DNA of 64,000 nt from a virus. How positions within the stretch are numbered: the stretch's first letter is position 1; each line of letters opens with the position of its first letter. A program made the position numbers and the translations under genes. The notes under the pieces are model-generated. The model did not search any database. It was not told where the DNA came from and saw only the letters and a program-made list of their open reading frames with translations. This document shows, in pieces, positions 1-64,000 of the stretch. The stretch covers positions 113,891-177,890 of IMG/VR virus record IMGVR_UViG_3300042731_011014. One strand, given 5' to 3'.

Positions 1-240
1 CCATGTTCTTAAAGATCGATAAACCTCTCTGCGAGCCTTGGCATCAAGTAATTCGTCATTATGCTCAAAAACAAGTTCATAAATTTCACTACCAAAGCCA
101 GGGAGCATCACTCTCTCGCCTTTTCTCGTGCTAAGTATCTGCCTAATTGAGCTTTTTATAACCTCTCTATCCTCCTCAGTAGCAGGAATTCCACTTTTTC
201 CTTTTCTAAATGGATAAGATATTCCCTTAATCACAGCCAT
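1..240 (-). CDS. baseplate wedge protein, gp25/GPW family (partial)
   Basis: Only the first 80 residues lie in the window; the C-terminus is outside. The ATG at 240 follows a GAGGTGAT ribosome site. The family signature is clear: GIPATEEDREVIKSSIRQIL, then GERVMLPGFGS and a VFEHND stretch, as in T4 gp25 and P2 gpW. These proteins sit in the inner baseplate wedge next to the hub and help trigger sheath contraction. Being last in a run of baseplate genes (LysM wedge, hub, spike) fits the role. Confidence 0.9.
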   Translation of the reverse strand, partial: MAVIKGISYPFRKGKSGIPATEEDREVIKSSIRQILSTRKGERVMLPGFGSEIYELVFEHNDELLDAKARREVYRSLRTW

Positions 241-248
241 AAATCACC

Positions 249-755
249 TCATATCAATGGCATTGGAGGCGGTGGGGGTGGAATAGGAGGTGGTACAATA
301 AATGTAACTAGCGCTGTCTTTGTTGCCGCATCAATAATCGTAGCCATTTGATTTGCAATACTATCATAAGTGTTTTTTAGGTTAGCCAACGCCCCAGCTA
401 TTCCCGGTCCTATCATTGCCGCACCAGGCATCACAAGGCACATCCCAGGGTGTGGAGCTGGTGCAAACATCACCGGAGGGGCTGTCCAGTAAGCCATAAC
501 AGCATTTTGGATCGCCATCGCAAACGTCATAGCTTGGCCCTGTGGACTTAATGCACCCATGAGCGTAGTCATCATTAGTGCTTTCTCTGCACCGGTAAAA
601 ATCGGAGTAGACGGGCCAGCCATAGCCGCACTTGCATAATTTGCATAGGCATCAGCAAAGGCCTTCGCCGCATCAAGATGTTGTTTATTATTCTCAGCCA
701 CATCCTTAAGAAAGGATTTGATCGGGTTAACTAACTTTATCGGAATCAATGGCAT
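249..755 (-). CDS. unknown baseplate-region protein, Ala-rich with poly-Pro tail
   Basis: 168 residues with an AAGGTGATTT ribosome site. The sequence is rich in Ala, Met and Gly, has helical stretches at about 20-90 and 105-150, and ends in a proline run (VPPPIPPPPPPMPLI). I do not recognise the family. It lies between the spike/HNH genes and gp25, so a minor baseplate or tail-tip part is an inference from position only. The proline tail could be a flexible connector. No signal peptide and no cysteine cluster. Confidence 0.65.
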   Translation of the reverse strand: MPLIPIKLVNPIKSFLKDVAENNKQHLDAAKAFADAYANYASAAMAGPSTPIFTGAEKALMMTTLMGALSPQGQAMTFAMAIQNAVMAYWTAPPVMFAPAPHPGMCLVMPGAAMIGPGIAGALANLKNTYDSIANQMATIIDAATKTALVTFIVPPPIPPPPPPMPLI

Positions 756-758
756 AAA

Positions 759-1436
759 TCACCTTACTTCTATTATATCACTTTTTAATTCATCAATCTC
801 AGTAAACTCGTTAAAATATTTGGAATGGAGCCTGCTATGACACTCCGCACAACACCAAACAACATCAAGAGGCTTGCTGTAATCTTTATGGTGAGCTTCT
901 ATATTCTTATTAGATCCACAAATACCGCACAGCCCCCTTATTAATTTTCCACTCCTAACTGCTGCGCTAACAGCACCTCTGGCCTTTAGTTTTTCTTTAT
1001 TTTTTAAATCTAATCTAATTTTTCCGCTCTTAAGTATTAGTTTTTCTTTAATTTCTGGTCTTTGCCTATATTTTTTATACATTTCTTTAATTTCTGGTCT
1101 TTGCCTATATCTTCTACCGTATTCTCTATTCTTTTTTTTATTTTCCGGCTTCTGCTTAATTATAGCTCGCCTTCCACTAATCTTATACTTCTCTCTATAT
1201 TCCATCTCTTTTTGCTTAACATCAAACCTTTGTCGATATTCCTTACGTCTTTCTTTAAACTCTGGAATCTGTTCACGCTCTCTTCTTTTTTGTTTTGTTT
1301 CTGGTCTTTGGCTATATTTTTTTTGGCAATCCCTACAATGGCTTCGCCTTCCATCTTTTGAAGAACTTTTTCTATTAAAACAGTTTAGTGATTTTATTTC
1401 TCCACACCTACTGCATTTCTTCTTGCCTAAGTTCAT
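759..1436 (-). CDS. free-standing HNH endonuclease with N-terminal zinc finger
   Basis: 225 residues in three parts: an N-terminal CSRCGEIK...CRDCQKKY zinc finger (8-40); a very basic middle (42-150) with repeated YRQRPEIK-type units; and a C-terminal HNH fold (CGICGSNKNIEAHHKDYSKP followed by CCAECHSRLH, about 169-205). The paired CxxC motifs and AHHKD are typical of phage HNH homing nucleases. It starts on the stop of the spike gene (TAATG overlap) and sits inside the baseplate operon, as expected of a mobile endonuclease gene. The repeats probably contact DNA (inference). Target unknown. Confidence 0.85.
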   Translation of the reverse strand: MNLGKKKCSRCGEIKSLNCFNRKSSSKDGRRSHCRDCQKKYSQRPETKQKRREREQIPEFKERRKEYRQRFDVKQKEMEYREKYKISGRRAIIKQKPENKKKNREYGRRYRQRPEIKEMYKKYRQRPEIKEKLILKSGKIRLDLKNKEKLKARGAVSAAVRSGKLIRGLCGICGSNKNIEAHHKDYSKPLDVVWCCAECHSRLHSKYFNEFTEIDELKSDIIEVR

Positions 1437-2428
1437 TATTTTTTTCCAAACACTCTTGAACTATATGTTGCTGGAGTAGGTGGCTGTGCTGGAACTGTTG
1501 GAGGAGATGTAGGGCCGACTCCAGATCCGTGAAAATGAGTATTGAATGTTGTATTAATATGATTATCAACCCACGTTTTAAATTGGTTACCTAAAACCAT
1601 CTTTTCTGATGCACCCCCGCCAAGCATAATTTTATCGGCAGTTACTTCAACTTCCTTTGTTTTCACATCAACCTTATCGTCTGATTCAACAAATATTTCA
1701 CCACCTTTTAGTGTAATTTTACTACCCCCAGCATGCAAAATTTCTATTTGCTCGCCTTTCATAGTGATTATATTCTCATTGTCAGCCTTATTCGTAATTA
1801 CAATTTCTTTGTTTTCAGCATCAAGATAAACTGTATTTTCATTCTTATCTTTAGTGGTGATAGATCCTTTTTCATCCATTAAAAATTCTGATAGCTCAGG
1901 ATGAATAATCTTAAACTGATCTTTTTCTGGCTCGCGACTAAAAAGCATTAAAAATGACTTTGCCGCATCGCTAGCAAGCATCTTAATACCGCGAACATAT
2001 GGCGCTTTTTTATCAGACTCCTTACCATCCCAATCCTTACCGGGCTGACCCTCTGTTTTAAATTCATCCGGAAGCTCTGACTTGCCCTGGTCCTCCCCTT
2101 TATCATCATCGCTAGCCCACCATTGACCTATATACCATGGATAACGAATATCACCATTTTCAAACCAAACTAAAACAGCTTCATCTTTCTCAGGTGGGAA
2201 GAATATTCCATGATCTCTACCAGCATACGGCGAACTTGGCCACGCCGGCTCACCAAGCACATCATCGCCAGATACAACAGGCACTTTAACCAGAATCCTA
2301 CCTTGTCCACCTGGATCTGCATTCGCAAAAACAGTTCCATGATAAATTCCATAGAATCTACCATAATATTCTAAACCATGAGTTACTAAGTTTCTAATAA
2401 AATTCTTAATAAAATCAGCGGCGTTCAT
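1436..2428 (-). CDS. baseplate central spike, gp5 N-terminal/gpV-like
   Basis: 330 residues. Residues about 20-105 form the OB-fold of the gp5/VgrG/gpV family: YHGTVFANADPGGQGRILVK, then PYAGRDHGIFFPPEKDEAVL and WFENGDIRYPWYIGQWW. A linker leads to a C-terminal stretch (about 150-280) of short beta repeats (NTVYLDAENKEIVITN, ITLKGGEIFVESDD, KTKEVEVTADKIMLGGG), which fits a trimeric beta-helix needle. No lysozyme domain lies between them, unlike T4 gp5. It pierces the outer membrane during contraction. It overlaps the hub gene by 4 nt (ATGA). Confidence 0.88.
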   Translation of the reverse strand: MNAADFIKNFIRNLVTHGLEYYGRFYGIYHGTVFANADPGGQGRILVKVPVVSGDDVLGEPAWPSSPYAGRDHGIFFPPEKDEAVLVWFENGDIRYPWYIGQWWASDDDKGEDQGKSELPDEFKTEGQPGKDWDGKESDKKAPYVRGIKMLASDAAKSFLMLFSREPEKDQFKIIHPELSEFLMDEKGSITTKDKNENTVYLDAENKEIVITNKADNENIITMKGEQIEILHAGGSKITLKGGEIFVESDDKVDVKTKEVEVTADKIMLGGGASEKMVLGNQFKTWVDNHINTTFNTHFHGSGVGPTSPPTVPAQPPTPATYSSRVFGKK

Positions 2429-3822
2429 ATTGCTACCTTAGCATTCCCGCCACCACCACCTTCAGGTTTCTTTTGACTACCTCCAGCCGCGTTTTTTTCA
2501 CCCTTTGCCTTTTTTGATACAAGATCTTTATTAACCCCTAAACTAATACCTTTAATACTCATATTGTACCCACCAGACCCAACATCATGGCTAACATTTA
2601 TGACTCTATAATTACCAGATAGCCAAGAAGATCCGAACTCAAACGCAACAATAGATCCAGGATCAGCTACATTTGGAACCCCAATAGTATCAAACTCTAG
2701 CGTAACACCAGCAACACCAAACATGCCATTGATATACAATGAATCAGCTATATCCTTACTATCCCTCTCCTCTCTTGGAGGTCTCGGAAACATCTTACCA
2801 GCGTCTCTTTTATCTTCCTTTATCTTACCTACAAAAATTCCATCTTCATCTTTTATCGTCGATCCAACATCTGAGTTAGATAACTCACCGCCATCGTTAA
2901 TTGTTTTTACCTTTGTTGTTTTTGCTCCAGCCTCAACTTTAACTGATTTTTTCTTATTTAGAGATAAATGCTGGACAACCGCATCCCCCTTTTTTGCGGC
3001 AAATAGAGAATTAAGAGGTAGATTTACAGATCCAGTAATTGGAAACACATTATCTTTTCCAAATTCCCCAGAATGATAGACAAACTTAATCTTGGGCTCT
3101 ATCTCCGCCATTTTTAGCCAAGAATAAATAACCAAAGTATTTCCTCGCAACTCAGGTGTAGCAAGATTATAAGCGCAAAGCCACTCAATATAATCCCACC
3201 CGCTAAGACCAGATATAATATAACTATTTTTCTTTTCAGTAAACCTCTTCATTTCGCCTGGAGGGGATGATTCTGCACCGGGCATATATATGGGGCCATG
3301 CCATCCATTTCTTTTAACAAGTACCTTGATAATATCTTCAGCAGAATGTTGCTTAGGTAATCCAGTCTCAGATCCACCAAATACCTTAGCAGCCGTAGCA
3401 GACTGAGCAAACTTATTAAGCCCCTTAGCATTTAATGTTATATCAATCATTTGACCAAGAGTTATACTAGGTGGATCCATTGACACATTAAGCCAATCTG
3501 TTTGATGTAATGCGTCTGAAGCATACCCCCATCTAACTGATAATCTATTGTGCAATTTAACAAACTCATTTAATCCACTATACCCTCCCACACTAGGATC
3601 ACCTAATAATGCTAAACCCATATCTCGGTTCATCGGCTTCAATGAAACAGAAACCATTGAACTAGATGGTGTCAGCTTAACTGAAAGGGATTCAGCTATC
3701 GGAACATGGTAAAAATCCAATCCTGGATTTTCTCTACTGCCAGGGGTTAAAATAAGCTTTTTCTTATCGGGCGTTACAATCATCGCCTCAAAAAAAGGAC
3801 TGAAAAAATCATACGCTGCCAT
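2425..3822 (-). CDS. baseplate hub protein, gp27/gpD-like
   Basis: 465 residues directly upstream of the spike gene, where T4 gp27, P2 gpD or VgrG hub domains are found. Recognisable parts are an early beta-rich domain (SLSVKLTPSSSMVSVSLKPM), a segment with GWDYIEWLCAYNLATPELRG near 205-225, and a late-control-D-like end (VTLEFDTIGVPNVADPGSIV, then NYRVINVSHDVGSGGYNMSI). The C-terminal 35 residues are Lys/Gly-rich and look disordered. It would form the trimer joining tail tube to spike. Assigned by gene order and these weak motifs. Confidence 0.75.
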   Translation of the reverse strand: MAAYDFFSPFFEAMIVTPDKKKLILTPGSRENPGLDFYHVPIAESLSVKLTPSSSMVSVSLKPMNRDMGLALLGDPSVGGYSGLNEFVKLHNRLSVRWGYASDALHQTDWLNVSMDPPSITLGQMIDITLNAKGLNKFAQSATAAKVFGGSETGLPKQHSAEDIIKVLVKRNGWHGPIYMPGAESSPPGEMKRFTEKKNSYIISGLSGWDYIEWLCAYNLATPELRGNTLVIYSWLKMAEIEPKIKFVYHSGEFGKDNVFPITGSVNLPLNSLFAAKKGDAVVQHLSLNKKKSVKVEAGAKTTKVKTINDGGELSNSDVGSTIKDEDGIFVGKIKEDKRDAGKMFPRPPREERDSKDIADSLYINGMFGVAGVTLEFDTIGVPNVADPGSIVAFEFGSSWLSGNYRVINVSHDVGSGGYNMSIKGISLGVNKDLVSKKAKGEKNAAGGSQKKPEGGGGGNAKVAI

Positions 3823-3823
3823 A

Positions 3824-4135
3824 CTATTCCTTTGATCTTAGGACAGCCCCGATAACTCTATTTCTATTCGGTATCCTAATTTTTTTACCCTTAAAAATCC
3901 CAAAAGGAGCAATCATAAGCTCATTTGCCTGCATTATTACCCAATATAATGAAGGATCTCCATAATATTTATAAGCAAGAAGATCCATCCTAGTATTCTC
4001 CTCAACAGTTATGAAAATATCATCATCTTGCTCTGGGAAATCTTGGACAATTGGTGCCTCAAAAAACTCAACACCATCCTCAAGCCTTAACTCTGTTAAA
4101 TTTAATCGACTATTTACACTAACTGTTACAGCCAT
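3824..4135 (-). CDS. LysM-type baseplate wedge protein, gp53-like
   Basis: 103 residues. The second half is a LysM-like fold: FITVEENTRMDLLAYKYYGD, then PSLYWVIMQANELM, PFGIFKGKKIRIPN. T4 gp53 and P2 gpX carry such a domain in the baseplate rather than for binding peptidoglycan. It lies between the tape measure and hub genes and ends 1 nt before the hub ATG, so the baseplate role is well supported. Confidence 0.8.
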   Translation of the reverse strand: MAVTVSVNSRLNLTELRLEDGVEFFEAPIVQDFPEQDDDIFITVEENTRMDLLAYKYYGDPSLYWVIMQANELMIAPFGIFKGKKIRIPNRNRVIGAVLRSKE

Positions 4136-4213
4136 AGATAATTCTCACTTACAGTGACATAAGGTGGAATAAAATATTCATTTTTGACAAAAACCCATAT
4201 TTTATAAGTATTA

Positions 4214-4309
4214 TCATGCTTTTTCTACACTTACATTATCAAACCATCTAAACCGTCCTAAGTCACATTTTAACCTTTTAGCCTCCTTGATGGCTTCATT
4301 TTTTGTCAT
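4214..4309 (-). CDS. small hypothetical protein (31 aa)
   Basis: 31 residues, starting MTKNEAIKEAKRLKCD, with a good AAAAAGGAGA site 8 nt before the ATG. It fills the 280-nt gap between the tape measure and LysM genes. The charged, helical composition looks like a real short peptide. Function unknown. The rest of the gap (4136-4213 and 4310-4414) holds no gene I can support. Confidence 0.45.
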   Translation of the reverse strand: MTKNEAIKEAKRLKCDLGRFRWFDNVSVEKA

Positions 4310-4414
4310 TAAAACAATCTCCTTTTTCTAACTACTACCTCACCAATCCAAAAAAAGTAAATAGATTAAAAAACACCACAATTACAACAACTACAACCTT
4401 GATAATCTCAATTA

Positions 4415-7400
4415 CTATGTAAACCCTCCAAAATCTGAAAACTCACCACTGTCAGCCCTTGCTGCATCCATGAACTTATCAAACTTACCTTTTATAACAA
4501 TTGGCTGTTTGGCTATAATCATAATCGCACTTCTAAGCATAGATACCTGATTTGCAAGTGCCGAAATTTGATCCGAAACAGATGATGGTATAGAACCACG
4601 TTCGCCCATAGTAACATCCTGTTCATCCGCGCCTTTACCATTAACAAATCTTTGAACAGTAAGATCGGCAGGTTTAGATGCAACATAATCCTCAGATGTT
4701 CTTATTCCAGTCTCCTTACTCACAACCATCGCTCCTGGTATAATCTTTTGCTCAGGAACAAGAGCATCAATCACCTTCGGTTGTTCCGGCTTGACGATTT
4801 CCCTATCAGCTTTAACCCTTACAGGTTTTTTCATAATAACTTTCTTAGGTTTCCATAACGCCTTCAACTGTTCCGGCTTAGTAACATCTTTTTTAACCTT
4901 GATTTTTGCAGGTTTTTCAGCAATAGTTTTTTTAGGCTTTTCAACTATCTCAGTAGATACAGGAGCGACAATCTTCTTTCTCTCCAACATTTTGCTTATA
5001 TCATCAAACTCCTTTTTCTTCATCTTCACACCAGGACTGATAGATATTTCATCCTTACCTAGTTTAGTCTCAATCAATTTTTTAGTTTTCTTAAGATCAT
5101 CCTCATCAGGGGAGATTCTTATTTTTCGCATTTTACCAAGTAGAGCCTCAGTTTGCTTTTTATCAAAGCCAAGTGCCTCGCTAGTTTTAGTTACTGCAAC
5201 CCTAAACTGATCAACACGTTTCATTTCCTCTTTTGTTAAAGGCCCTACTCTGCTCATTAAGGCAGTCGTCTCATTAATAGACTTTGCAGATATACCGAAA
5301 TCCTCTTTAATTCTACCAACAACCTTTTGTACTGGACCGAACTCCATATCAAATCTAACCATTTTTTGGAGCCCTTTAGCCATCTCATTCATTTCATCTC
5401 GGCTGGCACCTTTAATACCAGACCCGGCAAGCATTTCTTTAAACCAGTTTTCGCCACCCACCTCCATACCTTTCAACATTTCAATCTTGGCGGCCGTACT
5501 GTAACCGGTCATACTCTTAAAAAATGCACCTACACGATCCTCTATTTTCTCACCCGCATCCCATCCATGTTTAGCAACTGAATCGTTGAATTTATCAAGT
5601 TCACTTTTTGGCATCTTGATCCCAGGGGCCACAGTAATCGTATATTCCTCTGGAATACCACTATTTAATGCCATGGTAACTTGTTCAAAATCTTTTCTAG
5701 TTGGCGGCTCGATCTTTGCTTTTGTATCACCTGAAGGTCTTCCTGGTGCAGCTCCCCCACCAAAACCGCCACCGCCTCCAAATCCACTCGCCATAGGTTT
5801 ATCACTTCTTGGTTTACTTGGTTTTGGCTTAGGCTTGGGCTTGCTTATTTTTTCAATATCGTTTTGGAATTTCTTCTGAATATCAACCTTTATTTTTGCT
5901 TTTGCCTTTTCAGTGTCTTTTGATTTTCTAATCTCTGTCCTGCCAGGTATCCCCTTATCAGCTTCAGAAATCATACGACGATCACGCAAAACCTGTTTCG
6001 CATATTGCTTCCTCGCACTTTTTCTTTCTTTATCAAAAGAATTTAATACTATTTTTTCCTGCTCTTTTGCTTTCATTATATTGGCTAGCGCCTCGTCGGA
6101 TGATGATGCCTGCCTCTTAACCTCTTCCCGTCTACTTTTCTCAGTTGCTTTATCTCTTTTTTTAATACCATCATCCCAGACCTGCTCTAACGTCCTACCA
6201 GTCCTTTTCATTTCGGATTCCATTTTATCAAGGCCAAGAGATTTCTTAATAACATCCAACTTAGGAGTAAATGAAGGCAATGAACTAACAAATTTTAAAA
6301 TCCCATATCTAACCTTATCTATCAAAAAAGTAAAAGCATCACTTAAAGACCATACCATTTTTGTAAATACAAGCTTTATTCCGGCAATAGCATCAATGAA
6401 CATGTGCTTAAACTTCAACCATCCAATATTTAATTTTGATGTTAGTTTAAACCAAACTTCTTTTATTCCTACTATTGACTCTTTAAAAGATAATTTAATC
6501 CCGCTCCAAACAATTGACGCATATCCCATAAATTTAGTTATAGTGTTAGACATAACATCAACCATAGACTCCCATAACCCTTTGGCTGTTTCAGCAGATA
6601 CCCCGACCATTTGAAGTATTCCAGAAAAAACACTCTGAGAGACCGACAGCGCCTTGTCCCCGGTTGACATAATTGGATTTTCAATCGCTGCCATCACTTC
6701 GCTAGCTACCCCAGGTAGAACCCTAAAAGCTTGAATAATCAATCCAACAGCAAGTGTACCTTTTAAACCGATTGTTTTAAATATTCCAAAAGCAATGCTT
6801 CCAAGCTTACCAATTCCACCCATGAGTAATGGTAAAAAATTAAACAACTTTCTAGGTGATGCCAAAAGTCCAAAGGCAAAGGCTCCGCCAATCACTTTGG
6901 CCGCATCTCCAACTTTATCGCCAAATGATTTACTGTCATCATTCCACCATTGGCCAATCTTATCCCATAGTCTTGCTAATCCATCCTTTACCGCCTTAGC
7001 TAAGGCACGACCTAATCCACCCACAGCCTTGCTTAACCCTTTTTCCATTGGGTCTTTCATACTTTCCGCGCCGGCCTCAACCTTCTTTTTTTCACTAGAT
7101 CCAAATAATCCGTCCCATAAGCCAGAAAAAAGCTTCATAATTAAGTTAGATAGCCATTTAGTGGCTTTTACAATTCCCTTACCAATCTTTCCAAAAACCT
7201 CACCCCAGTCCACTTGGCCAATTCTCTCTGAAATCTTATCTATCGACCTAGTTAAAATCGTACTAATTGCGGCAAACATCTTGCTAGCAACTCGTGATCC
7301 CGCAGTCTCAGCCTTTTTTTCTGCCTTCTTATCGCCAAATAACGCATCCCACGCGTCAGATAAAAAAATTCCAATTCTGTCAAAAGACCAATCGATTGCC

Positions 7401-9397
7401 CTGATTATTGAGCCTGAAACCTTATCAGCAAACTTGATCCAATTAACCTGATCGAGTTGTTTAACCACCCAATCAAACATTCTACCAATCAAATCGACAC
7501 CTGTCTTGAAAGTATCGACAGCAAAACTCCATGCCCTCTTAAGTCCTTCAGCTACAATCATTCCAACTTTTTTCCAGGGTCCATCACCGGCTAACCCAAT
7601 AGAATTAGCAATATCCTTGACCCATTGCGGACCGAATTTCTTAGCAAACTTAAGTAATTCATTAGGCATCTTCGTGCCAAACATTTCTTTTGCTTTGCTT
7701 GTTCCTTCCTTGCCAGCGCTACTAATAGCTTTTCCGATCAAACCAATCCCACCGACAACCAGGCCAGCCGGTCCAACAATTTTAAGAAGTCTTCCAGGCA
7801 TTCCACCTAACATAGAGTTAAACACATCAAACGGAGCTCCTAATGGGGAAATTACCTTACCAAGCATGTTAAAGTTAAATCCCATATTAGTTAGCGCGGT
7901 TATAAATTGGGCGTTCTTTTGGATAACTTGAAACGCACTATCTGCGAACTCACCAAGAGCGCCAGCCGCCGGGCCTATTGCAGACATTAACCCAGAGAAT
8001 CCGGCTATCCTAAGTTTAATCATGGCTTTGGTCATCCCGGCTATTGGGCCATCACCTGAAGCAAGGGTCCCCGCAACGTCCTGAATCATCTTAAACGCCT
8101 TCCTCTGCCGCGCTATCAGCTTATTAGCATCTAATCCCCCTATTTCCCTCATAGCTATCTTGTGGGATTCTTCCATTCTCTGCATGCGCTCTTCGAACGT
8201 TCTACCTGTCTTATGGCCTATTTTTCCTATCTCCTGAAACGCCCCTTTTACGTCACCTGCTGCGGTAACTGAACTTCCACCTAGCGCCTCAATGGTAGAT
8301 CCAAGGCCGCCAAGCTCACCGCTCATGCGTTCAAGTAATTTATGGATATCTGGACCAACAGTTGAAATAAGTGATTCTCGCAGCTTCATAGCAATTGGAC
8401 TAAAATTACCACCTTTCTTTTCAAGCTCACCAATATACTTAACAAAATCAACGGGTGACTGAGATAATTTCAAAAATAGCGAATCTAAACTACCAGTGTG
8501 GCTAGCGATTGTTTTCATCTCTTCACTGAGATCGGTTCCATCCGTTACTAGCCCCCTCCACTGGTCTTGCATTCCTAACATACCCTCAACAACCTTTGAT
8601 GCTGATGCAGTAGCCTCACTCATACCTTTGCCGAGGTTTTTCTTTATCATGGTCGCCAAGGCACCTACGCCTTTAATGGCCTGAGATGGGTCCATCCTGA
8701 ACCGTTCAGGTATAGCACGTTGTGCCTCATCAATCTTAGCGTACAAATCAGGCATCATCTTAAGTGTTGCGCTAACATCGCCTGCTCTCTTACCTGTTGC
8801 AGTCATCTGATCCATAAACTTACGGAATTCCTTGACACCGTCCTTTCCGGCCGCATTAAAATCACGGATCATCTGTTTACCAAAAGATCCTATTTCTTTG
8901 GGATCTAAATCTAAAACATCAAATGTTTTAAGAACCTGCTCATAAGAATCACCATACGCCTTAGTCAAATCTTTGCTTCCATCCTTTAGCGCCTTAAAAA
9001 GTCCAGTAGCCTTCCCAGCATCGATATTTAGATCAACAACTGCACTTTTTATCCTTTTTCCCCACATTGCGGCTTCTTTGCTGGTAAGATTCATATTAGC
9101 CGCGGTTTTACTAAACTCCTTATTCATTTGGATAGCTTGTTGCTCAAGGCCAGTTGTTAACGATAGCCCGGCCATACCATCACCTATCCCAGAAATCTTC
9201 TCTGAGATCTCACTCAATTTTGAGACCGACCAGCTATTGATGATTGTATTAAACTTGGATGCTCCAGCTATAGCCTCAAGCTTACTGAAAGCCGATTCTA
9301 GGAGCCCAAATGACTTGGAGGCATTATCGGCCACCCTAGACACTCCATCATCTCTAGCGCCAAATATGAAGCCCAGACCAGCAAAATTAAAACCCAT
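4415..9397 (-). CDS. tape measure protein
   Basis: 1660 residues, the longest uninterrupted gene of the tail module. The N-terminal third is helical with MGFNFAGLGFIFGARDDGVS and many Phe/Trp-poor amphipathic helices. Hydrophobic, transmembrane-like segments follow at about 470-570 and 860-935, then a Lys/Ala-rich coiled region, a GGGGFGGGAAPGRPSGD linker near 1185 and a long charged C-terminus. This build is usual for proteins that set tail length and are injected ahead of the DNA. At about 0.15 nm per residue it predicts a tail near 250 nm (family rule applied to this length). Position downstream of sheath, tube and chaperone agrees. Confidence 0.92.
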   Translation of the reverse strand: MGFNFAGLGFIFGARDDGVSRVADNASKSFGLLESAFSKLEAIAGASKFNTIINSWSVSKLSEISEKISGIGDGMAGLSLTTGLEQQAIQMNKEFSKTAANMNLTSKEAAMWGKRIKSAVVDLNIDAGKATGLFKALKDGSKDLTKAYGDSYEQVLKTFDVLDLDPKEIGSFGKQMIRDFNAAGKDGVKEFRKFMDQMTATGKRAGDVSATLKMMPDLYAKIDEAQRAIPERFRMDPSQAIKGVGALATMIKKNLGKGMSEATASASKVVEGMLGMQDQWRGLVTDGTDLSEEMKTIASHTGSLDSLFLKLSQSPVDFVKYIGELEKKGGNFSPIAMKLRESLISTVGPDIHKLLERMSGELGGLGSTIEALGGSSVTAAGDVKGAFQEIGKIGHKTGRTFEERMQRMEESHKIAMREIGGLDANKLIARQRKAFKMIQDVAGTLASGDGPIAGMTKAMIKLRIAGFSGLMSAIGPAAGALGEFADSAFQVIQKNAQFITALTNMGFNFNMLGKVISPLGAPFDVFNSMLGGMPGRLLKIVGPAGLVVGGIGLIGKAISSAGKEGTSKAKEMFGTKMPNELLKFAKKFGPQWVKDIANSIGLAGDGPWKKVGMIVAEGLKRAWSFAVDTFKTGVDLIGRMFDWVVKQLDQVNWIKFADKVSGSIIRAIDWSFDRIGIFLSDAWDALFGDKKAEKKAETAGSRVASKMFAAISTILTRSIDKISERIGQVDWGEVFGKIGKGIVKATKWLSNLIMKLFSGLWDGLFGSSEKKKVEAGAESMKDPMEKGLSKAVGGLGRALAKAVKDGLARLWDKIGQWWNDDSKSFGDKVGDAAKVIGGAFAFGLLASPRKLFNFLPLLMGGIGKLGSIAFGIFKTIGLKGTLAVGLIIQAFRVLPGVASEVMAAIENPIMSTGDKALSVSQSVFSGILQMVGVSAETAKGLWESMVDVMSNTITKFMGYASIVWSGIKLSFKESIVGIKEVWFKLTSKLNIGWLKFKHMFIDAIAGIKLVFTKMVWSLSDAFTFLIDKVRYGILKFVSSLPSFTPKLDVIKKSLGLDKMESEMKRTGRTLEQVWDDGIKKRDKATEKSRREEVKRQASSSDEALANIMKAKEQEKIVLNSFDKERKSARKQYAKQVLRDRRMISEADKGIPGRTEIRKSKDTEKAKAKIKVDIQKKFQNDIEKISKPKPKPKPSKPRSDKPMASGFGGGGGFGGGAAPGRPSGDTKAKIEPPTRKDFEQVTMALNSGIPEEYTITVAPGIKMPKSELDKFNDSVAKHGWDAGEKIEDRVGAFFKSMTGYSTAAKIEMLKGMEVGGENWFKEMLAGSGIKGASRDEMNEMAKGLQKMVRFDMEFGPVQKVVGRIKEDFGISAKSINETTALMSRVGPLTKEEMKRVDQFRVAVTKTSEALGFDKKQTEALLGKMRKIRISPDEDDLKKTKKLIETKLGKDEISISPGVKMKKKEFDDISKMLERKKIVAPVSTEIVEKPKKTIAEKPAKIKVKKDVTKPEQLKALWKPKKVIMKKPVRVKADREIVKPEQPKVIDALVPEQKIIPGAMVVSKETGIRTSEDYVASKPADLTVQRFVNGKGADEQDVTMGERGSIPSSVSDQISALANQVSMLRSAIMIIAKQPIVIKGKFDKFMDAARADSGEFSDFGGFT

Positions 9398-9411
9398 GTC
9401 AAACCCCTAAA

Positions 9412-10179
9412 CTAATTTGCCACAGTTAATCTTCTCTCTAGCTTTTCAGCAAAATCCATTCTATCTTTAATAAAATCCTTAAATGCTAATATAAACAAGT
9501 CTTTATCTGCTAACGTATAAATATCAGTATCATAACCATGTTTCTTTTTATATAATTTTTTCAAGATTTTACTGAAAATATTACTATATTTCTTTATCTC
9601 ACTATCAAGTAAACCGTTATCCTTAAGAAAAGAATCGACGCTAATCACCAATCTATCATCCCAGACTAAACCTTTTTCATCGCTATTCTCATACGTTCCA
9701 ATACTTGCACTAGTTAATGCAGATAGCTCATGCTCGGCTACACGCCTAATATTGTCAGGTAAATTTCTTTTTGATAAAACATTCATATATTTAATTACAA
9801 GATTATGCCTCTTAATATCTTCAATATTGTTTGTTTCAAAGAAAAGTTTCCTAAGAACTTTAGATGCCTCTTTCTGATAGGCCTCAAGTTTTAATCTGAC
9901 ATGACTTGCTACCTTATTAGCGTTAATTGTTGCTAGCCACATGGGAAGGGAATCTAGGTCAATCATAAAAATTCCTTGTTTTCGACCACTTGCATCGTGT
10001 GAGGTAATGATAACTACACATGCCCATTCCTTTTCTTGCAACTTTTTCATCTGAGATTTTGAATCAATCCCCAATGCTTCACACACCCTACGGACACTAA
10101 TCCAAAGGGTTTCATTGTCTTTAATCACTTCCAAATTATCGCCCTGGAAGTTAAACTTCGTTAATTCTTTACCTGTCAT
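9412..10179 (-). CDS. antirepressor-like protein, P22_AR_N domain
   Basis: 255 residues. The first 120 match the P22 antirepressor N-terminal domain: LWISVRRVCEALGIDSKSQM, LQEKEWACVVIITSHDASG, DLDSLPMWLATINANKV, LKLEAYQKEASKVL. The C-terminal half is helical and charged and I cannot assign it. Antirepressors bind phage repressors and switch lysogenic control. Finding one between the tape measure and the tail chaperone is unusual. It begins just downstream of a 595-nt non-coding stretch with palindromes. It could be a cargo gene; partner unknown. Confidence 0.8.
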   Translation of the reverse strand: MTGKELTKFNFQGDNLEVIKDNETLWISVRRVCEALGIDSKSQMKKLQEKEWACVVIITSHDASGRKQGIFMIDLDSLPMWLATINANKVASHVRLKLEAYQKEASKVLRKLFFETNNIEDIKRHNLVIKYMNVLSKRNLPDNIRRVAEHELSALTSASIGTYENSDEKGLVWDDRLVISVDSFLKDNGLLDSEIKKYSNIFSKILKKLYKKKHGYDTDIYTLADKDLFILAFKDFIKDRMDFAEKLERRLTVAN

Positions 10180-10374
10180 CGTACCTCTCTACAAAAAAAC
10201 AAACGTGAAGACCATTATAGCTCTTTTTCTCTTTTACTTCTATCCCCAAACCCAAAAATTTTCTTCCTTTTAGGGAAAAATCTGATCAACTCTTTTTCTC
10301 TCCCTTTCATTCTCTTTTCCTAGTCCCTATAGGGCACTCAATAACTAGGCGATGTACTAAAGAAAAAATGCAAT

Positions 10375-10407
10375 AATTTCATACCGCTACCAGCGGATAA
10401 TGAAATT
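10375..10407. repeat. stem-loop 1 (AATTTCAT ... ATGAAATT)
   Basis: Perfect 8-bp outer arms AATTTCAT/ATGAAATT enclose an inner CGCT/AGCG pairing. No U-run follows on either strand, so it does not look like an intrinsic terminator. Confidence 0.5.
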
Positions 10408-10412
10408 GTGTT

Positions 10413-10443
10413 GTCAAATTCGAGCCTTAGCGAAAAATTTGAC
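10413..10443. repeat. stem-loop 2 (GTCAAATT ... AATTTGAC)
   Basis: Perfect 8-bp arms with a 15-nt loop, 5 nt from stem-loop 1. The tandem arrangement could be a protein site or an RNA structure in the antirepressor leader. Confidence 0.5.
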
Positions 10444-10544
10444 CAAAATTTGTATTCTTATATTAGTATTATTAGAGCACGGAATCAACCGGGGTAACAT
10501 GAGGAAAATATTATAAAAACCGCCCCAGATCGGTGGCTGAAAAG

Positions 10545-10558
10545 TGACATATTTGTCA
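10545..10558. promoter_or_regulatory. operator-like palindrome, copy 1
   Basis: TGACATATTTGTCA: the TGACA/TGTCA arms are perfect, with flanking A-G and C-T that extend the dyad to AGTGACA...TGTCACT. First of three identical cores. Confidence 0.65.
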
Positions 10559-10566
10559 CTACTTAA

Positions 10567-10580
10567 TGACATATTTGTCA
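10567..10580. promoter_or_regulatory. operator-like palindrome, copy 2
   Basis: Identical 14-bp core, 22 bp from copy 1 (about two helical turns, so the same DNA face). Confidence 0.65.
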
Positions 10581-10600
10581 CTTTTACAATTCATTAAAAA

Positions 10601-10614
10601 TGACATATTTGTCA
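10601..10614. promoter_or_regulatory. operator-like palindrome, copy 3
   Basis: Identical 14-bp core, 34 bp from copy 2 (about three turns). The spacings suit cooperative binding by a dimeric repressor such as an RHH or HTH protein; the binder is not known. Confidence 0.65.
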
Positions 10615-10774
10615 CTTTTTTAAGTTTATCAAATTTAAAGGATTTTAGAGTGTGACACACTACCTGAATTTTATTTTGTATCGGTAGATACAGTTTTTTT
10701 AATTTTTAATGTGTCACTTTTTAAAAGAAGGGATCTATTAGATTTCAAAAATAATGTATTTGCAGATACTAAAT

Positions 10775-11098
10775 TTAGTGTTCACCTATGTGGTCCTCAC
10801 CTAATTTATGAAGAATAACGCGGAGTATCCAGCACCATCCTGAACTAATAAATCCACATGCAACCAAATTGATGGCTGTAATATAAAAATCATCATGTGA
10901 CTTAATAAATTCTATATCTGGGACTTGTACATGCGGTATATTATAGGAACCAACTGCACTCACTAGTATGCCAACCCAAAACCCAAAACACATTGGACAC
11001 CTGAACACTTGGAATCTCCTTAGCGGCTCAAATAGCTTGCCACCTGTTACGGAGTTTGTAATCCCAAAGCAAATCATCAAGAAAACAATAAAATTCAT
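10775..11098 (-). CDS. membrane protein, DUF1360-like
   Basis: 107 residues with hydrophobic segments at about 2-20, 34-53 and 72-97. The stretch FRCPMCFGFWVGILVS (32-47) is the typical DUF1360 motif, a CPxC-type pair next to a membrane helix. Small phage membrane proteins of this kind occur near tail genes; function unknown. The stop codon lies 595 nt upstream of the antirepressor gene, and the start overlaps the preceding gene by 4 nt. Confidence 0.65.
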   Translation of the reverse strand: MNFIVFLMICFGITNSVTGGKLFEPLRRFQVFRCPMCFGFWVGILVSAVGSYNIPHVQVPDIEFIKSHDDFYITAINLVACGFISSGWCWILRVILHKLGEDHIGEH

Positions 11099-11331
11099 TT
11101 TATTCCTTTTTTTCGATCCTCAATTACCTCTTTTGGTACTTTTATAACCTGTTCTAGTGGCATTTTTATATGGTAGATATCGCCTTTATAATCGAAGACA
11201 ATTTTCATGTATTTTTTACCATCATATTTTATTGATGGTTTATATCTTTTGTCTTCGACGATATCAGCCGATATAGCAAAATCAATTACTTCCACATCGA
11301 TTTTTTCTCTTTTTCTATCGTATTTCGACAT
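11095..11331 (-). CDS. hypothetical protein (78 aa)
   Basis: Charged 78-residue protein with two beta-rich stretches (KKYMKIVFDYKGDIYHIKMP) and a basic end. No family recognised. It is coupled by ATGA-type overlaps to both neighbours in the short run of genes between the tail chaperone and the membrane protein. Confidence 0.6.
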   Translation of the reverse strand: MSKYDRKREKIDVEVIDFAISADIVEDKRYKPSIKYDGKKYMKIVFDYKGDIYHIKMPLEQVIKVPKEVIEDRKKGIK

Positions 11332-11557
11332 AGGTTTTACAACACGATTTACTATGACCGATAGGTGGTATTTCCCATTTTTTTTTCGGCAGGTTTATGT
11401 GTTCAATTTGACTTGGAAGTTCAATCATGTCGTCATCCCAGTTAGTCCTAATATCGTCTCTTTTTCTGAAAGGAATTTCTTCCTCTCTTTTGTGTGGGAT
11501 CTCTTGCCCCGGTTTCTCTTGATTATATAACATATCCTTCTCGCAATTGTTAATCAA
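11315..11557 (-). CDS. hypothetical protein (80 aa)
   Basis: 80 residues, hydrophilic, with an Arg/Glu-rich centre and a C-terminal SKSCCKTY. No domain recognised. It overlaps the next gene by 17 nt and the previous one by 8 nt, so translation is probably coupled. Confidence 0.5.
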   Translation of the reverse strand: MINNCEKDMLYNQEKPGQEIPHKREEEIPFRKRDDIRTNWDDDMIELPSQIEHINLPKKKWEIPPIGHSKSCCKTYVEIR

Positions 11558-11960
11558 CCAGTGACGCTGGTTGCGGTATTGACTTTACTTTTTCCTTTAT
11601 GTTTAATTTAATTATCGAATCAATAGGATCACCATTGGACTTAGTTTCATGGTACATATCTATCACTTCAATTCTTTCTACATCAGCCAAAAAATACTTT
11701 AGCTCTTCCAGTTTTTGCTTAATATGAAGGGCTTTATCGTCATGCCATTTTGTTACCCATTGAGGGTTAGATCCGATACGCGATTCCTTTATTGAACTTT
11801 CCTCACTAAAATATTCCCAATTCTTATCTGATACTGAAAAAATCAATTTAAGATCTCTATTACGTATTTTCAACTGTCCGCAATCATCAACCTCTGCCTC
11901 AAGTCCTTCTACTTTTAAATACTTTTCAGATCCATGCATTTTTACAATAAACTTTTTCAT
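11550..11960 (-). CDS. hypothetical protein (136 aa)
   Basis: 136 residues with a beta-rich N-terminus (MKKFIVKMHGSEKYLKVEGL) and a charged remainder. Its ATG overlaps by one base the stop of the frame-shifted chaperone extension (TAATG), so the pair is translationally coupled. Function not recognised; a small tail assembly factor is possible from position. Confidence 0.65.
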   Translation of the reverse strand: MKKFIVKMHGSEKYLKVEGLEAEVDDCGQLKIRNRDLKLIFSVSDKNWEYFSEESSIKESRIGSNPQWVTKWHDDKALHIKQKLEELKYFLADVERIEVIDMYHETKSNGDPIDSIIKLNIKEKVKSIPQPASLVD

Positions 11961-12933
11961 TATCTCCGTCTCCTAGATCTAGCTGATGTGGCAGCCGATA
12001 CCCTCGCAGATTTGATTTTTTCTGTTTTAACTTGTTCTATTTCATGTTTCTTCAAACATATTCTCATGCGTCTGGAAACAGGCATTCCCATAATTGTATC
12101 ATACTGCTGGTGCAGTGTTTCCATCAAGAAGAATAACTGATCTTCTAACCCATCTATGTCTCCGACGGGAAAAAAAAATCAGCACTAAGCACTTCCAATC
12201 TAACAGCAAAAGTATTACCGCATGAATTACATGTAACATCTATATCTGTTTCAATTCCACCCTCTTTTTTAATAAAAGAATTCCTTATTGCATTCCTATC
12301 TCTTAATGATAGGTTCTTTAGGTCCTTTACATTTGGCGGGTGACCATCAATTTCAATAACACGAGTTAATAACTTCGTAGTCATTAGATCTTTACTTTGA
12401 CGAAGCATTATACCTGCTTTTTTCTGATCTTTTGCCTGCATAGCTTTCATTTTGACCATTTTCTTAGAGGCAGGAAGTTCTATTTCCCATATAAGCTTTT
12501 CTGGCTCTTCAGGGTATTTTACCTCAAGATCATCTATTTCAGATACATAATTTGATTCATATCCACAGTCATTATCCGTGCATTTTACTTTGAATTTATA
12601 GGTACTTCCAAGACTTACAATTCTTATTAACAAAATCCCGTAAATAAGATCGGTAATCTGCATATCCTGAATTGCTTTACCTATTTGCATGGGTTTATCA
12701 ATAATAAAGCTATTCTCATTTGTATCGCTTAGATTGATGGTGCATTTTGAAAGAATCTGCATTACCTTGTCTTCTACAGCTAGTTTTCTATTGGCTAAGA
12801 TATCTTCTTCATTGCCCGATAACTCTCTTATTGCTATATGCTTCAATAATGTCGTTGTACCATCATGCTCCCATACGACGCCACCAGGAAGGTCGAATTC
12901 ACCGGTAGTGCTTTTAGGATCTTCGTAACTCAT
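11960..12933 (-). CDS. tail chaperone -1 frameshift product (324 aa)
   Basis: Predicted fusion: the 0-frame protein to Phe255, then 69 residues read in the -1 frame. The extension begins PVGDIDGLEDQLFFLMETLH and contains MGMPVSRRMRICLKK, a 'MPV.RR' helix pattern seen in second-frame parts of phage tail chaperones. Without a shift the extension could only start at the internal ATG at 12124 (54 aa), which has no Shine-Dalgarno before it. The extension ends in a basic RSRRRR tail and its stop overlaps the next start by one base. The lambda G/GT and P2 E/E+E' systems set the precedent. Confidence 0.6.
12154..12933 (-). CDS. tail assembly chaperone / T4 gp26-like baseplate protein
   Basis: 259 residues. 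RELSGNEEDILANRKLAVED followed by VMQILSKCTINL resembles the T4_baseplate (gp26) family and the chaperones encoded just before tape measure genes. Two CxxCG-type pairs (CTDNDCGY near 120, CNSCGNTF near 237) suggest a zinc site. The gene ends DFFFPSET, encoded across a nine-T run containing T TTT TTC, followed by an open -1 frame. Position between tail tube and tape measure fits a chaperone that loads on the tape measure. The exact family is inferred. Confidence 0.75.
   Translation of the reverse strand: MSYEDPKSTTGEFDLPGGVVWEHDGTTTLLKHIAIRELSGNEEDILANRKLAVEDKVMQILSKCTINLSDTNENSFIIDKPMQIGKAIQDMQITDLIYGILLIRIVSLGSTYKFKVKCTDNDCGYESNYVSEIDDLEVKYPEEPEKLIWEIELPASKKMVKMKAMQAKDQKKAGIMLRQSKDLMTTKLLTRVIEIDGHPPNVKDLKNLSLRDRNAIRNSFIKKEGGIETDIDVTCNSCGNTFAVRLEVLSADFFFPSET
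12170..12178 (-). promoter_or_regulatory. slippery T9 run with U UUU UUC heptamer
   Basis: Nine T residues on the coding strand, read GAT TTT TTT TTC CCG. The T TTT TTC part is a classic X XXY YYZ slip site in the correct phase. Slipping -1 enters the 69-codon open frame. Confidence 0.6.
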
Positions 12934-12946
12934 GTTTTTTTCTCTC

Positions 12947-13180
12947 CTACCTATCTTCTGGGTTGACTACCAAAAACTTATCAATCAGATATCTGATTAT
13001 ATCGCTAACAGTTCTATCCTCACATTTTGCCAATTCTTTTAGTTCGGCGTATTTATTTGATTCTACCCATACATTTAGTCTTATATTTTTTTGCTTTATT
13101 GCATTATTTTTGTCCCATTCTCTGCCGCGTCCAATGTTTACGCCCAACTTTCTTTCTTTATTTGGTTTATCTGAACTCAC
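12947..13180 (-). CDS. ribbon-helix-helix DNA-binding protein
   Basis: 77 residues. The C-terminal half reads IRLNVWVESNKYAELKELAK then EDRTVSDIIRYLIDKFL, i.e. one beta strand and two helices as in Arc/CopG/MetJ proteins. The basic N-terminus may add DNA contacts. It has its own promoter-like sequence upstream and precedes the chaperone gene by 13 nt. It is a candidate binder of the palindromes at 10.5 kb or of its own promoter (inference). Confidence 0.7.
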   Translation of the reverse strand: MSSDKPNKERKLGVNIGRGREWDKNNAIKQKNIRLNVWVESNKYAELKELAKCEDRTVSDIIRYLIDKFLVVNPEDR

Positions 13181-13207
13181 TTATTTAACCTTGTTTATAC
13201 TTCTGTT

Positions 13208-13236
13208 AATAGAAGTAAAATAAAGTCAATTGTCAA
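13208..13236 (-). promoter_or_regulatory. putative sigma-70 promoter for the RHH gene
   Basis: Consensus TTGACA (13231-13236), 17-bp spacer, then TCTATT (13208-13213; 4 of 6 consensus bases), 28 bp before the RHH start codon. Confidence 0.45.
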
Positions 13237-13261
13237 CCCTAGTTAGAGTAAAAAAAACTAA

Positions 13262-13480
13262 TTATCGGCAACTACATTTTGCAAACAAATCACTTACTGT
13301 AGTAAAACCAATCTTTTTCCGTTTTTTTCGCCTCTTTGATTTCTTAAAAATATTATGAATTTTTGGCGTTCTCATTGCCATAGGTCTTAAAATTGGGGAA
13401 ATATTTGAGGTCACTAACTGCTCATTAAAGAGACTATTAGCATATCTTAGAAGATCATCAACATATAATCTGTCTAGCAT
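13262..13480 (-). CDS. hypothetical protein (72 aa)
   Basis: 72 residues: a helical N-terminus (LYVDDLLRYANSLFNEQ) and a very basic centre (FKKSKRRKKRKKIGF). The start at 13480 lies 3 nt after the tube-paralog stop. Not recognised; the basic patch suggests nucleic acid or capsid contact. Confidence 0.5.
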   Translation of the reverse strand: MLDRLYVDDLLRYANSLFNEQLVTSNISPILRPMAMRTPKIHNIFKKSKRRKKRKKIGFTTVSDLFAKCSCR

Positions 13481-13483
13481 TTT

Positions 13484-14143
13484 CTATCCTGGAATTAGGT
13501 TTTCTGCAAATGCTGCCAAGCTATATTCTTCAACTAACTCCGGTTCAAGATCTAACTCGGCTATAGACACCTCGCTGCTCCTGGCATCAAAATCTGACGC
13601 TGCTTTCCATCTTGAGGGCAAACAGTTCCAAAGCATCCATGTTTTAGCAGGCATCCGCCAAATACCACCCATACCAGTAACTATTCCAGCTGATGCCCCC
13701 ATTGATGCAGCAAGGCTTCCACCCGTCTCACCAGCCGCAGCCACCAATCCCGCACCAAATGCAGTAGTACTTGCAATAGCAGCTACACCAGAATCTTGGG
13801 CAAACTGTATTAAAAGAAAATTCCGTCTAACTCTTGGGTTACCCATTTTGGGTGTTGGCCCCAAGATTCCACGAGAAAACCAGCGCCAAAAATCAGAATC
13901 ATAAAAAGTCGAACCACGTGAAAGAGTAATCGCGGAAACAGTGGCTCCTTTGATAACTTTACGTTTAGCTATAAAGTTACCTTCAGGTATTTCTTCAATC
14001 TCTGCTGTAATCTCTGGTGCCGTTGCTGATGAAAATCCAGCTTGAGGCATGAAAACCGGAACATGAGGCGGAATCAGCGGACATACATCAAGTAGATGAA
14101 ATCTAAAAACAGCTAATTCGTCTAATAACGTATGTCTCGCCAT
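13484..14143 (-). CDS. tail tube protein paralog, gp19-like
   Basis: 219 residues. Residues about 10-95 align with the tube protein encoded two genes upstream: both share GFS.(V/A)T.PE, an acidic E..EG(N/L) turn, an RK pair, ITLSRG.T and D..FW.W. A Gly/Ala-rich stretch (about 120-162, FGAGLVAAAGETGGSLAASM) is inserted before the final strand, which ends AELDLEPELVEEYSLAAF. T4-like phages often encode a second gp19-fold protein for the tube terminus or baseplate junction, so it is probably not the bulk subunit (inference). Confidence 0.75.
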   Translation of the reverse strand: MARHTLLDELAVFRFHLLDVCPLIPPHVPVFMPQAGFSSATAPEITAEIEEIPEGNFIAKRKVIKGATVSAITLSRGSTFYDSDFWRWFSRGILGPTPKMGNPRVRRNFLLIQFAQDSGVAAIASTTAFGAGLVAAAGETGGSLAASMGASAGIVTGMGGIWRMPAKTWMLWNCLPSRWKAASDFDARSSEVSIAELDLEPELVEEYSLAAFAENLIPG

Positions 14144-14151
14144 TCAAAATA

Positions 14152-14508
14152 CTAACCTTTAGGATTGCTTAGCTTTTTTGACATTCTAGTTGCTTTACCT
14201 TTTCGAAAAGTTGCTAATTTTTTCTTATATGCCTTTCTCTCTTTTCGCTTTGTTGCTGCGCTCTTTTTACCAACTTCACACCCACCTTTATCTTTTTTCT
14301 TTCCAATTTTACACCCACCTAAATTAACAGCTTCAACTAAATCACTAAGATCCTCAATAATATCCCCTAACATTTCACCAATATCTTCAATACTTAATTG
14401 ATTTTCTTCATCAAGATCCTCGTAATTTTCGTAATCCTCTTGTCCACTGTCATAATCTTCAGTGTAACCGGAAAGTCTCCTTAATTCTTCAAGCATACCT
14501 TTACTCAT
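14152..14508 (-). CDS. hypothetical protein, acidic head and basic tail (118 aa)
   Basis: 118 residues: MSKGMLEELRRLSGYTEDYD, then a long acidic run (18-58), two GGC-containing repeats (GGCKIGKKKDK, GGCEVGKKSA), then a very basic C-terminus. The LEELRRLSG start resembles the 29-residue frame at 27.6 kb (VEELRMLSG). It lies between the two tube genes. Function unknown. Confidence 0.6.
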   Translation of the reverse strand: MSKGMLEELRRLSGYTEDYDSGQEDYENYEDLDEENQLSIEDIGEMLGDIIEDLSDLVEAVNLGGCKIGKKKDKGGCEVGKKSAATKRKERKAYKKKLATFRKGKATRMSKKLSNPKG

Positions 14509-14567
14509 TTTTTATCTCCTAAATGTACCTGTCCTGTGTTTTTACAGAAACAGAGATTAAATTGTTT

Positions 14568-15050
14568 TTAGCTAACCACCTCAAGCTCAAAATATTCCAT
14601 TGATAAATCAAGCTCTTGGATGTTAATATCAGATGCCGTTGCATCCATATCGCCGGCAATTTTACATCTAATAGGCTGCGCCTCAAAGATGTTATACTTT
14701 TTTGCGATTGCAGTCCCATCGGGATCAATCGGTGTACCCGCATCACGGTGATAATGTCTAATTTCTATAGTTTGACGATACTGTTCGCCATTAATTGACA
14801 TCATGACCCAGTCCCAAAAATTGGTATCTGCACGAGTTGTTCCTCTCGACAAAGTAATGTCAGAGAAGGTTGGATTGCCAGCATATTTTCGTGTATATGT
14901 CCAGAGTCCTTCCTTGTACTCGCCTTGTTCAATGGACACCTCAGGTGTAGTTACTGCTGAAAAACCAGCACCAACTTCAAGGTAGTTATCCTCAGTGACC
15001 ACATGATATTTGGCTGATCCAAGAAAATCATCCGCTGTTGCTCTACCCAT
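14568..15050 (-). CDS. major tail tube protein, gp19-like
   Basis: 160 residues, the usual size for the family. Motifs: GAGFSAVTTPEVSIEQGEYK, ITLSRGTTRADTNFWDW and the end INIQELDLSMEYFELEVV, characteristic of T4 gp19-type and T6SS Hcp-like tube subunits. It forms hexameric rings inside the sheath. It follows the sheath gene, the normal order, with a GGAGGATTTATT leader before the ATG. Confidence 0.9.
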   Translation of the reverse strand: MGRATADDFLGSAKYHVVTEDNYLEVGAGFSAVTTPEVSIEQGEYKEGLWTYTRKYAGNPTFSDITLSRGTTRADTNFWDWVMMSINGEQYRQTIEIRHYHRDAGTPIDPDGTAIAKKYNIFEAQPIRCKIAGDMDATASDINIQELDLSMEYFELEVVS

Positions 15051-15067
15051 AATAAATCCTCCAAATC

Positions 15068-15086
15068 GTAAGAGTTAAGCTCTTAC
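15068..15086 (-). repeat. hairpin in the leader of the tube gene
   Basis: GTAAGAG-CTTAA-CTCTTAC, a perfect 7-bp stem 18 nt before the tube ATG and after the sheath stop. No U-run follows, so an mRNA-processing or stabilising hairpin is more likely than a terminator. It may help set tube levels above sheath levels. Confidence 0.5.
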
Positions 15087-15143
15087 TTCTAATATACAAG
15101 GGGTCAAAATAGCAGTCAACTATGATAACCTCTCACGGGTCAC

Positions 15144-17663
15144 TTAGCCAGCAGAAGCAGTTTTTTGCTGAAATCTAATCCTAACAAACTCGCTTGGTTT
15201 CTCAGGTGCGATGTAAACATCAATAACTATGAATCCAGCATCAATACTGCCTTGTGGATTATTGCTTGTGTCAACAATTACTGCAAACGCTTCCTCTGGT
15301 GAATTTCCGGCAAAATAACCATCGTTGTAAAGATTGTTTAGAAAACCAACAATCTGTGTTTTTATCCTTGCCCAGAGACCAGGACCATTATTTTCAAATA
15401 CAATCCAATGGGTTGCATTGAATACAGATTTTTTGACAAAGATAAAAAGCCTTCTGGCCTGGATATATCTCCATTCACTGTCAAGTGACAATGTTCGAAC
15501 ACCCCAAACTGCCCGTCCGGTAAAACTTGAGTCCATAAACGGATTAATCCTGGTACTATAAAGAACGTCTCTTTCTCCTTTAGATAGAAGTCGTTCAATA
15601 CCAATGCAATAATTTAGCTTACCATCCTCAATACCACCTGGGGCCTTTCCTACGTTCCGATTTGAATCAGTTCGGGCATAAACACCAGCAACATGCCCAA
15701 CAGGAGGCAATAGCATTGGGCGACCCTCATTTAAGGGATCGGCGATCTGAAGATGCGGATAATACAGCGCACAGTAACTTGTGTTTTTATTTAGCGTTTG
15801 ACGATTCCATTTTGCTGCATCAGTTGGAGTATAGTTCATTGGAACCGCAGCAAGAACAAAACAATCATCCCTGTTCTCTGCGTAACCAATTTGATCATCT
15901 AGTGATGTTGGATCGCTACAAAAATCAGGAATAGAAATCTGCATAGGTTCCTCAATCTTATCAAAGGCATATATACCTTCAAGATCAGCTGCCAATGCAG
16001 GGGCAGTTACATCATTTCGAGTAATCGCCGCAGATCCATCAGCTCCACCGGAAAGTTCACAATAAGCTGTTCCAGTGGGTTCCAGAATATAAGTAACCTG
16101 AATATTGGTGTCTGCCGATGGCTCACTACCACCGTTAAAAATAACCGTACAGGCACCGGTCGTATAATTAACCACTGAGCCACTAGCTAGATTGGTACCA
16201 GAAATTACTCCGGTTCCATCACCCTGATCAGCGTCACCGCCCTCAGAAGCCCCGCCGTCAACATGAACAGTACAAGATCCGGGAAGAATTGACCATCCTG
16301 TTGGGACAACAAGATCTGCCGTAAAAGTGTCAGCCGATCCGGTTCCGTAACCAATCGAATACAGTGACTTGCTAACTGGTTTCAAGGAAGGTGGTACGTC
16401 AGGGCCATCAGCGCCAACAGTTAGATCGACACGTGTCGAAAGAGCATTGATAACGTTTGGTGCGTACCTTGCGCTATCTACATCACTAAAACTTAGTTCG
16501 AGATATTGTTCCTCAATCTGATACACATCATCATCATCTTTTTCATACACATAATAATCGAATTTTGTATAGGCGCCGGTTACAGCACTTTTATAATCCT
16601 CATTGAGTCTAATTTCGCCTTTAACCCCATTTCCCCATGCACCTTTGGATATTGCATCAACATCCCAATATGCACCGGCTGCGACACCATTATAAGTGTG
16701 TGGGTAGCTTCCTTCGGCAAGACCTAGTAGTAAATTGGAGCAATCATTTTCACTTGGCGCACTAAACTCAACTTCTGATAATACTCCAGTTGTTGGGGAC
16801 GTAAAAACCAGTCGGTTATCATCATCTTTTGCGACAATATCTTGCGTGTTTGAAGTATAAGTATGAGGATATGCACCTTCATCAAGACCAAGTAAAAGAT
16901 TGGTGCAATCATTTGCTGATGGTGCGGCAAACTCAATCTCTGTACCGGCCTTAAATAGTAACTTGGTGCCTTGAACAAAACACACCGTTGAACCAACGGC
17001 CGTGTTAATATTGGCAGCAATTACAGTTAACGCATAAGATCCACCTACACCACTATCACCGGTAACATCAATATCCGCAGCTCCACCGTCATCAATATCT
17101 AAATTGATATTAAAGTGTGTACCATCTAATGTGAGAATAGGATCAGTAATCGCTGCACCAAGAAATCGTGCTTTTTGCCAATCGTTATTAATATTGGTCA
17201 CAATTGCAGATAATGCATAAGATCCACCAACACCTTCGTCATTAGTAACATCAATCTCTTTTGCTTCGCCACCATCAATTGCAACATTGATATTATAATG
17301 TGTACCATCTAACGCCGTCGCTGGATCAGGTAAAACTCTCCCGGTTGACTCAGCCGCTGATGCAGACGAATTATGAGCACATGCAGCCGCGGCCGCATCA
17401 CTCGGAGTTACCCTAACCATATAAAGACGCTGGCCTCCATTTGCAAAAAAAGCTGTTACAGCAAAAGAAATATATGATTTTTTCCAATGTTCTCCAAAAG
17501 TTCGGAAATACTGTTCCAAACTTGTTATTAATGTAGCTTCATGCTCGGGACCGCGAGGCGTAAACCCCATGGTCGCCATTGTTGAAGTCGAAACAGCAGC
17601 AATGGCCCCAGCACCGGCTTTCCTCTCTTCGATATAAATTCCGGGACTTAGATAACTGGGCAT
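15144..17663 (-). CDS. contractile tail sheath protein
   Basis: 839 residues from the ATG at 17663, which has a perfect TGGAGG site; an upstream in-frame TTG at 17675 is not needed. N-terminus SYLSPGIYIEERKAGAGAI and FTPRGPEHEATLITSLEQYF match the sheath family, as does the C-terminus with IDVYIAPEKPSEFVRIRFQQ. Residues about 117-325 are an inserted, internally duplicated beta-rich domain: LDGTH(Y/F)NIN...GVGGSYAL occurs twice, and APS.NDC.NLLLGL.EG.YPHTY twice. At 839 residues it is longer than T4 gp18 (659). The insert is probably surface decoration (inference). Confidence 0.93.
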   Translation of the reverse strand: MPSYLSPGIYIEERKAGAGAIAAVSTSTMATMGFTPRGPEHEATLITSLEQYFRTFGEHWKKSYISFAVTAFFANGGQRLYMVRVTPSDAAAAACAHNSSASAAESTGRVLPDPATALDGTHYNINVAIDGGEAKEIDVTNDEGVGGSYALSAIVTNINNDWQKARFLGAAITDPILTLDGTHFNINLDIDDGGAADIDVTGDSGVGGSYALTVIAANINTAVGSTVCFVQGTKLLFKAGTEIEFAAPSANDCTNLLLGLDEGAYPHTYTSNTQDIVAKDDDNRLVFTSPTTGVLSEVEFSAPSENDCSNLLLGLAEGSYPHTYNGVAAGAYWDVDAISKGAWGNGVKGEIRLNEDYKSAVTGAYTKFDYYVYEKDDDDVYQIEEQYLELSFSDVDSARYAPNVINALSTRVDLTVGADGPDVPPSLKPVSKSLYSIGYGTGSADTFTADLVVPTGWSILPGSCTVHVDGGASEGGDADQGDGTGVISGTNLASGSVVNYTTGACTVIFNGGSEPSADTNIQVTYILEPTGTAYCELSGGADGSAAITRNDVTAPALAADLEGIYAFDKIEEPMQISIPDFCSDPTSLDDQIGYAENRDDCFVLAAVPMNYTPTDAAKWNRQTLNKNTSYCALYYPHLQIADPLNEGRPMLLPPVGHVAGVYARTDSNRNVGKAPGGIEDGKLNYCIGIERLLSKGERDVLYSTRINPFMDSSFTGRAVWGVRTLSLDSEWRYIQARRLFIFVKKSVFNATHWIVFENNGPGLWARIKTQIVGFLNNLYNDGYFAGNSPEEAFAVIVDTSNNPQGSIDAGFIVIDVYIAPEKPSEFVRIRFQQKTASAG

Positions 17664-17721
17664 TTTAACCTCCAAAAAAAACCTTACGGTATTTGTTCAT
17701 TTTTAATGCTTATTAAGCTTT

Positions 17722-18252
17722 TTATATCTCTTCATCATTGTTACTAGTCCAATCAATTTCACCTTTGAAATATGAACTATGTTTATCCTCTTCAACTTCT
17801 TCATCTAAGTCCAATTCGTTTATTGTGCTCTCTTCTTTAATGGGTTCGCTTTTTTCTACATTATCCATTTTCTCTTCAATAATCTCTTGCTCATCTACTA
17901 AATCTTTTGTTTGCGTTTCTTTTTGTTTTTCTTCCTCTAGTTGATCGTCTTTGACTGTGATTTCCTCGACATTTTCATTAGTCTCGGGATCACTAACTTC
18001 CCTTATATTATTAACCGGCTGAATGTTTTGTTCAACCTCTTTTTTCTTTTTATTTTCTATACTTACTTCTATCTGCTCTTCTAAATAGATTTCTTTTATC
18101 CATTTACTTCTAAGATACCTGCTAATATCAGGAGAATTAACATTAATACCCTCAACCATAAAAGTAGAAAATCTCGGTACTAATATTGAAGGACCCTCAA
18201 TAAGATTAATCGGTAATGGCCCACTGAAAATGTTTCTGTATGCTTTTTTCAT
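17722..18252 (-). CDS. hypothetical structural protein with acidic disordered tail
   Basis: 176 residues. The first 60 look folded (YRNIFSGPLPINLIEGPSIL, VPRFSTFMVEG, ISRYLRSKWIKEIYL); the remainder is Glu/Lys/Asp-rich and probably disordered. It lies between the sheath gene and the IscB remnant. The gene order suggests a tail or neck protein, but I do not recognise the family. Confidence 0.65.
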   Translation of the reverse strand: MKKAYRNIFSGPLPINLIEGPSILVPRFSTFMVEGINVNSPDISRYLRSKWIKEIYLEEQIEVSIENKKKKEVEQNIQPVNNIREVSDPETNENVEEITVKDDQLEEEKQKETQTKDLVDEQEIIEEKMDNVEKSEPIKEESTINELDLDEEVEEDKHSSYFKGEIDWTSNNDEEI

Positions 18253-18350
18253 AAAAAAACCCCTTTACTTTGTCCACGCGGCGGAAACCCCTGATTTCAA
18301 TCAGGAGAGGAGCCACCTAACGATTGAACACTATGCATACGAATAACCGT

Positions 18351-18464
18351 CTATCCGTTGCAATATTTAAAAGCGATACCTTTCTTTAGCAATTCCCTTA
18401 CACGTGCCGGATGGCAGGGCATTAACGGCATTTTGTTTTTGTCTAAAACAAGAGCTTTTAACAT
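18351..18464 (-). pseudogene. IscB N-terminal fragment (PLMP domain only)
   Basis: 37 codons: MLKALVLDKNKMPLMPCHPA then RVRELLKKGIAFK, followed by four unrelated residues and a stop. 'VLDKN..PLMP..PARAR.LLK.G.A' is the diagnostic start of IscB and related RuvC/HNH nucleases. No RuvC, bridge helix or HNH part follows; within 50 nt the sequence reaches the right-end hairpin. This is an internal deletion rather than a point mutation. Confidence 0.75.
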
Positions 18465-18702
18465 TGGGAGTTACCTCCCAATTCTCTGCTTTCGCAGGTA
18501 AAGGTCACCTCGGCAAAGTTAATGCACGGTTTTATATGCAAACAGCACTGGCTTAACCCCTTAGACCTGGTGAAGCATTCCAAAGTGCCTATATATTTGC
18601 GCTTAACGTAGCTCAAGAAGTATTGCTCCTTTGCTTAGCCTGGTCAACATAAGGCCTGTTATTTTTCACAAACCTCCGACTTAAAGTCGAGGGCAGTTGA
18701 CA
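18465..18702 (-). ncRNA. IscB omega RNA (HEARO-type)
   Basis: About 238 nt ending at the iscB-type ATG. Visible elements: a hairpin at 18673-18693 with the GACTT/AAGTC stem; AAGGGGTTAAGCCAGTG; GCCGAGGTGACCTTTACC; a CTGC-GAAA-GCAG hairpin with a GNRA tetraloop (18486-18497); and GGGAG-GTAA-CTCCC, another GNRA tetraloop (18466-18479), abutting the start codon. IscB guide RNAs lie directly 5' of iscB with the guide at their 5' end. Here the guide would come from the last codons of the gene at 18704. The RNA looks whole although the protein is not. Confidence 0.7.
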
Positions 18703-18703
18703 T

Positions 18704-19441
18704 CTATTCCTTTTGGTGCATATTGTGTTTACCTTCTTTAACTGCCTTATAGACAACCGGATCATTCAAATCTATTTGCCCCTCAACTCTAATAGTTACC
18801 GACCATACAGCTAATCGATTACCTATTTCAGCAAATTCGCTAATATCTGAAAATCCTTCAAGATAAACATCGTATGTTCTGTCCTCATCAAGGCTATCTT
18901 TCACGTTAACCAACGAATATGGCTGATAAGTTCTTAGGACCTTCTTTAAAATAGCCTGCGTAACTCTCCTGTATTTGGATCGAATAATTATGGTGTAGTT
19001 AATATCATAGGGCCATGCCATAACTTTAGTTTCGTAAGAATCATATCCATTAAGGGTTGTCCCGTCAGGCTTTGTAATCACAACCGGATTTGCACCATCA
19101 GCAGGTCTTTTATACTGCAAACCAAGGGAAGGCCATCTTCCAAGTGCCAAAACCGGCTCACCATTTCTTTGGACCTCAATTGAAGGTAAAACGTGATTTT
19201 CAACTGTCGCCTTCGGATTGGTAAAAGTTATCGGGATACCTGGAGCAGTAGTGCCTGTACTATCAACAGGTAAATCTGATGAACCTAGCCCGGCTATATC
19301 GCCTAATGGAATTATGTAATTTTGCTGATTATTACCGTCCTGGGACCATCCAAGCAACTGTCCTCCCATAGTAGTAATTACACCCGTATCAAAATCCCTA
19401 ACCCAAACATCACCAGTTTTTTGATCACCAACTAATGGCAT
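18704..19441 (-). CDS. putative tail completion/terminator protein
   Basis: 245 residues with a beta-rich, low-complexity N-terminus (Gly/Asp/Thr) and a folded C-terminal half: MAWPYDINYTIIIRSKYRRV, LKKVLRTYQPYSLVNVKDSL, RTYDVYLEGFSDISEF, RLAVWSVTIRVEGQIDL. The predicted alpha/beta order fits neck or tail-terminator proteins encoded just before the sheath, but this rests on position and fold impression. Its last codons supply the putative guide of the adjacent omega RNA. Confidence 0.55.
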   Translation of the reverse strand: MPLVGDQKTGDVWVRDFDTGVITTMGGQLLGWSQDGNNQQNYIIPLGDIAGLGSSDLPVDSTGTTAPGIPITFTNPKATVENHVLPSIEVQRNGEPVLALGRWPSLGLQYKRPADGANPVVITKPDGTTLNGYDSYETKVMAWPYDINYTIIIRSKYRRVTQAILKKVLRTYQPYSLVNVKDSLDEDRTYDVYLEGFSDISEFAEIGNRLAVWSVTIRVEGQIDLNDPVVYKAVKEGKHNMHQKE

Positions 19442-19451
19442 AATTCACCTG

Positions 19452-19865
19452 CTAACTTGTCTTATGACTGGCGCCAAGTAGACTTGCATAATCGACAACG
19501 GATTTAATTAATACATTGTAGTCATTTTTATCACGCTGACCTGAAAAATTTTGTCTCAGTTTTCCATTTATATCCCTGACGCTAACATTAATCGTCTCCT
19601 CATCCACCTTAACATTGATTTTAAATCCGGTTTTTCTAACCTCCCCATCATGACCAAGTTCTTTTGCTCCAAAATGACCGGTTGCCTTGGCAGTTTCCTT
19701 GGTTACAGAGCTAGATCCCTCCATGTCATGAATAGGAATTGCCATCATATCGGAAATATCAGTCAAGGTAATTTTGGCAACGTCCTCAGGATGGCCATAC
19801 CCCTCAGAAAGGTAAACCTCTCGTTTAAGACCATTTAATTTTTTGTTACATTCTTTAATACTCAT
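19452..19865 (-). CDS. hypothetical protein (137 aa)
   Basis: The better start is the ATG at 19865, 6 nt after GAGGG; an in-frame ATG at 19880 overlaps the previous stop and cannot be excluded. The protein is charged, with VKITLTDISDMM-type and INVKVDEETINVSVRDINGK beta strands. Not recognised. It sits in the head-tail completion gene run. Confidence 0.6.
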   Translation of the reverse strand: MSIKECNKKLNGLKREVYLSEGYGHPEDVAKITLTDISDMMAIPIHDMEGSSSVTKETAKATGHFGAKELGHDGEVRKTGFKINVKVDEETINVSVRDINGKLRQNFSGQRDKNDYNVLIKSVVDYASLLGASHKTS

Positions 19866-19876
19866 TTTTTTTACCC

Positions 19877-20701
19877 TCATGTAACTTTACTTTGAAATTT
19901 CAAAAACTTAATTGCATCACTTTCAGATATTGATTGTTTATCGCTTGGCTTTTTCCACTCCCTATTAAACGGGTTTGTAAGAACATCTGTGATGTCCTTA
20001 TTTTTTGCTATTTCACGAGGAAGTGCTCTTTTTACTTTTTGGATCATAGGCCTCCAATGCGGGGTGATTCTTGTACCACCTAGACCAAATTCCATTCTGA
20101 TTGCATTAAAAACAACATCAGGGATAGTTTTTGATTCCTGTGGAGGTTGTTCCATCTCAGATCCGGGAATTGTGTCCCTTTTACTTATTCCAGCCTTGCG
20201 TAAAACTTCATCTATTGTTTTATTTTGAGATTTCCTTCGTTTTCTAACCTGTACTACTTCGTCCTTGCTCACTTTTCTATAGATAACATCAGCCTGGTCA
20301 CCGGATGGAACAACAGGAATAGTATCTATAGTCCACGGGCTTAGGTCTTCAATCATTTGAAGCCATTCGTCAATGCTCTCATTTGCAGTGCGCTTAACTC
20401 TTACATAAACAATATCATGCTGGGGCTCAAGTTCTCTTAAATGCCTCTTACTCATAGTCTCAACAGATGAAATTATCGCAGCTCCAGTCGATCCATCCGA
20501 TAACTCCACCTGTTTAATAACTAAACTATCCCCATATTCGTTATCATCCTCGCTATCAGGTATCCTATCTTTAAGTAATTCGAGGCCTTTTTCGGCTGCT
20601 GTTTCAACACAGATCTGCATTGCGCGTTTAACCCTTTTGTCAAACTCACCTAAAAGCTTCCTATATCTTTGCCAGTTATCCGGCGGCGAAACCTTTAACA
20701 T
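19877..20701 (-). CDS. putative head-tail joining protein, HK97 gp10-like end
   Basis: 274 residues. An N-terminal helix (EFDKRVKRAMQICVETAAEK) plus a C-terminal AIRMEFGLGGTRITPHWRPM then IQKVKRALPREI resembles the 'E.G......P.P...PA' end of HK97 gp10-type neck proteins. The middle (100-190) is charged and unassigned. Gene order between neck and sheath genes supports a joining role. Moderately speculative. Confidence 0.5.
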   Translation of the reverse strand: MLKVSPPDNWQRYRKLLGEFDKRVKRAMQICVETAAEKGLELLKDRIPDSEDDNEYGDSLVIKQVELSDGSTGAAIISSVETMSKRHLRELEPQHDIVYVRVKRTANESIDEWLQMIEDLSPWTIDTIPVVPSGDQADVIYRKVSKDEVVQVRKRRKSQNKTIDEVLRKAGISKRDTIPGSEMEQPPQESKTIPDVVFNAIRMEFGLGGTRITPHWRPMIQKVKRALPREIAKNKDITDVLTNPFNREWKKPSDKQSISESDAIKFLKFQSKVT

Positions 20702-21175
20702 TTACTTTCTTTCTATTGGTGCAAGTGTCTCCAGATCTTCCAATAGTGTACTATCTAATCCAAAAATGGAGTTTTCTTTATACATTTTAGCTATTTTTGG
20801 CGCCTTTCCCGTATCAATGTAATCATCGATTTTCTTGATAGTTTTAGTAGGCTTCTTTTCCTTTGATTTGGGAAAATGCTTCTTAATTACCTTCTCAATT
20901 TTCAACGCAAGATCGTTGGCAGATTTTATTTTGAGTTCGGGTTTCTTTTTTGCTTCATTAAGTGAATCAATTAAGTCACTTAATGACATTTCCTCTTTCT
21001 TAAACGCTATTATATCAGATGGTTTCATATCTTCCCCTGATTTTACACCGCATGCTTTTTTAAGTACGCTATAAGCTATTGCCATATCCTGCTTTGATGG
21101 TGGTTCACCTTTTTTTCGTTTATGGTTTACGTTCCACTGGAACGCTTTCATAGAGCATTGTTTTTTTAATGGCAT
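20702..21175 (-). CDS. hypothetical basic protein (157 aa)
   Basis: 157 residues, Lys-rich and helical, with the N-terminal MKAFQWNVNHKRKKGEPPSK and the C-terminal FGLDSTLLEDLETLAPIERK. Its start overlaps the next gene's stop by one base. No known domain. The neighbourhood of leader-bearing proteins suggests packaged or structural protein, but it lacks the shared leader. Confidence 0.55.
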   Translation of the reverse strand: MPLKKQCSMKAFQWNVNHKRKKGEPPSKQDMAIAYSVLKKACGVKSGEDMKPSDIIAFKKEEMSLSDLIDSLNEAKKKPELKIKSANDLALKIEKVIKKHFPKSKEKKPTKTIKKIDDYIDTGKAPKIAKMYKENSIFGLDSTLLEDLETLAPIERK

Positions 21176-21564
21176 TATTTCTTTCCATTTGTCATTTTTT
21201 TAATGACCTTATTAAGAACAGGTAGCTTTTTCTCAAGTTCATCTCTAGTAAACATTTCGCTAAAAGACTGTCCTTTTTTACCTAAATCCTTAATCCCAAA
21301 ATTAGGATCGTTGATACTTGCCTTTGCTTTATTCGGCCATTTGGCATAAACAGAATACATGGTATCGCCGTCAATATTATCAACCTCTACGCGAAACACG
21401 TAACCATTAGGATGCTCAAAAAACACTTGCTTCTTTTTATAGGCTATAACATTCCATCCTTTAAATCTTGTTTTTGAAAATAATTTCGTCATAGAAAGAT
21501 CTGTACTCTCATTCAGCACTACTTTTAGCTCATTCAGTTTGATATTAGCCAGCTTGATGTTCAT
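21175..21564 (-). CDS. hypothetical protein with possible LxE leader (129 aa)
   Basis: 129 residues. The N-terminus MNIKLANIKLNELKVVLNE ends in a LNE site that could be cut by a T4-type prohead protease. The rest has a small beta core (RFKGWNVIAYKKKQVFFEHP, YVFRVEVDNIDGDTMYSVYA). Candidate internal head protein by position; less certain than the four neighbours with the common leader. Confidence 0.5.
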   Translation of the reverse strand: MNIKLANIKLNELKVVLNESTDLSMTKLFSKTRFKGWNVIAYKKKQVFFEHPNGYVFRVEVDNIDGDTMYSVYAKWPNKAKASINDPNFGIKDLGKKGQSFSEMFTRDELEKKLPVLNKVIKKMTNGKK

Positions 21565-21566
21565 TC

Positions 21567-21698
21567 CTATAGATCCTTTTTTCTCATTATAAACATGAGT
21601 TTTTTGTTATCCCTGATAAGATTGTAGATACCAGCCGCATAATCTCATATTATCTGTTCGTCAATAGATATCATCTCATTTGCTTCAGATATTTTCAT
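21567..21698 (-). pseudogene. 44-codon frame interrupted by TGA
   Basis: A single reading frame from ATG 21698 to TAG 21567: MKISEANEMISIDEQII, then TGA, then DYAAGIYNLIRDNKKLMFIM and RKKDL. It fills the 136-nt gap exactly and both halves look coding. Either a nonsense mutation (TGG or CGA to TGA) or readthrough. It begins with a short leader ending in IDE. Confidence 0.35.
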
Positions 21699-21700
21699 GA

Positions 21701-22114
21701 TTATTTTCCTATTATTACAGGATTTTTAACCGTATCTATACGATCACTTTGACCATTGACAGTTTTTTTACTGGCCTCGTTAATTTTAAGTCTTTTGACA
21801 AGATCTAAATGCTTTTCGCAAACCCCAATTACCTTACTAGAAATAGAGCTTTCACTTATAACACCTCTAAGCGCATAGTTAGATTGTTCGCCGCATACGT
21901 AACAAAGGTTTTTAAAGTTAAGTATAGGGCCATCGTAATCGTTAAACGCACCGCCCGATGATGGACTACCGCAACCATTCTGGGATGTACATCTGACTGT
22001 ATTATCCCATCTCTTTAACCCTTTTTCTTTTCCCTCCCAATATTTTTTACACATTGCGCAAACAAATATCAGACCAGTTTTCATCTCGCCAAGTACTTGT
22101 TCCTTCGTAAACAT
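21701..22114 (-). CDS. zinc-binding hypothetical protein (137 aa)
   Basis: The start at ATG 22114 has a GGAGAA site; the longer frame to 22141 overlaps the neighbour. Cysteine pairs: CAMCKKYWEG (about 20), CTSQNGCGSP (about 43), CYVCGEQSNY (about 70) and CEKHLD (about 98), consistent with two zinc sites. Not recognised. Confidence 0.6.
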   Translation of the reverse strand: MFTKEQVLGEMKTGLIFVCAMCKKYWEGKEKGLKRWDNTVRCTSQNGCGSPSSGGAFNDYDGPILNFKNLCYVCGEQSNYALRGVISESSISSKVIGVCEKHLDLVKRLKINEASKKTVNGQSDRIDTVKNPVIIGK

Positions 22115-22127
22115 TATTTCTCCAATA

Positions 22128-23084
22128 CTATGAACCACCAAAGAGTTTCTTGTTTATATTAGCTCTAAACTTTTTAGCTAGTTCAGGTCCGCCAACTTCC
22201 CATCTTGGGAAATTTTTTATAAACGTTGGGTGATCTATTAATGACCCTTTTGGTATAATCATTATTAAGTCTTTTTTTAGATTCGCAGCCCATATATTAT
22301 TTTCACTTCTTTTTATACCAGATGCAGCTTTTACCGCATCTCTAGTACTACTTCTGGCATAATGCTTAATTAGTTTTTTTATCCTGTCTTTTGCATGAAG
22401 ATTATATACTTTTTCTTTTGGAATATACTCAAACTCTGGAATAAGCTTTTCAACTCTTTTTAAAAGAGCATTCGTAATTTTCTTCCCTGCTAGAAATAAA
22501 TATTTTCTCTCATTTTTATGATAAAATAATGGATAATCAAAACTTTGCCTGAATCCGTAAGTCATGGACATTTTTTCCATTGCATCAGTTACGGTATCAG
22601 CGGATGTTTTTCTATATGCATTCAATACGATTTTTATTCTTTTCTCATCTACTGAACTTAATGATTTCTGATCTTTAGGAATAGTTACAGAATTCTTTAT
22701 TTTAGTTATCATCGATTTGGATAGTTCTTTAGTGATACCAAGAGCTTTATGAACATGATCAAACCCATATGGGGTAATACTTTTATCATCTTTATGCCAA
22801 ACATAAAAGATATGAACTATCTTCCTGTTACATGTCGAACATATTTCAGCTCTATCCCAATCACTCACCCTAACATCCTTAACTTCATCACCAATTTCTC
22901 TAATGTCCCATTTCCAAGGCCAAATATAAGACACAACCTTATTTCCATTTGGACCCTCAAAGTTATCTTTTCTAAGGGCAGATTTTAACCAGTTTTTATT
23001 TGTATACTTAGATATAATTTTATCCTCAAAAAGACTCTTGTTTTTTCTGATAAAATCCAATCCCTCTCTAAAAATTTTACTCAT
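22128..23084 (-). CDS. putative internal head protein with capsid-targeting leader
   Basis: 318 residues. The first 20, MSKIFREGLDFIRKNKSLFE, match the starts of the next three genes and end in LFE, a T4-type prohead protease site. The mature part has a CSTCNRKIVHIFYVWHKDD segment (about 82-100), so possibly a zinc ribbon, and a basic C-terminal half. The leader suggests that it is packed in the prohead and injected with DNA (inference from T4 internal proteins). Activity unknown. Confidence 0.6.
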   Translation of the reverse strand: MSKIFREGLDFIRKNKSLFEDKIISKYTNKNWLKSALRKDNFEGPNGNKVVSYIWPWKWDIREIGDEVKDVRVSDWDRAEICSTCNRKIVHIFYVWHKDDKSITPYGFDHVHKALGITKELSKSMITKIKNSVTIPKDQKSLSSVDEKRIKIVLNAYRKTSADTVTDAMEKMSMTYGFRQSFDYPLFYHKNERKYLFLAGKKITNALLKRVEKLIPEFEYIPKEKVYNLHAKDRIKKLIKHYARSSTRDAVKAASGIKRSENNIWAANLKKDLIMIIPKGSLIDHPTFIKNFPRWEVGGPELAKKFRANINKKLFGGS

Positions 23085-23124
23085 TATATTTCCTTATTTT
23101 TAAGTCTAATCCATATCATTTTCT

Positions 23125-24294
23125 CTAATGCTTTTGCATTACTTTTCTTATTTCTCCATCGCTTGTTTTATCTATCATATCTGCCAATCTTCTCATGTCA
23201 GTTAGTGTTTTTATGGCTTTTTTGGTTGGTTTTTTTGTTTTTGATGCTTTTATAATCTGCTTGGGGACCTCTAGAATAAGATCCTCAAGGTTAGCATATG
23301 AGTATTTCCCTTTGCTTACAAACCGTGTACGAAATAATTCATCAAAGGGGAATTTCAAAATTCTATATGCCCTATTGTTATGCCAATCCGGATAATTTCC
23401 TTTTTTGTAATCATTTATAAAATCAGTAATGCCTTTTCTTATCTCGTCATTATCATAACTATCGTCATCTTTTCTTATGTCCAAAAGAACGTCCCCAAGT
23501 TTTTTCATAAAATTAAGAATTTTATTAAAATCAGATTTCCATTCGCTTTTGTCGCCAAGGCCAATGTCAGCTTCTTTTTCGCCGAACTTACTGGCAATTT
23601 TGTTAAATATAATCATTTGTTTTGGTGACAGTGTCTTGCCGCGCTTAATCTGAGATCTAAACGAATCAATCATATCGTGATCACTATGAGGATCGCCTTT
23701 ATAGTCGTCATCCGGGACATTCCCAAAAATTACATCCTCAATTTTATCGCGGATTTCATTGACCTTTTTGAGCATTTTTTCGTCAACTTTTACATTAAAA
23801 AAATCAACAACTATCTCAGGCAAAATATTTGGATCTCTTTTAAACTTTTGTTCAACCTTGGAAAAGTTCATTTTAAAGTCACCACCTTCACTTTTTGGAT
23901 GATCAACTTTCACTTTTCCATGGTAAACAACACCGCCACTATCAAGGATAGTCATGAATGCATGGTATCTTATCTTCGATTTGGTTTTTCTTCCAAATTC
24001 TTTAAGTTGAATTTTTTCGGCCACAACAATTGAATTTTTCCCATGATCATGACCCATTTTCTTAGCAATATCAGAAGCTTTTTTAAAATCAGTAGATCTA
24101 AAGCTATGACGTGAGATATTTTTGCCCGCATTCAATAAAAACTTACCCTGCCTGTCAGATTTCCATTCGCCCTTGTTATTTTTAATGAGGGTATTAACCG
24201 ATTTATAGAAATCAACTATAGCCTCGTCTAATTGCTCAAAAATAAGCGAAGCTTCCCTAATTAGGCTTAATCCATGTTCTAATATTTTACTCAT
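23125..24294 (-). CDS. putative internal head protein with capsid-targeting leader
   Basis: 389 residues starting MSKILEHGLSLIREASLIFE, the shared leader ending in IFE. The mature protein is strongly charged. An alpha/beta start (IKNNKGEWKSDRQGKFLLN, KIRYHAFMTILDSGGVVYHG) is followed by a long helical stretch with acidic patches. The stop-to-start distance to the next gene is 3 nt. No family recognised; an injected effector or core protein is possible. Confidence 0.6.
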   Translation of the reverse strand: MSKILEHGLSLIREASLIFEQLDEAIVDFYKSVNTLIKNNKGEWKSDRQGKFLLNAGKNISRHSFRSTDFKKASDIAKKMGHDHGKNSIVVAEKIQLKEFGRKTKSKIRYHAFMTILDSGGVVYHGKVKVDHPKSEGGDFKMNFSKVEQKFKRDPNILPEIVVDFFNVKVDEKMLKKVNEIRDKIEDVIFGNVPDDDYKGDPHSDHDMIDSFRSQIKRGKTLSPKQMIIFNKIASKFGEKEADIGLGDKSEWKSDFNKILNFMKKLGDVLLDIRKDDDSYDNDEIRKGITDFINDYKKGNYPDWHNNRAYRILKFPFDELFRTRFVSKGKYSYANLEDLILEVPKQIIKASKTKKPTKKAIKTLTDMRRLADMIDKTSDGEIRKVMQKH

Positions 24295-24297
24295 ACC

Positions 24298-24762
24298 TTA
24301 CTCCATTTCGGATATGATAGCGGATAAATCGCCTATTATACTCTCTTCTTTTTCCTGCTTCTGATACAATGAACTTAGCCCGTCAGTATTTATTTCGCCT
24401 TCGACCTTTGCGCATGACTTAGGCGAACTGAAGTGCTTACAATTTCCGCACCGCTTATTAGGGTCCTCTGATGTTTCAACATAACTGGCAGTCTCCTTGG
24501 ACACCTTTCCTTTCTTACTATCGCTTTTCTTTCTTATACTCACATCAGATTTTTTGTTACTAATATTGGTGTTTCCTTTTTCCTTGTTATCCTCTTTACT
24601 TTTTTTAAGTGTCGGAGGTGGATCAGCCCTGTTGCCATCATCACCAATATTAGCGTCAGCGTCGTTATCCTGATCACTATCTTTGTCTTCTTTTTCGAGA
24701 ATATATTTCACTGTATCCTCAAGAAATTGAAGACCTTCTTTTAATATACTATTGTGTTTCAT
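24298..24762 (-). CDS. putative internal head protein with leader and CKHF motif
   Basis: 154 residues. The N-terminal SILKEGLQFLEDTVKYILE is a variant of the shared leader, ending in ILE. A long disordered Asp/Lys/Ser stretch (24-100) follows, then CGNCKHFSSPKSCAKVEGEI (about 107-126), a CxxCKHF...C pattern seen in small phage metal-binding proteins. Overlaps the next gene by 4 nt. Confidence 0.6.
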   Translation of the reverse strand: MKHNSILKEGLQFLEDTVKYILEKEDKDSDQDNDADANIGDDGNRADPPPTLKKSKEDNKEKGNTNISNKKSDVSIRKKSDSKKGKVSKETASYVETSEDPNKRCGNCKHFSSPKSCAKVEGEINTDGLSSLYQKQEKEESIIGDLSAIISEME

Positions 24763-25010
24763 AATTTTATTCCTTTTTCTTTTGCTAACGCTCTCAGATC
24801 GTCAATACTCATATTGTCAAGAATATACGTCTCGTATCCTTTTGATGCATCCATTACCTTATACCTACCACTTATTTTTTTGGCATCGCCGGATCTTTTA
24901 AATGCTTTAAAAATCGCCCTTATAATTTTCATTTTAATATCAGCTTCAACAATCACTGAATGTTTTCTGATAAACTCTAAACCATTTTGAAGAATCTTAC
25001 CGTATTTCAT
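24759..25010 (-). CDS. small putative internal head protein with leader (83 aa)
   Basis: The start is ATG 25010 behind GAGGTGATT; the frame's earlier GTG is unnecessary. The leader GLEFIRKHSVIVE ends in IVE. The remaining 61 residues are basic then acidic and end DNMSIDDLRALAKEKGIKL, a SAP-like or LEM-like helical end. Candidate packaged DNA-binding peptide. Confidence 0.6.
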   Translation of the reverse strand: MKYGKILQNGLEFIRKHSVIVEADIKMKIIRAIFKAFKRSGDAKKISGRYKVMDASKGYETYILDNMSIDDLRALAKEKGIKL

Positions 25011-25017
25011 AATCACC

Positions 25018-25566
25018 TCACGTATTCATCTTTCTTTCAGGAGTGAATTTAGAATGACGAATTAGCTCAAGGTTGAAACAATCATAAGTTGTACCGGTAT
25101 CTTTGTCTCGATCTATGCTGGTTATATCGAATTTAATACCATTCATTTCAACAATATCGCCTATTTTTGGGACAATTGTTTTGTCAGTAACTTCAGATGT
25201 TGCGTTAAGAGCAGTCTCCCAGTCCCCAAAAAGGATTTTTATTCGGGTATCAAAGGTTTTATACTTACCTTTTTCATCACCTGTTGTAGTGGTTCCAACA
25301 AACGCATAGAAGAAATCAAGCTCAAAACCAAAATCAACCTCTTTGATGTACTCGTTATTGATTGGTTCGTCATATAGTGGATCCCTGACAGTAGTGGCAA
25401 GATTTAGAACTATGTATCGACCGGTAGTCTTTCCGGCCATGTCGCTTAGATCTATGTATTTATCATTAAGGCCAAAGCTTTTCTTAGTATCCTCAATCTC
25501 AGATATTATGTTTGTAAAAAACGCGGCTTCACGTTCCTGACATTTTGGCTTTGAGTCACAGCTCAT
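25018..25566 (-). CDS. putative neck / head completion protein
   Basis: 182 residues, beta-rich, with the terminal IGDIVEMNGIKFDITSIDRD then YDCFNLELIRHSKF, a pattern typical of SH3-like head-tail adaptors. Its position between the gp13-like protein and the sheath agrees. Family not certain. Confidence 0.55.
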   Translation of the reverse strand: MSCDSKPKCQEREAAFFTNIISEIEDTKKSFGLNDKYIDLSDMAGKTTGRYIVLNLATTVRDPLYDEPINNEYIKEVDFGFELDFFYAFVGTTTTGDEKGKYKTFDTRIKILFGDWETALNATSEVTDKTIVPKIGDIVEMNGIKFDITSIDRDKDTGTTYDCFNLELIRHSKFTPERKMNT

Positions 25567-25567
25567 A

Positions 25568-25981
25568 CTATCCCCATCTTATTCGGCCACCAAAGCACTT
25601 GACAAGGTGTTCAAGGTGTTGCCTGGCCTCTTGTAATGGTGACATTTTTGGTTTTCTAACAGGTTCAAAATCATCTTCCTCGATACTGTAGTTGATCAAA
25701 CTTTCGTCATCATCAACGCCAGGTACACTGCAAAACATATCTATTTCACTATCAATCTCAGGACCACCTAACCCAAGCATCATATTACTAGTTCCACCAC
25801 CTCCTTTAAGTATAAGATCCTCAAGCGGTGTACCCTGCATCTTAGGAGGAACAAATTGCTCAACCATTTTTTGCTTTTTCGACCTAGCAGGTTTACGTGC
25901 CTGTGGCGATTGTCGTCTTGGTTGTTTTTTATTTGGAACCTTACATATACTAATGATTTCATCCATAAAGTTACTCATCAT
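25568..25981 (-). CDS. hypothetical protein (137 aa)
   Basis: 137 residues: a short helix, a basic proline/arginine patch (NKKQPRRQSPQARKPARSKK), a Gly-rich turn (LKGGGGTSNMMLGLGGPE) and an acidic C-terminus. Largely disordered by composition. Overlaps the next gene by 4 nt. Function unknown. Confidence 0.55.
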   Translation of the reverse strand: MMSNFMDEIISICKVPNKKQPRRQSPQARKPARSKKQKMVEQFVPPKMQGTPLEDLILKGGGGTSNMMLGLGGPEIDSEIDMFCSVPGVDDDESLINYSIEEDDFEPVRKPKMSPLQEARQHLEHLVKCFGGRIRWG

Positions 25982-26556
25982 CTGCCCCTTTTTAGATCTC
26001 TTTCTATTCTTCTCTGCGTGCTTCGTCTTAGTGGTGACTTCTCTTTTTTGGGGACTTTCTTGCTCTTCTCTTTTTCCTTGCCTTTCTCCGCTTTGGCTTT
26101 TCTCGCTTCTTTACCTTGCTTTGTTCCGGTAGCCCCTCCAGATTTTTTATCATCATCTTTTTTACCCCTATTTAGACGTTTCAAGTATCTATTATACTCA
26201 CGCTCAAACCTAAGTGTCATAAAATTGTAATGCGAAGTTTTTCTAGCGCCGCCACGCTCAAACGCATGCTTAAAATCACGTCTTACACCGCGCTGTGTTC
26301 GCTTCATATCCGAGACTTTCCCTTTATGGGACCCTCGTTTATAGAACGCTGATAAGCCATCCTTATGATGGTGCCAGGGTTTTGTCATAACATGTCTGCA
26401 CATATTCATCGCAGCAAAAGCCCTGGTACCTTTTTTAGGTTTGAACTTTCTGTTTTTATAAACAGCCAAGGTGCAGTGTTTAATGAGCGTAGGTGCCTGT
26501 TTTAAATCCGATTCACCAGCTTCAGCTAAAAGATGTTTTATACTAATAAGTTTCAT
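25978..26556 (-). CDS. very basic internal head / DNA-binding protein
   Basis: 192 residues, with KR-rich tracts through the C-terminal half (KKSGGATGTKQGKEARKAKA, STQRRIERDLKRGR). The N-terminus MKLISIKHLLAEAGESD carries LAE followed by Ala, a site like the T4 leader cleavage site. The central RAFAAMNMCRHVMTKPWHHH is shared with no family I know. A DNA-condensing head protein is likely from charge and leader. Confidence 0.55.
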   Translation of the reverse strand: MKLISIKHLLAEAGESDLKQAPTLIKHCTLAVYKNRKFKPKKGTRAFAAMNMCRHVMTKPWHHHKDGLSAFYKRGSHKGKVSDMKRTQRGVRRDFKHAFERGGARKTSHYNFMTLRFEREYNRYLKRLNRGKKDDDKKSGGATGTKQGKEARKAKAEKGKEKEKSKKVPKKEKSPLRRSTQRRIERDLKRGR

Positions 26557-27442
26557 TTATTACTTTAGCCTTTTCAAATTTATACCTTCCAAAACAATCA
26601 AAACCTTGAGTATTAAAAATCTTTTTAATCTCCGGTCTTACATTTTCAGATCTATCAACTATCCAAATACACTCTGTACGTTCTTTATCAATGCTAACTT
26701 CTTTTATTTTAGAAGCGAATATTTTAACTTCAAACCTGATAGTAAACCATTCATCTGGAACATAGTTGTTATCATATCCTGATAAAACGAATGAGCCCTC
26801 TGCATTATTAAGAGCAAGGATAAGGTTTTTATAATAGCTATCGTCAATTTTAAATTCATAGTTCTGATCAGTGCCAATATATGGCGGGTCACAATAAAAT
26901 AAAGTTTGCGGACTGTCCCATTTTTTAATTATATTAATAGCATCATCACATTCAATATAAACACTCTGCAATCTATCAAGTGGACTTTTTAATCTGTTAT
27001 TCCCATTAGACCAAGTAACACAATGATTTTGAGTAAATAAACCAAAACCCCATCCGCCATTTTCTATTTTTGCAAATGATTGATTTATATTAACATAATA
27101 CGCCCATGCTTTTTCCAGATCGCTAGCGCCATTAGGATTTTTACATATTTCTACAGCCTTTTTATGTTCAGCCTTAGAGTATGGAGTAAGTTTTAAATGC
27201 CTTATTAATTCTTCACCATCATCACTACGTAGCACCCTAAAAAAATTAACTAAAAGCTCATTTTTATCGTTAAGAACTTCACGATAGTGAGTACTGTTAG
27301 TTATCATAGGTAGTGGTTTTGTAAAAAATACTGCTGCACCACCACAGAAAGGCTCTACATAAACAGTGTGATTGGGGAAATACTTCACAATTTTCGAAGC
27401 TATACGCTGCTTGCCACCATAATACGAAATAGGAGTTTTCAT
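26543..27442 (-). CDS. DNA adenine methyltransferase, D12/Dam class
   Basis: 299 residues. YYGGKQRIASKIVKYFPNH and YVEPFCGGAAVFF (motif I, AdoMet), plus CDPPYIGTDQNYEF (DPPY catalytic motif), identify a Dam-like N6-adenine methyltransferase; ENGGWGFGL is in the target-recognition region. It overlaps the basic head protein by 14 nt. It probably protects phage DNA or marks it for packaging or replication. Recognition site not predictable here. Confidence 0.9.
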   Translation of the reverse strand: MKTPISYYGGKQRIASKIVKYFPNHTVYVEPFCGGAAVFFTKPLPMITNSTHYREVLNDKNELLVNFFRVLRSDDGEELIRHLKLTPYSKAEHKKAVEICKNPNGASDLEKAWAYYVNINQSFAKIENGGWGFGLFTQNHCVTWSNGNNRLKSPLDRLQSVYIECDDAINIIKKWDSPQTLFYCDPPYIGTDQNYEFKIDDSYYKNLILALNNAEGSFVLSGYDNNYVPDEWFTIRFEVKIFASKIKEVSIDKERTECIWIVDRSENVRPEIKKIFNTQGFDCFGRYKFEKAKVINETY

Positions 27443-27621
27443 TTACCACCAACAAGTTTCATTGCTTTTTCTCGACCCTCATTAGGCTGACCAGTTTTCG
27501 GATCAACATTAAATAAACCAGGAGGAAGTCTCATATACTTACCAGCAAAAGTAGCTGCACTTTTACACGCCTTCTCATAATTCAAATTAAGTTCTTTCAT
27601 ATTCCTCATGAATTTCGCCAT
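27439..27621 (-). CDS. small hypothetical protein (60 aa)
   Basis: 60 residues, basic, with KYMRLPPGLFNVDPKTGQPN in the centre. The start has only a weak AGGT site and overlaps a 29-codon frame; translation may be coupled. Its stop overlaps the methyltransferase start. Unknown function. Confidence 0.45.
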   Translation of the reverse strand: MAKFMRNMKELNLNYEKACKSAATFAGKYMRLPPGLFNVDPKTGQPNEGREKAMKLVGGK

Positions 27622-27676
27622 AATTAGTACCTGGAGCTATTCCAGAAAGCATTCTTAATTCTTCTACAAGTTTCAT
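27587..27676 (-). CDS. 29-aa leader-like peptide
   Basis: MKLVEELRMLSGIAPGTNYG plus nine residues, with a strong GGAGTGACTA ribosome site. It overlaps the 60-aa gene by 35 nt. Its start resembles the 118-aa tail protein (LEELRRLSG). It could be a real micro-protein or a coupling leader for the overlapping gene. Confidence 0.35.
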   Translation of the reverse strand: MKLVEELRMLSGIAPGTNYGEIHEEYERT

Positions 27677-27679
27677 TAG

Positions 27680-28423
27680 TCACTCCGTAAAAAAGCTTAA
27701 TGGGTAAAAATTTCTTGCTTCCTCTTTTAAGATCTCAAGCTCCTTGTCTGACTCATCAAGTAACTGGGCACCATCAAGTACCACTGCACCACCGGGTACA
27801 GGAATATTATCGAACTTGGATCGGATCCTACCAAGCGTTTGCTTTGCGTGTGCTATGCAGCATTTTCTCAGAAAATCCTCCTCACGCGGTCGAAGCCGAT
27901 CTCCGTCAACAATACTTCTTTTATATTCAAAAATAGCTGTCCCACTTTGAGTACGCTCCGGCATTATAAGAAGAATGCCAGTATCAAAATCAAACTCAAA
28001 AGCAGTGTCACCACTAAGAACCCGTTTTATTTGCTCTTGATGCTGAATCGATTGAACGATCCCGCTATACGTCAATTCAGACGAAATATGAGCGCTTTCA
28101 TAGGGCACACCAGACAGTCCAAGGAAATCATAATTGAGCATAAAACTAACGTCTACAGGGCCAGCAGGGAGCCATAACTTAGTCACAGAAACAAGTTCGT
28201 CAAACTCGTCAGCAGACAGAATCGTGCTAAGATCGTATTCCATAACCCCAGCTGTAATTTGGAATGATGCCTTTTTCTTTTTTCCAAGACGAGCAGAATA
28301 CCACCTCAAACCGTCGTCAATAGCATCATCAAGATCATTACTGCTAAGTTCAACACACATCTGTTCGCCGCCAAGCTTACGAACAATATAATCCTTCAGT
28401 TTAGTTCTCTTAATAACTCCCAT
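27680..28423 (-). CDS. neck protein, gp13-like
   Basis: 247 residues. LKDYIVRKLGGEQMCVELSS then DLDDAIDDGLRWYSARLGKK is the usual beginning of neck proteins in T4-like phages ('I.R.LG.....EL....L.DAI.DAL..Y'). The end is helical (FLRKCCIAHAKQTLGRIRSK). It would sit under the portal after packaging. Position just after the capsid genes is as in T4. Confidence 0.7.
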   Translation of the reverse strand: MGVIKRTKLKDYIVRKLGGEQMCVELSSNDLDDAIDDGLRWYSARLGKKKKASFQITAGVMEYDLSTILSADEFDELVSVTKLWLPAGPVDVSFMLNYDFLGLSGVPYESAHISSELTYSGIVQSIQHQEQIKRVLSGDTAFEFDFDTGILLIMPERTQSGTAIFEYKRSIVDGDRLRPREEDFLRKCCIAHAKQTLGRIRSKFDNIPVPGGAVVLDGAQLLDESDKELEILKEEARNFYPLSFFTE

Positions 28424-28439
28424 CTAAACATCCTTAGTC

Positions 28440-28907
28440 TTACTCTCCTGTTAATTTTTTCTTGGCTGACTCAACAAGGGACTCAGTAAATTCGGTTGTT
28501 CTATTTATTTTCATAGCCAAGTTAACAGGGTGAACGTTTGCTATTTTCTCGAAACTGCCAAAGCCGGCCTTGATAAGTTTTTTAGCTGTCTGTATTCCAA
28601 TACCATCCAGTTGGGTAAGATCATCCTCCTTCTCTGGCTCAATACTAAAATCCAGACCATCACTTAGTAATGGATCAATGTCTGAATCAATAAACTCATC
28701 AATAGGATCGATTACATCTTTAACTTCCTCTTTTGGCGGTTCCTGTTTTACTTCAACATACTCTACCAAGATAGGTGGCTTTTTTTTAAAAGTTGGCTTC
28801 AAATACTTTACCCATTCTTTCCCCGCCAAAATTGTAGACCTGTCAATGTCCTGACCGTTAATACATACACTATCCGCTGGCCAGGCGGGATTTAATTTAT
28901 ACTTCAT
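28440..28907 (-). CDS. hypothetical protein with helix-hairpin-helix end
   Basis: The ATG at 28907 follows AAGGAGTGCACA; an upstream in-frame start has no site. 155 residues: a short folded N-terminus with KEWVKYLKPTF, an acidic linker, then LTQLDGIGIQTAKKLIKAGF plus GSFEKIANV, a helix-hairpin-helix non-specific DNA-binding unit. Similar small HhH proteins follow capsid genes in other phages; role unknown. Confidence 0.65.
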   Translation of the reverse strand: MKYKLNPAWPADSVCINGQDIDRSTILAGKEWVKYLKPTFKKKPPILVEYVEVKQEPPKEEVKDVIDPIDEFIDSDIDPLLSDGLDFSIEPEKEDDLTQLDGIGIQTAKKLIKAGFGSFEKIANVHPVNLAMKINRTTEFTESLVESAKKKLTGE

Positions 28908-28926
28908 TGTGCACTCCTTGCGAAGC

Positions 28927-28966
28927 AAAAAGAAAGGAATAAGGAGGGAGACGAATGCCTCCCTCC
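28927..28966 (-). terminator. intrinsic terminator after the major capsid gene
   Basis: GGAGGGAG/CTCCCTCC 8-bp GC-rich stem (28943-28950, 28959-28966) with an 8-nt loop, followed by TTATTCCTTTCTTTTT. Placed 20 nt after the capsid stop. Confidence 0.8.
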
Positions 28967-28986
28967 CTCAAAGGCTAAATTAAGAA

Positions 28987-30468
28987 CTATGGCAGGTTAG
29001 AACAAGTGATTAAACCATAGTACTTATTGTTAACTAATTTTTTCGCGTAGCGTGTCCGCATCCCCTTCCTGAAGTTTTGGTCATCAGGGTCGAGGAATGT
29101 TGGAGTAACCTGTAAGGGCACATAAGGCGCATACACCATTCCTGAATCCAAGAATGTTGGTCCCTTTAGGCCTATCATGATTTGATCATCTGGGAATAGT
29201 GGATCAACATAAACAGTCCATCGGTTTTGTAACACGCCTAGGCCATATACACCGAATCCTGACGGCGACGTTGGAGGTTGAGGTGCGGGTTGACCAAGGG
29301 TCCCTTGACCAGCCGGCATACTTCCACCATCAAAAACTGATTTAAAGCTACCATGAGTCTCCATGGCGCTAAACAAGGATGCAGCCCGAGTGCTTGTAAC
29401 AATCCAATTACCCGGACCACGCAAGGTTTGCTTACCGACTTCCTGGGAAACCTTGGCAATCTTGGTTAAAAGAGTCATGTAATGCTCTACTGGGCTATAG
29501 CTTAAACCAGACACATCCGCATCAAACGATTCCTTGTTTGTACCAGCGGCAGCACCTAAATACATGTCCATAATTAGCTCACGGTCGATTTCCAGAGCCA
29601 GTTCTGATGCTACACCACCAACTAACTCCCCTTCAGCGTCCATACCGTGTATGGCTTTTAAATCATCGGCAGCTTCAGCGCTCCACAAGAATTTCAGCTT
29701 CCGGCTACTTACCTTGATTGGGTCAAGGCCGATATCCAAATAGACTTGAGGCACGGTAACATTTGCCCCTTCCATATCGAAAAAGTAGTTAGCGTAGATA
29801 GGAGCTTTGTCATCTACATTACCATCCCAGGTAATATCATAGGCACCATCCGAGTAAGTAATCGTTGATGCTGCACCAGTATCACCAGCTAAATCCCCAC
29901 TTCCGTCGGGATCATAGATTCTTTTGGCTGCGGTTCCAACCAGGGTTGTAAACTCAAGACCAACTTGGGCTTGCGGACATGAAATAAAAGGTTTTACAGG
30001 TGTCCATGAAAGGTTACCAGTGTAATTCGCTGTCGCACCATTACCGGTCGCGATAACTTCGTGATAGATATACTCTGAAGAATAATACCTGTCGAAGTTC
30101 TCGATCATATTGTCGCCAGCTGTAATTGTTCCCTTGGAGGTACCGTATTTGTACTCCCAAGTGAAAATGCCTCCTATAGGGCCAGTCATTGGTTGTATAG
30201 AAACGAGATTGTTAGCAATTAAGTTCGGCCATACCCTACGAATCATAGGGAAGACGAACTTCACGAAATCAGCGAAGTTACCTGTGGTTGTATTTTCACT
30301 GAGGTTTCGGACATGCTGCATTTGATTTTCGAATAAAATAGCCGTGGCTGCCCTACGATAGGGTTCATGGATACCTTCTAAAAGGGGTGCCCATTTTTTA
30401 GTTACAGCTGCGACAAAACTCTTATTTTGAATTGAACGGGTTTCGTTCATTATTTCTCTGGCTTCCAT
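28987..30468 (-). CDS. major capsid protein, T4 gp23-like
   Basis: 493 residues, TTTTTGGAGG site before the ATG. KKWAPLLEGIHEPYR and ILFENQ match the gp23 N-terminus; AADDLKAIHGMDAEGELVGG and ALEIDRELI match the conserved core; PQLV-type and MIGLKGPTFLDSGMVYAPYV plus MRTRYAKKLVNNKYYGLI match the C-terminus. The segment NLSE (55-58) lies where T4 gp23 is cut after FLTE65, so I infer maturation cleavage after Glu58 by the protease encoded next door. Flanked by hairpins on both sides, which may isolate its mRNA. Confidence 0.97.
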   Translation of the reverse strand: MEAREIMNETRSIQNKSFVAAVTKKWAPLLEGIHEPYRRAATAILFENQMQHVRNLSENTTTGNFADFVKFVFPMIRRVWPNLIANNLVSIQPMTGPIGGIFTWEYKYGTSKGTITAGDNMIENFDRYYSSEYIYHEVIATGNGATANYTGNLSWTPVKPFISCPQAQVGLEFTTLVGTAAKRIYDPDGSGDLAGDTGAASTITYSDGAYDITWDGNVDDKAPIYANYFFDMEGANVTVPQVYLDIGLDPIKVSSRKLKFLWSAEAADDLKAIHGMDAEGELVGGVASELALEIDRELIMDMYLGAAAGTNKESFDADVSGLSYSPVEHYMTLLTKIAKVSQEVGKQTLRGPGNWIVTSTRAASLFSAMETHGSFKSVFDGGSMPAGQGTLGQPAPQPPTSPSGFGVYGLGVLQNRWTVYVDPLFPDDQIMIGLKGPTFLDSGMVYAPYVPLQVTPTFLDPDDQNFRKGMRTRYAKKLVNNKYYGLITCSNLP

Positions 30469-30488
30469 TAGTTTCCTCCAAAAATAAT

Positions 30489-30510
30489 CAAAAAATTAGA
30501 AAGTTCTAAT
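30489..30510 (-). terminator. hairpin with T-run just upstream of the capsid gene
   Basis: ATTAGAA-CT-TTCTAAT, a perfect 7-bp AT-rich stem (30495-30510), followed on the coding strand by six T. It is between the protease-scaffold stop and the capsid ribosome site. A weak intrinsic terminator or a processing hairpin. Confidence 0.5.
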
Positions 30511-30519
30511 TTTTCTTAC

Positions 30520-32124
30520 TTATTCTTTTTTAATTCCTGACAGATCAACTAAAGTATCTATTCCTATTCCAAACAAATCGCCTTCATCCAGCTTTTTTGC
30601 TCGGGTATCCGAATCTATGGAAGTATCATTTCTCCCCTTACGAAGAGATCTAGTGATACTATTATACTCTTCACTTACAGGATTATTATCATCGTATTCA
30701 TCAATGATATCATTAATCTCTTGCTGATTATTTGCAGCACCGTTCGAAATTGCACCCTCAATAATTTTGCGAACCCTTAATTTGTGCGGGTGATCCGAAA
30801 TCTTGCGCTCCACATAAAGTTGCAATGCAAGCTGTCGAGCTGCTATATGAGCCTCAGTTACACTCTGTGATAATTTGTCATTATCATCTTTGAGCTTCTG
30901 AACTTCCTCAGTAACAGCACGTTCGGCCTCCGATTGCTTCTTTACCTTGTTGATAACCAATCTGACTGATTCCTCAAGCTCACTGATTGATTTAAACCTC
31001 ATTATGTCGCCAATGTTATTTTTGACAACTTCAAGATTCTCATCAATCTCATTAACTATATTAGTCAAATGATGTTCAAATCCAATCCGCTTTGCAACGT
31101 TCATGTAATCGTCACGTTCTTTCTCAAGAGCCTCAACTTTTTCCTTGAGTTCACTGCTAACTTTCTTAAGTTGTTCCTTAAGATCTGAGATCTCCTTTTC
31201 TCTTTGACTAACGAGATCGTTAACATCCTCAGGTAAAAGATAAGGAATGAGTTTTTTTGCAATATCTTCCAGTGTTACTTTGGCTCCAGCTACACCAGGA
31301 TCACTTAGTAGCTCGCCGCGCACTTCTTCCTTTGCTTCACTCTTTATCGTCCCTACTTTATCTTCAAGCTTCTTTGCAAAATCCTGCTTAAGATTGTCTT
31401 CTATTTCCTTTTTAAGCTCTTCCTTTGTCTTATTGCTCTGCTTTTCGATTTCTTCCTTTGTTTCCTTCACTGCCATTGAGACAATGTTGTTATATAATTC
31501 AGGATATTTCTTTCTAAATTCCTCAATTGTCATGTCTGAATCTCCATCACCCTCTTGGGTCTGATTATGTTTTTGTTCGTTTACACCAGTAACATTGTCA
31601 TCGCTGCTAGTTTCCTCTTTAAAATCAGGATACGAATTCACCGCAGCTGGATCTGCAACGAAATCAAATGTTATTAGGTTATAATCCTCTTGTACAATGT
31701 CATTGCCAGACCCATCAGGTCTAGTGGTGCCCCAACCTCTGCTAGAAACTCCGACCTTGCCGCCAGACCCAACAATAGCCTTAAGTTCCTTGCCCTTAGA
31801 GGTATCCATAACCAGTGCTTCACCATAAATTTCACCATTTGGTTTCATTTGAAGCTTAGTGATTCTATGACTTGATCGAGATAGTTTTGTTTTACCATCC
31901 CCAGGATGATCGAGTTCACCATAAACAGTATTTTCTTTAATAGCGCTTTGCTTTTTATGTACCTCACGCTCCATTAATTTGCGCTTGTACACTCTCTTAT
32001 TTGCTGTAGGCGTATCACTTAAGCCAAATCTACCTTTAGCTATTAATCTGGTATTACCAGCGGATTCCTCAAGAACATTAATGCTGACATTGGACCATTC
32101 ATCAATTAGTAAGACCTTATCCAT
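30520..32124 (-). CDS. prohead protease-scaffold fusion (gp21 + gp22 type)
   Basis: 534 residues. Residues 1-170 are an S80-type prohead protease: TVYGELDHPGDGKTKLSRSS (His73), SHRITKLQMKPNGEIYGEAL, and GGKVGVSSRGWGT (Ser127/128), then DLNLITFDFVADPAA-like sequence. Residues about 205-480 are a long coiled coil typical of scaffold proteins (KELKKEIEDNLKQDFAKKLE, SDLKEQLKKVSSELKEKVEA). T4 encodes protease and scaffold as separate genes; here one polypeptide would deliver the protease into the core stoichiometrically. It sits immediately before the capsid gene, as expected. Confidence 0.9.
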   Translation of the reverse strand: MDKVLLIDEWSNVSINVLEESAGNTRLIAKGRFGLSDTPTANKRVYKRKLMEREVHKKQSAIKENTVYGELDHPGDGKTKLSRSSHRITKLQMKPNGEIYGEALVMDTSKGKELKAIVGSGGKVGVSSRGWGTTRPDGSGNDIVQEDYNLITFDFVADPAAVNSYPDFKEETSSDDNVTGVNEQKHNQTQEGDGDSDMTIEEFRKKYPELYNNIVSMAVKETKEEIEKQSNKTKEELKKEIEDNLKQDFAKKLEDKVGTIKSEAKEEVRGELLSDPGVAGAKVTLEDIAKKLIPYLLPEDVNDLVSQREKEISDLKEQLKKVSSELKEKVEALEKERDDYMNVAKRIGFEHHLTNIVNEIDENLEVVKNNIGDIMRFKSISELEESVRLVINKVKKQSEAERAVTEEVQKLKDDNDKLSQSVTEAHIAARQLALQLYVERKISDHPHKLRVRKIIEGAISNGAANNQQEINDIIDEYDDNNPVSEEYNSITRSLRKGRNDTSIDSDTRAKKLDEGDLFGIGIDTLVDLSGIKKE

Positions 32125-32135
32125 ATTAAAGTCCT

Positions 32136-32948
32136 TTACTCGTCATCTCCTAAAAAAACCTCTGGTAACTCAATCTCGTCATTTTCACCCTCTTCGAGAT
32201 CTTCTTGGATGCTTTTGTGTACATTAACAGCTTCACTTAGTACCTGAGTGATAATATGCACGCCAAAATCAAGCTCTAGTGACATATCTTCGGTTAGCTC
32301 CTCATCGTGGATATTTTCCAATGCAGATTCGGCCATTGCGCCAGTTGTCATTAGTTCATCAATTAGCTCTTCAAGGGCTTCGTGTTCTTCGTATTCTTCG
32401 AATGACTCGATTAGTGTAAGAGCTAAATATCTAGCGCCATCTAAAAACTCCACATATTCTTCATGGGTCCCTTGCGGATCGTGAATCTGCTCAAGCAGAG
32501 AAATGGAATTGTTAAGATGATCCATGGCAGTATTTTCGCCAAAGCCCCTTCTTTTGAGTTTTTTTCTGGCGATCTTTGCTTTTATCTTTGATGATGCTTT
32601 CTTCCAATATTTTTTAGCCAAGGCCTTCATTTTGGCCGTAACCTTCTTAAAAAATACCTTGCCGCCTTTCATAACTCTATGGAAGCCTTTTTTGTGGCGA
32701 CCTTTTTTTCTCTTTTTTCCAATTGCAGTAAGCTTCTTAAGTAGACCTTCGTCTAGATCAAACTCATCATCGAAGTCTTCGCTTTCGTCTTCGTTTTCAT
32801 TTTCTAGATCTAAATCTGTGTCTTCTATATTGTCATCTTCGTTTAGGTTAAAAGTTTCCTCTCCTAAATTTCTTTTTTCGCCTCTTGTATTTAGCAGCGT
32901 AAGATCTTCTTCAAGCGCATTTAGTGAAAAAAATCGTCTATCTATCAT
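32136..32948 (-). CDS. prohead core protein, acidic-basic-acidic
   Basis: 270 residues: an Asp/Glu-rich stretch (30-70), a very basic Lys/Arg centre (72-135, e.g. AIGKKRKKGRHKKGFHRVMK) and an acidic helical C-terminus (140-270). Lies between the portal and protease-scaffold genes, where T4 has core genes 67 and 68. Candidate core protein; early LEE (12-14) could be a protease site. No sequence family recognised. Confidence 0.6.
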   Translation of the reverse strand: MIDRRFFSLNALEEDLTLLNTRGEKRNLGEETFNLNEDDNIEDTDLDLENENEDESEDFDDEFDLDEGLLKKLTAIGKKRKKGRHKKGFHRVMKGGKVFFKKVTAKMKALAKKYWKKASSKIKAKIARKKLKRRGFGENTAMDHLNNSISLLEQIHDPQGTHEEYVEFLDGARYLALTLIESFEEYEEHEALEELIDELMTTGAMAESALENIHDEELTEDMSLELDFGVHIITQVLSEAVNVHKSIQEDLEEGENDEIELPEVFLGDDE

Positions 32949-32966
32949 TTTTATACCTCCAAAGAA

Positions 32967-34253
32967 TTATGAATTTTTTTCTAAAGCTTTACTAACAAGT
33001 TTCGTTGCAAGCTCATAGTCAACTAGGTTTTTTGCAAATTCATCAAAGACCAATCCAAGGCAAGGAATACACCCATCACTCTCGATTACCACTTCTTTTA
33101 TACCATTACTGAGATCTGCCAAGTCATCTTTTAAGTCTTTAATAAAAATGTTAAATTCCTTTATTGCCTTATCAGACTTAAGATCTCGAAACACATGATC
33201 TCTTTTCTGGTATTCATCATGATATTTTGATATGTTCTCTTTTAGATTATTTACTCTAGATACTAAATTATCTATATCTTGCTCAATCGTTTGGGATGCT
33301 TCGGCAAGTTTTTCGTCGCTAATATTTTTAGAATACAAATGGCGATATTTTGATTTCAATGATTCTTCTTTTATTTTTCCAATATCGCCATAAAGAACTT
33401 TTGCTACAGTCTCTTTATTGTCTCTTAAAAATTCTTTCCACTTCTTATTTGTCGGAAATACTTTTTTAAGTGACGATACGACCCTGTCAAAACTCTCAAT
33501 TAGGATGGATTCCTTGTCTGGAACAGACCTTATAAGCTTACGCATATTGTCTTTAAAAAGACTATCATCCCCTTCTATCAGACCCTCAACAGCACTATTT
33601 ATTACTTCGTTTGAATCTTCCTCATAAACAGCAATATTGGCGTCCGCGACCTCGTTAAATTCAACACTATTATCAGAGCAACTAAATCGTGCTCTGTAGA
33701 ACTTACCATCACTATTTGCGACTACAACATAATCTTTAAATGTTGCTATTGGTTTCGCAAATCCTTCGGTAAACTCAATCTCTATATCACCCGATCCCTC
33801 AAGAGAATCTGCGGACATTGACACAATCTTATCCTTACTGGGACCATCAAGCATTTTGACGTCATAGGCAACAGGGGTCCCAAATATTCCAAGGTTCACC
33901 TTGATAATTTTACCCTTATGTTTGCCTTTTTTTACATCAATATCAACCTCTGTAACTATCGAACTATTGTCACATGTGATACTTTCAATCACTTGTTTGT
34001 TATTATCTAAAAGATCGGCTTCGTAAATTCTTCCATCTTCATCACTGCTCACAATGCCAGTGATACGACCGCGCCTATCTAGAATAAAAACTTCCTTCCC
34101 AACAATTTTATCTTCTTTTAGTCCAAATTTTGTTCTGTTGTTTTCTACAGCGTATCTTACTTTTTGAAGCAAGTTTTCGTAAGAACCTTCCATCAGTTTA
34201 TCTATTATTCTGGTAGGTACGTATTTACTCTTTGATTCTGTATCGTTAGCCAT
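32967..34253 (-). CDS. head-module protein of unknown function (428 aa)
   Basis: 428 residues. A beta-rich N-terminal half (KEVFILDRRGRITGIVSSDE, IVTEVDIDVKKGKHKGKIIK) and a helical coiled C-terminal half (DIDNLVSRVNNLKENISKYH). LME at 20-22 could be a prohead protease site. The CIPCLG near 397 is isolated. Position after the portal suggests a core or internal protein. Its transcript may begin after the portal terminator. Confidence 0.55.
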   Translation of the reverse strand: MANDTESKSKYVPTRIIDKLMEGSYENLLQKVRYAVENNRTKFGLKEDKIVGKEVFILDRRGRITGIVSSDEDGRIYEADLLDNNKQVIESITCDNSSIVTEVDIDVKKGKHKGKIIKVNLGIFGTPVAYDVKMLDGPSKDKIVSMSADSLEGSGDIEIEFTEGFAKPIATFKDYVVVANSDGKFYRARFSCSDNSVEFNEVADANIAVYEEDSNEVINSAVEGLIEGDDSLFKDNMRKLIRSVPDKESILIESFDRVVSSLKKVFPTNKKWKEFLRDNKETVAKVLYGDIGKIKEESLKSKYRHLYSKNISDEKLAEASQTIEQDIDNLVSRVNNLKENISKYHDEYQKRDHVFRDLKSDKAIKEFNIFIKDLKDDLADLSNGIKEVVIESDGCIPCLGLVFDEFAKNLVDYELATKLVSKALEKNS

Positions 34254-34270
34254 GCCTTTTCTCCGATTGT

Positions 34271-34294
34271 AAAAATCTCAGCTTGTCAAGCTGA
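34271..34294 (-). terminator. intrinsic terminator after the portal gene
   Basis: TCAGCTTG-A-CAAGCTGA inverted repeat (34278-34294) followed by GATTTTTAC on the coding strand, 70 nt after the portal stop and 18 nt before the next ATG. Confidence 0.55.
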
Positions 34295-34364
34295 AACTAT
34301 ACTATCTAACTCATATTAACATGCAAAAATCTTTTATCAATATTTACTTTAACTTACTTCTATC

Positions 34365-37300
34365 TTATGCTACTTTTTTGTAGCTGATAGCTTCCTTAAT
34401 CTCGCGCATGAGGATCCTTAGTTCTCTAACACCTTTATTGAGTTCTTTGTTTGAATTAATAATATTTAAAACCTGGTCTTTTGACACATTCTTATCTCTG
34501 CCTGAAGTAAGTCTTCTTTCAAATCTGCGTCTTAATTGCTTTTTAACAACTTGAAGGTCCTCTTGAGGAACGTTTTCTGCTGGCTTTTCGGCCGGCAATT
34601 GTCCACTCATTGATATTTTAGATCTGATTTTATCTTGCCTACCTTCAATTGATGCCATTCTTATAGCATCCTCAACACGATGATCTAAGATATCCTCAAT
34701 TTCTGAGTTAGTCATGCCGAAAATGTTTTCCATAATCCATCGTTGTGATACCCATTGTTGCATAGAATCGGCTAACTGTGCTCTTTGATTTCTCACTTCC
34801 ATTTGGGCCATTTCAAAAACAGCGCTCGGGACTGTCATCATGACATTAAAATTAACAGATGATGGGTCAAGGCCTTTAGCCGCAAGATGGACACGTCCAA
34901 TTTGATGGAATCCAGTTTTAAGGACCCTTTGGACCCTCAGTATTGTACGCGCAAATCTAACATCTTCCTGGGAATTATGAACAAAAACTCCGCATTCCGT
35001 AGCAAAATTATGATAACCATCAACAGTCATATCATAAGTATCAATAACAGGGCCTTCTCTAACTTCAACAACCTTATGATTTCTCCCCTTTTTTATCGCG
35101 GTAGCAGTAGACCTACTCATGTACTTCAGCATGTACTCATGTGCAAAATCTGCGTACTTGATGCCATTTTCTGAAAAAATCCTATTAAGTAAACACTCAC
35201 TATATCCGGACCACTTAATAAGCTCTTTTTTACTTTTACATCTATAACTTTTTGCAACTTCTATTAGATGTTCAATATTTGCATCAGCACCTGGACTATA
35301 AACCTGCTCGTAATCTTTTAACTTTTGTGCCCTACCAATACCAGAAGCATTTCTCCTATATAGAGGCATTAGTGAATCCTCAGGTTTTAAATCTATTGCT
35401 TCTCTATAAGATCCGTCTCTCATCATAATAGGATGATCTGGCGTACAAGTTAAAATCTCCCCGTTATCAAGAACAACTTCCACTGTTCTGGTTTTTTTCT
35501 TAGTTAAACGAGCATTTTTTGCTAGACCAGGTACAATATGACCATCATCATTACAAGAGTAAACCCAAAATGGCTTGCTTCTTTTTGAAAGATTCTCAAT
35601 TGTTTCAGATGTTCCATCCAATAAAGGAATCATTGTATTGCCAGCTAAACACAAGGTGGCTCGTGATATTGTTTCCTCATACCCAAGGTAAGCCCTAGGA
35701 ACTTTTATTGCTGCATACAATTTCATTCTAAAATAATCAACGTCATCAATTCCCTGGTACATACTACCCTGAAGCATGTCAATCCGCGTACTATCTTTTC
35801 CACTACGTGTTGGAATCCAGAAATCCTCATCTTGAGAATTCTTTATGAAAATACCAGCCGTTAACGCAAAATTATGATATTTTTCAACAGTTAAAGTATA
35901 AGTATCTTCACACTGTTCAATGTATTTAACTGAAACGACTTTATGATTATTCGATGATGCCCATTTTTTAAAAGATTTGAAATTGTCAAAACCTTTTTCC
36001 CTATACATTTTTAACATTAAATGTCTATGAACTTTCTTTGACAAATTTTCCTGTTTAAATAAATCAATCAATCTGGAATTATTGACATAATTTACAACAT
36101 CTTCTGCGCTAACATTTAAATTGTTGGCCACATATGATTGAACGCCAACGAAAAAATCATCAGAAAACTTAATTTTTCTTTTTTCAGAAAAAGCTACTCT
36201 GTTTTCCTCGTTTTCCCAAAATTTCTTTTTATTTTCTGACCGCTTAACATTGTCTTGCTCATGTTTACATGAATTATTATAAGCTATTATGTACTTTTCT
36301 ATCTTATTCCAAGCTGAAATATTTGCAGATGACACCTTTTTTAGTTTTTTATCCAAAACAGGATCGGATAACCTTATCTGAGACATAATATGACCAATAT
36401 TATGACCATTATCACGATGTATTATACTATGTTCGCTTTTTTTCATAAAAGACAAATTATCGGGAGAATTATCAGTTTTTATAAAATTTTCATGATGAGT
36501 TACACCATTTTGCTTCAATTCATCTCTAACCATACGATGGGTGTAAATATATTTTTTTGTTTTTGGATCATAAACCATCTCGTACCCATCTATTGAATAA
36601 CCCTTATCCTTTGACGAAATAAGAGTTTTGTATGGCATAAGAGAATCACCAGATTTTAAATATCTTGCTTCACAATATTTCCCATCTCTTTTTATAAATT
36701 TATGATCTGGGGTAGTCCTAATTGTTTCACCATTATCAAGAGTTACCTCAACAAGTTGTGCCATTTTTCGGGTTTTTCCTGCCCAAACTATTTTTCCTGG
36801 AACAATTTTCCCACTATCAGATCTATCAACAGAATATACCCAGTTCTCTTTTCCTCTGTTGAATTCGCCAACAAGGTTAACTATTGGGATATCTCTGCCA
36901 TCAAGTAACGCTATTTTTGTATCACCGGTCAAACAAAGAGGATTGTACTTCATATTCAAAGTACCATCTGAGTTGACAAACTTGCGTTTTTTAAACTCAT
37001 TTCGCATTTGTCTGACATGAGCGGTCGCCTCATCGGCATCCATGTCACCCGTATCAACGTAGAAAGCAAACCTTGTAGGAGCCCTGGTAAGTCGGTAAAC
37101 AAGCATCGCATCCTCAAGGAGAACTAATCGTTTCCAGATCCATCTTGCGGGCTCGAGCACGCTATTGTGAACAACAATACCATCTGAAACAAAGCAATGT
37201 CCGTCATCAGCAACTTCTATGTCATAAACCTTTTCAATAATACTTGGTTCTTTAGAAACTATTTTTTCTGAAAAAAAATCATTATCAGAAATATTTTCTC

Positions 37301-40085
37301 TAAAGAATGACAACAAATAACTGTCTCCACTATTTATTTCTTTACCATTTATTATAGATTTTTTATCTCTCGGCTTACGCGGTCTAATGTTCCCAGATAT
37401 CCATCCTAATCCATCTATAACTGTTTTAATATCAGCTAAAAGATTTTTATTGCAAAGCTCAGTGTGATTATATTCTCCTTTTTTGGTTATCCACCCGTCG
37501 GCCTCCATAAATCCATCTATCATCGCTGTTCTGATACTTTTTGGAGCATTATAAACCCAATATGGCACTCTTTTGTTTCTTGCCCTATTAATCCACCCTA
37601 TTTTAATCATTAGATCAGATAATCTTTTTGAACTGACATTAATCGTCCTGCTTATTCCATCATCTCCTCTGCTGACTTCTCTGACATTTAAACCAATACT
37701 TCTTAAGTAATTTTCATAAAATATATTTCTTTCTTCATATACTCCAAGGTGTATAATTATACACCCGTTTTCAATTGCACCATTACCAAGCATATACCCC
37801 CAAAACTTGGCAAATCTATGATCTATAAAATCTGGCAAAATCAATGAATCATATTTTTTCTGCTCAATAGAGTCATAAGTAAATGGTACTCTAATGGAAC
37901 TAAACAATTTTTTTGCACTATCAAATGACAAAGAACTTTTACCATCTAATAATTCATCAAGCTTTCCTTTAGTTATCCCAATATCTTCGGCAAATCTTTT
38001 CAATCCATCAAATTTACTGGAATATTTACTTATTTTTGCACAAGTTTTAAGCGAGTTAATTCCACGTTTACTTAAAACAAATTCAGATTTAGAATTAAAC
38101 TCATCTAATAAAAGGCCAAGTGGAATATTATTCTTTGTTTCTGGGCAATTACTAACGCACATTATTTTATCATTAGGAGACAAATCTTTAACCTGAACCC
38201 ACGTATTTCTCCCTGGCTTTTTATCAACTAAAACAGGATGTTCGCCAGTTAATATTATTTCTCTATGTGCTGTTTTTAACTTAAAGGTTTGCTTTTCCCC
38301 ACTACAAACATGATTCAGTACTTTAGTTTGTCTAAGTAACCCTGCGTGTCTAGTAAAAACACTATCGCCTGGTTTAATATCCTTAATGAACTTCACACCA
38401 TCTGGGGTCCAAACCCTTGATTCACCTGATAAACAATACCCGTACTTACTCTTTCTCATTTTTGATCTAAGACGGAAATGAGCAATCTTCCATGGCTCAT
38501 ATAAAATGGTATTACCATCCTGGGATGCCATTGCACCGTTTGGCATTTCAATGCCAAAAACAGATTTATCAATTTTAAAGTCACCTGAATAAGATTGTGC
38601 AAACCCCAATATTGCACCGGTCCCAGTTTCAAACCTCCTAATCGTAGCTGATGGAAGGAAATTTAATCCCTGAACACCATCATCGTTAACCAGTATCTCT
38701 TCATAATCACTGCCATATTTGCAAACTGTTCTAGATATCTCCCAAATATTGTCTTCAGCTCTTATTTTGTTGTCATACATATCGGTAAGATCTGTTTGAA
38801 CATTATCATCCTCGCATTCAACCCACATAGATCGGTTTTTTTCACCATCAGTTTGTGTTGAATCGTCTGCATATATATCGAGAGCCGAATTGTGAACAAC
38901 TACTCCATTGCAAACAAAATTATGATATTTTGGGACTTCAATATCATACACATCGTAAGATTCGCTAATTCTTATAACATTAACCACTCGATGATTTCCA
39001 ACATCAGAGATGAGATCGAATTCTTCTAGCCTGCGTTTCAGTACGCCAAAAGATACGCCTAGCTTTTTTGCTGCCTCAGTTATACTACTTGATGACATAT
39101 AAGCAGCTTCAACCTCTTCCCTGCTAAGCTTTATTTTATGCCCTTCAGCTATCTTGCGCTTGTGCTCTTCTGATAGTTTTTTGTCTGTTAACGGCACTCT
39201 CTGCTTTTTATCTGTTTTCCTTTGATTTGGATGTTTTGTTCCAAGCATTTTTCTAGAGCGCTCTTTGCGCAATTCATCTGTCCATTCTGGAAAATACTTA
39301 GTTGTATCGTGACTTTCGAAATTATGCTTTCTGGCATGAGAATTATGGGTTTCTAGACTAAGGTTGTCCAAACTATTATTTAAAGGGTTGTTGTCTTTGT
39401 GGTGGACAACCTCCCCTTTTTTTCTTTCCAAAAGCTCATTAGCGACCAATTTATGAATCCAAGTCCACCTTTTCCCGTCACTTTCTCTTATTGATTCTGG
39501 TGATGGTTGGTGGACTTGCCAATATTCGTTTTTACTCTTAGGAGTTAATTTTCTAGTTCTAAGTGCCCCTGGCATTAATCGTGTACCAGGTTTTAGTTCG
39601 CCAGCTTTTTTCCAAACATTAATTTTGGTTAAAAACAAATGATCATCAGTACATGTAATGCTTTCGCCATTATCAAATAAAACTTTGACCATTTGTTTTG
39701 GATGACCTGCCTTGCCTGTTATACGTGCATTTTTTGCTTTTGCAGGTAATAGAGATCTTCTTAACCTGTTATAAGAAAGAACATGAAACTCTCCTCCTCT
39801 CTCTGCAAGTTTTTTAACTTCAATCCAACCATCTTCTATTGTAAAAATCTTACAACATCCCGTAATACAAGAAAGATCTGGGTAGTCATCCATATTTTCA
39901 TAATCGACATAGCGACTCATAAGATCATGATCTAATTGCAAATAATCGGCTACTGAGTCAAATCCGAACTGCATAAACAGGTTGAAATCTTTTTCGCCAG
40001 CCTGAGGAAGATCGGACCGAGAAACCTCATTTTCTCTTTTGAAAATATTTCTTACATATCCAGCAATTTTATCACTTATTGACAT
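34365..40085 (-). CDS. portal protein (gp20-like) carrying four inteins
   Basis: 1906 residues in one frame. Removing four inteins (73-399, 551-974, 1051-1416, 1479-1704) leaves a 563-residue portal, close to T4 gp20 (524). Extein landmarks: FNLFMQFGFDSVADYLQLDH, MWVECEDDNVQTDLTDMYDN, ARWIWKRLVLLEDAMLVYRL, APTRFAFYVDTGDMDADEAT, KVPRAYLGYEETISRATL and a helical C-terminus with QLRRRFERRL. Every intein starts with Cys, ends in Asn and is followed by Ser. The dodecameric portal is the DNA channel and packaging-motor dock; it must splice four times before assembly. It follows the large terminase by 3 nt. Confidence 0.93.
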   Translation of the reverse strand: MSISDKIAGYVRNIFKRENEVSRSDLPQAGEKDFNLFMQFGFDSVADYLQLDHDLMSRYVDYENMDDYPDLSCITGCCKIFTIEDGWIEVKKLAERGGEFHVLSYNRLRRSLLPAKAKNARITGKAGHPKQMVKVLFDNGESITCTDDHLFLTKINVWKKAGELKPGTRLMPGALRTRKLTPKSKNEYWQVHQPSPESIRESDGKRWTWIHKLVANELLERKKGEVVHHKDNNPLNNSLDNLSLETHNSHARKHNFESHDTTKYFPEWTDELRKERSRKMLGTKHPNQRKTDKKQRVPLTDKKLSEEHKRKIAEGHKIKLSREEVEAAYMSSSSITEAAKKLGVSFGVLKRRLEEFDLISDVGNHRVVNVIRISESYDVYDIEVPKYHNFVCNGVVVHNSALDIYADDSTQTDGEKNRSMWVECEDDNVQTDLTDMYDNKIRAEDNIWEISRTVCKYGSDYEEILVNDDGVQGLNFLPSATIRRFETGTGAILGFAQSYSGDFKIDKSVFGIEMPNGAMASQDGNTILYEPWKIAHFRLRSKMRKSKYGYCLSGESRVWTPDGVKFIKDIKPGDSVFTRHAGLLRQTKVLNHVCSGEKQTFKLKTAHREIILTGEHPVLVDKKPGRNTWVQVKDLSPNDKIMCVSNCPETKNNIPLGLLLDEFNSKSEFVLSKRGINSLKTCAKISKYSSKFDGLKRFAEDIGITKGKLDELLDGKSSLSFDSAKKLFSSIRVPFTYDSIEQKKYDSLILPDFIDHRFAKFWGYMLGNGAIENGCIIIHLGVYEERNIFYENYLRSIGLNVREVSRGDDGISRTINVSSKRLSDLMIKIGWINRARNKRVPYWVYNAPKSIRTAMIDGFMEADGWITKKGEYNHTELCNKNLLADIKTVIDGLGWISGNIRPRKPRDKKSIINGKEINSGDSYLLSFFRENISDNDFFSEKIVSKEPSIIEKVYDIEVADDGHCFVSDGIVVHNSVLEPARWIWKRLVLLEDAMLVYRLTRAPTRFAFYVDTGDMDADEATAHVRQMRNEFKKRKFVNSDGTLNMKYNPLCLTGDTKIALLDGRDIPIVNLVGEFNRGKENWVYSVDRSDSGKIVPGKIVWAGKTRKMAQLVEVTLDNGETIRTTPDHKFIKRDGKYCEARYLKSGDSLMPYKTLISSKDKGYSIDGYEMVYDPKTKKYIYTHRMVRDELKQNGVTHHENFIKTDNSPDNLSFMKKSEHSIIHRDNGHNIGHIMSQIRLSDPVLDKKLKKVSSANISAWNKIEKYIIAYNNSCKHEQDNVKRSENKKKFWENEENRVAFSEKRKIKFSDDFFVGVQSYVANNLNVSAEDVVNYVNNSRLIDLFKQENLSKKVHRHLMLKMYREKGFDNFKSFKKWASSNNHKVVSVKYIEQCEDTYTLTVEKYHNFALTAGIFIKNSQDEDFWIPTRSGKDSTRIDMLQGSMYQGIDDVDYFRMKLYAAIKVPRAYLGYEETISRATLCLAGNTMIPLLDGTSETIENLSKRSKPFWVYSCNDDGHIVPGLAKNARLTKKKTRTVEVVLDNGEILTCTPDHPIMMRDGSYREAIDLKPEDSLMPLYRRNASGIGRAQKLKDYEQVYSPGADANIEHLIEVAKSYRCKSKKELIKWSGYSECLLNRIFSENGIKYADFAHEYMLKYMSRSTATAIKKGRNHKVVEVREGPVIDTYDMTVDGYHNFATECGVFVHNSQEDVRFARTILRVQRVLKTGFHQIGRVHLAAKGLDPSSVNFNVMMTVPSAVFEMAQMEVRNQRAQLADSMQQWVSQRWIMENIFGMTNSEIEDILDHRVEDAIRMASIEGRQDKIRSKISMSGQLPAEKPAENVPQEDLQVVKKQLRRRFERRLTSGRDKNVSKDQVLNIINSNKELNKGVRELRILMREIKEAISYKKVA
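34974..35651 (-). other. intein 4 of the portal, endonuclease-less (226 aa)
   Basis: Portal residues 1479-1704. Starts CLAGNTMIPLLDGTSE, block B EILTCTPDHPIMM, ends VIDTYDMTVDGYHNF and GVFVHN before Ser. Only about 90 residues separate the splicing halves (LIEVAKSYRCKSKKELIKWS is part of them). I see no HNH or LAGLIDADG motif, so it is close to a mini-intein. Confidence 0.88.
35838..36935 (-). other. intein 3 of the portal, HNH-like, KN terminus (366 aa)
   Basis: Portal residues 1051-1416. Starts CLTGDTKIALLDGRDIP, block B ETIRTTPDHKF, ends CEDTYTLTVEKYHNF and AGIFIKN before Ser. The penultimate His is replaced by Lys. The insert holds THRMVRDELKQNGVTHHENF and TDNSPDNLSF, an HNH-like set. 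Confidence 0.88.
37164..38435 (-). other. intein 2 of the portal, LAGLIDADG type (424 aa)
   Basis: Portal residues 551-974. Starts CLSGESRVWTPDGVKF, block B EIILTGEHPVLV, ends KVYDIEVADDGHCF and SDGIVVHN before Ser. Two degenerate LAGLIDADG helices, WGYMLGNGAIENG and IDGFMEADGW, are about 95 residues apart, as in monomeric DOD endonucleases. Confidence 0.92.
38889..39869 (-). other. intein 1 of the portal, HNH type (327 aa)
   Basis: Portal residues 73-399. Starts CITGCCKIFTIEDGW (block A), block B ESITCTDDHLF, ends with block F/G YDVYDIEVPKYHNF then CNGVVVHN, followed by Ser. The insert has HHKDNNPLNNSLDNL (HNH), SEEHKRKIAEGHK (NUMOD3-like) and AAKKLGVSFGVLKRRL (helix-turn-helix), so a complete homing endonuclease. 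Confidence 0.92.
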
Positions 40086-40088
40086 ATC

Positions 40089-42122
40089 TTACCCCATTAT
40101 GATCGAAGGCATTATTTTCTTAGGTTTGCCCGGTTTCCCTTTTGGTTTCAAATTCTTATTTCTAACAACCCAATCGTATTCTCTCATACTTCCACTGATT
40201 GGCTCAATGCTTTTCATTATTGGCAAAGGCATTCTCATTGGCACTGTAGTTAACCCATAGCATACACCGCACACCGCATCAGATATATCCTTACTGCCTT
40301 TATCAAGGTGATCGATTTTTCCGGTCGTTTCATCATCAACCAGTCCTTTTAGTTCCTGAATCAATGGAGCATACCTGTAATAAACAATCCTATTTTCATA
40401 CAACGCCTCTTTTAGTATTTTATACGGATCTTTTGACCTATCAACACTAACTATTTCAGCCTTGTATCCTTTCTTGACTAATTTCTGCTTTGATTCTATC
40501 GATTGAAACGAGTCCATTGATACATATCGGATTGGGTAACCCATCTCTGTTAAAATGTAAACTAGCTGCCTACCGGTTCCCAAATCAATCTCATCATCTT
40601 GGGGCGGAATAATTCTTATAGCAAAATCAATAACAATAACAGGAGCTTTCTCTGATGTCATTTTACCCGTTGATTTATCGCGTCTACTTACATTAACCAT
40701 GCCAGATACATGGCCCATAGCAAAACCAGTGGCATCTCCAGTAAGTGATGGATCGATATGGACAAATCTTGGTGACTTCGGCGATATGATAGGTCTAATT
40801 TTTCCATTACTATCTGGTGCCACCATAAGCCTTCTATTAAAAGCAATAGGTAAATTTGGGTTCCATTCGATAACATCAGTCGGATGAGCCATATTATCGT
40901 TGATTGCTTCAAATATCTTTTCCCTACGAACAATAAATGGCCTAACTGCCATGGTGGCAATTCCGGCCATATCGCGCAAAGCATCATCAATGTCTTTTTC
41001 GAAATCAAAACGGAAGTCCTCAGGTACCTCTATAATAGTGCACCCTTCGTCTTCCATTTCCTTAGTCATTTCAAAATCTTCGTCTTGATCTAGTACTCTT
41101 GATCTTTGCGCATCAACGCCAACAAATACCTGAAATCTATTTTTTGAAAACCGTTCGGGCGGCTGAACGTCCCAAATTGCATAATCGCGAACAAATAAAG
41201 TTGGATCATCCCTGGACTCAAGAATCCTTTTTTGGGTAAAATCATGCTCAGTTTGTTTTGACGAAGGAAGTAAAAGAATACCGGGTAACCTACCGGTCCG
41301 ACCGAACCTTGATCTCATTCTTCTGATAACGGAGTTGTAAACCAAACTAGCGTCGTCAATAATTCCATACTTTGCATGGGCAGCCTTTTCTTGCTTAGTT
41401 CGGCGTCCACCTTTAAAGTTTGACTCATCGATCACACCACCAAAAATATTTAATCCAAGGGACCCTGTCCTTGCACTGGACAGTGGTGCAAGCCAAACGT
41501 TTTTAGGGAACCTAATTTCACTGCTAGTTATTTTAGGATCAAAATGCTCTTTAAAATATGGCGAACAAACAAGCATTGCAACAACACCTGTGAATACAAC
41601 TTTTTTAGCCATCTTCTCAGTAACATGATAATTAACAATAGCTATCTGCTGATTCTCGGATTGGCCGTAGCTTTTTTGAGGATTCCTAAGGCATGATATC
41701 TCATAAAGCATTCGGCATATTGCAAGGTTGGAGAAAAAAGTTTTCCCCCACCCTATTGCACCGGTAAGTATTGCTTCGTGATATGGGCCACTAAACATCT
41801 CGATAAAATCTTTCTCAAGCTGAGGCCATAATTGGTTGCCTGTATCACCCATGTAGTAGGGATCGTGAAGCCAGGTCTCAACATCAACTACCTCCCTTTC
41901 ATATTCAGCCTCCCGGTATATATCGACTATTTTGAATTCTTCTTTCCTCCCGTACTCGTCGATATATAACTTACTATCATCCGTTGCCAGCTCCTTTAAC
42001 ACTTCCCTTAAGACTTCTATCTCATTTTTAGATAATCCAGCTATTGCCTTCGTTATCTCTTCGACACGTTCCCTGTCCGTCCTCTCGCTTTTGAACCTTC
42101 CATTATTTACAACAACAGCCAT
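40089..42122 (-). CDS. terminase large subunit, gp17-like
   Basis: 677 residues. The ATPase half has Walker A GAIGWGKTFFSN (about 142-153) and Walker B FGGVIDESNF; the nuclease half has acidic residues in VHIDPSLTGDATGFAMG, SMDSFQSIESKQKL and DISDAVCGVCYGL, as in RNase H-fold terminases. It pumps DNA through the portal and cuts headfuls. CGGTGAATAA precedes its start. No intein here, unlike the portal. Confidence 0.95.
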   Translation of the reverse strand: MAVVVNNGRFKSERTDRERVEEITKAIAGLSKNEIEVLREVLKELATDDSKLYIDEYGRKEEFKIVDIYREAEYEREVVDVETWLHDPYYMGDTGNQLWPQLEKDFIEMFSGPYHEAILTGAIGWGKTFFSNLAICRMLYEISCLRNPQKSYGQSENQQIAIVNYHVTEKMAKKVVFTGVVAMLVCSPYFKEHFDPKITSSEIRFPKNVWLAPLSSARTGSLGLNIFGGVIDESNFKGGRRTKQEKAAHAKYGIIDDASLVYNSVIRRMRSRFGRTGRLPGILLLPSSKQTEHDFTQKRILESRDDPTLFVRDYAIWDVQPPERFSKNRFQVFVGVDAQRSRVLDQDEDFEMTKEMEDEGCTIIEVPEDFRFDFEKDIDDALRDMAGIATMAVRPFIVRREKIFEAINDNMAHPTDVIEWNPNLPIAFNRRLMVAPDSNGKIRPIISPKSPRFVHIDPSLTGDATGFAMGHVSGMVNVSRRDKSTGKMTSEKAPVIVIDFAIRIIPPQDDEIDLGTGRQLVYILTEMGYPIRYVSMDSFQSIESKQKLVKKGYKAEIVSVDRSKDPYKILKEALYENRIVYYRYAPLIQELKGLVDDETTGKIDHLDKGSKDISDAVCGVCYGLTTVPMRMPLPIMKSIEPISGSMREYDWVVRNKNLKPKGKPGKPKKIMPSIIMG

Positions 42123-42135
42123 TTATTCACCGTTT

Positions 42136-42852
42136 CTAATTATCATTTATCCATATACGCTCTATACTTTTTTTGAACTTATTACCACTACCGTGATTGA
42201 TGTATATATTTTTGAAGTCAAGCCAATCTACCCCAGGCCCCTCGCAAACAATAACTTGTCCACTTCTCGTTTTACACCATTCAGCTAGTCTTTTATAATC
42301 CATATTGGTTAAATTGCAAATATAATACTTATTATTAATATAGGGAGGATATATAAACCAAGTAACTTTCATTGGAGGTTCAACTACAGAATAATCATTA
42401 CAATAAACCTCCCAGTGGTTTATTTTATTAACTTGATTTGCAATCTTTTTTCTAGTCAATTCTGACCAAAAGCCGCATACATTAGCATTTGATTCAGCAA
42501 TTGCGGATTTTACAAGTGATTTTTTAGGCTTTATGCAGTTTTTGTTTAACCAAAAACCAATAAAATCTTTTTCAGCATCAGATAATGTTTTTATGTTATC
42601 TATCTTCTCTCCTCTATTTAATAGAGGCAAACTAAGTATATCGTTTTTGTTTGCCTCTATTAAATATTTCCATACTCTATATACTCTAAAATATTTTTCA
42701 ATAAGTACTATTTTCTTATCGTAATATAAGGTAGAGTAACCCGCAGATCCGGCAAATGGTTCAACTATCATATCATACTTAGGTTCAGGATATTTTCCTG
42801 CCTTACACCATTTGGAACCAAAATAAGAAAAAAAAGGAGCTAACCTACTCAT
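42136..42852 (-). CDS. DNA adenine methyltransferase paralog with altered DPPY
   Basis: 238 residues from ATG 42852, which overlaps the upstream paralog's stop (ATGAGTAG). The longer frame to 43020 is out-of-frame overlap and unlikely. FFSYFGSKW and IVEPFAGSAGYSTLYY (motif I) are intact, but the catalytic motif reads YPPYINNKYY where its paralog has DPPY. The Asp-to-Tyr change should weaken or abolish base methylation. It may be a decaying duplicate or a structural or regulatory partner of the active copy. Confidence 0.75.
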   Translation of the reverse strand: MSRLAPFFSYFGSKWCKAGKYPEPKYDMIVEPFAGSAGYSTLYYDKKIVLIEKYFRVYRVWKYLIEANKNDILSLPLLNRGEKIDNIKTLSDAEKDFIGFWLNKNCIKPKKSLVKSAIAESNANVCGFWSELTRKKIANQVNKINHWEVYCNDYSVVEPPMKVTWFIYPPYINNKYYICNLTNMDYKRLAEWCKTRSGQVIVCEGPGVDWLDFKNIYINHGSGNKFKKSIERIWINDN

Positions 42853-43555
42853 TAATCCAAACCAATTCCTTTGTTCTACATCTACTTCCTTCCGTATTAC
42901 ATAAATAAGTAAAAGGAAGCCAGTCAGCAGATTCGTTCTCGCAAACAATAACTTGACCCTCTCTTGTTTTGCACCACTCAGCAAGTTTTTTATAATCTGA
43001 ATCCAATAAAGGACAGACATAACAGTAACCCATTTTTTTATATGGTGGATCTATCAACCAGGTGGCTTTAAATGGCGGATCAGCTATTGAATAGTCGCCT
43101 AAATAAACTTTCCAATGATCTGTCTTATAGATATTTTTAGCTAACCTTTTTCTTGTTAGCTCACTCCATGATCCACACTGTCCCTTATTATTTGTCTCTA
43201 TTGCACGAGGTGATAGATAATTTTTTGGTTTTTCAGTTCCCCTATTAATCCAAAATCCTATAAGATCTCTTTCTTCATCTGATAGGTACTCAATATCTCT
43301 TATATTTTGATCTCTTTCCACTAAAGGAAGGTTTAAAATATCCTTTTCTGTTGCTGAAATAAGATACTTCCACAATCTAGCTATGCGGAAATATTTATCA
43401 ATTAGAATAATATTTTTTTCCCAATGTAACGTTGAGTAACCTGCCGCTCCGGCCAACGGTTCAATTATTACATCATGTTTTGGAGGTGGGTATTTGCTAG
43501 ATATCGTATTCTTGCTTCCAAAATAGGAAAAAAAGGGGGGCGTCTTGTCGCTCAT
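42845..43555 (-). CDS. DNA adenine methyltransferase (DPPY intact)
   Basis: 236 residues: FFSYFGSKN, IIEPLAGAAGYSTLHWEK (motif I), LIDPPYKKMGYCYV (catalytic), and a C-terminal REGQVIVCENESADW. About half of its residues match the next gene, so they are a tandem duplication. It overlaps the small terminase candidate by 4 nt. It might mark DNA before packaging, given its place between the two terminase genes. Confidence 0.8.
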   Translation of the reverse strand: MSDKTPPFFSYFGSKNTISSKYPPPKHDVIIEPLAGAAGYSTLHWEKNIILIDKYFRIARLWKYLISATEKDILNLPLVERDQNIRDIEYLSDEERDLIGFWINRGTEKPKNYLSPRAIETNNKGQCGSWSELTRKRLAKNIYKTDHWKVYLGDYSIADPPFKATWLIDPPYKKMGYCYVCPLLDSDYKKLAEWCKTREGQVIVCENESADWLPFTYLCNTEGSRCRTKELVWINE

Positions 43556-44319
43556 TTGCTGCCATTGCCTTTACCATTTCCGCTTCCATTATCTCCTTTT
43601 GATATTAACTGATCTTGCAGATCAGGTCTTAATGATGCAATATTGTTAGCTATCTCGAGAACCTTTTTCCTTGACTCTGGCATTTTTAAAATCCTTCGTG
43701 CAGCCCTACTACTCATACTTCCATCTAACATAGCCATAGTCTTTGTATCAACATCAATTATTTTACTACTACCATCCCGGATACCTAATGCAACCTGGTA
43801 TTCTGCAATAGTTTTTAAAATAGTCAAACATTGATCTATTTCACGGACGGTTGTGGGGAACAGCATTCCAAGTTTTTCTTCATGTTCGCTAACTATTCCG
43901 ACCCTTTTCTTTTGTAGCCGATATATTTCTGACATTTCATTTAAAACACTTATTCCCTCTTCAAATTCTCGCATTTTTTCCAGATACCTCCTAGGGAACA
44001 TATGCTCCGCTACTTCTGCTGGTGGCAGGTTACTGCGATATTTTTTTAAGGCCTTCTCAATTTGATTTGCAGTCAGATCGCGGAATATGCACAAGTTATT
44101 ATGAATATAATCTGCAATAAAAACAATACTATATCCGTCTTTAACCATGCGCGAAATCTCGTCAAAGTCCCTTGACTCACGCATTCTTTTGAGGACCCTA
44201 TCTCTTTTCTTTTTCTCAGGATCGGTAAGTGTTTTTTGAAACCCAGATAGATCGCTTGGTACGCTACGCAGCTCTACCCTTTTCAGATCTTTGTTATCTA
44301 ATTTTTCTGCCGCATCCAT
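43552..44319 (-). CDS. putative terminase small subunit
   Basis: 255 residues, helical. IADYIHNNLCIFRDLTANQI then EKALKKYRSNLPP could be a DNA-binding helix pair, followed by a central coiled region (FEEGISVLNEMSEIYRLQKK) for oligomerisation, a C-terminal MPESRKKVLEIANNIASLRP and a Gly/Asn/Lys tail. First gene of the packaging operon, behind a good promoter. The role is inferred from position and build. A copy of its C-terminal helix occurs in the gene at 53.1 kb. Confidence 0.5.
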   Translation of the reverse strand: MDAAEKLDNKDLKRVELRSVPSDLSGFQKTLTDPEKKKRDRVLKRMRESRDFDEISRMVKDGYSIVFIADYIHNNLCIFRDLTANQIEKALKKYRSNLPPAEVAEHMFPRRYLEKMREFEEGISVLNEMSEIYRLQKKRVGIVSEHEEKLGMLFPTTVREIDQCLTILKTIAEYQVALGIRDGSSKIIDVDTKTMAMLDGSMSSRAARRILKMPESRKKVLEIANNIASLRPDLQDQLISKGDNGSGNGKGNGSK

Positions 44320-44335
44320 TTGTCACCTGTGACGT

Positions 44336-44360
44336 GGATATAGTATTCCTCACTATATCC
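44336..44360. promoter_or_regulatory. 25-bp inverted repeat abutting the -10
   Basis: GGATATAGT-(7 nt)-ACTATATCC, perfect 9-bp arms, starting one base after the -10 of the promoter below. It would cover the transcription start and form a 5' hairpin, so an operator or leader structure. A second small dyad, GTCAC-CT-GTGAC (44322-44333), follows it. Confidence 0.6.
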
Positions 44361-44389
44361 AAAATACACTGTAAACATAAAAATGTCAA
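44361..44389 (-). promoter_or_regulatory. sigma-70-type promoter of the packaging/head operon
   Basis: TTGACA (44384-44389), 17-bp spacer, TATTTT (44361-44366), 42 bp upstream of the small terminase start. The best promoter match I found in the window. Confidence 0.7.
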
Positions 44390-44437
44390 TTAGATCGGTT
44401 GGAAGCGGATTTTGTAACAAATTAAGACAAGGGCAGG

Positions 44438-44800
44438 TTACTTAACTTTACCGTCGATAACGTCTAATGTTTTTTCCATTGTTTTGACATCAAACGAGCT
44501 TGCATCATTGCCATCTATTATGTCATACATTCTCTGGGCTCTAAGATAACGGACTAACCCGTCAGTTTCGGCGAGATCATCTTGGGATAATTGATCAACT
44601 TTAATACCAGATTTTCTGGCATTTTTAATCATCCTAGCAAATGCAGGGAGGCTCATCAATTGATCTATTTCCAAGTCGGCTATCCCAAATAATTTTTGGG
44701 CTCTGTGACTTACATATGCTGTTGAGCTATCATCGGTAAACAGTTTTTTATATTGTTTATCAACGAATTTTTTTAATTCTTTCTGTATTTCTTTTTTCAT
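44438..44800 (-). CDS. hypothetical protein (120 aa)
   Basis: 120 residues, helical, charged: FVDKQYKKLFTDDSSTAYVS, LMSLPAFARMIKNARKSGIK, DLAETDGLVRYLRAQRMYDI. Last gene before the packaging-operon promoter. Separated by 3 nt from its upstream neighbour. Family not recognised. Confidence 0.6.
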   Translation of the reverse strand: MKKEIQKELKKFVDKQYKKLFTDDSSTAYVSHRAQKLFGIADLEIDQLMSLPAFARMIKNARKSGIKVDQLSQDDLAETDGLVRYLRAQRMYDIIDGNDASSFDVKTMEKTLDVIDGKVK

Positions 44801-44803
44801 GGC

Positions 44804-45160
44804 TTAATAGACGACTTTTGCTTCTTTTTCTCTGTAAGCCTTCTCTTGTACTTCCTGAAATCTCTTGATCCAGTTACCAATAGCATTCACCGCATTGGCA
44901 AGTTTTTTATTATCGCTGGCACTCATCATGTCTAACTTATCTTTCATTGAATGCATAATATTATCAGTTCCACCACCACTCCAGTAACCTAGGTGTTTAA
45001 AAACGGAATCAATAGCTAATGCAATGTCGCCGTTACCATACCCACTTTCAAGTTCATAAATTTTACTTTCATTAATCTCATTGTTTTCCGGGCTATCACC
45101 GATCTCTTCTTTGTTCTTTTTTCTGTCTATAATTTCGTTAATCTCATCAATAAGATTCAT
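44804..45160 (-). CDS. hypothetical protein (118 aa)
   Basis: 118 residues, hydrophilic and helical, with YGNGDIALAIDSVFKHLGYW in the centre and the C-terminal ANAVNAIGNWIKRFQEVQEK. Probably one operon with the genes on both sides. Unknown function. Confidence 0.6.
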   Translation of the reverse strand: MNLIDEINEIIDRKKNKEEIGDSPENNEINESKIYELESGYGNGDIALAIDSVFKHLGYWSGGGTDNIMHSMKDKLDMMSASDNKKLANAVNAIGNWIKRFQEVQEKAYREKEAKVVY

Positions 45161-45170
45161 TGAACGCCTC

Positions 45171-45419
45171 CTATGGGATAAGATTTGCTAATCTAATTTC
45201 TTCCTTGGTTTGAGGGGCCATCTCTCTTTTTGGCCTTTTCCTTATAATCTCTCTTACCTTATCTTGCAATTCAATTGGTAAAATATCAAGTCTAACATAG
45301 TCAGCAACATTTTCATCTTCCCTGATTTTTTCCCATACATGAATAATGTCAGGAGCTTGCTCATTTCTCATAGTTACTATCAGACCATATAGTGAATCTA
45401 TTTCACGCTCAATACTCAT
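45171..45419 (-). CDS. hypothetical protein (82 aa)
   Basis: 82 residues: MSIEREIDSLYGLIVTMRNE, then acidic and a basic KVREIIRKRPKREMAP. Not recognised. Overlapped at its start by an open -1 frame that continues from the pyrD end. Confidence 0.55.
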   Translation of the reverse strand: MSIEREIDSLYGLIVTMRNEQAPDIIHVWEKIREDENVADYVRLDILPIELQDKVREIIRKRPKREMAPQTKEEIRLANLIP

Positions 45420-45518
45420 TTTCTTTATTTTCTTTCTGTTTTCTTTTATAATTCAGTTCAAATAGCCTGTCAATAATCTGTTCTTTAAACTCATCATTTA
45501 AATACTTTAAGCAATCTA

Positions 45519-46514
45519 TTACTTTACATCGACTCCAATAAGTTCCTTGAGGAAAGTGATCCCAGACTTGTCCATTCTTCGCCTAGTCTCTCTTAAAATA
45601 TTCCCCGGCCAACTGGGACCACTAGTAACAAAACCGGTCAATGCCTGTACGGCTGATGCTCCGTTTCTTATGTACTTGAGAAAATTACCCGCGGTGCGGA
45701 CACCTCCAACACCAATAATAGGCATTCTACCTTCAGTTATTCTGTAAATATCTTTTACCATGGCTACGCCGTGATCATAAATAGGCCTTCCACTCATTTC
45801 GCAATCATAATCACCGCCTATTTTCTCACTTAACCTAGTGCTGATCGTATTAATTACAACAAATCCAGTAAATCCGGCGTTAATAGCCCAGTCAACTTTT
45901 TTACCTAAATCGCCAGCTCGATCATGGTAACCAAGCTTAACAAAAACAGGGTAATTTATTTCAGTAAAATTCCTAATTGCTACCCTAATCCTTTCATCCT
46001 GAATATTAGAATCAAACCGCTCTCCATCAACGATCGGACATGACATGTTAATGGTCACATAATCAAATCCTAGCTTGCCAATTAAATGATCAGCAATATC
46101 TATAATATGAGGATCATGTCCCCATATATTAACTCCAATAATACAGTTACCTGTCCTCATATTTAGTCTTGGCGCTACCCTTAAAATACCATCGCTAGGC
46201 AATTCGACCCGATTAAAAAGGATATCATTTTTCATGATTATCCTTGGTCTTGGGGCGCCGTCTCTCTGTCTGTAAGTAATAGTACCAACTTCAACACATC
46301 CAAACCCAATAGAGCTTAGTCCATCAATCATGGTCCCATTTTTATCAAATCCGGCCGCAATACAAAGAGGATTAGAGAACATCATATCAGATATTATAAT
46401 ATTTAACCGCGGATCATAGACAATATCTCTATTTCTTTTTCGAGCCCATGATTTAAACAAACTGTTTCTAAGAACCATACCAGCCACATTGTGGAGTGTT
46501 TCTCTATCAAACAT
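45519..46514 (-). CDS. pyrD: dihydroorotate dehydrogenase (class 2-like)
   Basis: 331 residues with the usual order of FMN TIM-barrel motifs: NPLCIAAGFDKNGTMIDGLS, GFGCVEVGTITYRQRDGAPR, INMSCPIVDGERF (the Ser is the likely catalytic base), VFVKLGYHDRAG, GFVVINTISTRLSEKIGG, MSGRPIYDHG, PIIGVGGVRTAGNFLKYIRN, ALTGFVTSGPSWPG. Oxidises dihydroorotate to orotate in pyrimidine synthesis. Departures: NRVELPSDGI where NR.GF.N.G is usual, and CPIVDG for SPNTPG. Start ATG behind AAGGTGTTAA. A phage copy is unusual; together with thymidylate kinase it would raise pyrimidine supply. Confidence 0.88.
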   Translation of the reverse strand: MFDRETLHNVAGMVLRNSLFKSWARKRNRDIVYDPRLNIIISDMMFSNPLCIAAGFDKNGTMIDGLSSIGFGCVEVGTITYRQRDGAPRPRIIMKNDILFNRVELPSDGILRVAPRLNMRTGNCIIGVNIWGHDPHIIDIADHLIGKLGFDYVTINMSCPIVDGERFDSNIQDERIRVAIRNFTEINYPVFVKLGYHDRAGDLGKKVDWAINAGFTGFVVINTISTRLSEKIGGDYDCEMSGRPIYDHGVAMVKDIYRITEGRMPIIGVGGVRTAGNFLKYIRNGASAVQALTGFVTSGPSWPGNILRETRRRMDKSGITFLKELIGVDVK

Positions 46515-46772
46515 TTAACACCTTTTGCCTTTCTCAATTTTTTTCTTCTTTTTCTTTTCATCTGTTTAAGCCAATCCCATCGCTTCTGGCAGATATCAAG
46601 GGAACATGGCCTAAACTCGCGTTTTCTCAGTTTAAATATTAAGACTGATTGTTCTTTAAAGATGACTTGGCTTGCACCAAGTGGAAGGTATCATGAGCCT
46701 TCCCTAAATTCACACTCCTCATCCTCTCTCTCTTTAAAATCTTCATAGTACCAAATTTTAATTTCATGCATT
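46515..46772 (-). pseudogene. degenerate small gene between sigma factor and pyrD
   Basis: ATG 46771 opens MHEIKIWYYEDFKEREDEEC and runs 26 codons to a TGA at 46691. The same frame then stays open (YLPLGASQVIFKEQSVLIFK, KREFRPCSLDICQKRWDWLK) up to the basic KRKRRKK tract near pyrD. Both parts look coding, so this is probably one gene of about 80 residues broken by TGA, perhaps with an indel in the A-rich end. No family recognised. Confidence 0.35.
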
Positions 46773-47603
46773 TCAGACGTTGTTGTGATGGTCCCCGTTT
46801 CGCAATCTATACTGATCACTCGAACTCCTCAAAAATACTTTTCTTTTCCTCTCAAGCTTACTCATAGCTTTTTTTAATATTTGCTCCGCCCGCTGCTTTG
46901 AAAACCCAAATTTCTGACCTATTTGGACAAAGCTCCATTCATCCCTAACTTTTAAAATTAAAACCTCCCTCTCCTTATCCGTCAAGCATGATAACAGTTT
47001 ATTCGCGATATCTAAATCATATCTAACTCTATAATTATCCTCCTGATTGCACTCATCAAAGGCAAGGTTTTTAACAAAAAATGTACCATCACCAATCCTT
47101 AAAGGTTTCTCAATATTTACTGTATTACTAAGTGCCGTGCCCGATATTATGACAGCAACGGCTATTTTAAGATATCTGCCGTTTGGTGTCCCCTCGTCAA
47201 TTCTATCTAAAATATCGTTAACATTGTCGCCGTTGCTACTTGCTATCAATTTTCTTGCATCGTTTAATCTCCATGCAACCTGTTCAGGTATTCGAACACC
47301 GCTTAATTTACTTGATATAAACCTACAGATTTCATTACTTATACACCGCCTTGCATAGGTGGATACTCTATAACCCTTTTGTATTTTAAAATAGTCCACA
47401 GCCCTCATAAGACCTATTGTGCCCTCCTGGATTAAGTCATCAAGAATCTGTGGCATATTTAACAATCTCGCATATCTACTAGCTATCGCAATAACAAAAG
47501 GCAAATGAGATACTACTAACATCTCTTTATCACCTGATAAAGCTGCCTCTTTCTCTTCTTCTTTTGTTAAAATTCTAATATTCTTATAGATACTGTTTTC
47601 CAT
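46773..47603 (-). CDS. RNA polymerase sigma factor, sigma-70 family
   Basis: 276 residues. Region 2: ILDDLIQEGTIGLMRAVDYF then KGYRVSTYARRCISNEICRF. Region 3: VRIPEQVAWRLNDARKLI. Region 4: LTDKEREVLILKVRDEWSFV, QIGQKFGFSKQRAEQILKKA. Compact and without region 1.1, like alternative sigmas and unlike T4 gp55 in having a clear region 4. It should redirect host RNA polymerase to phage promoters, probably late ones. Its promoter motif is not evident from the window. Confidence 0.92.
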   Translation of the reverse strand: MENSIYKNIRILTKEEEKEAALSGDKEMLVVSHLPFVIAIASRYARLLNMPQILDDLIQEGTIGLMRAVDYFKIQKGYRVSTYARRCISNEICRFISSKLSGVRIPEQVAWRLNDARKLIASSNGDNVNDILDRIDEGTPNGRYLKIAVAVIISGTALSNTVNIEKPLRIGDGTFFVKNLAFDECNQEDNYRVRYDLDIANKLLSCLTDKEREVLILKVRDEWSFVQIGQKFGFSKQRAEQILKKAMSKLERKRKVFLRSSSDQYRLRNGDHHNNV

Positions 47604-47640
47604 GTAAAATAATCACATTCCTTAATGTTAGTATATAATA

Positions 47641-47970
47641 CTAAACTGATATTTTAAGGTGTTCAATTATTTGACATGGTCTATCGATTTGAGACGTATT
47701 TTGTAGCACAATACCAATTTTATTTTTAAATAAAACTAGGTCTACCTCTTTTATCTCAAAAATCATCCCCTTATAAGTAACATAGTCTCCAGGTTGAACA
47801 GTCTTCCTTGCCTCAACTATAATGGTAACCCCTTTGCCTGGGACATTGTAATCCTCATAACCGCCAAAAATATGGATCCTTTTCCATTCCCTGGTTAGAT
47901 CTGATCCGCAATGCACGCAGTACTTCCACCCTACCTGGACTTCTTTAGAACAAAACTTACATGACTCCAT
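47641..47970 (-). CDS. zinc-ribbon protein (109 aa)
   Basis: 109 residues. The N-terminal MESCKFCSKEVQVGWKYCVH with CGSD gives a CxxC-(14)-CxxC zinc ribbon. The rest is a beta-rich domain (GKGVTIIVEARKTVQPGDYV, MIFEIKEVDLVLFKNKIGIV), SH3-like by pattern. Overlaps the previous gene by 1 nt. Function unknown. Confidence 0.65.
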   Translation of the reverse strand: MESCKFCSKEVQVGWKYCVHCGSDLTREWKRIHIFGGYEDYNVPGKGVTIIVEARKTVQPGDYVTYKGMIFEIKEVDLVLFKNKIGIVLQNTSQIDRPCQIIEHLKISV

Positions 47971-48164
47971 TATTTTTCCTTGTCCTCCGGATACTCTATA
48001 ACCTCAAAAACATCATATTTTTCCCCAAGTAATGAACTCCCAATTGAAGCTCCCTTAATCCACTCCAGTGCTTCCTCGCGAGTTTTAAAGTAAAAACTAA
48101 CAGGCTGAGTAACCCTTTCCCCGTACGCCTCCAATGTTTCTATTATAATATAGATCTTTTTCAT
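47970..48164 (-). CDS. hypothetical protein (64 aa)
   Basis: The ATG at 48164 follows AAGGAAGTGAA; the longer frame lacks a site. 64 residues: KKIYIIIETLEAYGERVTQP, VSFYFKTREEALEWIKGA, a small beta-alpha fold with a YDVFEVIEYPED end. Not recognised. Confidence 0.6.
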   Translation of the reverse strand: MKKIYIIIETLEAYGERVTQPVSFYFKTREEALEWIKGASIGSSLLGEKYDVFEVIEYPEDKEK

Positions 48165-48379
48165 TTCACTTCCTTGTAATAGTGGAGAAAACACTCATCA
48201 TGACAAACTTCAAAGCATGTCTTTTTTATCATTTTAATAGCCAGGGATTTATCTTGATTATAATCAATTGCTTCACATGTCCCATCTCCCGTCCCTGCAC
48301 GACACACCCGGTCACTATAAGATGGTATTTGACAATTACAGCCAATAATCATAAGAAGAAGGTACCTTAGGATTTTCAT
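48161..48379 (-). CDS. small putative lipoprotein, Cys-rich (72 aa)
   Basis: MKILRYLLLMIIGCNCQIPS: a short basic start, hydrophobic run and IIGC lipobox, predicting lipid attachment at Cys14. The mature part has six further cysteines (e.g. CRAGTGDGTCEAID, CFEVCHDECF). Phage lipoproteins act in lysis (o-spanins) or superinfection exclusion; which one is open. Confidence 0.55.
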   Translation of the reverse strand: MKILRYLLLMIIGCNCQIPSYSDRVCRAGTGDGTCEAIDYNQDKSLAIKMIKKTCFEVCHDECFLHYYKEVK

Positions 48380-48470
48380 TTTTTGCCTCTACATTAATAT
48401 AAATTGCTGAATTGTTGGTAAACTCAAAATGAGCAAAGTCCGATTTTCCTCTACTATATCGACTTTACCA

Positions 48471-49073
48471 TTAATACCTTCGTAAAGTTTTGTCCCTACG
48501 TTTTTTACAAGTATACTTATCTGCTACAAGGTTGACAGTATTAACTATCATTTCTTTCATTTCTTCACTTGATTGACCGAGATCAATAAACCTAAATAAT
48601 GCATCAACAATCTTACCGAGTACAAATGCCTTCTTGCATTCCTCATGAAAACATTCGTCCTCAAGCTTATCTAACGCGATATGTGCCGATGAAAGAATTT
48701 CCATCTGCATTATACTGACAATGTGATCGTTATCTAGAAATCCATAACATGGACTAACTAACATATCATGGACTTTTTCCATTGCACTGCTTAAGTTGTC
48801 AAAGGTGTCGGTAGCTACGTAACCATTGCCTCTCACTGTGAATTGGTTTTTCTCTATAATGCAATCTATAAACCTATGCTCTCCTTTAAATTCAAACATA
48901 GGATAAAAAGCATCTTCGCCGTCAGGCAGTATCTCAATATTGGTAAGCGATTCGGCTAATAGCTGGTTAACGGTGACAGCCTTAGCCATTTTTTCAACTA
49001 AATCCTTTTGGTCGCCGCTTAACCGATTATATCCTATTACTAACTCAATGTTCTCATATATTTTGTATCTCAC
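48471..49073 (-). CDS. hypothetical protein (200 aa), possible frameshifted end
   Basis: 200 residues. Helical C-terminal half (MEILSSAHIALDKLEDECFH, EMKEMIVNTVNLVADKYTC). Near the end an A6 run (48501-48506) separates this frame from another that continues GTKLYEGINGKVDIVEENRT and LLILSLPTIQQFILM to 48389. Removing one A would join them, giving about 35 more residues. Not recognised. Confidence 0.55.
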   Translation of the reverse strand: MRYKIYENIELVIGYNRLSGDQKDLVEKMAKAVTVNQLLAESLTNIEILPDGEDAFYPMFEFKGEHRFIDCIIEKNQFTVRGNGYVATDTFDNLSSAMEKVHDMLVSPCYGFLDNDHIVSIMQMEILSSAHIALDKLEDECFHEECKKAFVLGKIVDALFRFIDLGQSSEEMKEMIVNTVNLVADKYTCKKRRDKTLRRY

Positions 49074-49398
49074 TACTGACTCCTATTGAGCGTATAATGT
49101 CATCATGTCTCTGTTTTACAACTGCATCAATTTTTTCCACAATCATAGAATACAATAAAGGCTCTCGACTTTTTTTAATATAGAAAATAAAGACCCATCC
49201 ACCTTTATTGTAGTAAAAATAAAAACTTCCAGTGGTTGAGCAACGTCTTATCAGGTATTTTTTATTAACAATAAACTCATTGCATACTAACATAGTGGAT
49301 GAAAATTTCCAGTAACCATAGGCGTTAGAAGTGTCAAGAATCTCGCCAATAACTTTATTTTTAATCCCATTGAGTAATTTCTCTTTTTCGTCAGTCAT
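49054..49398 (-). CDS. hypothetical protein (114 aa)
   Basis: The ATG at 49398 follows GGGAGGGCACC. A beta-rich centre with many aromatics (RCSTTGSFYFYYNKGGWVFI, FYIKKSREPLLYSMIVEKID). Its end overlaps the next gene by 20 nt. No family recognised. Confidence 0.55.
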   Translation of the reverse strand: MTDEKEKLLNGIKNKVIGEILDTSNAYGYWKFSSTMLVCNEFIVNKKYLIRRCSTTGSFYFYYNKGGWVFIFYIKKSREPLLYSMIVEKIDAVVKQRHDDIIRSIGVSSEIQNI

Positions 49399-49673
49399 GG
49401 TGCCCTCCCCGGGTCCCATTCAGAACTGCATATTTCGCCGTCATCCTTATATTCCCTTTCATAGTCTTTGACAAATTTATCGTAATCAGGTCCGCTTAGG
49501 GCACGGACCATCTGATCGATAACCCACATTTTATGATGATCTCCATCGTACCAGGAATCACTCCATGCTATGTCTAGTGCCTTATTTATTCGGTCAACTG
49601 CTTCCTTTTGATCGATTGCTTTCACTAAAAACTTCATACTTGGACAGCTCAATTTATCTCTCCTTTTATCCAT
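49395..49673 (-). CDS. hypothetical protein (92 aa)
   Basis: 92 residues; an internal ATG at 49637 (MKFLVKAIDQKEAVDRINKA) is an alternative start. WSDSWYDGDHHKMWVIDQMV and DYDKFVKDYEREYKDDGEIC follow. Coupled by a 4-nt overlap to the next gene. Unknown. Confidence 0.5.
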   Translation of the reverse strand: MDKRRDKLSCPSMKFLVKAIDQKEAVDRINKALDIAWSDSWYDGDHHKMWVIDQMVRALSGPDYDKFVKDYEREYKDDGEICSSEWDPGRAP

Positions 49674-49909
49674 TTAACATAAAGGTTATCAAGTTCAATC
49701 TCCATTCTCATTATTTGACTACGGCATGAATCACTAGACGCACCGAGACGTATCTTATAATAAGCTAGTCGTTTTATAAGATTTATTGATTCACGAAGTT
49801 GTTTGATTTGCTGAAGTCTGTAAAAGCTGCTTCCAAGCTCATATATTCCATCAATCTCTTTTTCAGTAAATATACCGCTCAAATACCTCTTAACACTATC
49901 CTTATCCAT
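49649..49909 (-). CDS. hypothetical protein (86 aa)
   Basis: 86 residues, all-helical by composition: YRLQQIKQLRESINLIKRLA and SCRSQIMRMEIELDNLYVKW. Overlaps the metalloprotease gene by 8 nt and the next gene by 25 nt. Unknown. Confidence 0.5.
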   Translation of the reverse strand: MDKDSVKRYLSGIFTEKEIDGIYELGSSFYRLQQIKQLRESINLIKRLAYYKIRLGASSDSCRSQIMRMEIELDNLYVKWIKGEIN

Positions 49910-50486
49910 ACGCCTTCTTAAGTCTGTTCTTGTCGCGATTAGTAAACGTAAGAGGTTTGGTATTTTTACCGATAGTTGGCCTCATTATTGAGTTACCAAT
50001 ATTATCGTGGTCTAGCCCAAGTCCATGTCCGATCTCATGTCTCATTACCGCATCCAATAAATCACCTTCTAACCCATAATCGATTGTTATTAGGCATACA
50101 ATTAGTCGCCCACTTTTTTCATAGCGATACTGGTTTAGACCCTTGTTCCTACCTCTTAAATCGTCTTTGCGTAGATAAATATGACCACGTGGTACCTTCT
50201 CAATCTCATTAATTCTTGGAAAATACCACGTAGTTATCCCAGCAAAAACCTCTTTGCCAACAATTTTATTGACTTCTTTAATTATGGCAGAACATGATTT
50301 TTTGTAAATAGGATCCAAATTGTCATTGTGTAAAATAAAAATCGGCAGGTCATCCTTTGACCATCTGATTTCACGGCCGCTCTTGGTCTTTATGAAACCA
50401 ATATCCTTATCCCTGAAGTAATCAGCTAACAGAAAAACAATGATAATTGCAATAATTGCGGCTGGAAAGCAAAGTATCCACATCAC
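49902..50486 (-). CDS. membrane-anchored matrixin-type zinc metalloprotease
   Basis: 194 residues. An N-terminal membrane helix (WILCFPAAIIAIIIVFLLAD, 3-22) is followed by a catalytic domain with HEIGHGLGLDHD (zinc ligands HExxHxxGxxH, about 151-161) and the Met-turn GNSIMRP. This is the metzincin/matrixin arrangement. It would face the periplasm or act on envelope proteins. The gene next door is a one-helix membrane protein, so an envelope or lysis function is possible but unproved. Confidence 0.82.
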   Translation of the reverse strand: MMWILCFPAAIIAIIIVFLLADYFRDKDIGFIKTKSGREIRWSKDDLPIFILHNDNLDPIYKKSCSAIIKEVNKIVGKEVFAGITTWYFPRINEIEKVPRGHIYLRKDDLRGRNKGLNQYRYEKSGRLIVCLITIDYGLEGDLLDAVMRHEIGHGLGLDHDNIGNSIMRPTIGKNTKPLTFTNRDKNRLKKAYG

Positions 50487-50504
50487 TCAATCAACCTCCA
50501 GATG

Positions 50505-50702
50505 TTAAAAAGGATTATTTAAGGCGTCTTTTACTGCATCCTTCACCAAATCGCTACTGTTATCGATGGATTTACCACATTCTAGCCACCCTATTGCATA
50601 AATAAGCATTGCAATAATTGTAATCATCAGTAATGCAGAAAAAATCAGTTGGACCTTATTTTTCCAACTTGCATGCCATATATCAATAAACCACTGAATC
50701 AT
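50505..50702 (-). CDS. small membrane protein (65 aa), holin/spanin-like size
   Basis: 65 residues with one long hydrophobic helix (VQLIFSALLMITIIAMLIYA, 18-37) flanked by WHASWKNK and an acidic C-terminus. Between a metalloprotease and an OmpA-like remnant. One-helix holin or inner-membrane spanin are possibilities; no lysis gene is certain nearby. Confidence 0.5.
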   Translation of the reverse strand: MIQWFIDIWHASWKNKVQLIFSALLMITIIAMLIYAIGWLECGKSIDNSSDLVKDAVKDALNNPF

Positions 50703-50712
50703 TTTTTTCCTC

Positions 50713-51052
50713 TCACTTTCTAAGGGATACTTCCCCTAAAATAACAAAAAAATCAACTCTTCTATTGAGTTGCATCCCGGCATTTGTGCCCGTTTCATCA
50801 AGCCTGTACATCTCGCCAAGCGGTTTAATCTTTACTCAATCTACTCTTACCCCCTTTAGAGACAAAATATTCTACAGCAGCCATAGCACGTTTCTTAGAG
50901 AGCTTCATATTATACTCATGACTTGCCCTGTGGTCAGTATTACTCTCAACAATTAACAACCTTATATCAGACCTCGTTTTTAATAACTTAACCACATCAT
51001 CTAAAATTATAATCGATTCAAGCCGAAGTGTCGATTTTTTGCTTGAGCCACT
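50713..51052 (-). pseudogene. OmpA-like peptidoglycan-binding domain remnant
   Basis: Reads in frame straight after the lysyl-tRNA synthetase stop: STLRLESIIILDDVVKLLKT, RSDIRLLIVESNTDHRASHE, YNMKLSKKRAMAAVEYFVSK, then after a one-base shift KIKPLGEMYRLDETGTNAGM and QLNRRVDFFVI. This follows the OmpA C-terminal pattern (F....L..ES..ILD, GHTD..G, N..LS..RA, NRRV.F). There is no start codon or N-terminal part. A single extra A in a short A run (about 50847) also breaks the frame. A phage or host envelope gene truncated by the synthetase. Confidence 0.7.
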
Positions 51053-52675
51053 CTACCGCCCTTCTGGCCGCATATGTGGAAAAAGGACTACATCTCGAAT
51101 GCTTGGCTGATCACAAAGGAGCATCACCAAACGATCAATTCCTATGCCCTCACCTGCTGTTGGAGGCATGCCGTATTCCAAAGCCCGACAATAATCCTCA
51201 TCATACTCCATTGCCTCCTCATCACCGCGCTCCCTTTCTTTGAGTTGGTGAACAAATCGGTCCCGTTGATCTGCTGGATCATTCAACTCCGAAAACGCGT
51301 TTACTATCTCACGCCCGGCAATAAATAGCTCAAATCGGTCAACTAACTCTGGACAGTTATCTTTGCGTCGAGAAAGAGGGGATGTAGCCGCTGGATAATC
51401 AATAACAAAAGTGGGCCTGTCTGCGGGTAAATGAGACTCACCTAGCTCCTCAAACAAAATCCCCAAACGCTTGCCATGGCTTTCTGCAAAACGAAGCCAT
51501 TGACCAAGTTGGTCATCACGGGCTAAAAGCCCTGCTTCCTTACACCACTTCTCAGTTGCACCAGCGTCGTCAAGGGTTTTAAGGGTCACTTCTGGTGAAA
51601 AACCTTCCTTTTTGCAGGCCTGAACAATACATTCTTTTACGGTAAGTCGGGGCCAGCGAGGCGATAAATCAATGTCTTGCCCTTGATACTGTATTTGGGT
51701 GCTATTACAAATTTGCTTGGTTAGCTGCATAAAGAGATCCTCTGTGAGATCCATAAGGTCTTGATATGTGGCATATGCCTGATAGAACTCGAGCATAGTG
51801 AATTCGGGGTTATGTTGGCGAGATAATCCTTCATTGCGAAAATTTCTGCCGATCTCATAGACCCGCTCAAATCCGCCGACCACCAATCGCTTTAAAAACA
51901 ACTCTGGGGCAATACGCAAATAAAGTGGCATATTTAATGCGTTATGGTGAGTACAAAAGGGTTTAGCAGCAGCGCCACCTAGTATGCTATGAAGAAGAGG
52001 GGTTTCAACCTCAATAAAATCAATGTCATCAAAATATTTGCGCAGAAATTTGATAATTTCGCTTCGTTTACGAAAAACTTCGGCGACCTCTGGATTGGCG
52101 ATCAGGTCCACATATCGCTGACGATAACGGGTTTCCTTATCTTTTAGGCCTTTCCACTTTTCAGGTGGAGGACGGACCGCTTTGGTAAGCAAAACAACTT
52201 CCTCAGCCATAAGCGTTAGCTCGCCAGTTTTTGTAAGAAATGGTTTTCCACTTACTCCTAAAAAATCATAGGCCTCTGCCTTTTTAAAGATGGCATAAGC
52301 CTCTTGTCCAACCATATCTTTTCGTATGTAAACCTGCAATCGGTCGGTTCTATCGGCTAATTTAACAAAAGCAACCTTGCCAAAGATCCTATGCTCAACA
52401 ATACGGCCAGCTATGGAAAACAGCTCATTCAATATTGGCTCCCCATTAGGGCTTCCACCATCTGGAAGCTCTACCTTGGCAAGCTTCTTTTTAATCTGAT
52501 AGGTTGTGTGGGTGGGCTTAAAATCATTCCTATATGGATTATGACCATCTTTTTGTAGCTGCCGAGCCTTTGCTTGCCGCTTTAGGATGAGCCGATTCAC
52601 TTCTTCGATTGTTTGCTGCTTTTCTATTGTGTCTGCTGAAGGACCCCGGGGGGCACTTACCTTCTGTTGCTCCAC
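51053..52675 (-). CDS. lysS: lysyl-tRNA synthetase, class II
   Basis: About 540 residues from the GTG at 52675, which has AAAAGGAG 5 nt before it; an in-frame TTG at 52693 lacks a site. N-terminal OB-fold anticodon domain (about 65-175), then class II motif 2 (GRNFRNEGLSRQHNPEFTML) and motif 3 (GEGIGIDRLVMLL) with the family end LFPHMRPEGR. It charges tRNA-Lys. Visibly more GC-rich than its neighbours and with a different codon style, so recently acquired, probably from a bacterium. Its stop abuts the OmpA-like remnant in the same frame. Confidence 0.93.
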   Translation of the reverse strand: MEQQKVSAPRGPSADTIEKQQTIEEVNRLILKRQAKARQLQKDGHNPYRNDFKPTHTTYQIKKKLAKVELPDGGSPNGEPILNELFSIAGRIVEHRIFGKVAFVKLADRTDRLQVYIRKDMVGQEAYAIFKKAEAYDFLGVSGKPFLTKTGELTLMAEEVVLLTKAVRPPPEKWKGLKDKETRYRQRYVDLIANPEVAEVFRKRSEIIKFLRKYFDDIDFIEVETPLLHSILGGAAAKPFCTHHNALNMPLYLRIAPELFLKRLVVGGFERVYEIGRNFRNEGLSRQHNPEFTMLEFYQAYATYQDLMDLTEDLFMQLTKQICNSTQIQYQGQDIDLSPRWPRLTVKECIVQACKKEGFSPEVTLKTLDDAGATEKWCKEAGLLARDDQLGQWLRFAESHGKRLGILFEELGESHLPADRPTFVIDYPAATSPLSRRKDNCPELVDRFELFIAGREIVNAFSELNDPADQRDRFVHQLKERERGDEEAMEYDEDYCRALEYGMPPTAGEGIGIDRLVMLLCDQPSIRDVVLFPHMRPEGR

Positions 52676-52745
52676 AACTACTCCTTTTGCCAACTCTTTA
52701 TCTTAAACAAATTCAAATTCTTAATTGGACTCGCCACTGCCTTAT

Positions 52746-53057
52746 TCAAATTTTTAAACGTCTCCTGTGCTGAAGTTCGGCTATCTGTGATTCTAGACTA
52801 ACCAATTCATCTTCAATCAATTCACTTTTTTTTCTATTTTTAGAAATAAAATCCTCTAAATTATCTTTGAGGATACCTTTTTTATTTTTAAGATTTTCTA
52901 TTCTACTTTTCATATCAACAATCGAACTTGTGTACTCAAAATCATCATCTGTAATTTCACCAAATAGCTCAAAATAAACATTAAGAGTATTTTTTAGTCC
53001 ACGTATTTCTATATCTTTTCTATCGCAGTATGGACAATCTTTATGCAAAATGGTCAT
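52746..53057 (-). CDS. coiled-coil protein with CPYC start (103 aa)
   Basis: 103 residues. MTILHKDCPYCDRKDIEIRG gives one CxxC; the rest is a heptad-like coil (MKSRIENLKNKKGILKDNLE, LIEDELVSLESQIAELQHRR). The single CxxC could pair with a second subunit to bind zinc. Unknown role. Confidence 0.6.
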   Translation of the reverse strand: MTILHKDCPYCDRKDIEIRGLKNTLNVYFELFGEITDDDFEYTSSIVDMKSRIENLKNKKGILKDNLEDFISKNRKKSELIEDELVSLESQIAELQHRRRLKI

Positions 53058-53125
53058 ATTGCCTCAATCCCTTCTGAGTTACCCTCAATATCTATATCAT
53101 GTATGGCTTTTAAATCATCGGCAGC
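53058..53125 (-). pseudogene. fragment of the major capsid gene
   Basis: 26 nt (53100-53125) are identical to capsid gene positions 29648-29673. Similarity continues in frame: AADDLKAIHDIDIEGNSEGI against AADDLKAIHGMDAEGELVGG. It overlaps the 3' end of the next gene and has no start codon. Confidence 0.65.
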
Positions 53126-53558
53126 CATTACCGAGATAATATCCTTCTAGGAACTTATTCTTTAAATCAGGTCTTAAAGAAAAGATACTATCGGCCACGC
53201 TTAAAACTTTCATCCTTGATTCGTTACTTTTTAGCACATCATCATAGTAATTGGTAGTTCCCTTTATTAACTTGCGGTCAGTACGGTGAATATTCTGCTC
53301 AACTTCAAGAGAATCTTTTTTTCTTAGATTGATGTTTTCTTTAGCAAACACCATACCACCTGAAAAGCAACTGTCATCGCAATTATCCTTAGCAAGATAG
53401 TCCTCATCAATCCACTCTGGGTTGTAATTCTTGAATTTTACAAGGTACTCATTATTTTCTTTGCAAACCCGATGTTCAGCAATTTTTCCCTGATTACCGT
53501 TAAAAATAAATTTAACACACTCACCTATTTTAAACTTTGGACTGCTTGTTTTTGACAT
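53115..53558 (-). CDS. SH3/KOW-like protein with terminase-like C-terminal helix
   Basis: 147 residues. N-terminal KFKIGECVKFIFNGNQGKIA then YLVKFKNYNPEWIDEDYL looks like a small beta-barrel (KOW/SH3 type). The C-terminal ESRMKVLSVADSIFSLRPDL resembles ESRKKVLEIANNIASLRPDL of the putative small terminase. The reading frame ends by running into the capsid-gene fragment, so the last residues (NGCR) derive from it. A patchwork gene. Confidence 0.55.
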   Translation of the reverse strand: MSKTSSPKFKIGECVKFIFNGNQGKIAEHRVCKENNEYLVKFKNYNPEWIDEDYLAKDNCDDSCFSGGMVFAKENINLRKKDSLEVEQNIHRTDRKLIKGTTNYYDDVLKSNESRMKVLSVADSIFSLRPDLKNKFLEGYYLGNGCR

Positions 53559-54091
53559 TGTATCTCCTGAACTATTTTGTTCATTTTTTCTTTTACTTGT
53601 TCATAGCTTACAGGATAAAATCCCCATGCATCAACCCCCACATCAAATGATAAACCATACGGGGGTAAGTCACCGTGTGAATGACCATATAGGTGCCAAC
53701 TGCCGTAATGCGATAGAGGCCAGACTCTCATAGCATAATGGCATAAAACTATTATCCTTTTTCCGCCCGGTACATCCCTATCTGGAACTTTCAATTTGTA
53801 GATATCTTTTACCCACGAAAATAAGCCTTTTTCTCTGGAAATCTTCTTATCATGATTCCCTCTAATAAGAAACTTGTTTCCATTTAAAGACTTTATAAAT
53901 GCGCGACTTCGTTCAACATTGCTATCCAATGAAATATCACCCAGGATATAAACGCTATCGCCTCGTTTAACAACAGAATTCCAGTTGCATGCAATGTTGG
54001 TGTACATGGAATCTGCATTATCAAACGGTCTATTACAGTGTCTGATAATGTTGTCATGGCATAAATGCAGATCTGCGGTGAAAAATATCAT
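53525..54091 (-). CDS. calcineurin-like metallophosphoesterase
   Basis: 188 residues with all core motifs: FTADLHLCHDN (DxH), VYILGDISL (GD), LIRGNHDKK (GNHD), VLCHYAMRVW and WHLYGHSHGDLPP (GHxH). Two-metal phosphodiesterase fold, compact YfcE-like size. Substrate unknown; phage members act on nucleotides or nucleic acid ends. It overlaps the next gene by 34 nt. Confidence 0.9.
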   Translation of the reverse strand: MIFFTADLHLCHDNIIRHCNRPFDNADSMYTNIACNWNSVVKRGDSVYILGDISLDSNVERSRAFIKSLNGNKFLIRGNHDKKISREKGLFSWVKDIYKLKVPDRDVPGGKRIIVLCHYAMRVWPLSHYGSWHLYGHSHGDLPPYGLSFDVGVDAWGFYPVSYEQVKEKMNKIVQEIQCQKQAVQSLK

Positions 54092-54172
54092 TCAACACTC
54101 TTTATTAAACATGTTAAAGCATTAAGTAAATGATGACTAAATTAGCAGTTTTGTCAATGTATTATTGAATAT

Positions 54173-54409
54173 TTATTTAATTAGGTAGGGTTCGGATACA
54201 ATCAAATCACCATTAGATAGCTCATTTAGCAAATCTTCAACATGGGTGTACTCCATATCCTCTAGCCAATTCCTTGTCTCTTCCTTATTGCCACTCGCTG
54301 CTAAGTTAATAACAGCCTCACATACTGCACGATATTCATCTGGTGATTCAACCACAGTTACTCTATTTGTTCCGCTAAATGGATCAAATATACCTACTGC
54401 ATACTTCAT
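54173..54409 (-). CDS. hypothetical protein (78 aa)
   Basis: 78 residues: MKYAVGIFDPFSGTNRVTVV, then an acidic helical body ending LIVSEPYLIK. Not recognised. An 81-nt gap with a TTGACA at 54152-54157 separates it from the phosphoesterase; no good -10 follows. Confidence 0.55.
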   Translation of the reverse strand: MKYAVGIFDPFSGTNRVTVVESPDEYRAVCEAVINLAASGNKEETRNWLEDMEYTHVEDLLNELSNGDLIVSEPYLIK

Positions 54410-54418
54410 TACTAACTC

Positions 54419-54673
54419 CTAGTTGACTGTTTTTTTATCAAGTTTTCTGGACTTCCAAACACGTTTTAATATTTCTATTACAGTACCTAAATCAGTATCA
54501 AGAGTTTTAGCGCACAATGTTATTAAACATACCATGGCAAATACAATTATCTTACCAGCGCGATCATTATTTACATAATAATCAGATAAAAGATTTCTAT
54601 CGACAACTTCTTTTAACTCATCCATTAGTTTGCCAATATCTTCTATGTCCTTTTTTGTTAATGTTACCATCAC
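54419..54673 (-). CDS. hypothetical protein (84 aa) with hydrophobic helix
   Basis: 84 residues. KIIVFAMVCLITLCAKTLDT (38-57) could span the membrane or form a core helix; both ends are charged. ATGG overlap with the gene upstream. Unknown. Confidence 0.5.
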   Translation of the reverse strand: MMVTLTKKDIEDIGKLMDELKEVVDRNLLSDYYVNNDRAGKIIVFAMVCLITLCAKTLDTDLGTVIEILKRVWKSRKLDKKTVN

Positions 54674-55200
54674 TTATCTTCATTTATCGCAAACCTAATA
54701 AGGCGGTTTATGCTTCCTTGGTACTTCTTTTTTGCAGCGATCAGGGAATCAATATGATGATCAATAGCCACCTTTAATTGATCTAATGTCAACTCAACAT
54801 AAAAACAACAATGTGGTCTATCAAAAATAACCCCATGCAATACCGAAACCTCTCGCGCTAATTCAATCTCGAATTCAGATGGCGAAGCATGATCTCTAAT
54901 TAACGTATGAATACTGTAAAACAGTACAATCTTGTGTTTACCATGAACCTGGTGAGTTCTGTACCTAATACCGTATTTATCACATTCCTCTTTAGCCTTA
55001 GATATTCTTTCTTTTTTTATTTCGGTTTCCTTTGGAGGGCATACACAATATGACTTATCATCGCCCTTAATCCTGCTATCACGGCAATCCGAGCACATTA
55101 ACTCATAGGGCCACCCCACCGCGCAAAAACATCCCTCAACCCCTTTTCTGCAATAGCCGCCACCTACCAATTTTTTAGCATCAACATCTTTATATTCCAT
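54670..55200 (-). CDS. Cys-rich hypothetical protein (176 aa)
   Basis: 176 residues. The N-terminal 55 hold seven cysteines (GGGYCRKGVEGCFCAVGWPY, LMCSDCRDS, YCVCPPKETE), probably two zinc sites. The remainder is alpha/beta with HKIVLFYSIHTLIRDHASPS and a C-terminal helix. Not recognised. Confidence 0.6.
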   Translation of the reverse strand: MEYKDVDAKKLVGGGYCRKGVEGCFCAVGWPYELMCSDCRDSRIKGDDKSYCVCPPKETEIKKERISKAKEECDKYGIRYRTHQVHGKHKIVLFYSIHTLIRDHASPSEFEIELAREVSVLHGVIFDRPHCCFYVELTLDQLKVAIDHHIDSLIAAKKKYQGSINRLIRFAINEDK

Positions 55201-55227
55201 CTTAATCCCTTAATCCTTTAATGCTTT

Positions 55228-55386
55228 TTATTTCAGAAAACACTTCAGCTCTACCACTTTTCGACCTATATCATGACCATGGGTTACACCCATAGCAAAC
55301 ATTTCTTTCATGTAAGAAACGTAAATTTCAAACGTAGTAGCACGACGAGAGTTCAATGAAACTAAAAGAGAAAGATCATGATTCAT
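55228..55386 (-). CDS. small hypothetical protein (52 aa)
   Basis: MNHDLSLLVSLNSRRATTFE then IYVSYMKEMFAMGVTHGHDI, 52 residues. Only a weak ribosome site (CTAAGAAA). It occupies the 360-nt stretch before the next longer gene together with the entry below. Residue use looks coding. Confidence 0.4.
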   Translation of the reverse strand: MNHDLSLLVSLNSRRATTFEIYVSYMKEMFAMGVTHGHDIGRKVVELKCFLK

Positions 55387-55415
55387 TTTCTTAGCAATGT
55401 GTTCAATGGTTTTTA

Positions 55416-55559
55416 TTATTCATCTATAAAATTTTTACCTATCAAACGCGATAGCACATACAGGAAAATGATTATAATTGAGCCGGTAACTAGCTCGAAA
55501 ATAATTAAATCATCAATCAGTTCAGTAAATAAATAAATATCATCTATAACCCTATGCAT
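55416..55559 (-). CDS. small membrane protein (47 aa)
   Basis: MHRVIDDIYLFTELIDDLII then FELVTGSIIIIFLYVLSRLI, 47 residues with one clear membrane helix and an acidic flank. Starts 3 nt after the stop of the upstream gene, so translation may be coupled. Confidence 0.5.
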   Translation of the reverse strand: MHRVIDDIYLFTELIDDLIIFELVTGSIIIIFLYVLSRLIGKNFIDE

Positions 55560-55561
55560 TC

Positions 55562-55774
55562 TCATTTTTTATCTACTCCGCAATACTCACATTTGCAACT
55601 TGTGAATAAATTAACAAACTTATGATCACACTTCTTTTCTTTAGATATAGGAACGAAATCAAATTCTGTTTGAGATAAATCTGTCATTGGTTGAACTGTT
55701 ACTATTTCATCTACACCTGGTATATTACTCCAACTAGTGCTAATTTTTATTCCCTTACTCAGGGCACGATCCAA
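55562..55774 (-). CDS. small zinc-binding protein (70 aa)
   Basis: 70 residues ending CDHKFVNLFTSCKCEYCGVD, four Cys and one His in 20 residues. The first half is Ser/Thr-rich. Its start overlaps the thymidylate kinase end by 20 nt. Unknown. Confidence 0.5.
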   Translation of the reverse strand: MDRALSKGIKISTSWSNIPGVDEIVTVQPMTDLSQTEFDFVPISKEKKCDHKFVNLFTSCKCEYCGVDKK

Positions 55775-56402
55775 ATCTCTTACCTATCTCATCCTTTGTT
55801 TTTACAAAGACTTCCTCAGCAACTTCCTCAATCAACTTTAAGCCATCTATTACCTCTACCCTTATGGATGAACTAGCATTAAATAGCCTATGCATAACAT
55901 CAGGCGAGATAGATTTCCAATAGGATTGTCTCGCATTTTTAAGAAAATGCATATATTCAAACATTTCTCGCTTACCGCGCTTAAGGACCCGCTCCATTGA
56001 TTTCGTTGGATCAATATCAAACAAAAAAACCATATCAGGCTTAAATATTTGACCGATAGCTGCTTCAACCTCTTTTCTATCCACGTGAAGCTGCTGATAA
56101 ACCCAGGTCGAAAAAACGTACCTGTCAGTTATTACTACCTCGTTATTGCACAAATGAGGCTTAATGCAATTCTCGATATGATCATGTCTATCAGCGCAAA
56201 AAAGATGCAAGAGGGCCTTCTTGTGGACCTCATCATTACCAATTAGTATATTTCGAATAAGTACCCCTATGCATTTATCAGTAGGTTCCTTGGTCCAGTA
56301 TGTTTTTATGCCAAGTTCCTTTTGTATTCTATTTGCCAAAGACCTGGACGCAGTTGTTGTGCCAGCTCCGTCGATTCCTTCAAATACAATAAACATGATC
56401 AC
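55755..56402 (-). CDS. tmk: thymidylate kinase
   Basis: 215 residues. FIVFEGIDGAGTTTASRSLA is the P-loop region, TKEPT the Glu-Pro motif, VITDRYVFSTWVYQQLH the DR(Y/H)..S motif, and FLFDIDPTKSMERVLKRGKR the lid region. It phosphorylates dTMP to dTDP. The P-loop Lys (GKS/T) is replaced by Thr (GTTT). I believe some bacterial enzymes share this form, so activity may be retained. Function pairs with pyrD in nucleotide supply. Confidence 0.87.
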   Translation of the reverse strand: MIMFIVFEGIDGAGTTTASRSLANRIQKELGIKTYWTKEPTDKCIGVLIRNILIGNDEVHKKALLHLFCADRHDHIENCIKPHLCNNEVVITDRYVFSTWVYQQLHVDRKEVEAAIGQIFKPDMVFLFDIDPTKSMERVLKRGKREMFEYMHFLKNARQSYWKSISPDVMHRLFNASSSIRVEVIDGLKLIEEVAEEVFVKTKDEIGKRFGSCPE

Positions 56403-56411
56403 CTCAGTAAG

Positions 56412-57125
56412 TTAAATTATCTCCTTAACATCAAAACTACCATTCGAGCCTGGTAAACCTACCTTGTTTTTTGTTATGCGAAAATAAATCTTGCTATTCT
56501 CTTTTCGAAATACATTTCTATTAGTCAATTCAATGCCAACAGTGCTAGCAAAGTAACAGGAGAGTATTTCCTTGAATGAATGCATTGGTATACATATAAT
56601 AATAGTAGTTCTAGAATTACATGTCTTAAACAAAGAATTATGAATACTAGTAATTTTTCTAATTAAAGAATCGCATAAATGATGTTCTCTGATATTTTCA
56701 AGATATAAGTTATCGATAACCACAAACTTATTTAGCAAGTTCTCATTATTAATAAAAATATGTATCTCTGATACATGGTCAACTTTAATGACTTTGCATG
56801 GCTCTATTGCATTGACGCCCAGTCTTTTTGCCCGATCAGAATCAAACTTAGCTCTATATGAAAACCAAAGACAGGGAACACCAGCACTTGCAGCATACCT
56901 CATTGCTATACCGGTTTTACCGGATTTGCGACCCCCATCTATGCATGTGATTCTATTTACAGGAATACCTCCACCTATTGCAGAATCGAGAACTTCTATA
57001 CCACACTTAATCTTTTGTATCTCTACAAGGTCACTAGCTCTGATACTGCTTAATTTTCCAAATTCCTCATTTACTTCATTTCTCCCTCTATTTCGTATCT
57101 CTTCCCTTTCCTTATTCGAGATCAT
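56412..57125 (-). CDS. RecA/RadA-like ATPase, shortened
   Basis: 237 residues. IQKIKCGIEVLDSAIGGGIP and ITCIDGGRKSGKTGIAMRYA (Walker A) match the RecA core; KFVVIDNLYLEN is Walker B-like. Typical RecA is about 350 residues: the L2 loop and C-terminal domain are not evident. A recombination mediator or UvsX-type analogue is likely; a KaiC/DnaB-like accessory ATPase is the alternative. Confidence 0.7.
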   Translation of the reverse strand: MISNKEREEIRNRGRNEVNEEFGKLSSIRASDLVEIQKIKCGIEVLDSAIGGGIPVNRITCIDGGRKSGKTGIAMRYAASAGVPCLWFSYRAKFDSDRAKRLGVNAIEPCKVIKVDHVSEIHIFINNENLLNKFVVIDNLYLENIREHHLCDSLIRKITSIHNSLFKTCNSRTTIIICIPMHSFKEILSCYFASTVGIELTNRNVFRKENSKIYFRITKNKVGLPGSNGSFDVKEII

Positions 57126-57133
57126 TGATGCTC

Positions 57134-57313
57134 CTATAATGAATCACTTCCAAAGCCATCCCTAGCAGTCTTCTTAACAAATTCCTTGGCCTCTTTAATT
57201 TTCCCAGCCCCCTTTTTATCACCTACCCGCTCAGCCACTTTTTGGGCCTCATGAAGCTCGTCATCAGCATTTTCTAGGTGTTTTCTGATTTCACGTAAAT
57301 CATGTTTTCCCAT
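57134..57313 (-). CDS. small helical protein (59 aa)
   Basis: MGKHDLREIRKHLENADDEL, then HEAQKVAERVGDKKGAGKIK and a basic end, with an AGAGGGTAAA site. All-helical and charged. Sits just before the RecA-like gene and could be its partner (inference from adjacency). Short enough to be missed by automatic callers. Confidence 0.6.
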   Translation of the reverse strand: MGKHDLREIRKHLENADDELHEAQKVAERVGDKKGAGKIKEAKEFVKKTARDGFGSDSL

Positions 57314-57367
57314 TTTACCCTCTTTTCACAATATTATGACATTAACACGGGAATTGTGTCATTTAAA

Positions 57368-57850
57368 TCAGATTTTTGTTTTTAAATCCTTGATTATGTT
57401 ATTATTTTTTTTCAAAAATGAACATTTTTTCCTTGCTTTATGTATGTTCAGTTTTTTCCATCGATTTCTTCCTATGACACCACCTAAAATATATTTACCA
57501 TATGGCGTCTCATTTAATGTAATTATTCGATTATACGGAAAATAAACCGATGATCTATCCTTACTTATTATTCCAGTCACCATAACTGAATTACTAGAAA
57601 GAGTATTCCCTTTACTCTCAATCTGAAAAACTATCATTCCTTTTATAGATCTATCCTTAACATCAAATACTGCACCGAACTTTACAACAGACCATTTATC
57701 ACTCTGTACACCAGTATAGAGGTTACCTTTAGTATTTATTTTATTAAAGGTCATGCATATTCCACCGCCAATATACCAGGTCCCTAACATTTCCTTACCA
57801 GCAAACGTAGTAGCAGGTAACAATATTATCAAAAAAACAAAGTACTTCAT
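57368..57850 (-). CDS. secreted/periplasmic protein of unknown function
   Basis: 160 residues with a clear signal peptide: MKYFVFLIILLPATTFAG, cleavage after TFA. The mature part is beta-rich (GTWYIGGGICMTFNKINTKG, SVYFPYNRIITLNETPYGKY) with a basic C-terminus. Possibly envelope modification or superinfection exclusion. Not recognised. Confidence 0.6.
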   Translation of the reverse strand: MKYFVFLIILLPATTFAGKEMLGTWYIGGGICMTFNKINTKGNLYTGVQSDKWSVVKFGAVFDVKDRSIKGMIVFQIESKGNTLSSNSVMVTGIISKDRSSVYFPYNRIITLNETPYGKYILGGVIGRNRWKKLNIHKARKKCSFLKKNNNIIKDLKTKI

Positions 57851-57865
57851 TTTTCCTTTTCCTGT

Positions 57866-58060
57866 TTAGCAAACGTGATATTGATTTTTTTCCGACAGCC
57901 TGGGAACAGTGAAAGCAAAATCAACGGCAGGGGGTTCGGTTGATTCATCAATATCAATGACTTTAATTACGCATCCCGAATAGATTTTCTTTAAAAAATC
58001 AACGCGTTTAGCGATATCTTTAGCGAGATAATATTTTTTCCAATTACACTTACTGCTCAT
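57866..58060 (-). CDS. hypothetical protein (64 aa)
   Basis: 64 residues: WKKYYLAKDIAKRVDFLKKI, then a beta strand (GCVIKVIDIDESTEPPAVDF). Overlaps the J-domain gene by one base. Unknown. Confidence 0.55.
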   Translation of the reverse strand: MSSKCNWKKYYLAKDIAKRVDFLKKIYSGCVIKVIDIDESTEPPAVDFAFTVPRLSEKNQYHVC

Positions 58061-58527
58061 TATTTCTTTCCTAATATTTTATCCATAGCATTGTTCAGCT
58101 CTTTCATTTTTCCATCATCACCGCCATAGTCTGGATGATACAATAAACTAAGTGCTCGATATGATGCCTTAATAACTTCCATGGGCGCATACTTAGTCAC
58201 ATAAAGCACGTCATGCGCTGTTTTAACTTCCCTGACATCAAGATTATCAAGTAATTCATCGCAGAAACTTTTGTAATTCTTTGTCCATGGTTCGGCTTCG
58301 TGACAAAAACTATCATTCGAGTGAAGGGCAACCCATTTTTCATTAACCCGGCCAATTATAGCCTGCTCACCAACATTGATATAACCCATGCAATTATTAC
58401 ATCGCTGCCTATATTCGAGCTGAGCCATTCTAGCACCGTGCTTACAGCAGATAGTCCAACTATTACTAATTTTAATAAGGTCCTCTAATTTGACAACCTC
58501 GTTGCAAATTGCACAAACACCTGTCAT
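58060..58527 (-). CDS. J-domain protein with N-terminal zinc finger
   Basis: 155 residues. Zinc part: CAICNEVVKLEDL, CCKHGARMAQ, RCNNCMGYINVGE. C-terminal 55 residues form a J-domain (YVTKYAPMEVIKASYRALSL then YHPDYGGDDGKMKELNNAMD) with an intact HPD. J-domains recruit and stimulate DnaK. Phage J-proteins may steer host DnaK to replication or assembly complexes. The only apparent chaperone besides a broken GroES-like frame. Confidence 0.8.
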   Translation of the reverse strand: MTGVCAICNEVVKLEDLIKISNSWTICCKHGARMAQLEYRQRCNNCMGYINVGEQAIIGRVNEKWVALHSNDSFCHEAEPWTKNYKSFCDELLDNLDVREVKTAHDVLYVTKYAPMEVIKASYRALSLLYHPDYGGDDGKMKELNNAMDKILGKK

Positions 58528-58539
58528 AGATTACCCCTT

Positions 58540-58866
58540 CTACATAATTGCATAACCTTTACCGCGAACAGTTTTTATAAATCTGTCACTCGTGAAGTGA
58601 TTGAGGCCAATTTTTTTTCTGATACGTGAAATATAAACAACAAGGGAGGTGTCCCATGGCAGATATTCACCCTTAAAAAGAAGCATTAGATCCTGGTGGC
58701 TACACAGCTTACCAACGTTCTGCAAAAGATGCGCAAGTATTTTTGTTTCTATATTAGTCAGATTAGTTGTACCATCACCACTAAAACCAGTATGCACATG
58801 AACAGTCATAAGATCGGTATCTAAAGTCAACTCATCGTTTTTGATGATCATCGATTTTATCTCCAT
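58540..58866 (-). CDS. orphan OmpR/PhoB-type winged-helix protein
   Basis: 108 residues. NLTNIETKILAHLLQNVGKL, SHQDLMLLFKGEYL, VYISRIRKKIG, FIKTVRGKGYAIM: the Trans_reg_C winged helix with its recognition helix and terminal beta-hairpin. No receiver domain is present, so it is not a standard response regulator. Likely a DNA-binding regulator of phage genes. Confidence 0.85.
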   Translation of the reverse strand: MEIKSMIIKNDELTLDTDLMTVHVHTGFSGDGTTNLTNIETKILAHLLQNVGKLCSHQDLMLLFKGEYLPWDTSLVVYISRIRKKIGLNHFTSDRFIKTVRGKGYAIM

Positions 58867-59005
58867 GCGTCATTTTAAAATCATATGCCATTAGCCTTAT
58901 CTTGCAATCCTCACAATATAGTGGCTCCATCAAAGGTGTTTTCATAAGTTCTTCGTTCGATAAATCGCAACAGTAAAACATTTCTGCCTGTTCATTTTTC
59001 TGCAT
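58832..59005 (-). CDS. small zinc-knuckle protein (57 aa)
   Basis: 57 residues with YCCDLSNEEL and LYCEDCKIRLMAYDF, a paired CxxC-like knuckle. Site AAGGTAAATA before the ATG. Its end overlaps the winged-helix start by 35 nt, so the two are translationally coupled and may act together. Confidence 0.55.
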   Translation of the reverse strand: MQKNEQAEMFYCCDLSNEELMKTPLMEPLYCEDCKIRLMAYDFKMTHGDKIDDHQKR

Positions 59006-59013
59006 TATTTACC

Positions 59014-59259
59014 TTACCTGTTCAACTTTATTCGTAAAAGATCAGAGCAAACATCACAAGCAGCATTAGGTGGACCCTCCATCCAGGATCTTAACCCGCA
59101 ATACATGCAATCCCTAATACCATCCGATTTATAAGGCATCCACCTCCGCGGAATACTGATTGAAAAGAAGCACAACCTAATATAACAGCGTCCAGGTGCC
59201 CAGTGCCTACCAATGTTTTTTATATCGAATTTTTTGAATTTGTAAAACCTAATCATCAT
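59014..59259 (-). CDS. zinc-binding hypothetical protein (81 aa)
   Basis: 81 residues. The C-terminal CMYCGLRSWMEGPPNAACDV then CSDLL gives two CxxC pairs 13 residues apart. The basic aromatic N-terminus (FYKFKKFDIKNIGRHW) is unusual. Overlaps the upstream gene by 4 nt. Unknown. Confidence 0.55.
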   Translation of the reverse strand: MMIRFYKFKKFDIKNIGRHWAPGRCYIRLCFFSISIPRRWMPYKSDGIRDCMYCGLRSWMEGPPNAACDVCSDLLRIKLNR

Positions 59260-59537
59260 CTTTCTTTTCGAATTTCGCGTCTAGCTCCTTCAGAAAGCTT
59301 CGGAACTAGCTTGTTAGCTTCCTGTAATGGCAAAAGAAAACTTGCTACATGAGCATAGCTCGTCTCACTACCAGCCCAGTAACCCTCACCGTACTCATCA
59401 TCTTTTTCATTTTCTTCTATATTCTTAAACCCTACCACTGAGTGTCTGTACCAGTACAAAAGAAAATCAGAAATCTTTCTTATTATCACTTCATAGCTAT
59501 CGCCCGGTGCTATTCTATCTGGAACTGCTCTTTTCAT
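59256..59537 (-). CDS. hypothetical protein (93 aa)
   Basis: 93 residues, helical: SYEVIIRKISDFLLYWYRHS, an acidic EENEKDDEYGEG turn, then YAHVASFLLPLQEANKLVPK. Not recognised. Confidence 0.55.
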   Translation of the reverse strand: MKRAVPDRIAPGDSYEVIIRKISDFLLYWYRHSVVGFKNIEENEKDDEYGEGYWAGSETSYAHVASFLLPLQEANKLVPKLSEGARREIRKER

Positions 59538-59541
59538 TCTT

Positions 59542-59816
59542 TCACCTTACATTGTTTTTACTCTTAAACAATCGCAAAAACCTACGTATCAAAACCTCAA
59601 TAAACGATACACTGCCAACCACTTCTCTTAGTTCCCGATCTTTTTGCAACTGTTCAAACTCTGACAAAGTCCTCATATCAAGGACCCCCCATTTACCACT
59701 AGGCATCCTATCAACAACACCATGACTCCACCCGCCTAAGTAACCGCGCCTCATTCCTTGATTTATAATATCGTAACGTCTTATTTCTTTTCCATTAATT
59801 CATCAATTATTTCCAT
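59542..59816 (-). CDS. hypothetical protein, apparent one-base frameshift
   Basis: The uninterrupted frame (59542-59754) starts MRRGYLGGWSHGVVDRMPSG. It stays open upstream (KEIRRYDIINQG), and the true ATG is probably 59816 behind GAGGAACGCA (MEIIDELMEK). Those two frames join if one A is restored in the A4 run at 59788-59791. The basic C-terminus reads FIEVLIRRFLRLFKSK. Function unknown. Confidence 0.5.
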
Positions 59817-59856
59817 TGCGTTCCTCGCTTAAAATTGGTGACCGCAGCTACTCCTT

Positions 59857-60090
59857 TTATCTTATCGACTTTACTACTTTAAAATTTATATTATGCTCTT
59901 CATCTGTTATTGACACACTTACCTCTATAGAGAAACCTGGCGCCATCTCCTCAAATTCTTTTACTGCATCATTAATCAAATCTTCATACGAAACGAACAT
60001 CTCTTCCTTTAAATCTCTATTGGCCATTAACCTGCTTAGCTTCGGCCCTATATGCTCCATGGCTGTTTTAATTTTATCGATCTGAATCAT
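59857..60090 (-). CDS. hypothetical protein (77 aa)
   Basis: 77 residues: two helices (IDKIKTAMEHIGPKLSRLMA, YEDLINDAVKEFEEMA) and a two-strand end (FSIEVSVSITDEEHNINFKV). Not recognised. Confidence 0.55.
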   Translation of the reverse strand: MIQIDKIKTAMEHIGPKLSRLMANRDLKEEMFVSYEDLINDAVKEFEEMAPGFSIEVSVSITDEEHNINFKVVKSIR

Positions 60091-60103
60091 GCTGGCTTAC
60101 CTT

Positions 60104-60280
60104 TTAGCCTTCGACCTCAACATTATCATATTTTACACGCAACCCCTTACAATCCTCCCACATGTGCTTACACTTAGAACAAGCAAACACCCCAATAACT
60201 GCATCGCGAACACATTGAAATCGACGGCGTTTGAAAAAAATCTTTTCACTGCTTCCACATTCTGGACATTCCACAATCAT
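60104..60280 (-). CDS. zinc-ribbon protein (58 aa)
   Basis: From ATG 60280: MIVECPECGSSEKIFFKRRR then FACSKCKHMWED, two CxxC pairs as in TFIIS/Ogr-like zinc ribbons. An earlier in-frame GTG is less likely. Possibly an Ogr-type late transcription activator, but this is only suggested by the finger spacing. Confidence 0.5.
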   Translation of the reverse strand: MIVECPECGSSEKIFFKRRRFQCVRDAVIGVFACSKCKHMWEDCKGLRVKYDNVEVEG

Positions 60281-60310
60281 TTGGCACCATAACACCCACG
60301 ATAGCTACAA

Positions 60311-61027
60311 TTAAACATCTCCTGGAAACTGTTCCCATGCCCGACTATCAAGGAGCCTGCCAGCTTCCTTTCTTTTGACCCCACCCCACTGCTTAAAGAA
60401 AAAAGGAACCTTCCTTTGAATGCATTCATCCCTAATCGGCCTTACCCATTCAGGGTCCATAGGACGCGCACCCGGCCCGCTCTCGCCTCCAACTATAACC
60501 CAGTTCATATTCAGCAATCTCGGCCATATAGGACCTAACAATGGTTCGAATGATACAAACTTGACCGCGGCCCCTGTCTTGCTCAGATCATCAATCCTGT
60601 AAAGGTAATCCTCGCTCTCAACACTTACTCCCATCCACACGTTTTTAGGCCACTCGATGACATGACACAGATCAGTCAGACGCTCAGTTCTTTTTGTAAG
60701 AATCTGAAAAATATGATGTTTTTGAACACGCATTACATCAAAAATTTCTCGAATAAACATTACCGAGATATCGTTATGAAACAGGTCGCTCATTGAGTTG
60801 ACAAAAATTCTCTTGGGCTTTTTCCATGTGAGGGGTTTTAGTAACTTTATCCTGTGCTCGGTGGGAGTAAAGCCATTTCTGTAATTTTCTTGGCCTATAG
60901 CTTTAAGTCTCTTGGCCATGTGCCTAGCGTAGCAATTATCACAACCAGGACTCGCCCACTCGCACCCTGTGACGGGATTCCAAACCTTGTCAGTCCACTC
61001 AATCCCGTGTAAATTAACCTTATCCAT
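60311..61027 (-). CDS. phage Gp37/Gp68 family protein (DUF5131)
   Basis: 238 residues. GIEWTDKVWNPVTGCEWASP, GCDNCYARHMAKRL, FVNSMSDLFHND, FQILTKRTERL, NVWMGVSVES and VIVGGESGPGARPM are hallmarks of DUF5131, common in phages. The early cysteines C..C..C resemble a radical-SAM-like cluster, but the reaction is not established. Ends VPFFFKQWGG as in the family. Confidence 0.88.
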   Translation of the reverse strand: MDKVNLHGIEWTDKVWNPVTGCEWASPGCDNCYARHMAKRLKAIGQENYRNGFTPTEHRIKLLKPLTWKKPKRIFVNSMSDLFHNDISVMFIREIFDVMRVQKHHIFQILTKRTERLTDLCHVIEWPKNVWMGVSVESEDYLYRIDDLSKTGAAVKFVSFEPLLGPIWPRLLNMNWVIVGGESGPGARPMDPEWVRPIRDECIQRKVPFFFKQWGGVKRKEAGRLLDSRAWEQFPGDV

Positions 61028-61054
61028 GCCTTATTTCATTCTTTCACTGCTAAA

Positions 61055-61363
61055 TTATTTCCCTTCAGGACCTACTTTTCCAGTTACAACCATTTCCAGC
61101 CTTTGCCACATATCATCAACTACCGAAGATCCAATATTTGCAAGTTCTCTAGGCTTAGCACCTTTGCTAACCATTGATAAAAATGTATTAACAATGATAC
61201 CTATGCCAGTTTCGACATGAACGAAAAAACCACACTGATCTTCTTCTATATAAGAGTTTATCAGCTCGAGCACTTTTGGCAAGATTGTATCAGCCAGTTT
61301 TGCTTCTTCCTCTCCAATATTTTCTCTTTCAATGACTTTCATTGCAATATCACTACCTTTCAT
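61055..61363 (-). CDS. hypothetical protein (102 aa)
   Basis: 102 residues: KLADTILPKVLELINSYIEE, FFVHVETGIGIIVNTFLSMV, a helical fold with one hydrophobic strand. Its start overlaps the next gene by 11 nt. Not recognised. Confidence 0.55.
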   Translation of the reverse strand: MKGSDIAMKVIERENIGEEEAKLADTILPKVLELINSYIEEDQCGFFVHVETGIGIIVNTFLSMVSKGAKPRELANIGSSVVDDMWQRLEMVVTGKVGPEGK

Positions 61364-61577
61364 TAAGATAATAATCCCACTCTACACCTTCGATTTCACA
61401 GACTGATTTAGCCAATGCAATAACCCCACTATCACCGAGATTTTCAAATGAATCAGATTCGGACCCATTGACAAGTGACTTACGCACCCAAAAATTATGA
61501 CCTCCGACATCCAAAAGCAATGACTTGTCAGTAGCCCTAACCAGGGTAGCCTCCTCTATAACAACATATTCACTCAT
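61353..61577 (-). CDS. hypothetical protein (74 aa)
   Basis: 74 residues: EYVVIEEATLVRATDKSLLL, GGHNFWVRKSLV and an acidic end. Small beta-barrel by pattern. Immediately downstream of the broken GroES-like frame. Unknown. Confidence 0.55.
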   Translation of the reverse strand: MSEYVVIEEATLVRATDKSLLLDVGGHNFWVRKSLVNGSESDSFENLGDSGVIALAKSVCEIEGVEWDYYLNER

Positions 61578-61716
61578 TTACATATCTCCAAATATTGTTC
61601 TGATTATCCTGCCAGCGATAACCTTAAGGGTTGAGGAATAAAAATTCCCCTTCAGTTTTCTCTTGTTCAGGTAGTCGTCTTATCAAAACACAATCATATA
61701 ATGGTTTAACTTCCAT
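61578..61716 (-). pseudogene. GroES-like co-chaperonin remnant
   Basis: ATG 61716 with AGAGGTAAGTA before it opens MEVKPLYDCVLIRRLPEQEK, then TEG; a one-base shift in the GGGG run (61647-61650) continues GIFIPQP, and a further shift gives KVIAG. GroES proteins begin 'KPL.DRV.(V/I)(R/K)(R/V)...EEKT.GGI.IP' and follow with 'G.V(I/V)A.G'. T4 encodes a functional analogue (gp31). Here the gene is cut short at about 40 codons and is not functional as read. Confidence 0.6.
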
Positions 61717-61742
61717 TACTTACCTCTATTCGTGTTGATTTT

Positions 61743-62081
61743 CTATGTTACCACACAAAAACAGTTTTGGCAGATATCCATAAATACGTACTCACTTCCT
61801 CTATTTTTTTCTAACCAGTCGTCATCCTTGCACATCATAGGAAATACTTCATGAAAAAACCAATCATTAAAGTCATAGGAAAAATATTCTAAGGTAATAA
61901 GATCTACTGGACTTTCCGACCAAGTAACCCATTCAATCCCACCGCACATAGGACACTTATTAATGCAATTATCAAGCAATTTTTCTCTTCTTTCGCACTT
62001 AATCTTTTTGTTCAGAATTCTTACTCCATTCGAGATAAATTGTTTTTTCGCTAGTGTATTCAAACTCTTCTTTGAACTCAT
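61743..62081 (-). CDS. zinc-binding hypothetical protein (112 aa)
   Basis: 112 residues with CINKCPMCGGIEWVTWSESP near 43 and ICQNCFCVVT at the end, two CxxC pairs far apart in sequence. The middle is aromatic (LEYFSYDFNDWFFHEVFPMM). Overlaps the next gene's 3' end by 83 nt in another frame, which is long for this genome. Unknown. Confidence 0.5.
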   Translation of the reverse strand: MSSKKSLNTLAKKQFISNGVRILNKKIKCERREKLLDNCINKCPMCGGIEWVTWSESPVDLITLEYFSYDFNDWFFHEVFPMMCKDDDWLEKNRGSEYVFMDICQNCFCVVT

Positions 62082-62259
62082 TTATCCCACGGACGTACAA
62101 CCCAGGATAACCGATCTGATTATAAATAACCATTATTTGACCATCCTGAGCATTCATACCATTCAACGCAAAACCAACAACAGAATACAAACTACCTTCT
62201 TCGAGATTCACATACAGGTTGCCTACAGATATACCATCTATTGCTTTTGAATTAAACAT
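61999..62259 (-). CDS. DUF1653-like small protein (86 aa)
   Basis: 86 residues: GNLYVNLEEGSLYSVVGFAL, GQIMVIYNQIGYPGLYVRGI, NEFKEEFEY. The 'G.Y....Y.V.G.A......V.Y......(V)R...EF' spacing resembles DUF1653. Start ATG follows AGGAGGATAATA. Overlap with the gene above leaves one of the two starts uncertain. Confidence 0.5.
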   Translation of the reverse strand: MFNSKAIDGISVGNLYVNLEEGSLYSVVGFALNGMNAQDGQIMVIYNQIGYPGLYVRGINEFKEEFEYTSEKTIYLEWSKNSEQKD

Positions 62260-62507
62260 TATTATCCTCCTGTCCTATAGTCATCCCTTTTTCTATTTTT
62301 TGAATACAGCCAATCATATCTCTTTCCACTTTACGCCAACCACAAACCATTATTTGGTGCACCCTTTGTTTTTGATATACCTAACTTTTTACCTATTTCA
62401 ACAAAATTATAATCATAAGCAACTTTTAAAATAATTACCTCTTTTTCCCTAATCGTTTTTATTTGATGTCTTTCGATTCTTTTAATTTTCATTTCTTCAG
62501 CTTTCAT
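62252..62507 (-). pseudogene. sigma region 4-like HTH gene with one-base insertion
   Basis: ATG 62507 opens MKAEEMKIKRIERHQIKTIR, then EKEVIILKVAYDYNFVEIGK, KLGISK. At an A5 run (T5 at 62369-62373 on the plus strand) the frame is lost and stops at 62331. Removing one A gives GISKQRVHQIMVCGWRKVER, then DMIGCIQKIEKGMT to a stop at 62252. That is a sigma-70 region 4 helix-turn-helix, as in the full sigma factor of this phage. Real decay or an assembly indel. Confidence 0.65.
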
Positions 62508-63211
62508 TGCGACTCTCCTAATTCTTGTGCTATTTTTCTGATGATCGAACCATATTCACGGATTTGCTCGGTGGAGTACTTGTGTTTCTTTCCGATGGTT
62601 TCATAGTTTTCTATCCAATCTTTGATAGGTTTTATGAGGCAGCCGATTTGGATTTGTTCTGGAGTAGCTATTATGCAGTCTTTGGAGCCATTGTATTTAA
62701 CAACTTTTATGCCCTTTGTACCTTCGAAGTTAACATATCTCAAGTCAGCCCCTTCGAGGTTGGCCCCTTCGAGGTTGGACCATTTGAGGTTGGCCCCTTT
62801 AAGGTTGGCCCCTTTAAGGTTGGCCCCTTCGAGGTTGGACCATTTGAGGTTGGCCCCTTTAAGGTTGGCCGCATAGAGGTTGGACCATTTAAGGTTGGCC
62901 CCTTTAAGGTTGGCCCCTTCGAGGTTGGACCATTTGAGGTCGGCCCCTTCGAGGTTGGCCGCATAGAGGTTGGCCCCTTTAAGGTTGGCCCCTTTAAGGT
63001 TGGCCCCTTTAAGGTTGGCCCCTTCGAGGTTGGACCATTTGAGGTTGGCCCCTTTAAGGTTGGCCCCTTTAAGGTTGGCCCCTTCGAGGTTGGACCATTT
63101 GAGGTCGGCCCCTTTAAGGTTGGCCGCATAGAGGTTGGACCATTTGAGGTCGGCCCCCTCAAAAATTCTTTGGCCATTAGCGTAGGCCTTGAGCAGATCT
63201 TTAACTTCCAT
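62504..63211 (-). CDS. pentapeptide-repeat protein
   Basis: 235 residues. Residues about 19-155 are some 27 tandem A(N/D)L(K/E/Y)(G/W/A)-type pentapeptides (GANLKGANLKGANLKWSNLE), which fold as a right-handed quadrilateral beta-helix. A flank of unrelated C-terminal sequence (GIKVVKYNGSKDCI, IGKKHKYSTEQIREYGSIIR) follows. Members include gyrase-protecting Qnr/MfpA proteins that mimic DNA. The gene is an array of near-identical 15-bp units, so copy number is likely to vary. Site AAAGGAGAAAAAA. Confidence 0.88.
   Translation of the reverse strand: MEVKDLLKAYANGQRIFEGADLKWSNLYAANLKGADLKWSNLEGANLKGANLKGANLKWSNLEGANLKGANLKGANLKGANLYAANLEGADLKWSNLEGANLKGANLKWSNLYAANLKGANLKWSNLEGANLKGANLKGANLKWSNLEGANLEGADLRYVNFEGTKGIKVVKYNGSKDCIIATPEQIQIGCLIKPIKDWIENYETIGKKHKYSTEQIREYGSIIRKIAQELGESQ
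62740..63170. repeat. 15-bp tandem repeat array inside the pentapeptide gene
   Basis: Near-identical 15-bp units of the form GGTTGGCCCCTTTAA (plus strand), each encoding one pentapeptide. The variants TTT/TTC and CAT/CCC alternate in a mosaic that suggests slippage and recombination. Confidence 0.85.
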
Positions 63212-63264
63212 TTTTTTCTCCTTTGTTGTTTTCTTTTAATCTTATAGATTACATGATTGGGGCC

Positions 63265-63278
63265 AACTACATGTAGTT
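63265..63278. promoter_or_regulatory. 14-bp perfect palindrome
   Basis: AACTACATGTAGTT in the 208-nt gap upstream of the pentapeptide gene. Possible operator. Nothing else in the gap (63212-63419) is clear beyond a TATAAT without a matching -35. Confidence 0.35.
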
Positions 63279-63419
63279 ATCATTGGGCTTCATGAGATGA
63301 TATTCCGCAACCATCTTTTTTACGACGTTACGTTACCCCGCATGCAGTATCCTGTATATTCTTTCTTAATATAAACCCACCTTATTATTATAGCGGATTT
63401 TATAATTTGCACACTCTAT

Positions 63420-63641
63420 TTAGTACTTTTTATTCATAATTAATTCAATAACAAAAACAATAAGCACAATCGGCCATAATAACAGATAAGTTAAAAATGC
63501 ATCCCCAAATATACTCTCTAATTTACGATCATACCAAATGGGACCACTTATAACAATCCCAAGTATCAACCACATTATTGAAATAAAATAACCTAAAATT
63601 GGAATAAAATAACCTAAACTTTCGATTTCACTCGGACTCAT
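63420..63641 (-). CDS. small membrane protein (73 aa)
   Basis: 73 residues with two hydrophobic helices (YFIPILGYFISIMWLILGIV, LTYLLLWPIVLIVFVIELIM). Its start overlaps the next gene's stop by one base. Unknown function. Confidence 0.6.
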   Translation of the reverse strand: MSPSEIESLGYFIPILGYFISIMWLILGIVISGPIWYDRKLESIFGDAFLTYLLLWPIVLIVFVIELIMNKKY

Positions 63642-63892
63642 TACACTAACTTCTTAAAAATACTAAAAACCGACTTAGTTAATGGGCATCCGGCAGGGAA
63701 CCCATCTGGTATTCGACCATCCTCGGTAAAACCGTCTTGTTCATTCATCTGAACACCGTCATCTCGGTAACTCCATTCCTCGGCATTACATCGATGAAAA
63801 CTAGGACCATATGGGACACCTTTTTCCCTCCATTCAAAACAATAAAAGGGACATTCCTCACCGCACTTACTAACCTTTATTTCAACTTTCAT
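63641..63892 (-). CDS. Cys-rich hypothetical protein (83 aa)
   Basis: From ATG 63892 (an earlier TTG is less likely). KVEIKVSKCGEECPFYCFEW, then FHRCNAEEW and FPAGCPLTK: five cysteines that could bind zinc or a cluster. Resembles short phage proteins of unknown role. Confidence 0.55.
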   Translation of the reverse strand: MKVEIKVSKCGEECPFYCFEWREKGVPYGPSFHRCNAEEWSYRDDGVQMNEQDGFTEDGRIPDGFPAGCPLTKSVFSIFKKLV

Positions 63893-63935
63893 TGACAATT
63901 TCCAAATATTGGGATGAATGTGTATTTGTTTAATG

Positions 63936-64000
63936 TCACGTCAATTTTAACTTTTTTTCTTCAGCTATTTTTTGCCATATTTCCCATAGTGATGGTGATC
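63936..64000 (-). CDS. C-terminal end of a gene running off the window
   Basis: The last 20 codons, ending SLWEIWQKIAEEKKLKLT then TGA, stay open to the window edge. Composition looks coding; identity unknown. Confidence 0.35.
   Translation of the reverse strand, partial: SPSLWEIWQKIAEEKKLKLT

Follow-up and report, generated by a model that had tools for sequence, protein, structure and literature searches.

Two copies, hereafter A and B, of an IscB (HEARO) element with common ends, different flanks and no surviving protein genes are present in the phage genome record analysed here, and we consider it quite likely that they are non-autonomous derivatives of IscB elements that were moved, and perhaps also guided, in trans. 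The guide RNA of IscB, from which Cas9 descends, has as a rule been studied together with the adjacent nuclease. Copy A lies in the window, i.e. the whole 64,000-nt stretch of DNA that was analysed, which constitutes bases 113891-177890 of a 177,890-bp virus record. The source phage is a myovirus with genes for a tail sheath and a tail sheath stabiliser, and the large genes around element A are all on the minus strand. Elsewhere in the window, inspection by eye points to a portal protein interrupted by several inteins (a 1906-aa frame at 34365-40085) and to dihydroorotate dehydrogenase, sigma factor, lysyl-tRNA synthetase, thymidylate kinase and RecA-like genes (45519-57125). A pentapeptide-like repeat protein with near-identical LKGANLKWSN units occupies 62504-63211. 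A 17-nt stretch at L074:2416-2432 (minus strand) matches the tmRNA 3' end (17 bits, below the cut-off) without a complete tmRNA being present, and is perhaps an attachment site.

A degenerate IscB element in the tail operon

Element A spans 449 nt of the minus strand (18253-18701), from GTCAAC to the base before an ATGA, its ends having been set by comparison with copy B, two near-identical copies from Geoalkalibacter and IscB elements of other phages. The upstream gene (18704-19441, minus strand) encodes a homolog of the tail sheath stabiliser (PF16724, 6e-4; phrog_227, 6e-4), and its TAG stop is 2 nt before the element. The downstream gene (17722-18252, minus strand; 176 aa), taken from the list of open reading frames and from synteny in 24 of 25 related phages, has a start codon that abuts the element. 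The Rfam HEARO model (RF02033) recovered a full-length match (model positions 1-211) on the minus strand at 18701-18498, with 65.7 bits and an E-value of 1.1e-12, placing the omega RNA at the left end of the element.

Two GNRA-loop hairpins on the minus strand, CTGC-GAAA-GCAG (18486-18497) and ATTGGGAG-GTAA-CTCCCAAT (18463-18482, from sequence and fold), sit between the omega RNA and a 37-codon frame (18351-18464, minus strand), with the second of them extending over the IscB start codon. The frame comprises residues 1-31 of the IscB PLMP domain followed by a C-terminal scrap. Profile searches with it recovered the Pfam RRXRR domain (PF14239) over residues 5-31 with 31.5 bits (cut-off 25; 2e-7), the NCBIfam guided_IscB model (NF040563) at 1.3e-7 and the solved TbaIscB structure (PDB 9k30) at 5e-5. 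The NF040563 model matches only the PLMP stretch, at 29-31 bits against a cut-off of 175. RuvC, bridge helix and HNH are all missing from this frame, and most of the C-terminal region of IscB is also deleted. Immediately after the stop of the frame, GAC GGT TAT TCG TAT GCA TAG encodes DGYSYA-stop (18331-18351, minus strand), off the PLMP frame. IscB relatives in Geoalkalibacter end in ADGYSYA-stop, ADGYAY-stop or ADGYGY, and the scrap thus indicates that the deletion starts near residue 32 and stops a few codons short of the C-terminus. The element then closes with a right-end double hairpin on the minus strand (18280-18317; outer stem GGTGG/CCGCC, inner stem CCTGATT/AATCAGG), which is common to B and to IscB elements, and a tail (18253-18279, minus strand) containing a Shine-Dalgarno-like AAAGGGG 7 nt before the ATG.

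These observations largely bear out the first-pass annotation, which had proposed an IscB-derived non-autonomous element within a phage tail operon. The two GNRA hairpins before the PLMP frame and the right-end hairpin that it had described are all there on the minus strand; RuvC and HNH, which it had called deleted, are indeed missing, and the PLMP stretch alone matches IscB. The covariance-model search that it had recommended returned the match given above, and with PF14239 also matching, the joint lack of RNA and IscB similarity that it had named as fatal is clearly not what is found. Its limits of 18702-18275 have to be redrawn to 18701-18253, up to the ATGA of the next gene.

A search of the 177.9-kb record with the IscB family recovered only the PLMP scrap and no IscB gene, and a search for the Y1 transposase gave zero matches. 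Both enzymes are likely absent from the phage itself, a judgement that stops short of proof since the record may be incomplete. Any movement of the elements would therefore need enzymes supplied in trans.

Copy B and the broken RNA core of copy A

Searching with element A recovered the second copy, B, on the minus strand at positions 83362-83726 of the same record (L007:1363-1727), having inserted between two small phage genes where the stop of one overlaps the start of the next. The omega RNA of B is complete (RF02033, 140.5 bits), with a minimum-energy fold similar to the HEARO consensus, and its right end is fully paired, the fold beating all 200 shuffles. Copy B lacks the PLMP domain that A retains above the PF14239 cut-off; its start codon and one further codon run directly into the C-terminal scrap, the junction being marked by GTTA. 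A single nuclease deletion common to both copies was considered and rejected, GTTATTCGTATGCATA being the native IscB C-terminus and the breakpoints being different.

The two omega RNAs fall on either side of the RF02033 gathering score of 83, A being below it because of an internal deletion. Relative to B, copy A is without 30 nt (CCCCAGGCTCTACGGCAAGTGGTTAAACAG), and CAG, which occurs at each end of the segment kept in B, marks the junction (18567-18569, minus strand). Two consecutive core helices of A are each left with a single strand by the gap, the first having lost its 3' strand and the second its 5' strand, whereas B has all core helices with one broken pair, in the first helix. Copy A thus probably no longer works, because its RNA core is broken. 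The omega RNA of the window copy, termed intact-looking in the first-pass annotation, is therefore not intact, that of B being the complete one, and the window copy is probably the damaged member of the pair and its sibling the intact one. The differences between the two are strongly skewed: 5' of the gap 17 of 134 positions differ (15 by transitions), while the 108 positions 3' of it are identical (probability of all 17 differences falling on the 5' side, 2.7e-5). Moreover, the 5' strand of A at the gap (CACTTTGGAATGC) is similar to that of Geoalkalibacter copy 192 (CACCTTGGAATGC). These two observations suggest that A is a chimera in which two element variants meet at the CAG.

A shorter stretch at record positions 65942-65991 (minus strand; L075:5920-5990), situated before another gene starting with ATGA, consists of AAGGAGAAAATTATAGGTAACTCCCA joined directly to CGCGTGGACAAAGTAAAGGG; the former resembles the pre-ORF hairpin region of the element at 22 of 27 positions and the latter the right-end tail of A at 20 of 20. 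Judged by this likeness, it is likely the relic of a third insertion that possibly now serves as a ribosome-binding site. A further tail resembling the right end, at record position 37761, forms part of the coding sequence of the gene before it and may be due to chance.

Element ends and the flanking ATGA

Both A and B extend from GTCAA to just before an ATGA that provides the start codon of the next gene (18249-18252, minus strand, in the case of A) and is the presumed TAM. An omega RNA at the left end, a hairpin at the right end and an adjacent ATGA together reproduce the layout of the IscB insertion elements (ISC). The ATGA lies 27 nt past the right-end hairpin in A and 24 nt past it in B; in IscB elements of other phages it is 6-15 nt away in seven of eight loci, with the eighth (L019) being undeterminable, as is a copy from a Butyrivibrio plasmid described below. 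Every other element checked is flanked by ATGA, except for the Geoalkalibacter copy cop130, which has ATGG. ATGA starts are common in the window (28 of 63 long minus-strand frames), and its presence next to A and B would by itself be weak evidence; it is the consistency across genomes that counts.

Joining the flanks across each element restores ordinary gene junctions. For A this yields AAAAGGAATAGAT-ATGA (AAGGA-TAG-AT-ATG), which places the downstream gene at +2 nt from the stop of the tail gene, and for B GTTAAGTC-ATGA (TCATGA, in which the TGA stop overlaps the ATG). Likewise, two further viral elements discussed below give GGAGATAGTTA-ATGA with a TAATG overlap (G288) and GAGGTGTATAG-ATGA with a normal junction (G287). 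Relatives of the phage were gathered via the tail sheath, the tail sheath stabiliser as sole query having recovered zero viral relatives. In 24 of these 25 the distance between the stop of the tail sheath stabiliser gene and the start of the next gene is -4 to +13 nt, and HEARO was found in none of the 25 records. The empty-site comparison suggested in the first-pass annotation hence yielded a tight junction lacking HEARO in 24 of the 25 related phages, though no empty site with identical flanks was found. Taken together, the joined flanks, the junctions in related phages and the cross-genome ATGA fix element A as 18701-18253 and B as record 83726-83362. An alternative right end at CCGCCGC, with a GTGG/ATAA-like TAM, was rejected, as the joined flanks and the related phages fit ATGA better. 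Since insertion takes place directly 5' of ATGA, usually a start codon, the element comes to lie between the Shine-Dalgarno region and the ATG. The proposal that all right ends supply a Shine-Dalgarno site was also discarded; A and the Geoalkalibacter copies have such a motif at the right end, but G287 and G288 have none near the ATG.

IscB-less copies in other phages and plasmids

A DNA pattern picked without regard to IscB recovered three more viral contigs with HEARO (G286, G287 and G288). In G286 the contig stops within the element. Neither G287 (156.6 bits) nor G288 (144.9 bits) contains an IscB at any position or retains a remnant of PLMP; in both, extra small hairpins and a right end are followed by an ATGA that is the start codon of a frame. 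The cultured and complete Parabacteroides phage PF672P2 carries a HEARO (130.4 bits) without IscB, in an element whose end adjoins the ATGA with which a gene for a single-strand DNA-binding protein starts, and the Butyrivibrio plasmid likewise has an IscB-less copy (142.8 bits). These scores fall within the range of IscB-linked HEARO RNAs (83.7-159.6 bits), and so, A excepted, the IscB-less RNAs show no visible decay. In a tree of omega RNAs the IscB-less members are scattered in several places among the IscB-linked ones, and loss of the nuclease has hence occurred several times. Among 59 predicted pairs in the IscB-less set together with A, 29 show a case in which both bases have changed and pairing is kept, although the divergence behind this covariation may in large part predate the nuclease losses. 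Given their recurrence in other phages and plasmids, such nuclease-less guide elements probably depend on a nuclease from something else in the cell.

A further case is plasmid pGSUB1 of Geoalkalibacter subterraneus, which has two IscB-less HEARO copies (109344-109863 and 33775-33253; L093 and L012) that are 97.9% identical over 523 nt in unrelated flanks, alongside two intact IscB copies; the IscB-bearing copies have diverged. The IscB-less pair, which carries no annotation as elements, starts at GTCAGG, and the likeness stops right after a common ATGA that is the annotated start of a gene at both sites. This near-identical pair supports movement of IscB-less copies in trans, as read from sequence comparison. 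The same possibility had been raised in the first-pass annotation, and copy B and the IscB-less copies in other phages add to its support. Like the phage elements, the pGSUB1 pair combines an omega RNA and a right end with a deleted nuclease, an ATGA start codon and presence in two copies; it differs from them in being only about 69% identical, in residing beside two intact IscB copies and in having kept a longer part of the IscB C-terminus. For this phage, no autonomous partner whose ends match was found, the nearest being about 70% identical. Queried with exact omega RNA and right-end pieces, the viral_contigs and genome_contigs collections returned nothing close, a relaxed piece of the element found a single Halanaerobiales assembly at about 70%, and 250 genomes of the phylum of that assembly held no close partner.

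Relationship to known systems

The omega fold, PLMP start, right-end double hairpin, ATGA flank and guide position of the phage copies are those of the IscB/HEARO elements (ISC group, IS200/IS605-like, RF02033). In contrast to these, the phage copies have no RuvC or HNH, B has no nuclease frame at all, and IscB and Y1 transposase are missing from the record. Altae-Tran reportedly described in 2021 standalone omega RNAs of IscB systems that have no adjacent nuclease and are thought to serve in trans; unlike the phage copies, these are said to occur mainly in bacterial chromosomes. A comparable reduction is seen in ORF-less IStrons and MITE-like IS200/IS605 derivatives, which lost their protein genes internally and kept the RNA part (PMC4227781). 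In the IStrons, however, this RNA is a self-splicing group I intron rather than a nuclease guide. In plasmids, TnpB drives the spread of its insertion sequence by cutting element-free molecules (PMC11870625); there TnpB is encoded in cis, whereas the nuclease of the phage elements would have to come in trans.

Functional implications and alternative explanations

On the preferred reading the element inserts directly 5' of ATGA without target duplication, and its movement would need enzymes supplied in trans. Transcription of the operon through B would then produce an omega RNA in which the terminal part of the gene before it serves as 5' guide; by analogy with IscB omega RNAs, the putative 16-nt guide of A would be ACCAAAAGGAATAGAT (18702-18717, minus strand), at the end of the tail gene and outside the element. 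The RNA of B could function as a guide in trans if loaded by an IscB of the host or of another element. The loaded IscB might cut insertion-free phage genomes at the guide sequence plus ATGA, as TnpB does for its insertion sequence in plasmids (PMC11870625), and repair of the cut genome would copy the element in. The guide of A plus ATGA has no other near match in the record (the best elsewhere has three mismatches) and would therefore spare the carrier phage. Over 16% of HEARO-encoding fragments were judged to be viral or prophage (PMC9755519), and so phage and IscB meet often. A bolder generalisation, about which we remain doubtful, is that the IscB-less copies form a recurrent class of RNA-only selfish elements, guide-only homing elements of phages that land at ATGA start codons and, with a nuclease borrowed from a co-resident element or the host, cut the genomes of rival phages without the insertion.

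The main alternative, which we regard as unlikely, is that A and B are dead relics of two ordinary IscB insertions that lost the nuclease after arrival and are decaying without a present role. The 30 nt missing from the omega RNA of A, its frameshifted IscB scrap, the broken pair in the first helix of B and the missing IscB and Y1 transposase genes would all fit this, and the differing nuclease deletions would be compatible with separate IscB insertions each decaying in place. Decay, however, does not sit well with an RNA in B that scores equal to IscB-linked ones and a right end that is still fully paired, or with the recurrence of structurally intact IscB-less copies in unrelated phages, and the Geoalkalibacter pair indicates that such copies do spread. 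Domestication as a leader RNA that would regulate the downstream gene from its 5' untranslated region, via the element's own hairpins and ribosome-binding site, appears highly improbable: all IscB-less copies with a traceable end do adjoin a start codon, and A and the Geoalkalibacter copies bear the Shine-Dalgarno-like motif, but the ATGA TAM accounts for this position, as IscB-carrying copies also lie at ATGA, the downstream genes are unrelated and the RNA is kept in none of the 25 related phages. Weaker still is the idea of a decoy or anti-defence RNA that occupies or misdirects host IscB, for although IscB-less omega RNAs recur in phages, there is no evidence here of IscB defending against phages, and the guide is the end of the flanking gene as in ordinary elements.

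Non-autonomous elements mobilised in trans thus remain our preferred explanation. Their ATGA-adjacent motif steers insertions to translation starts. The repeated occurrence in phages of the guide part of IscB elements without the nuclease, with its fold well kept, suggests a capacity of guide RNAs for selfish spread, which would rely on the nuclease of another element.
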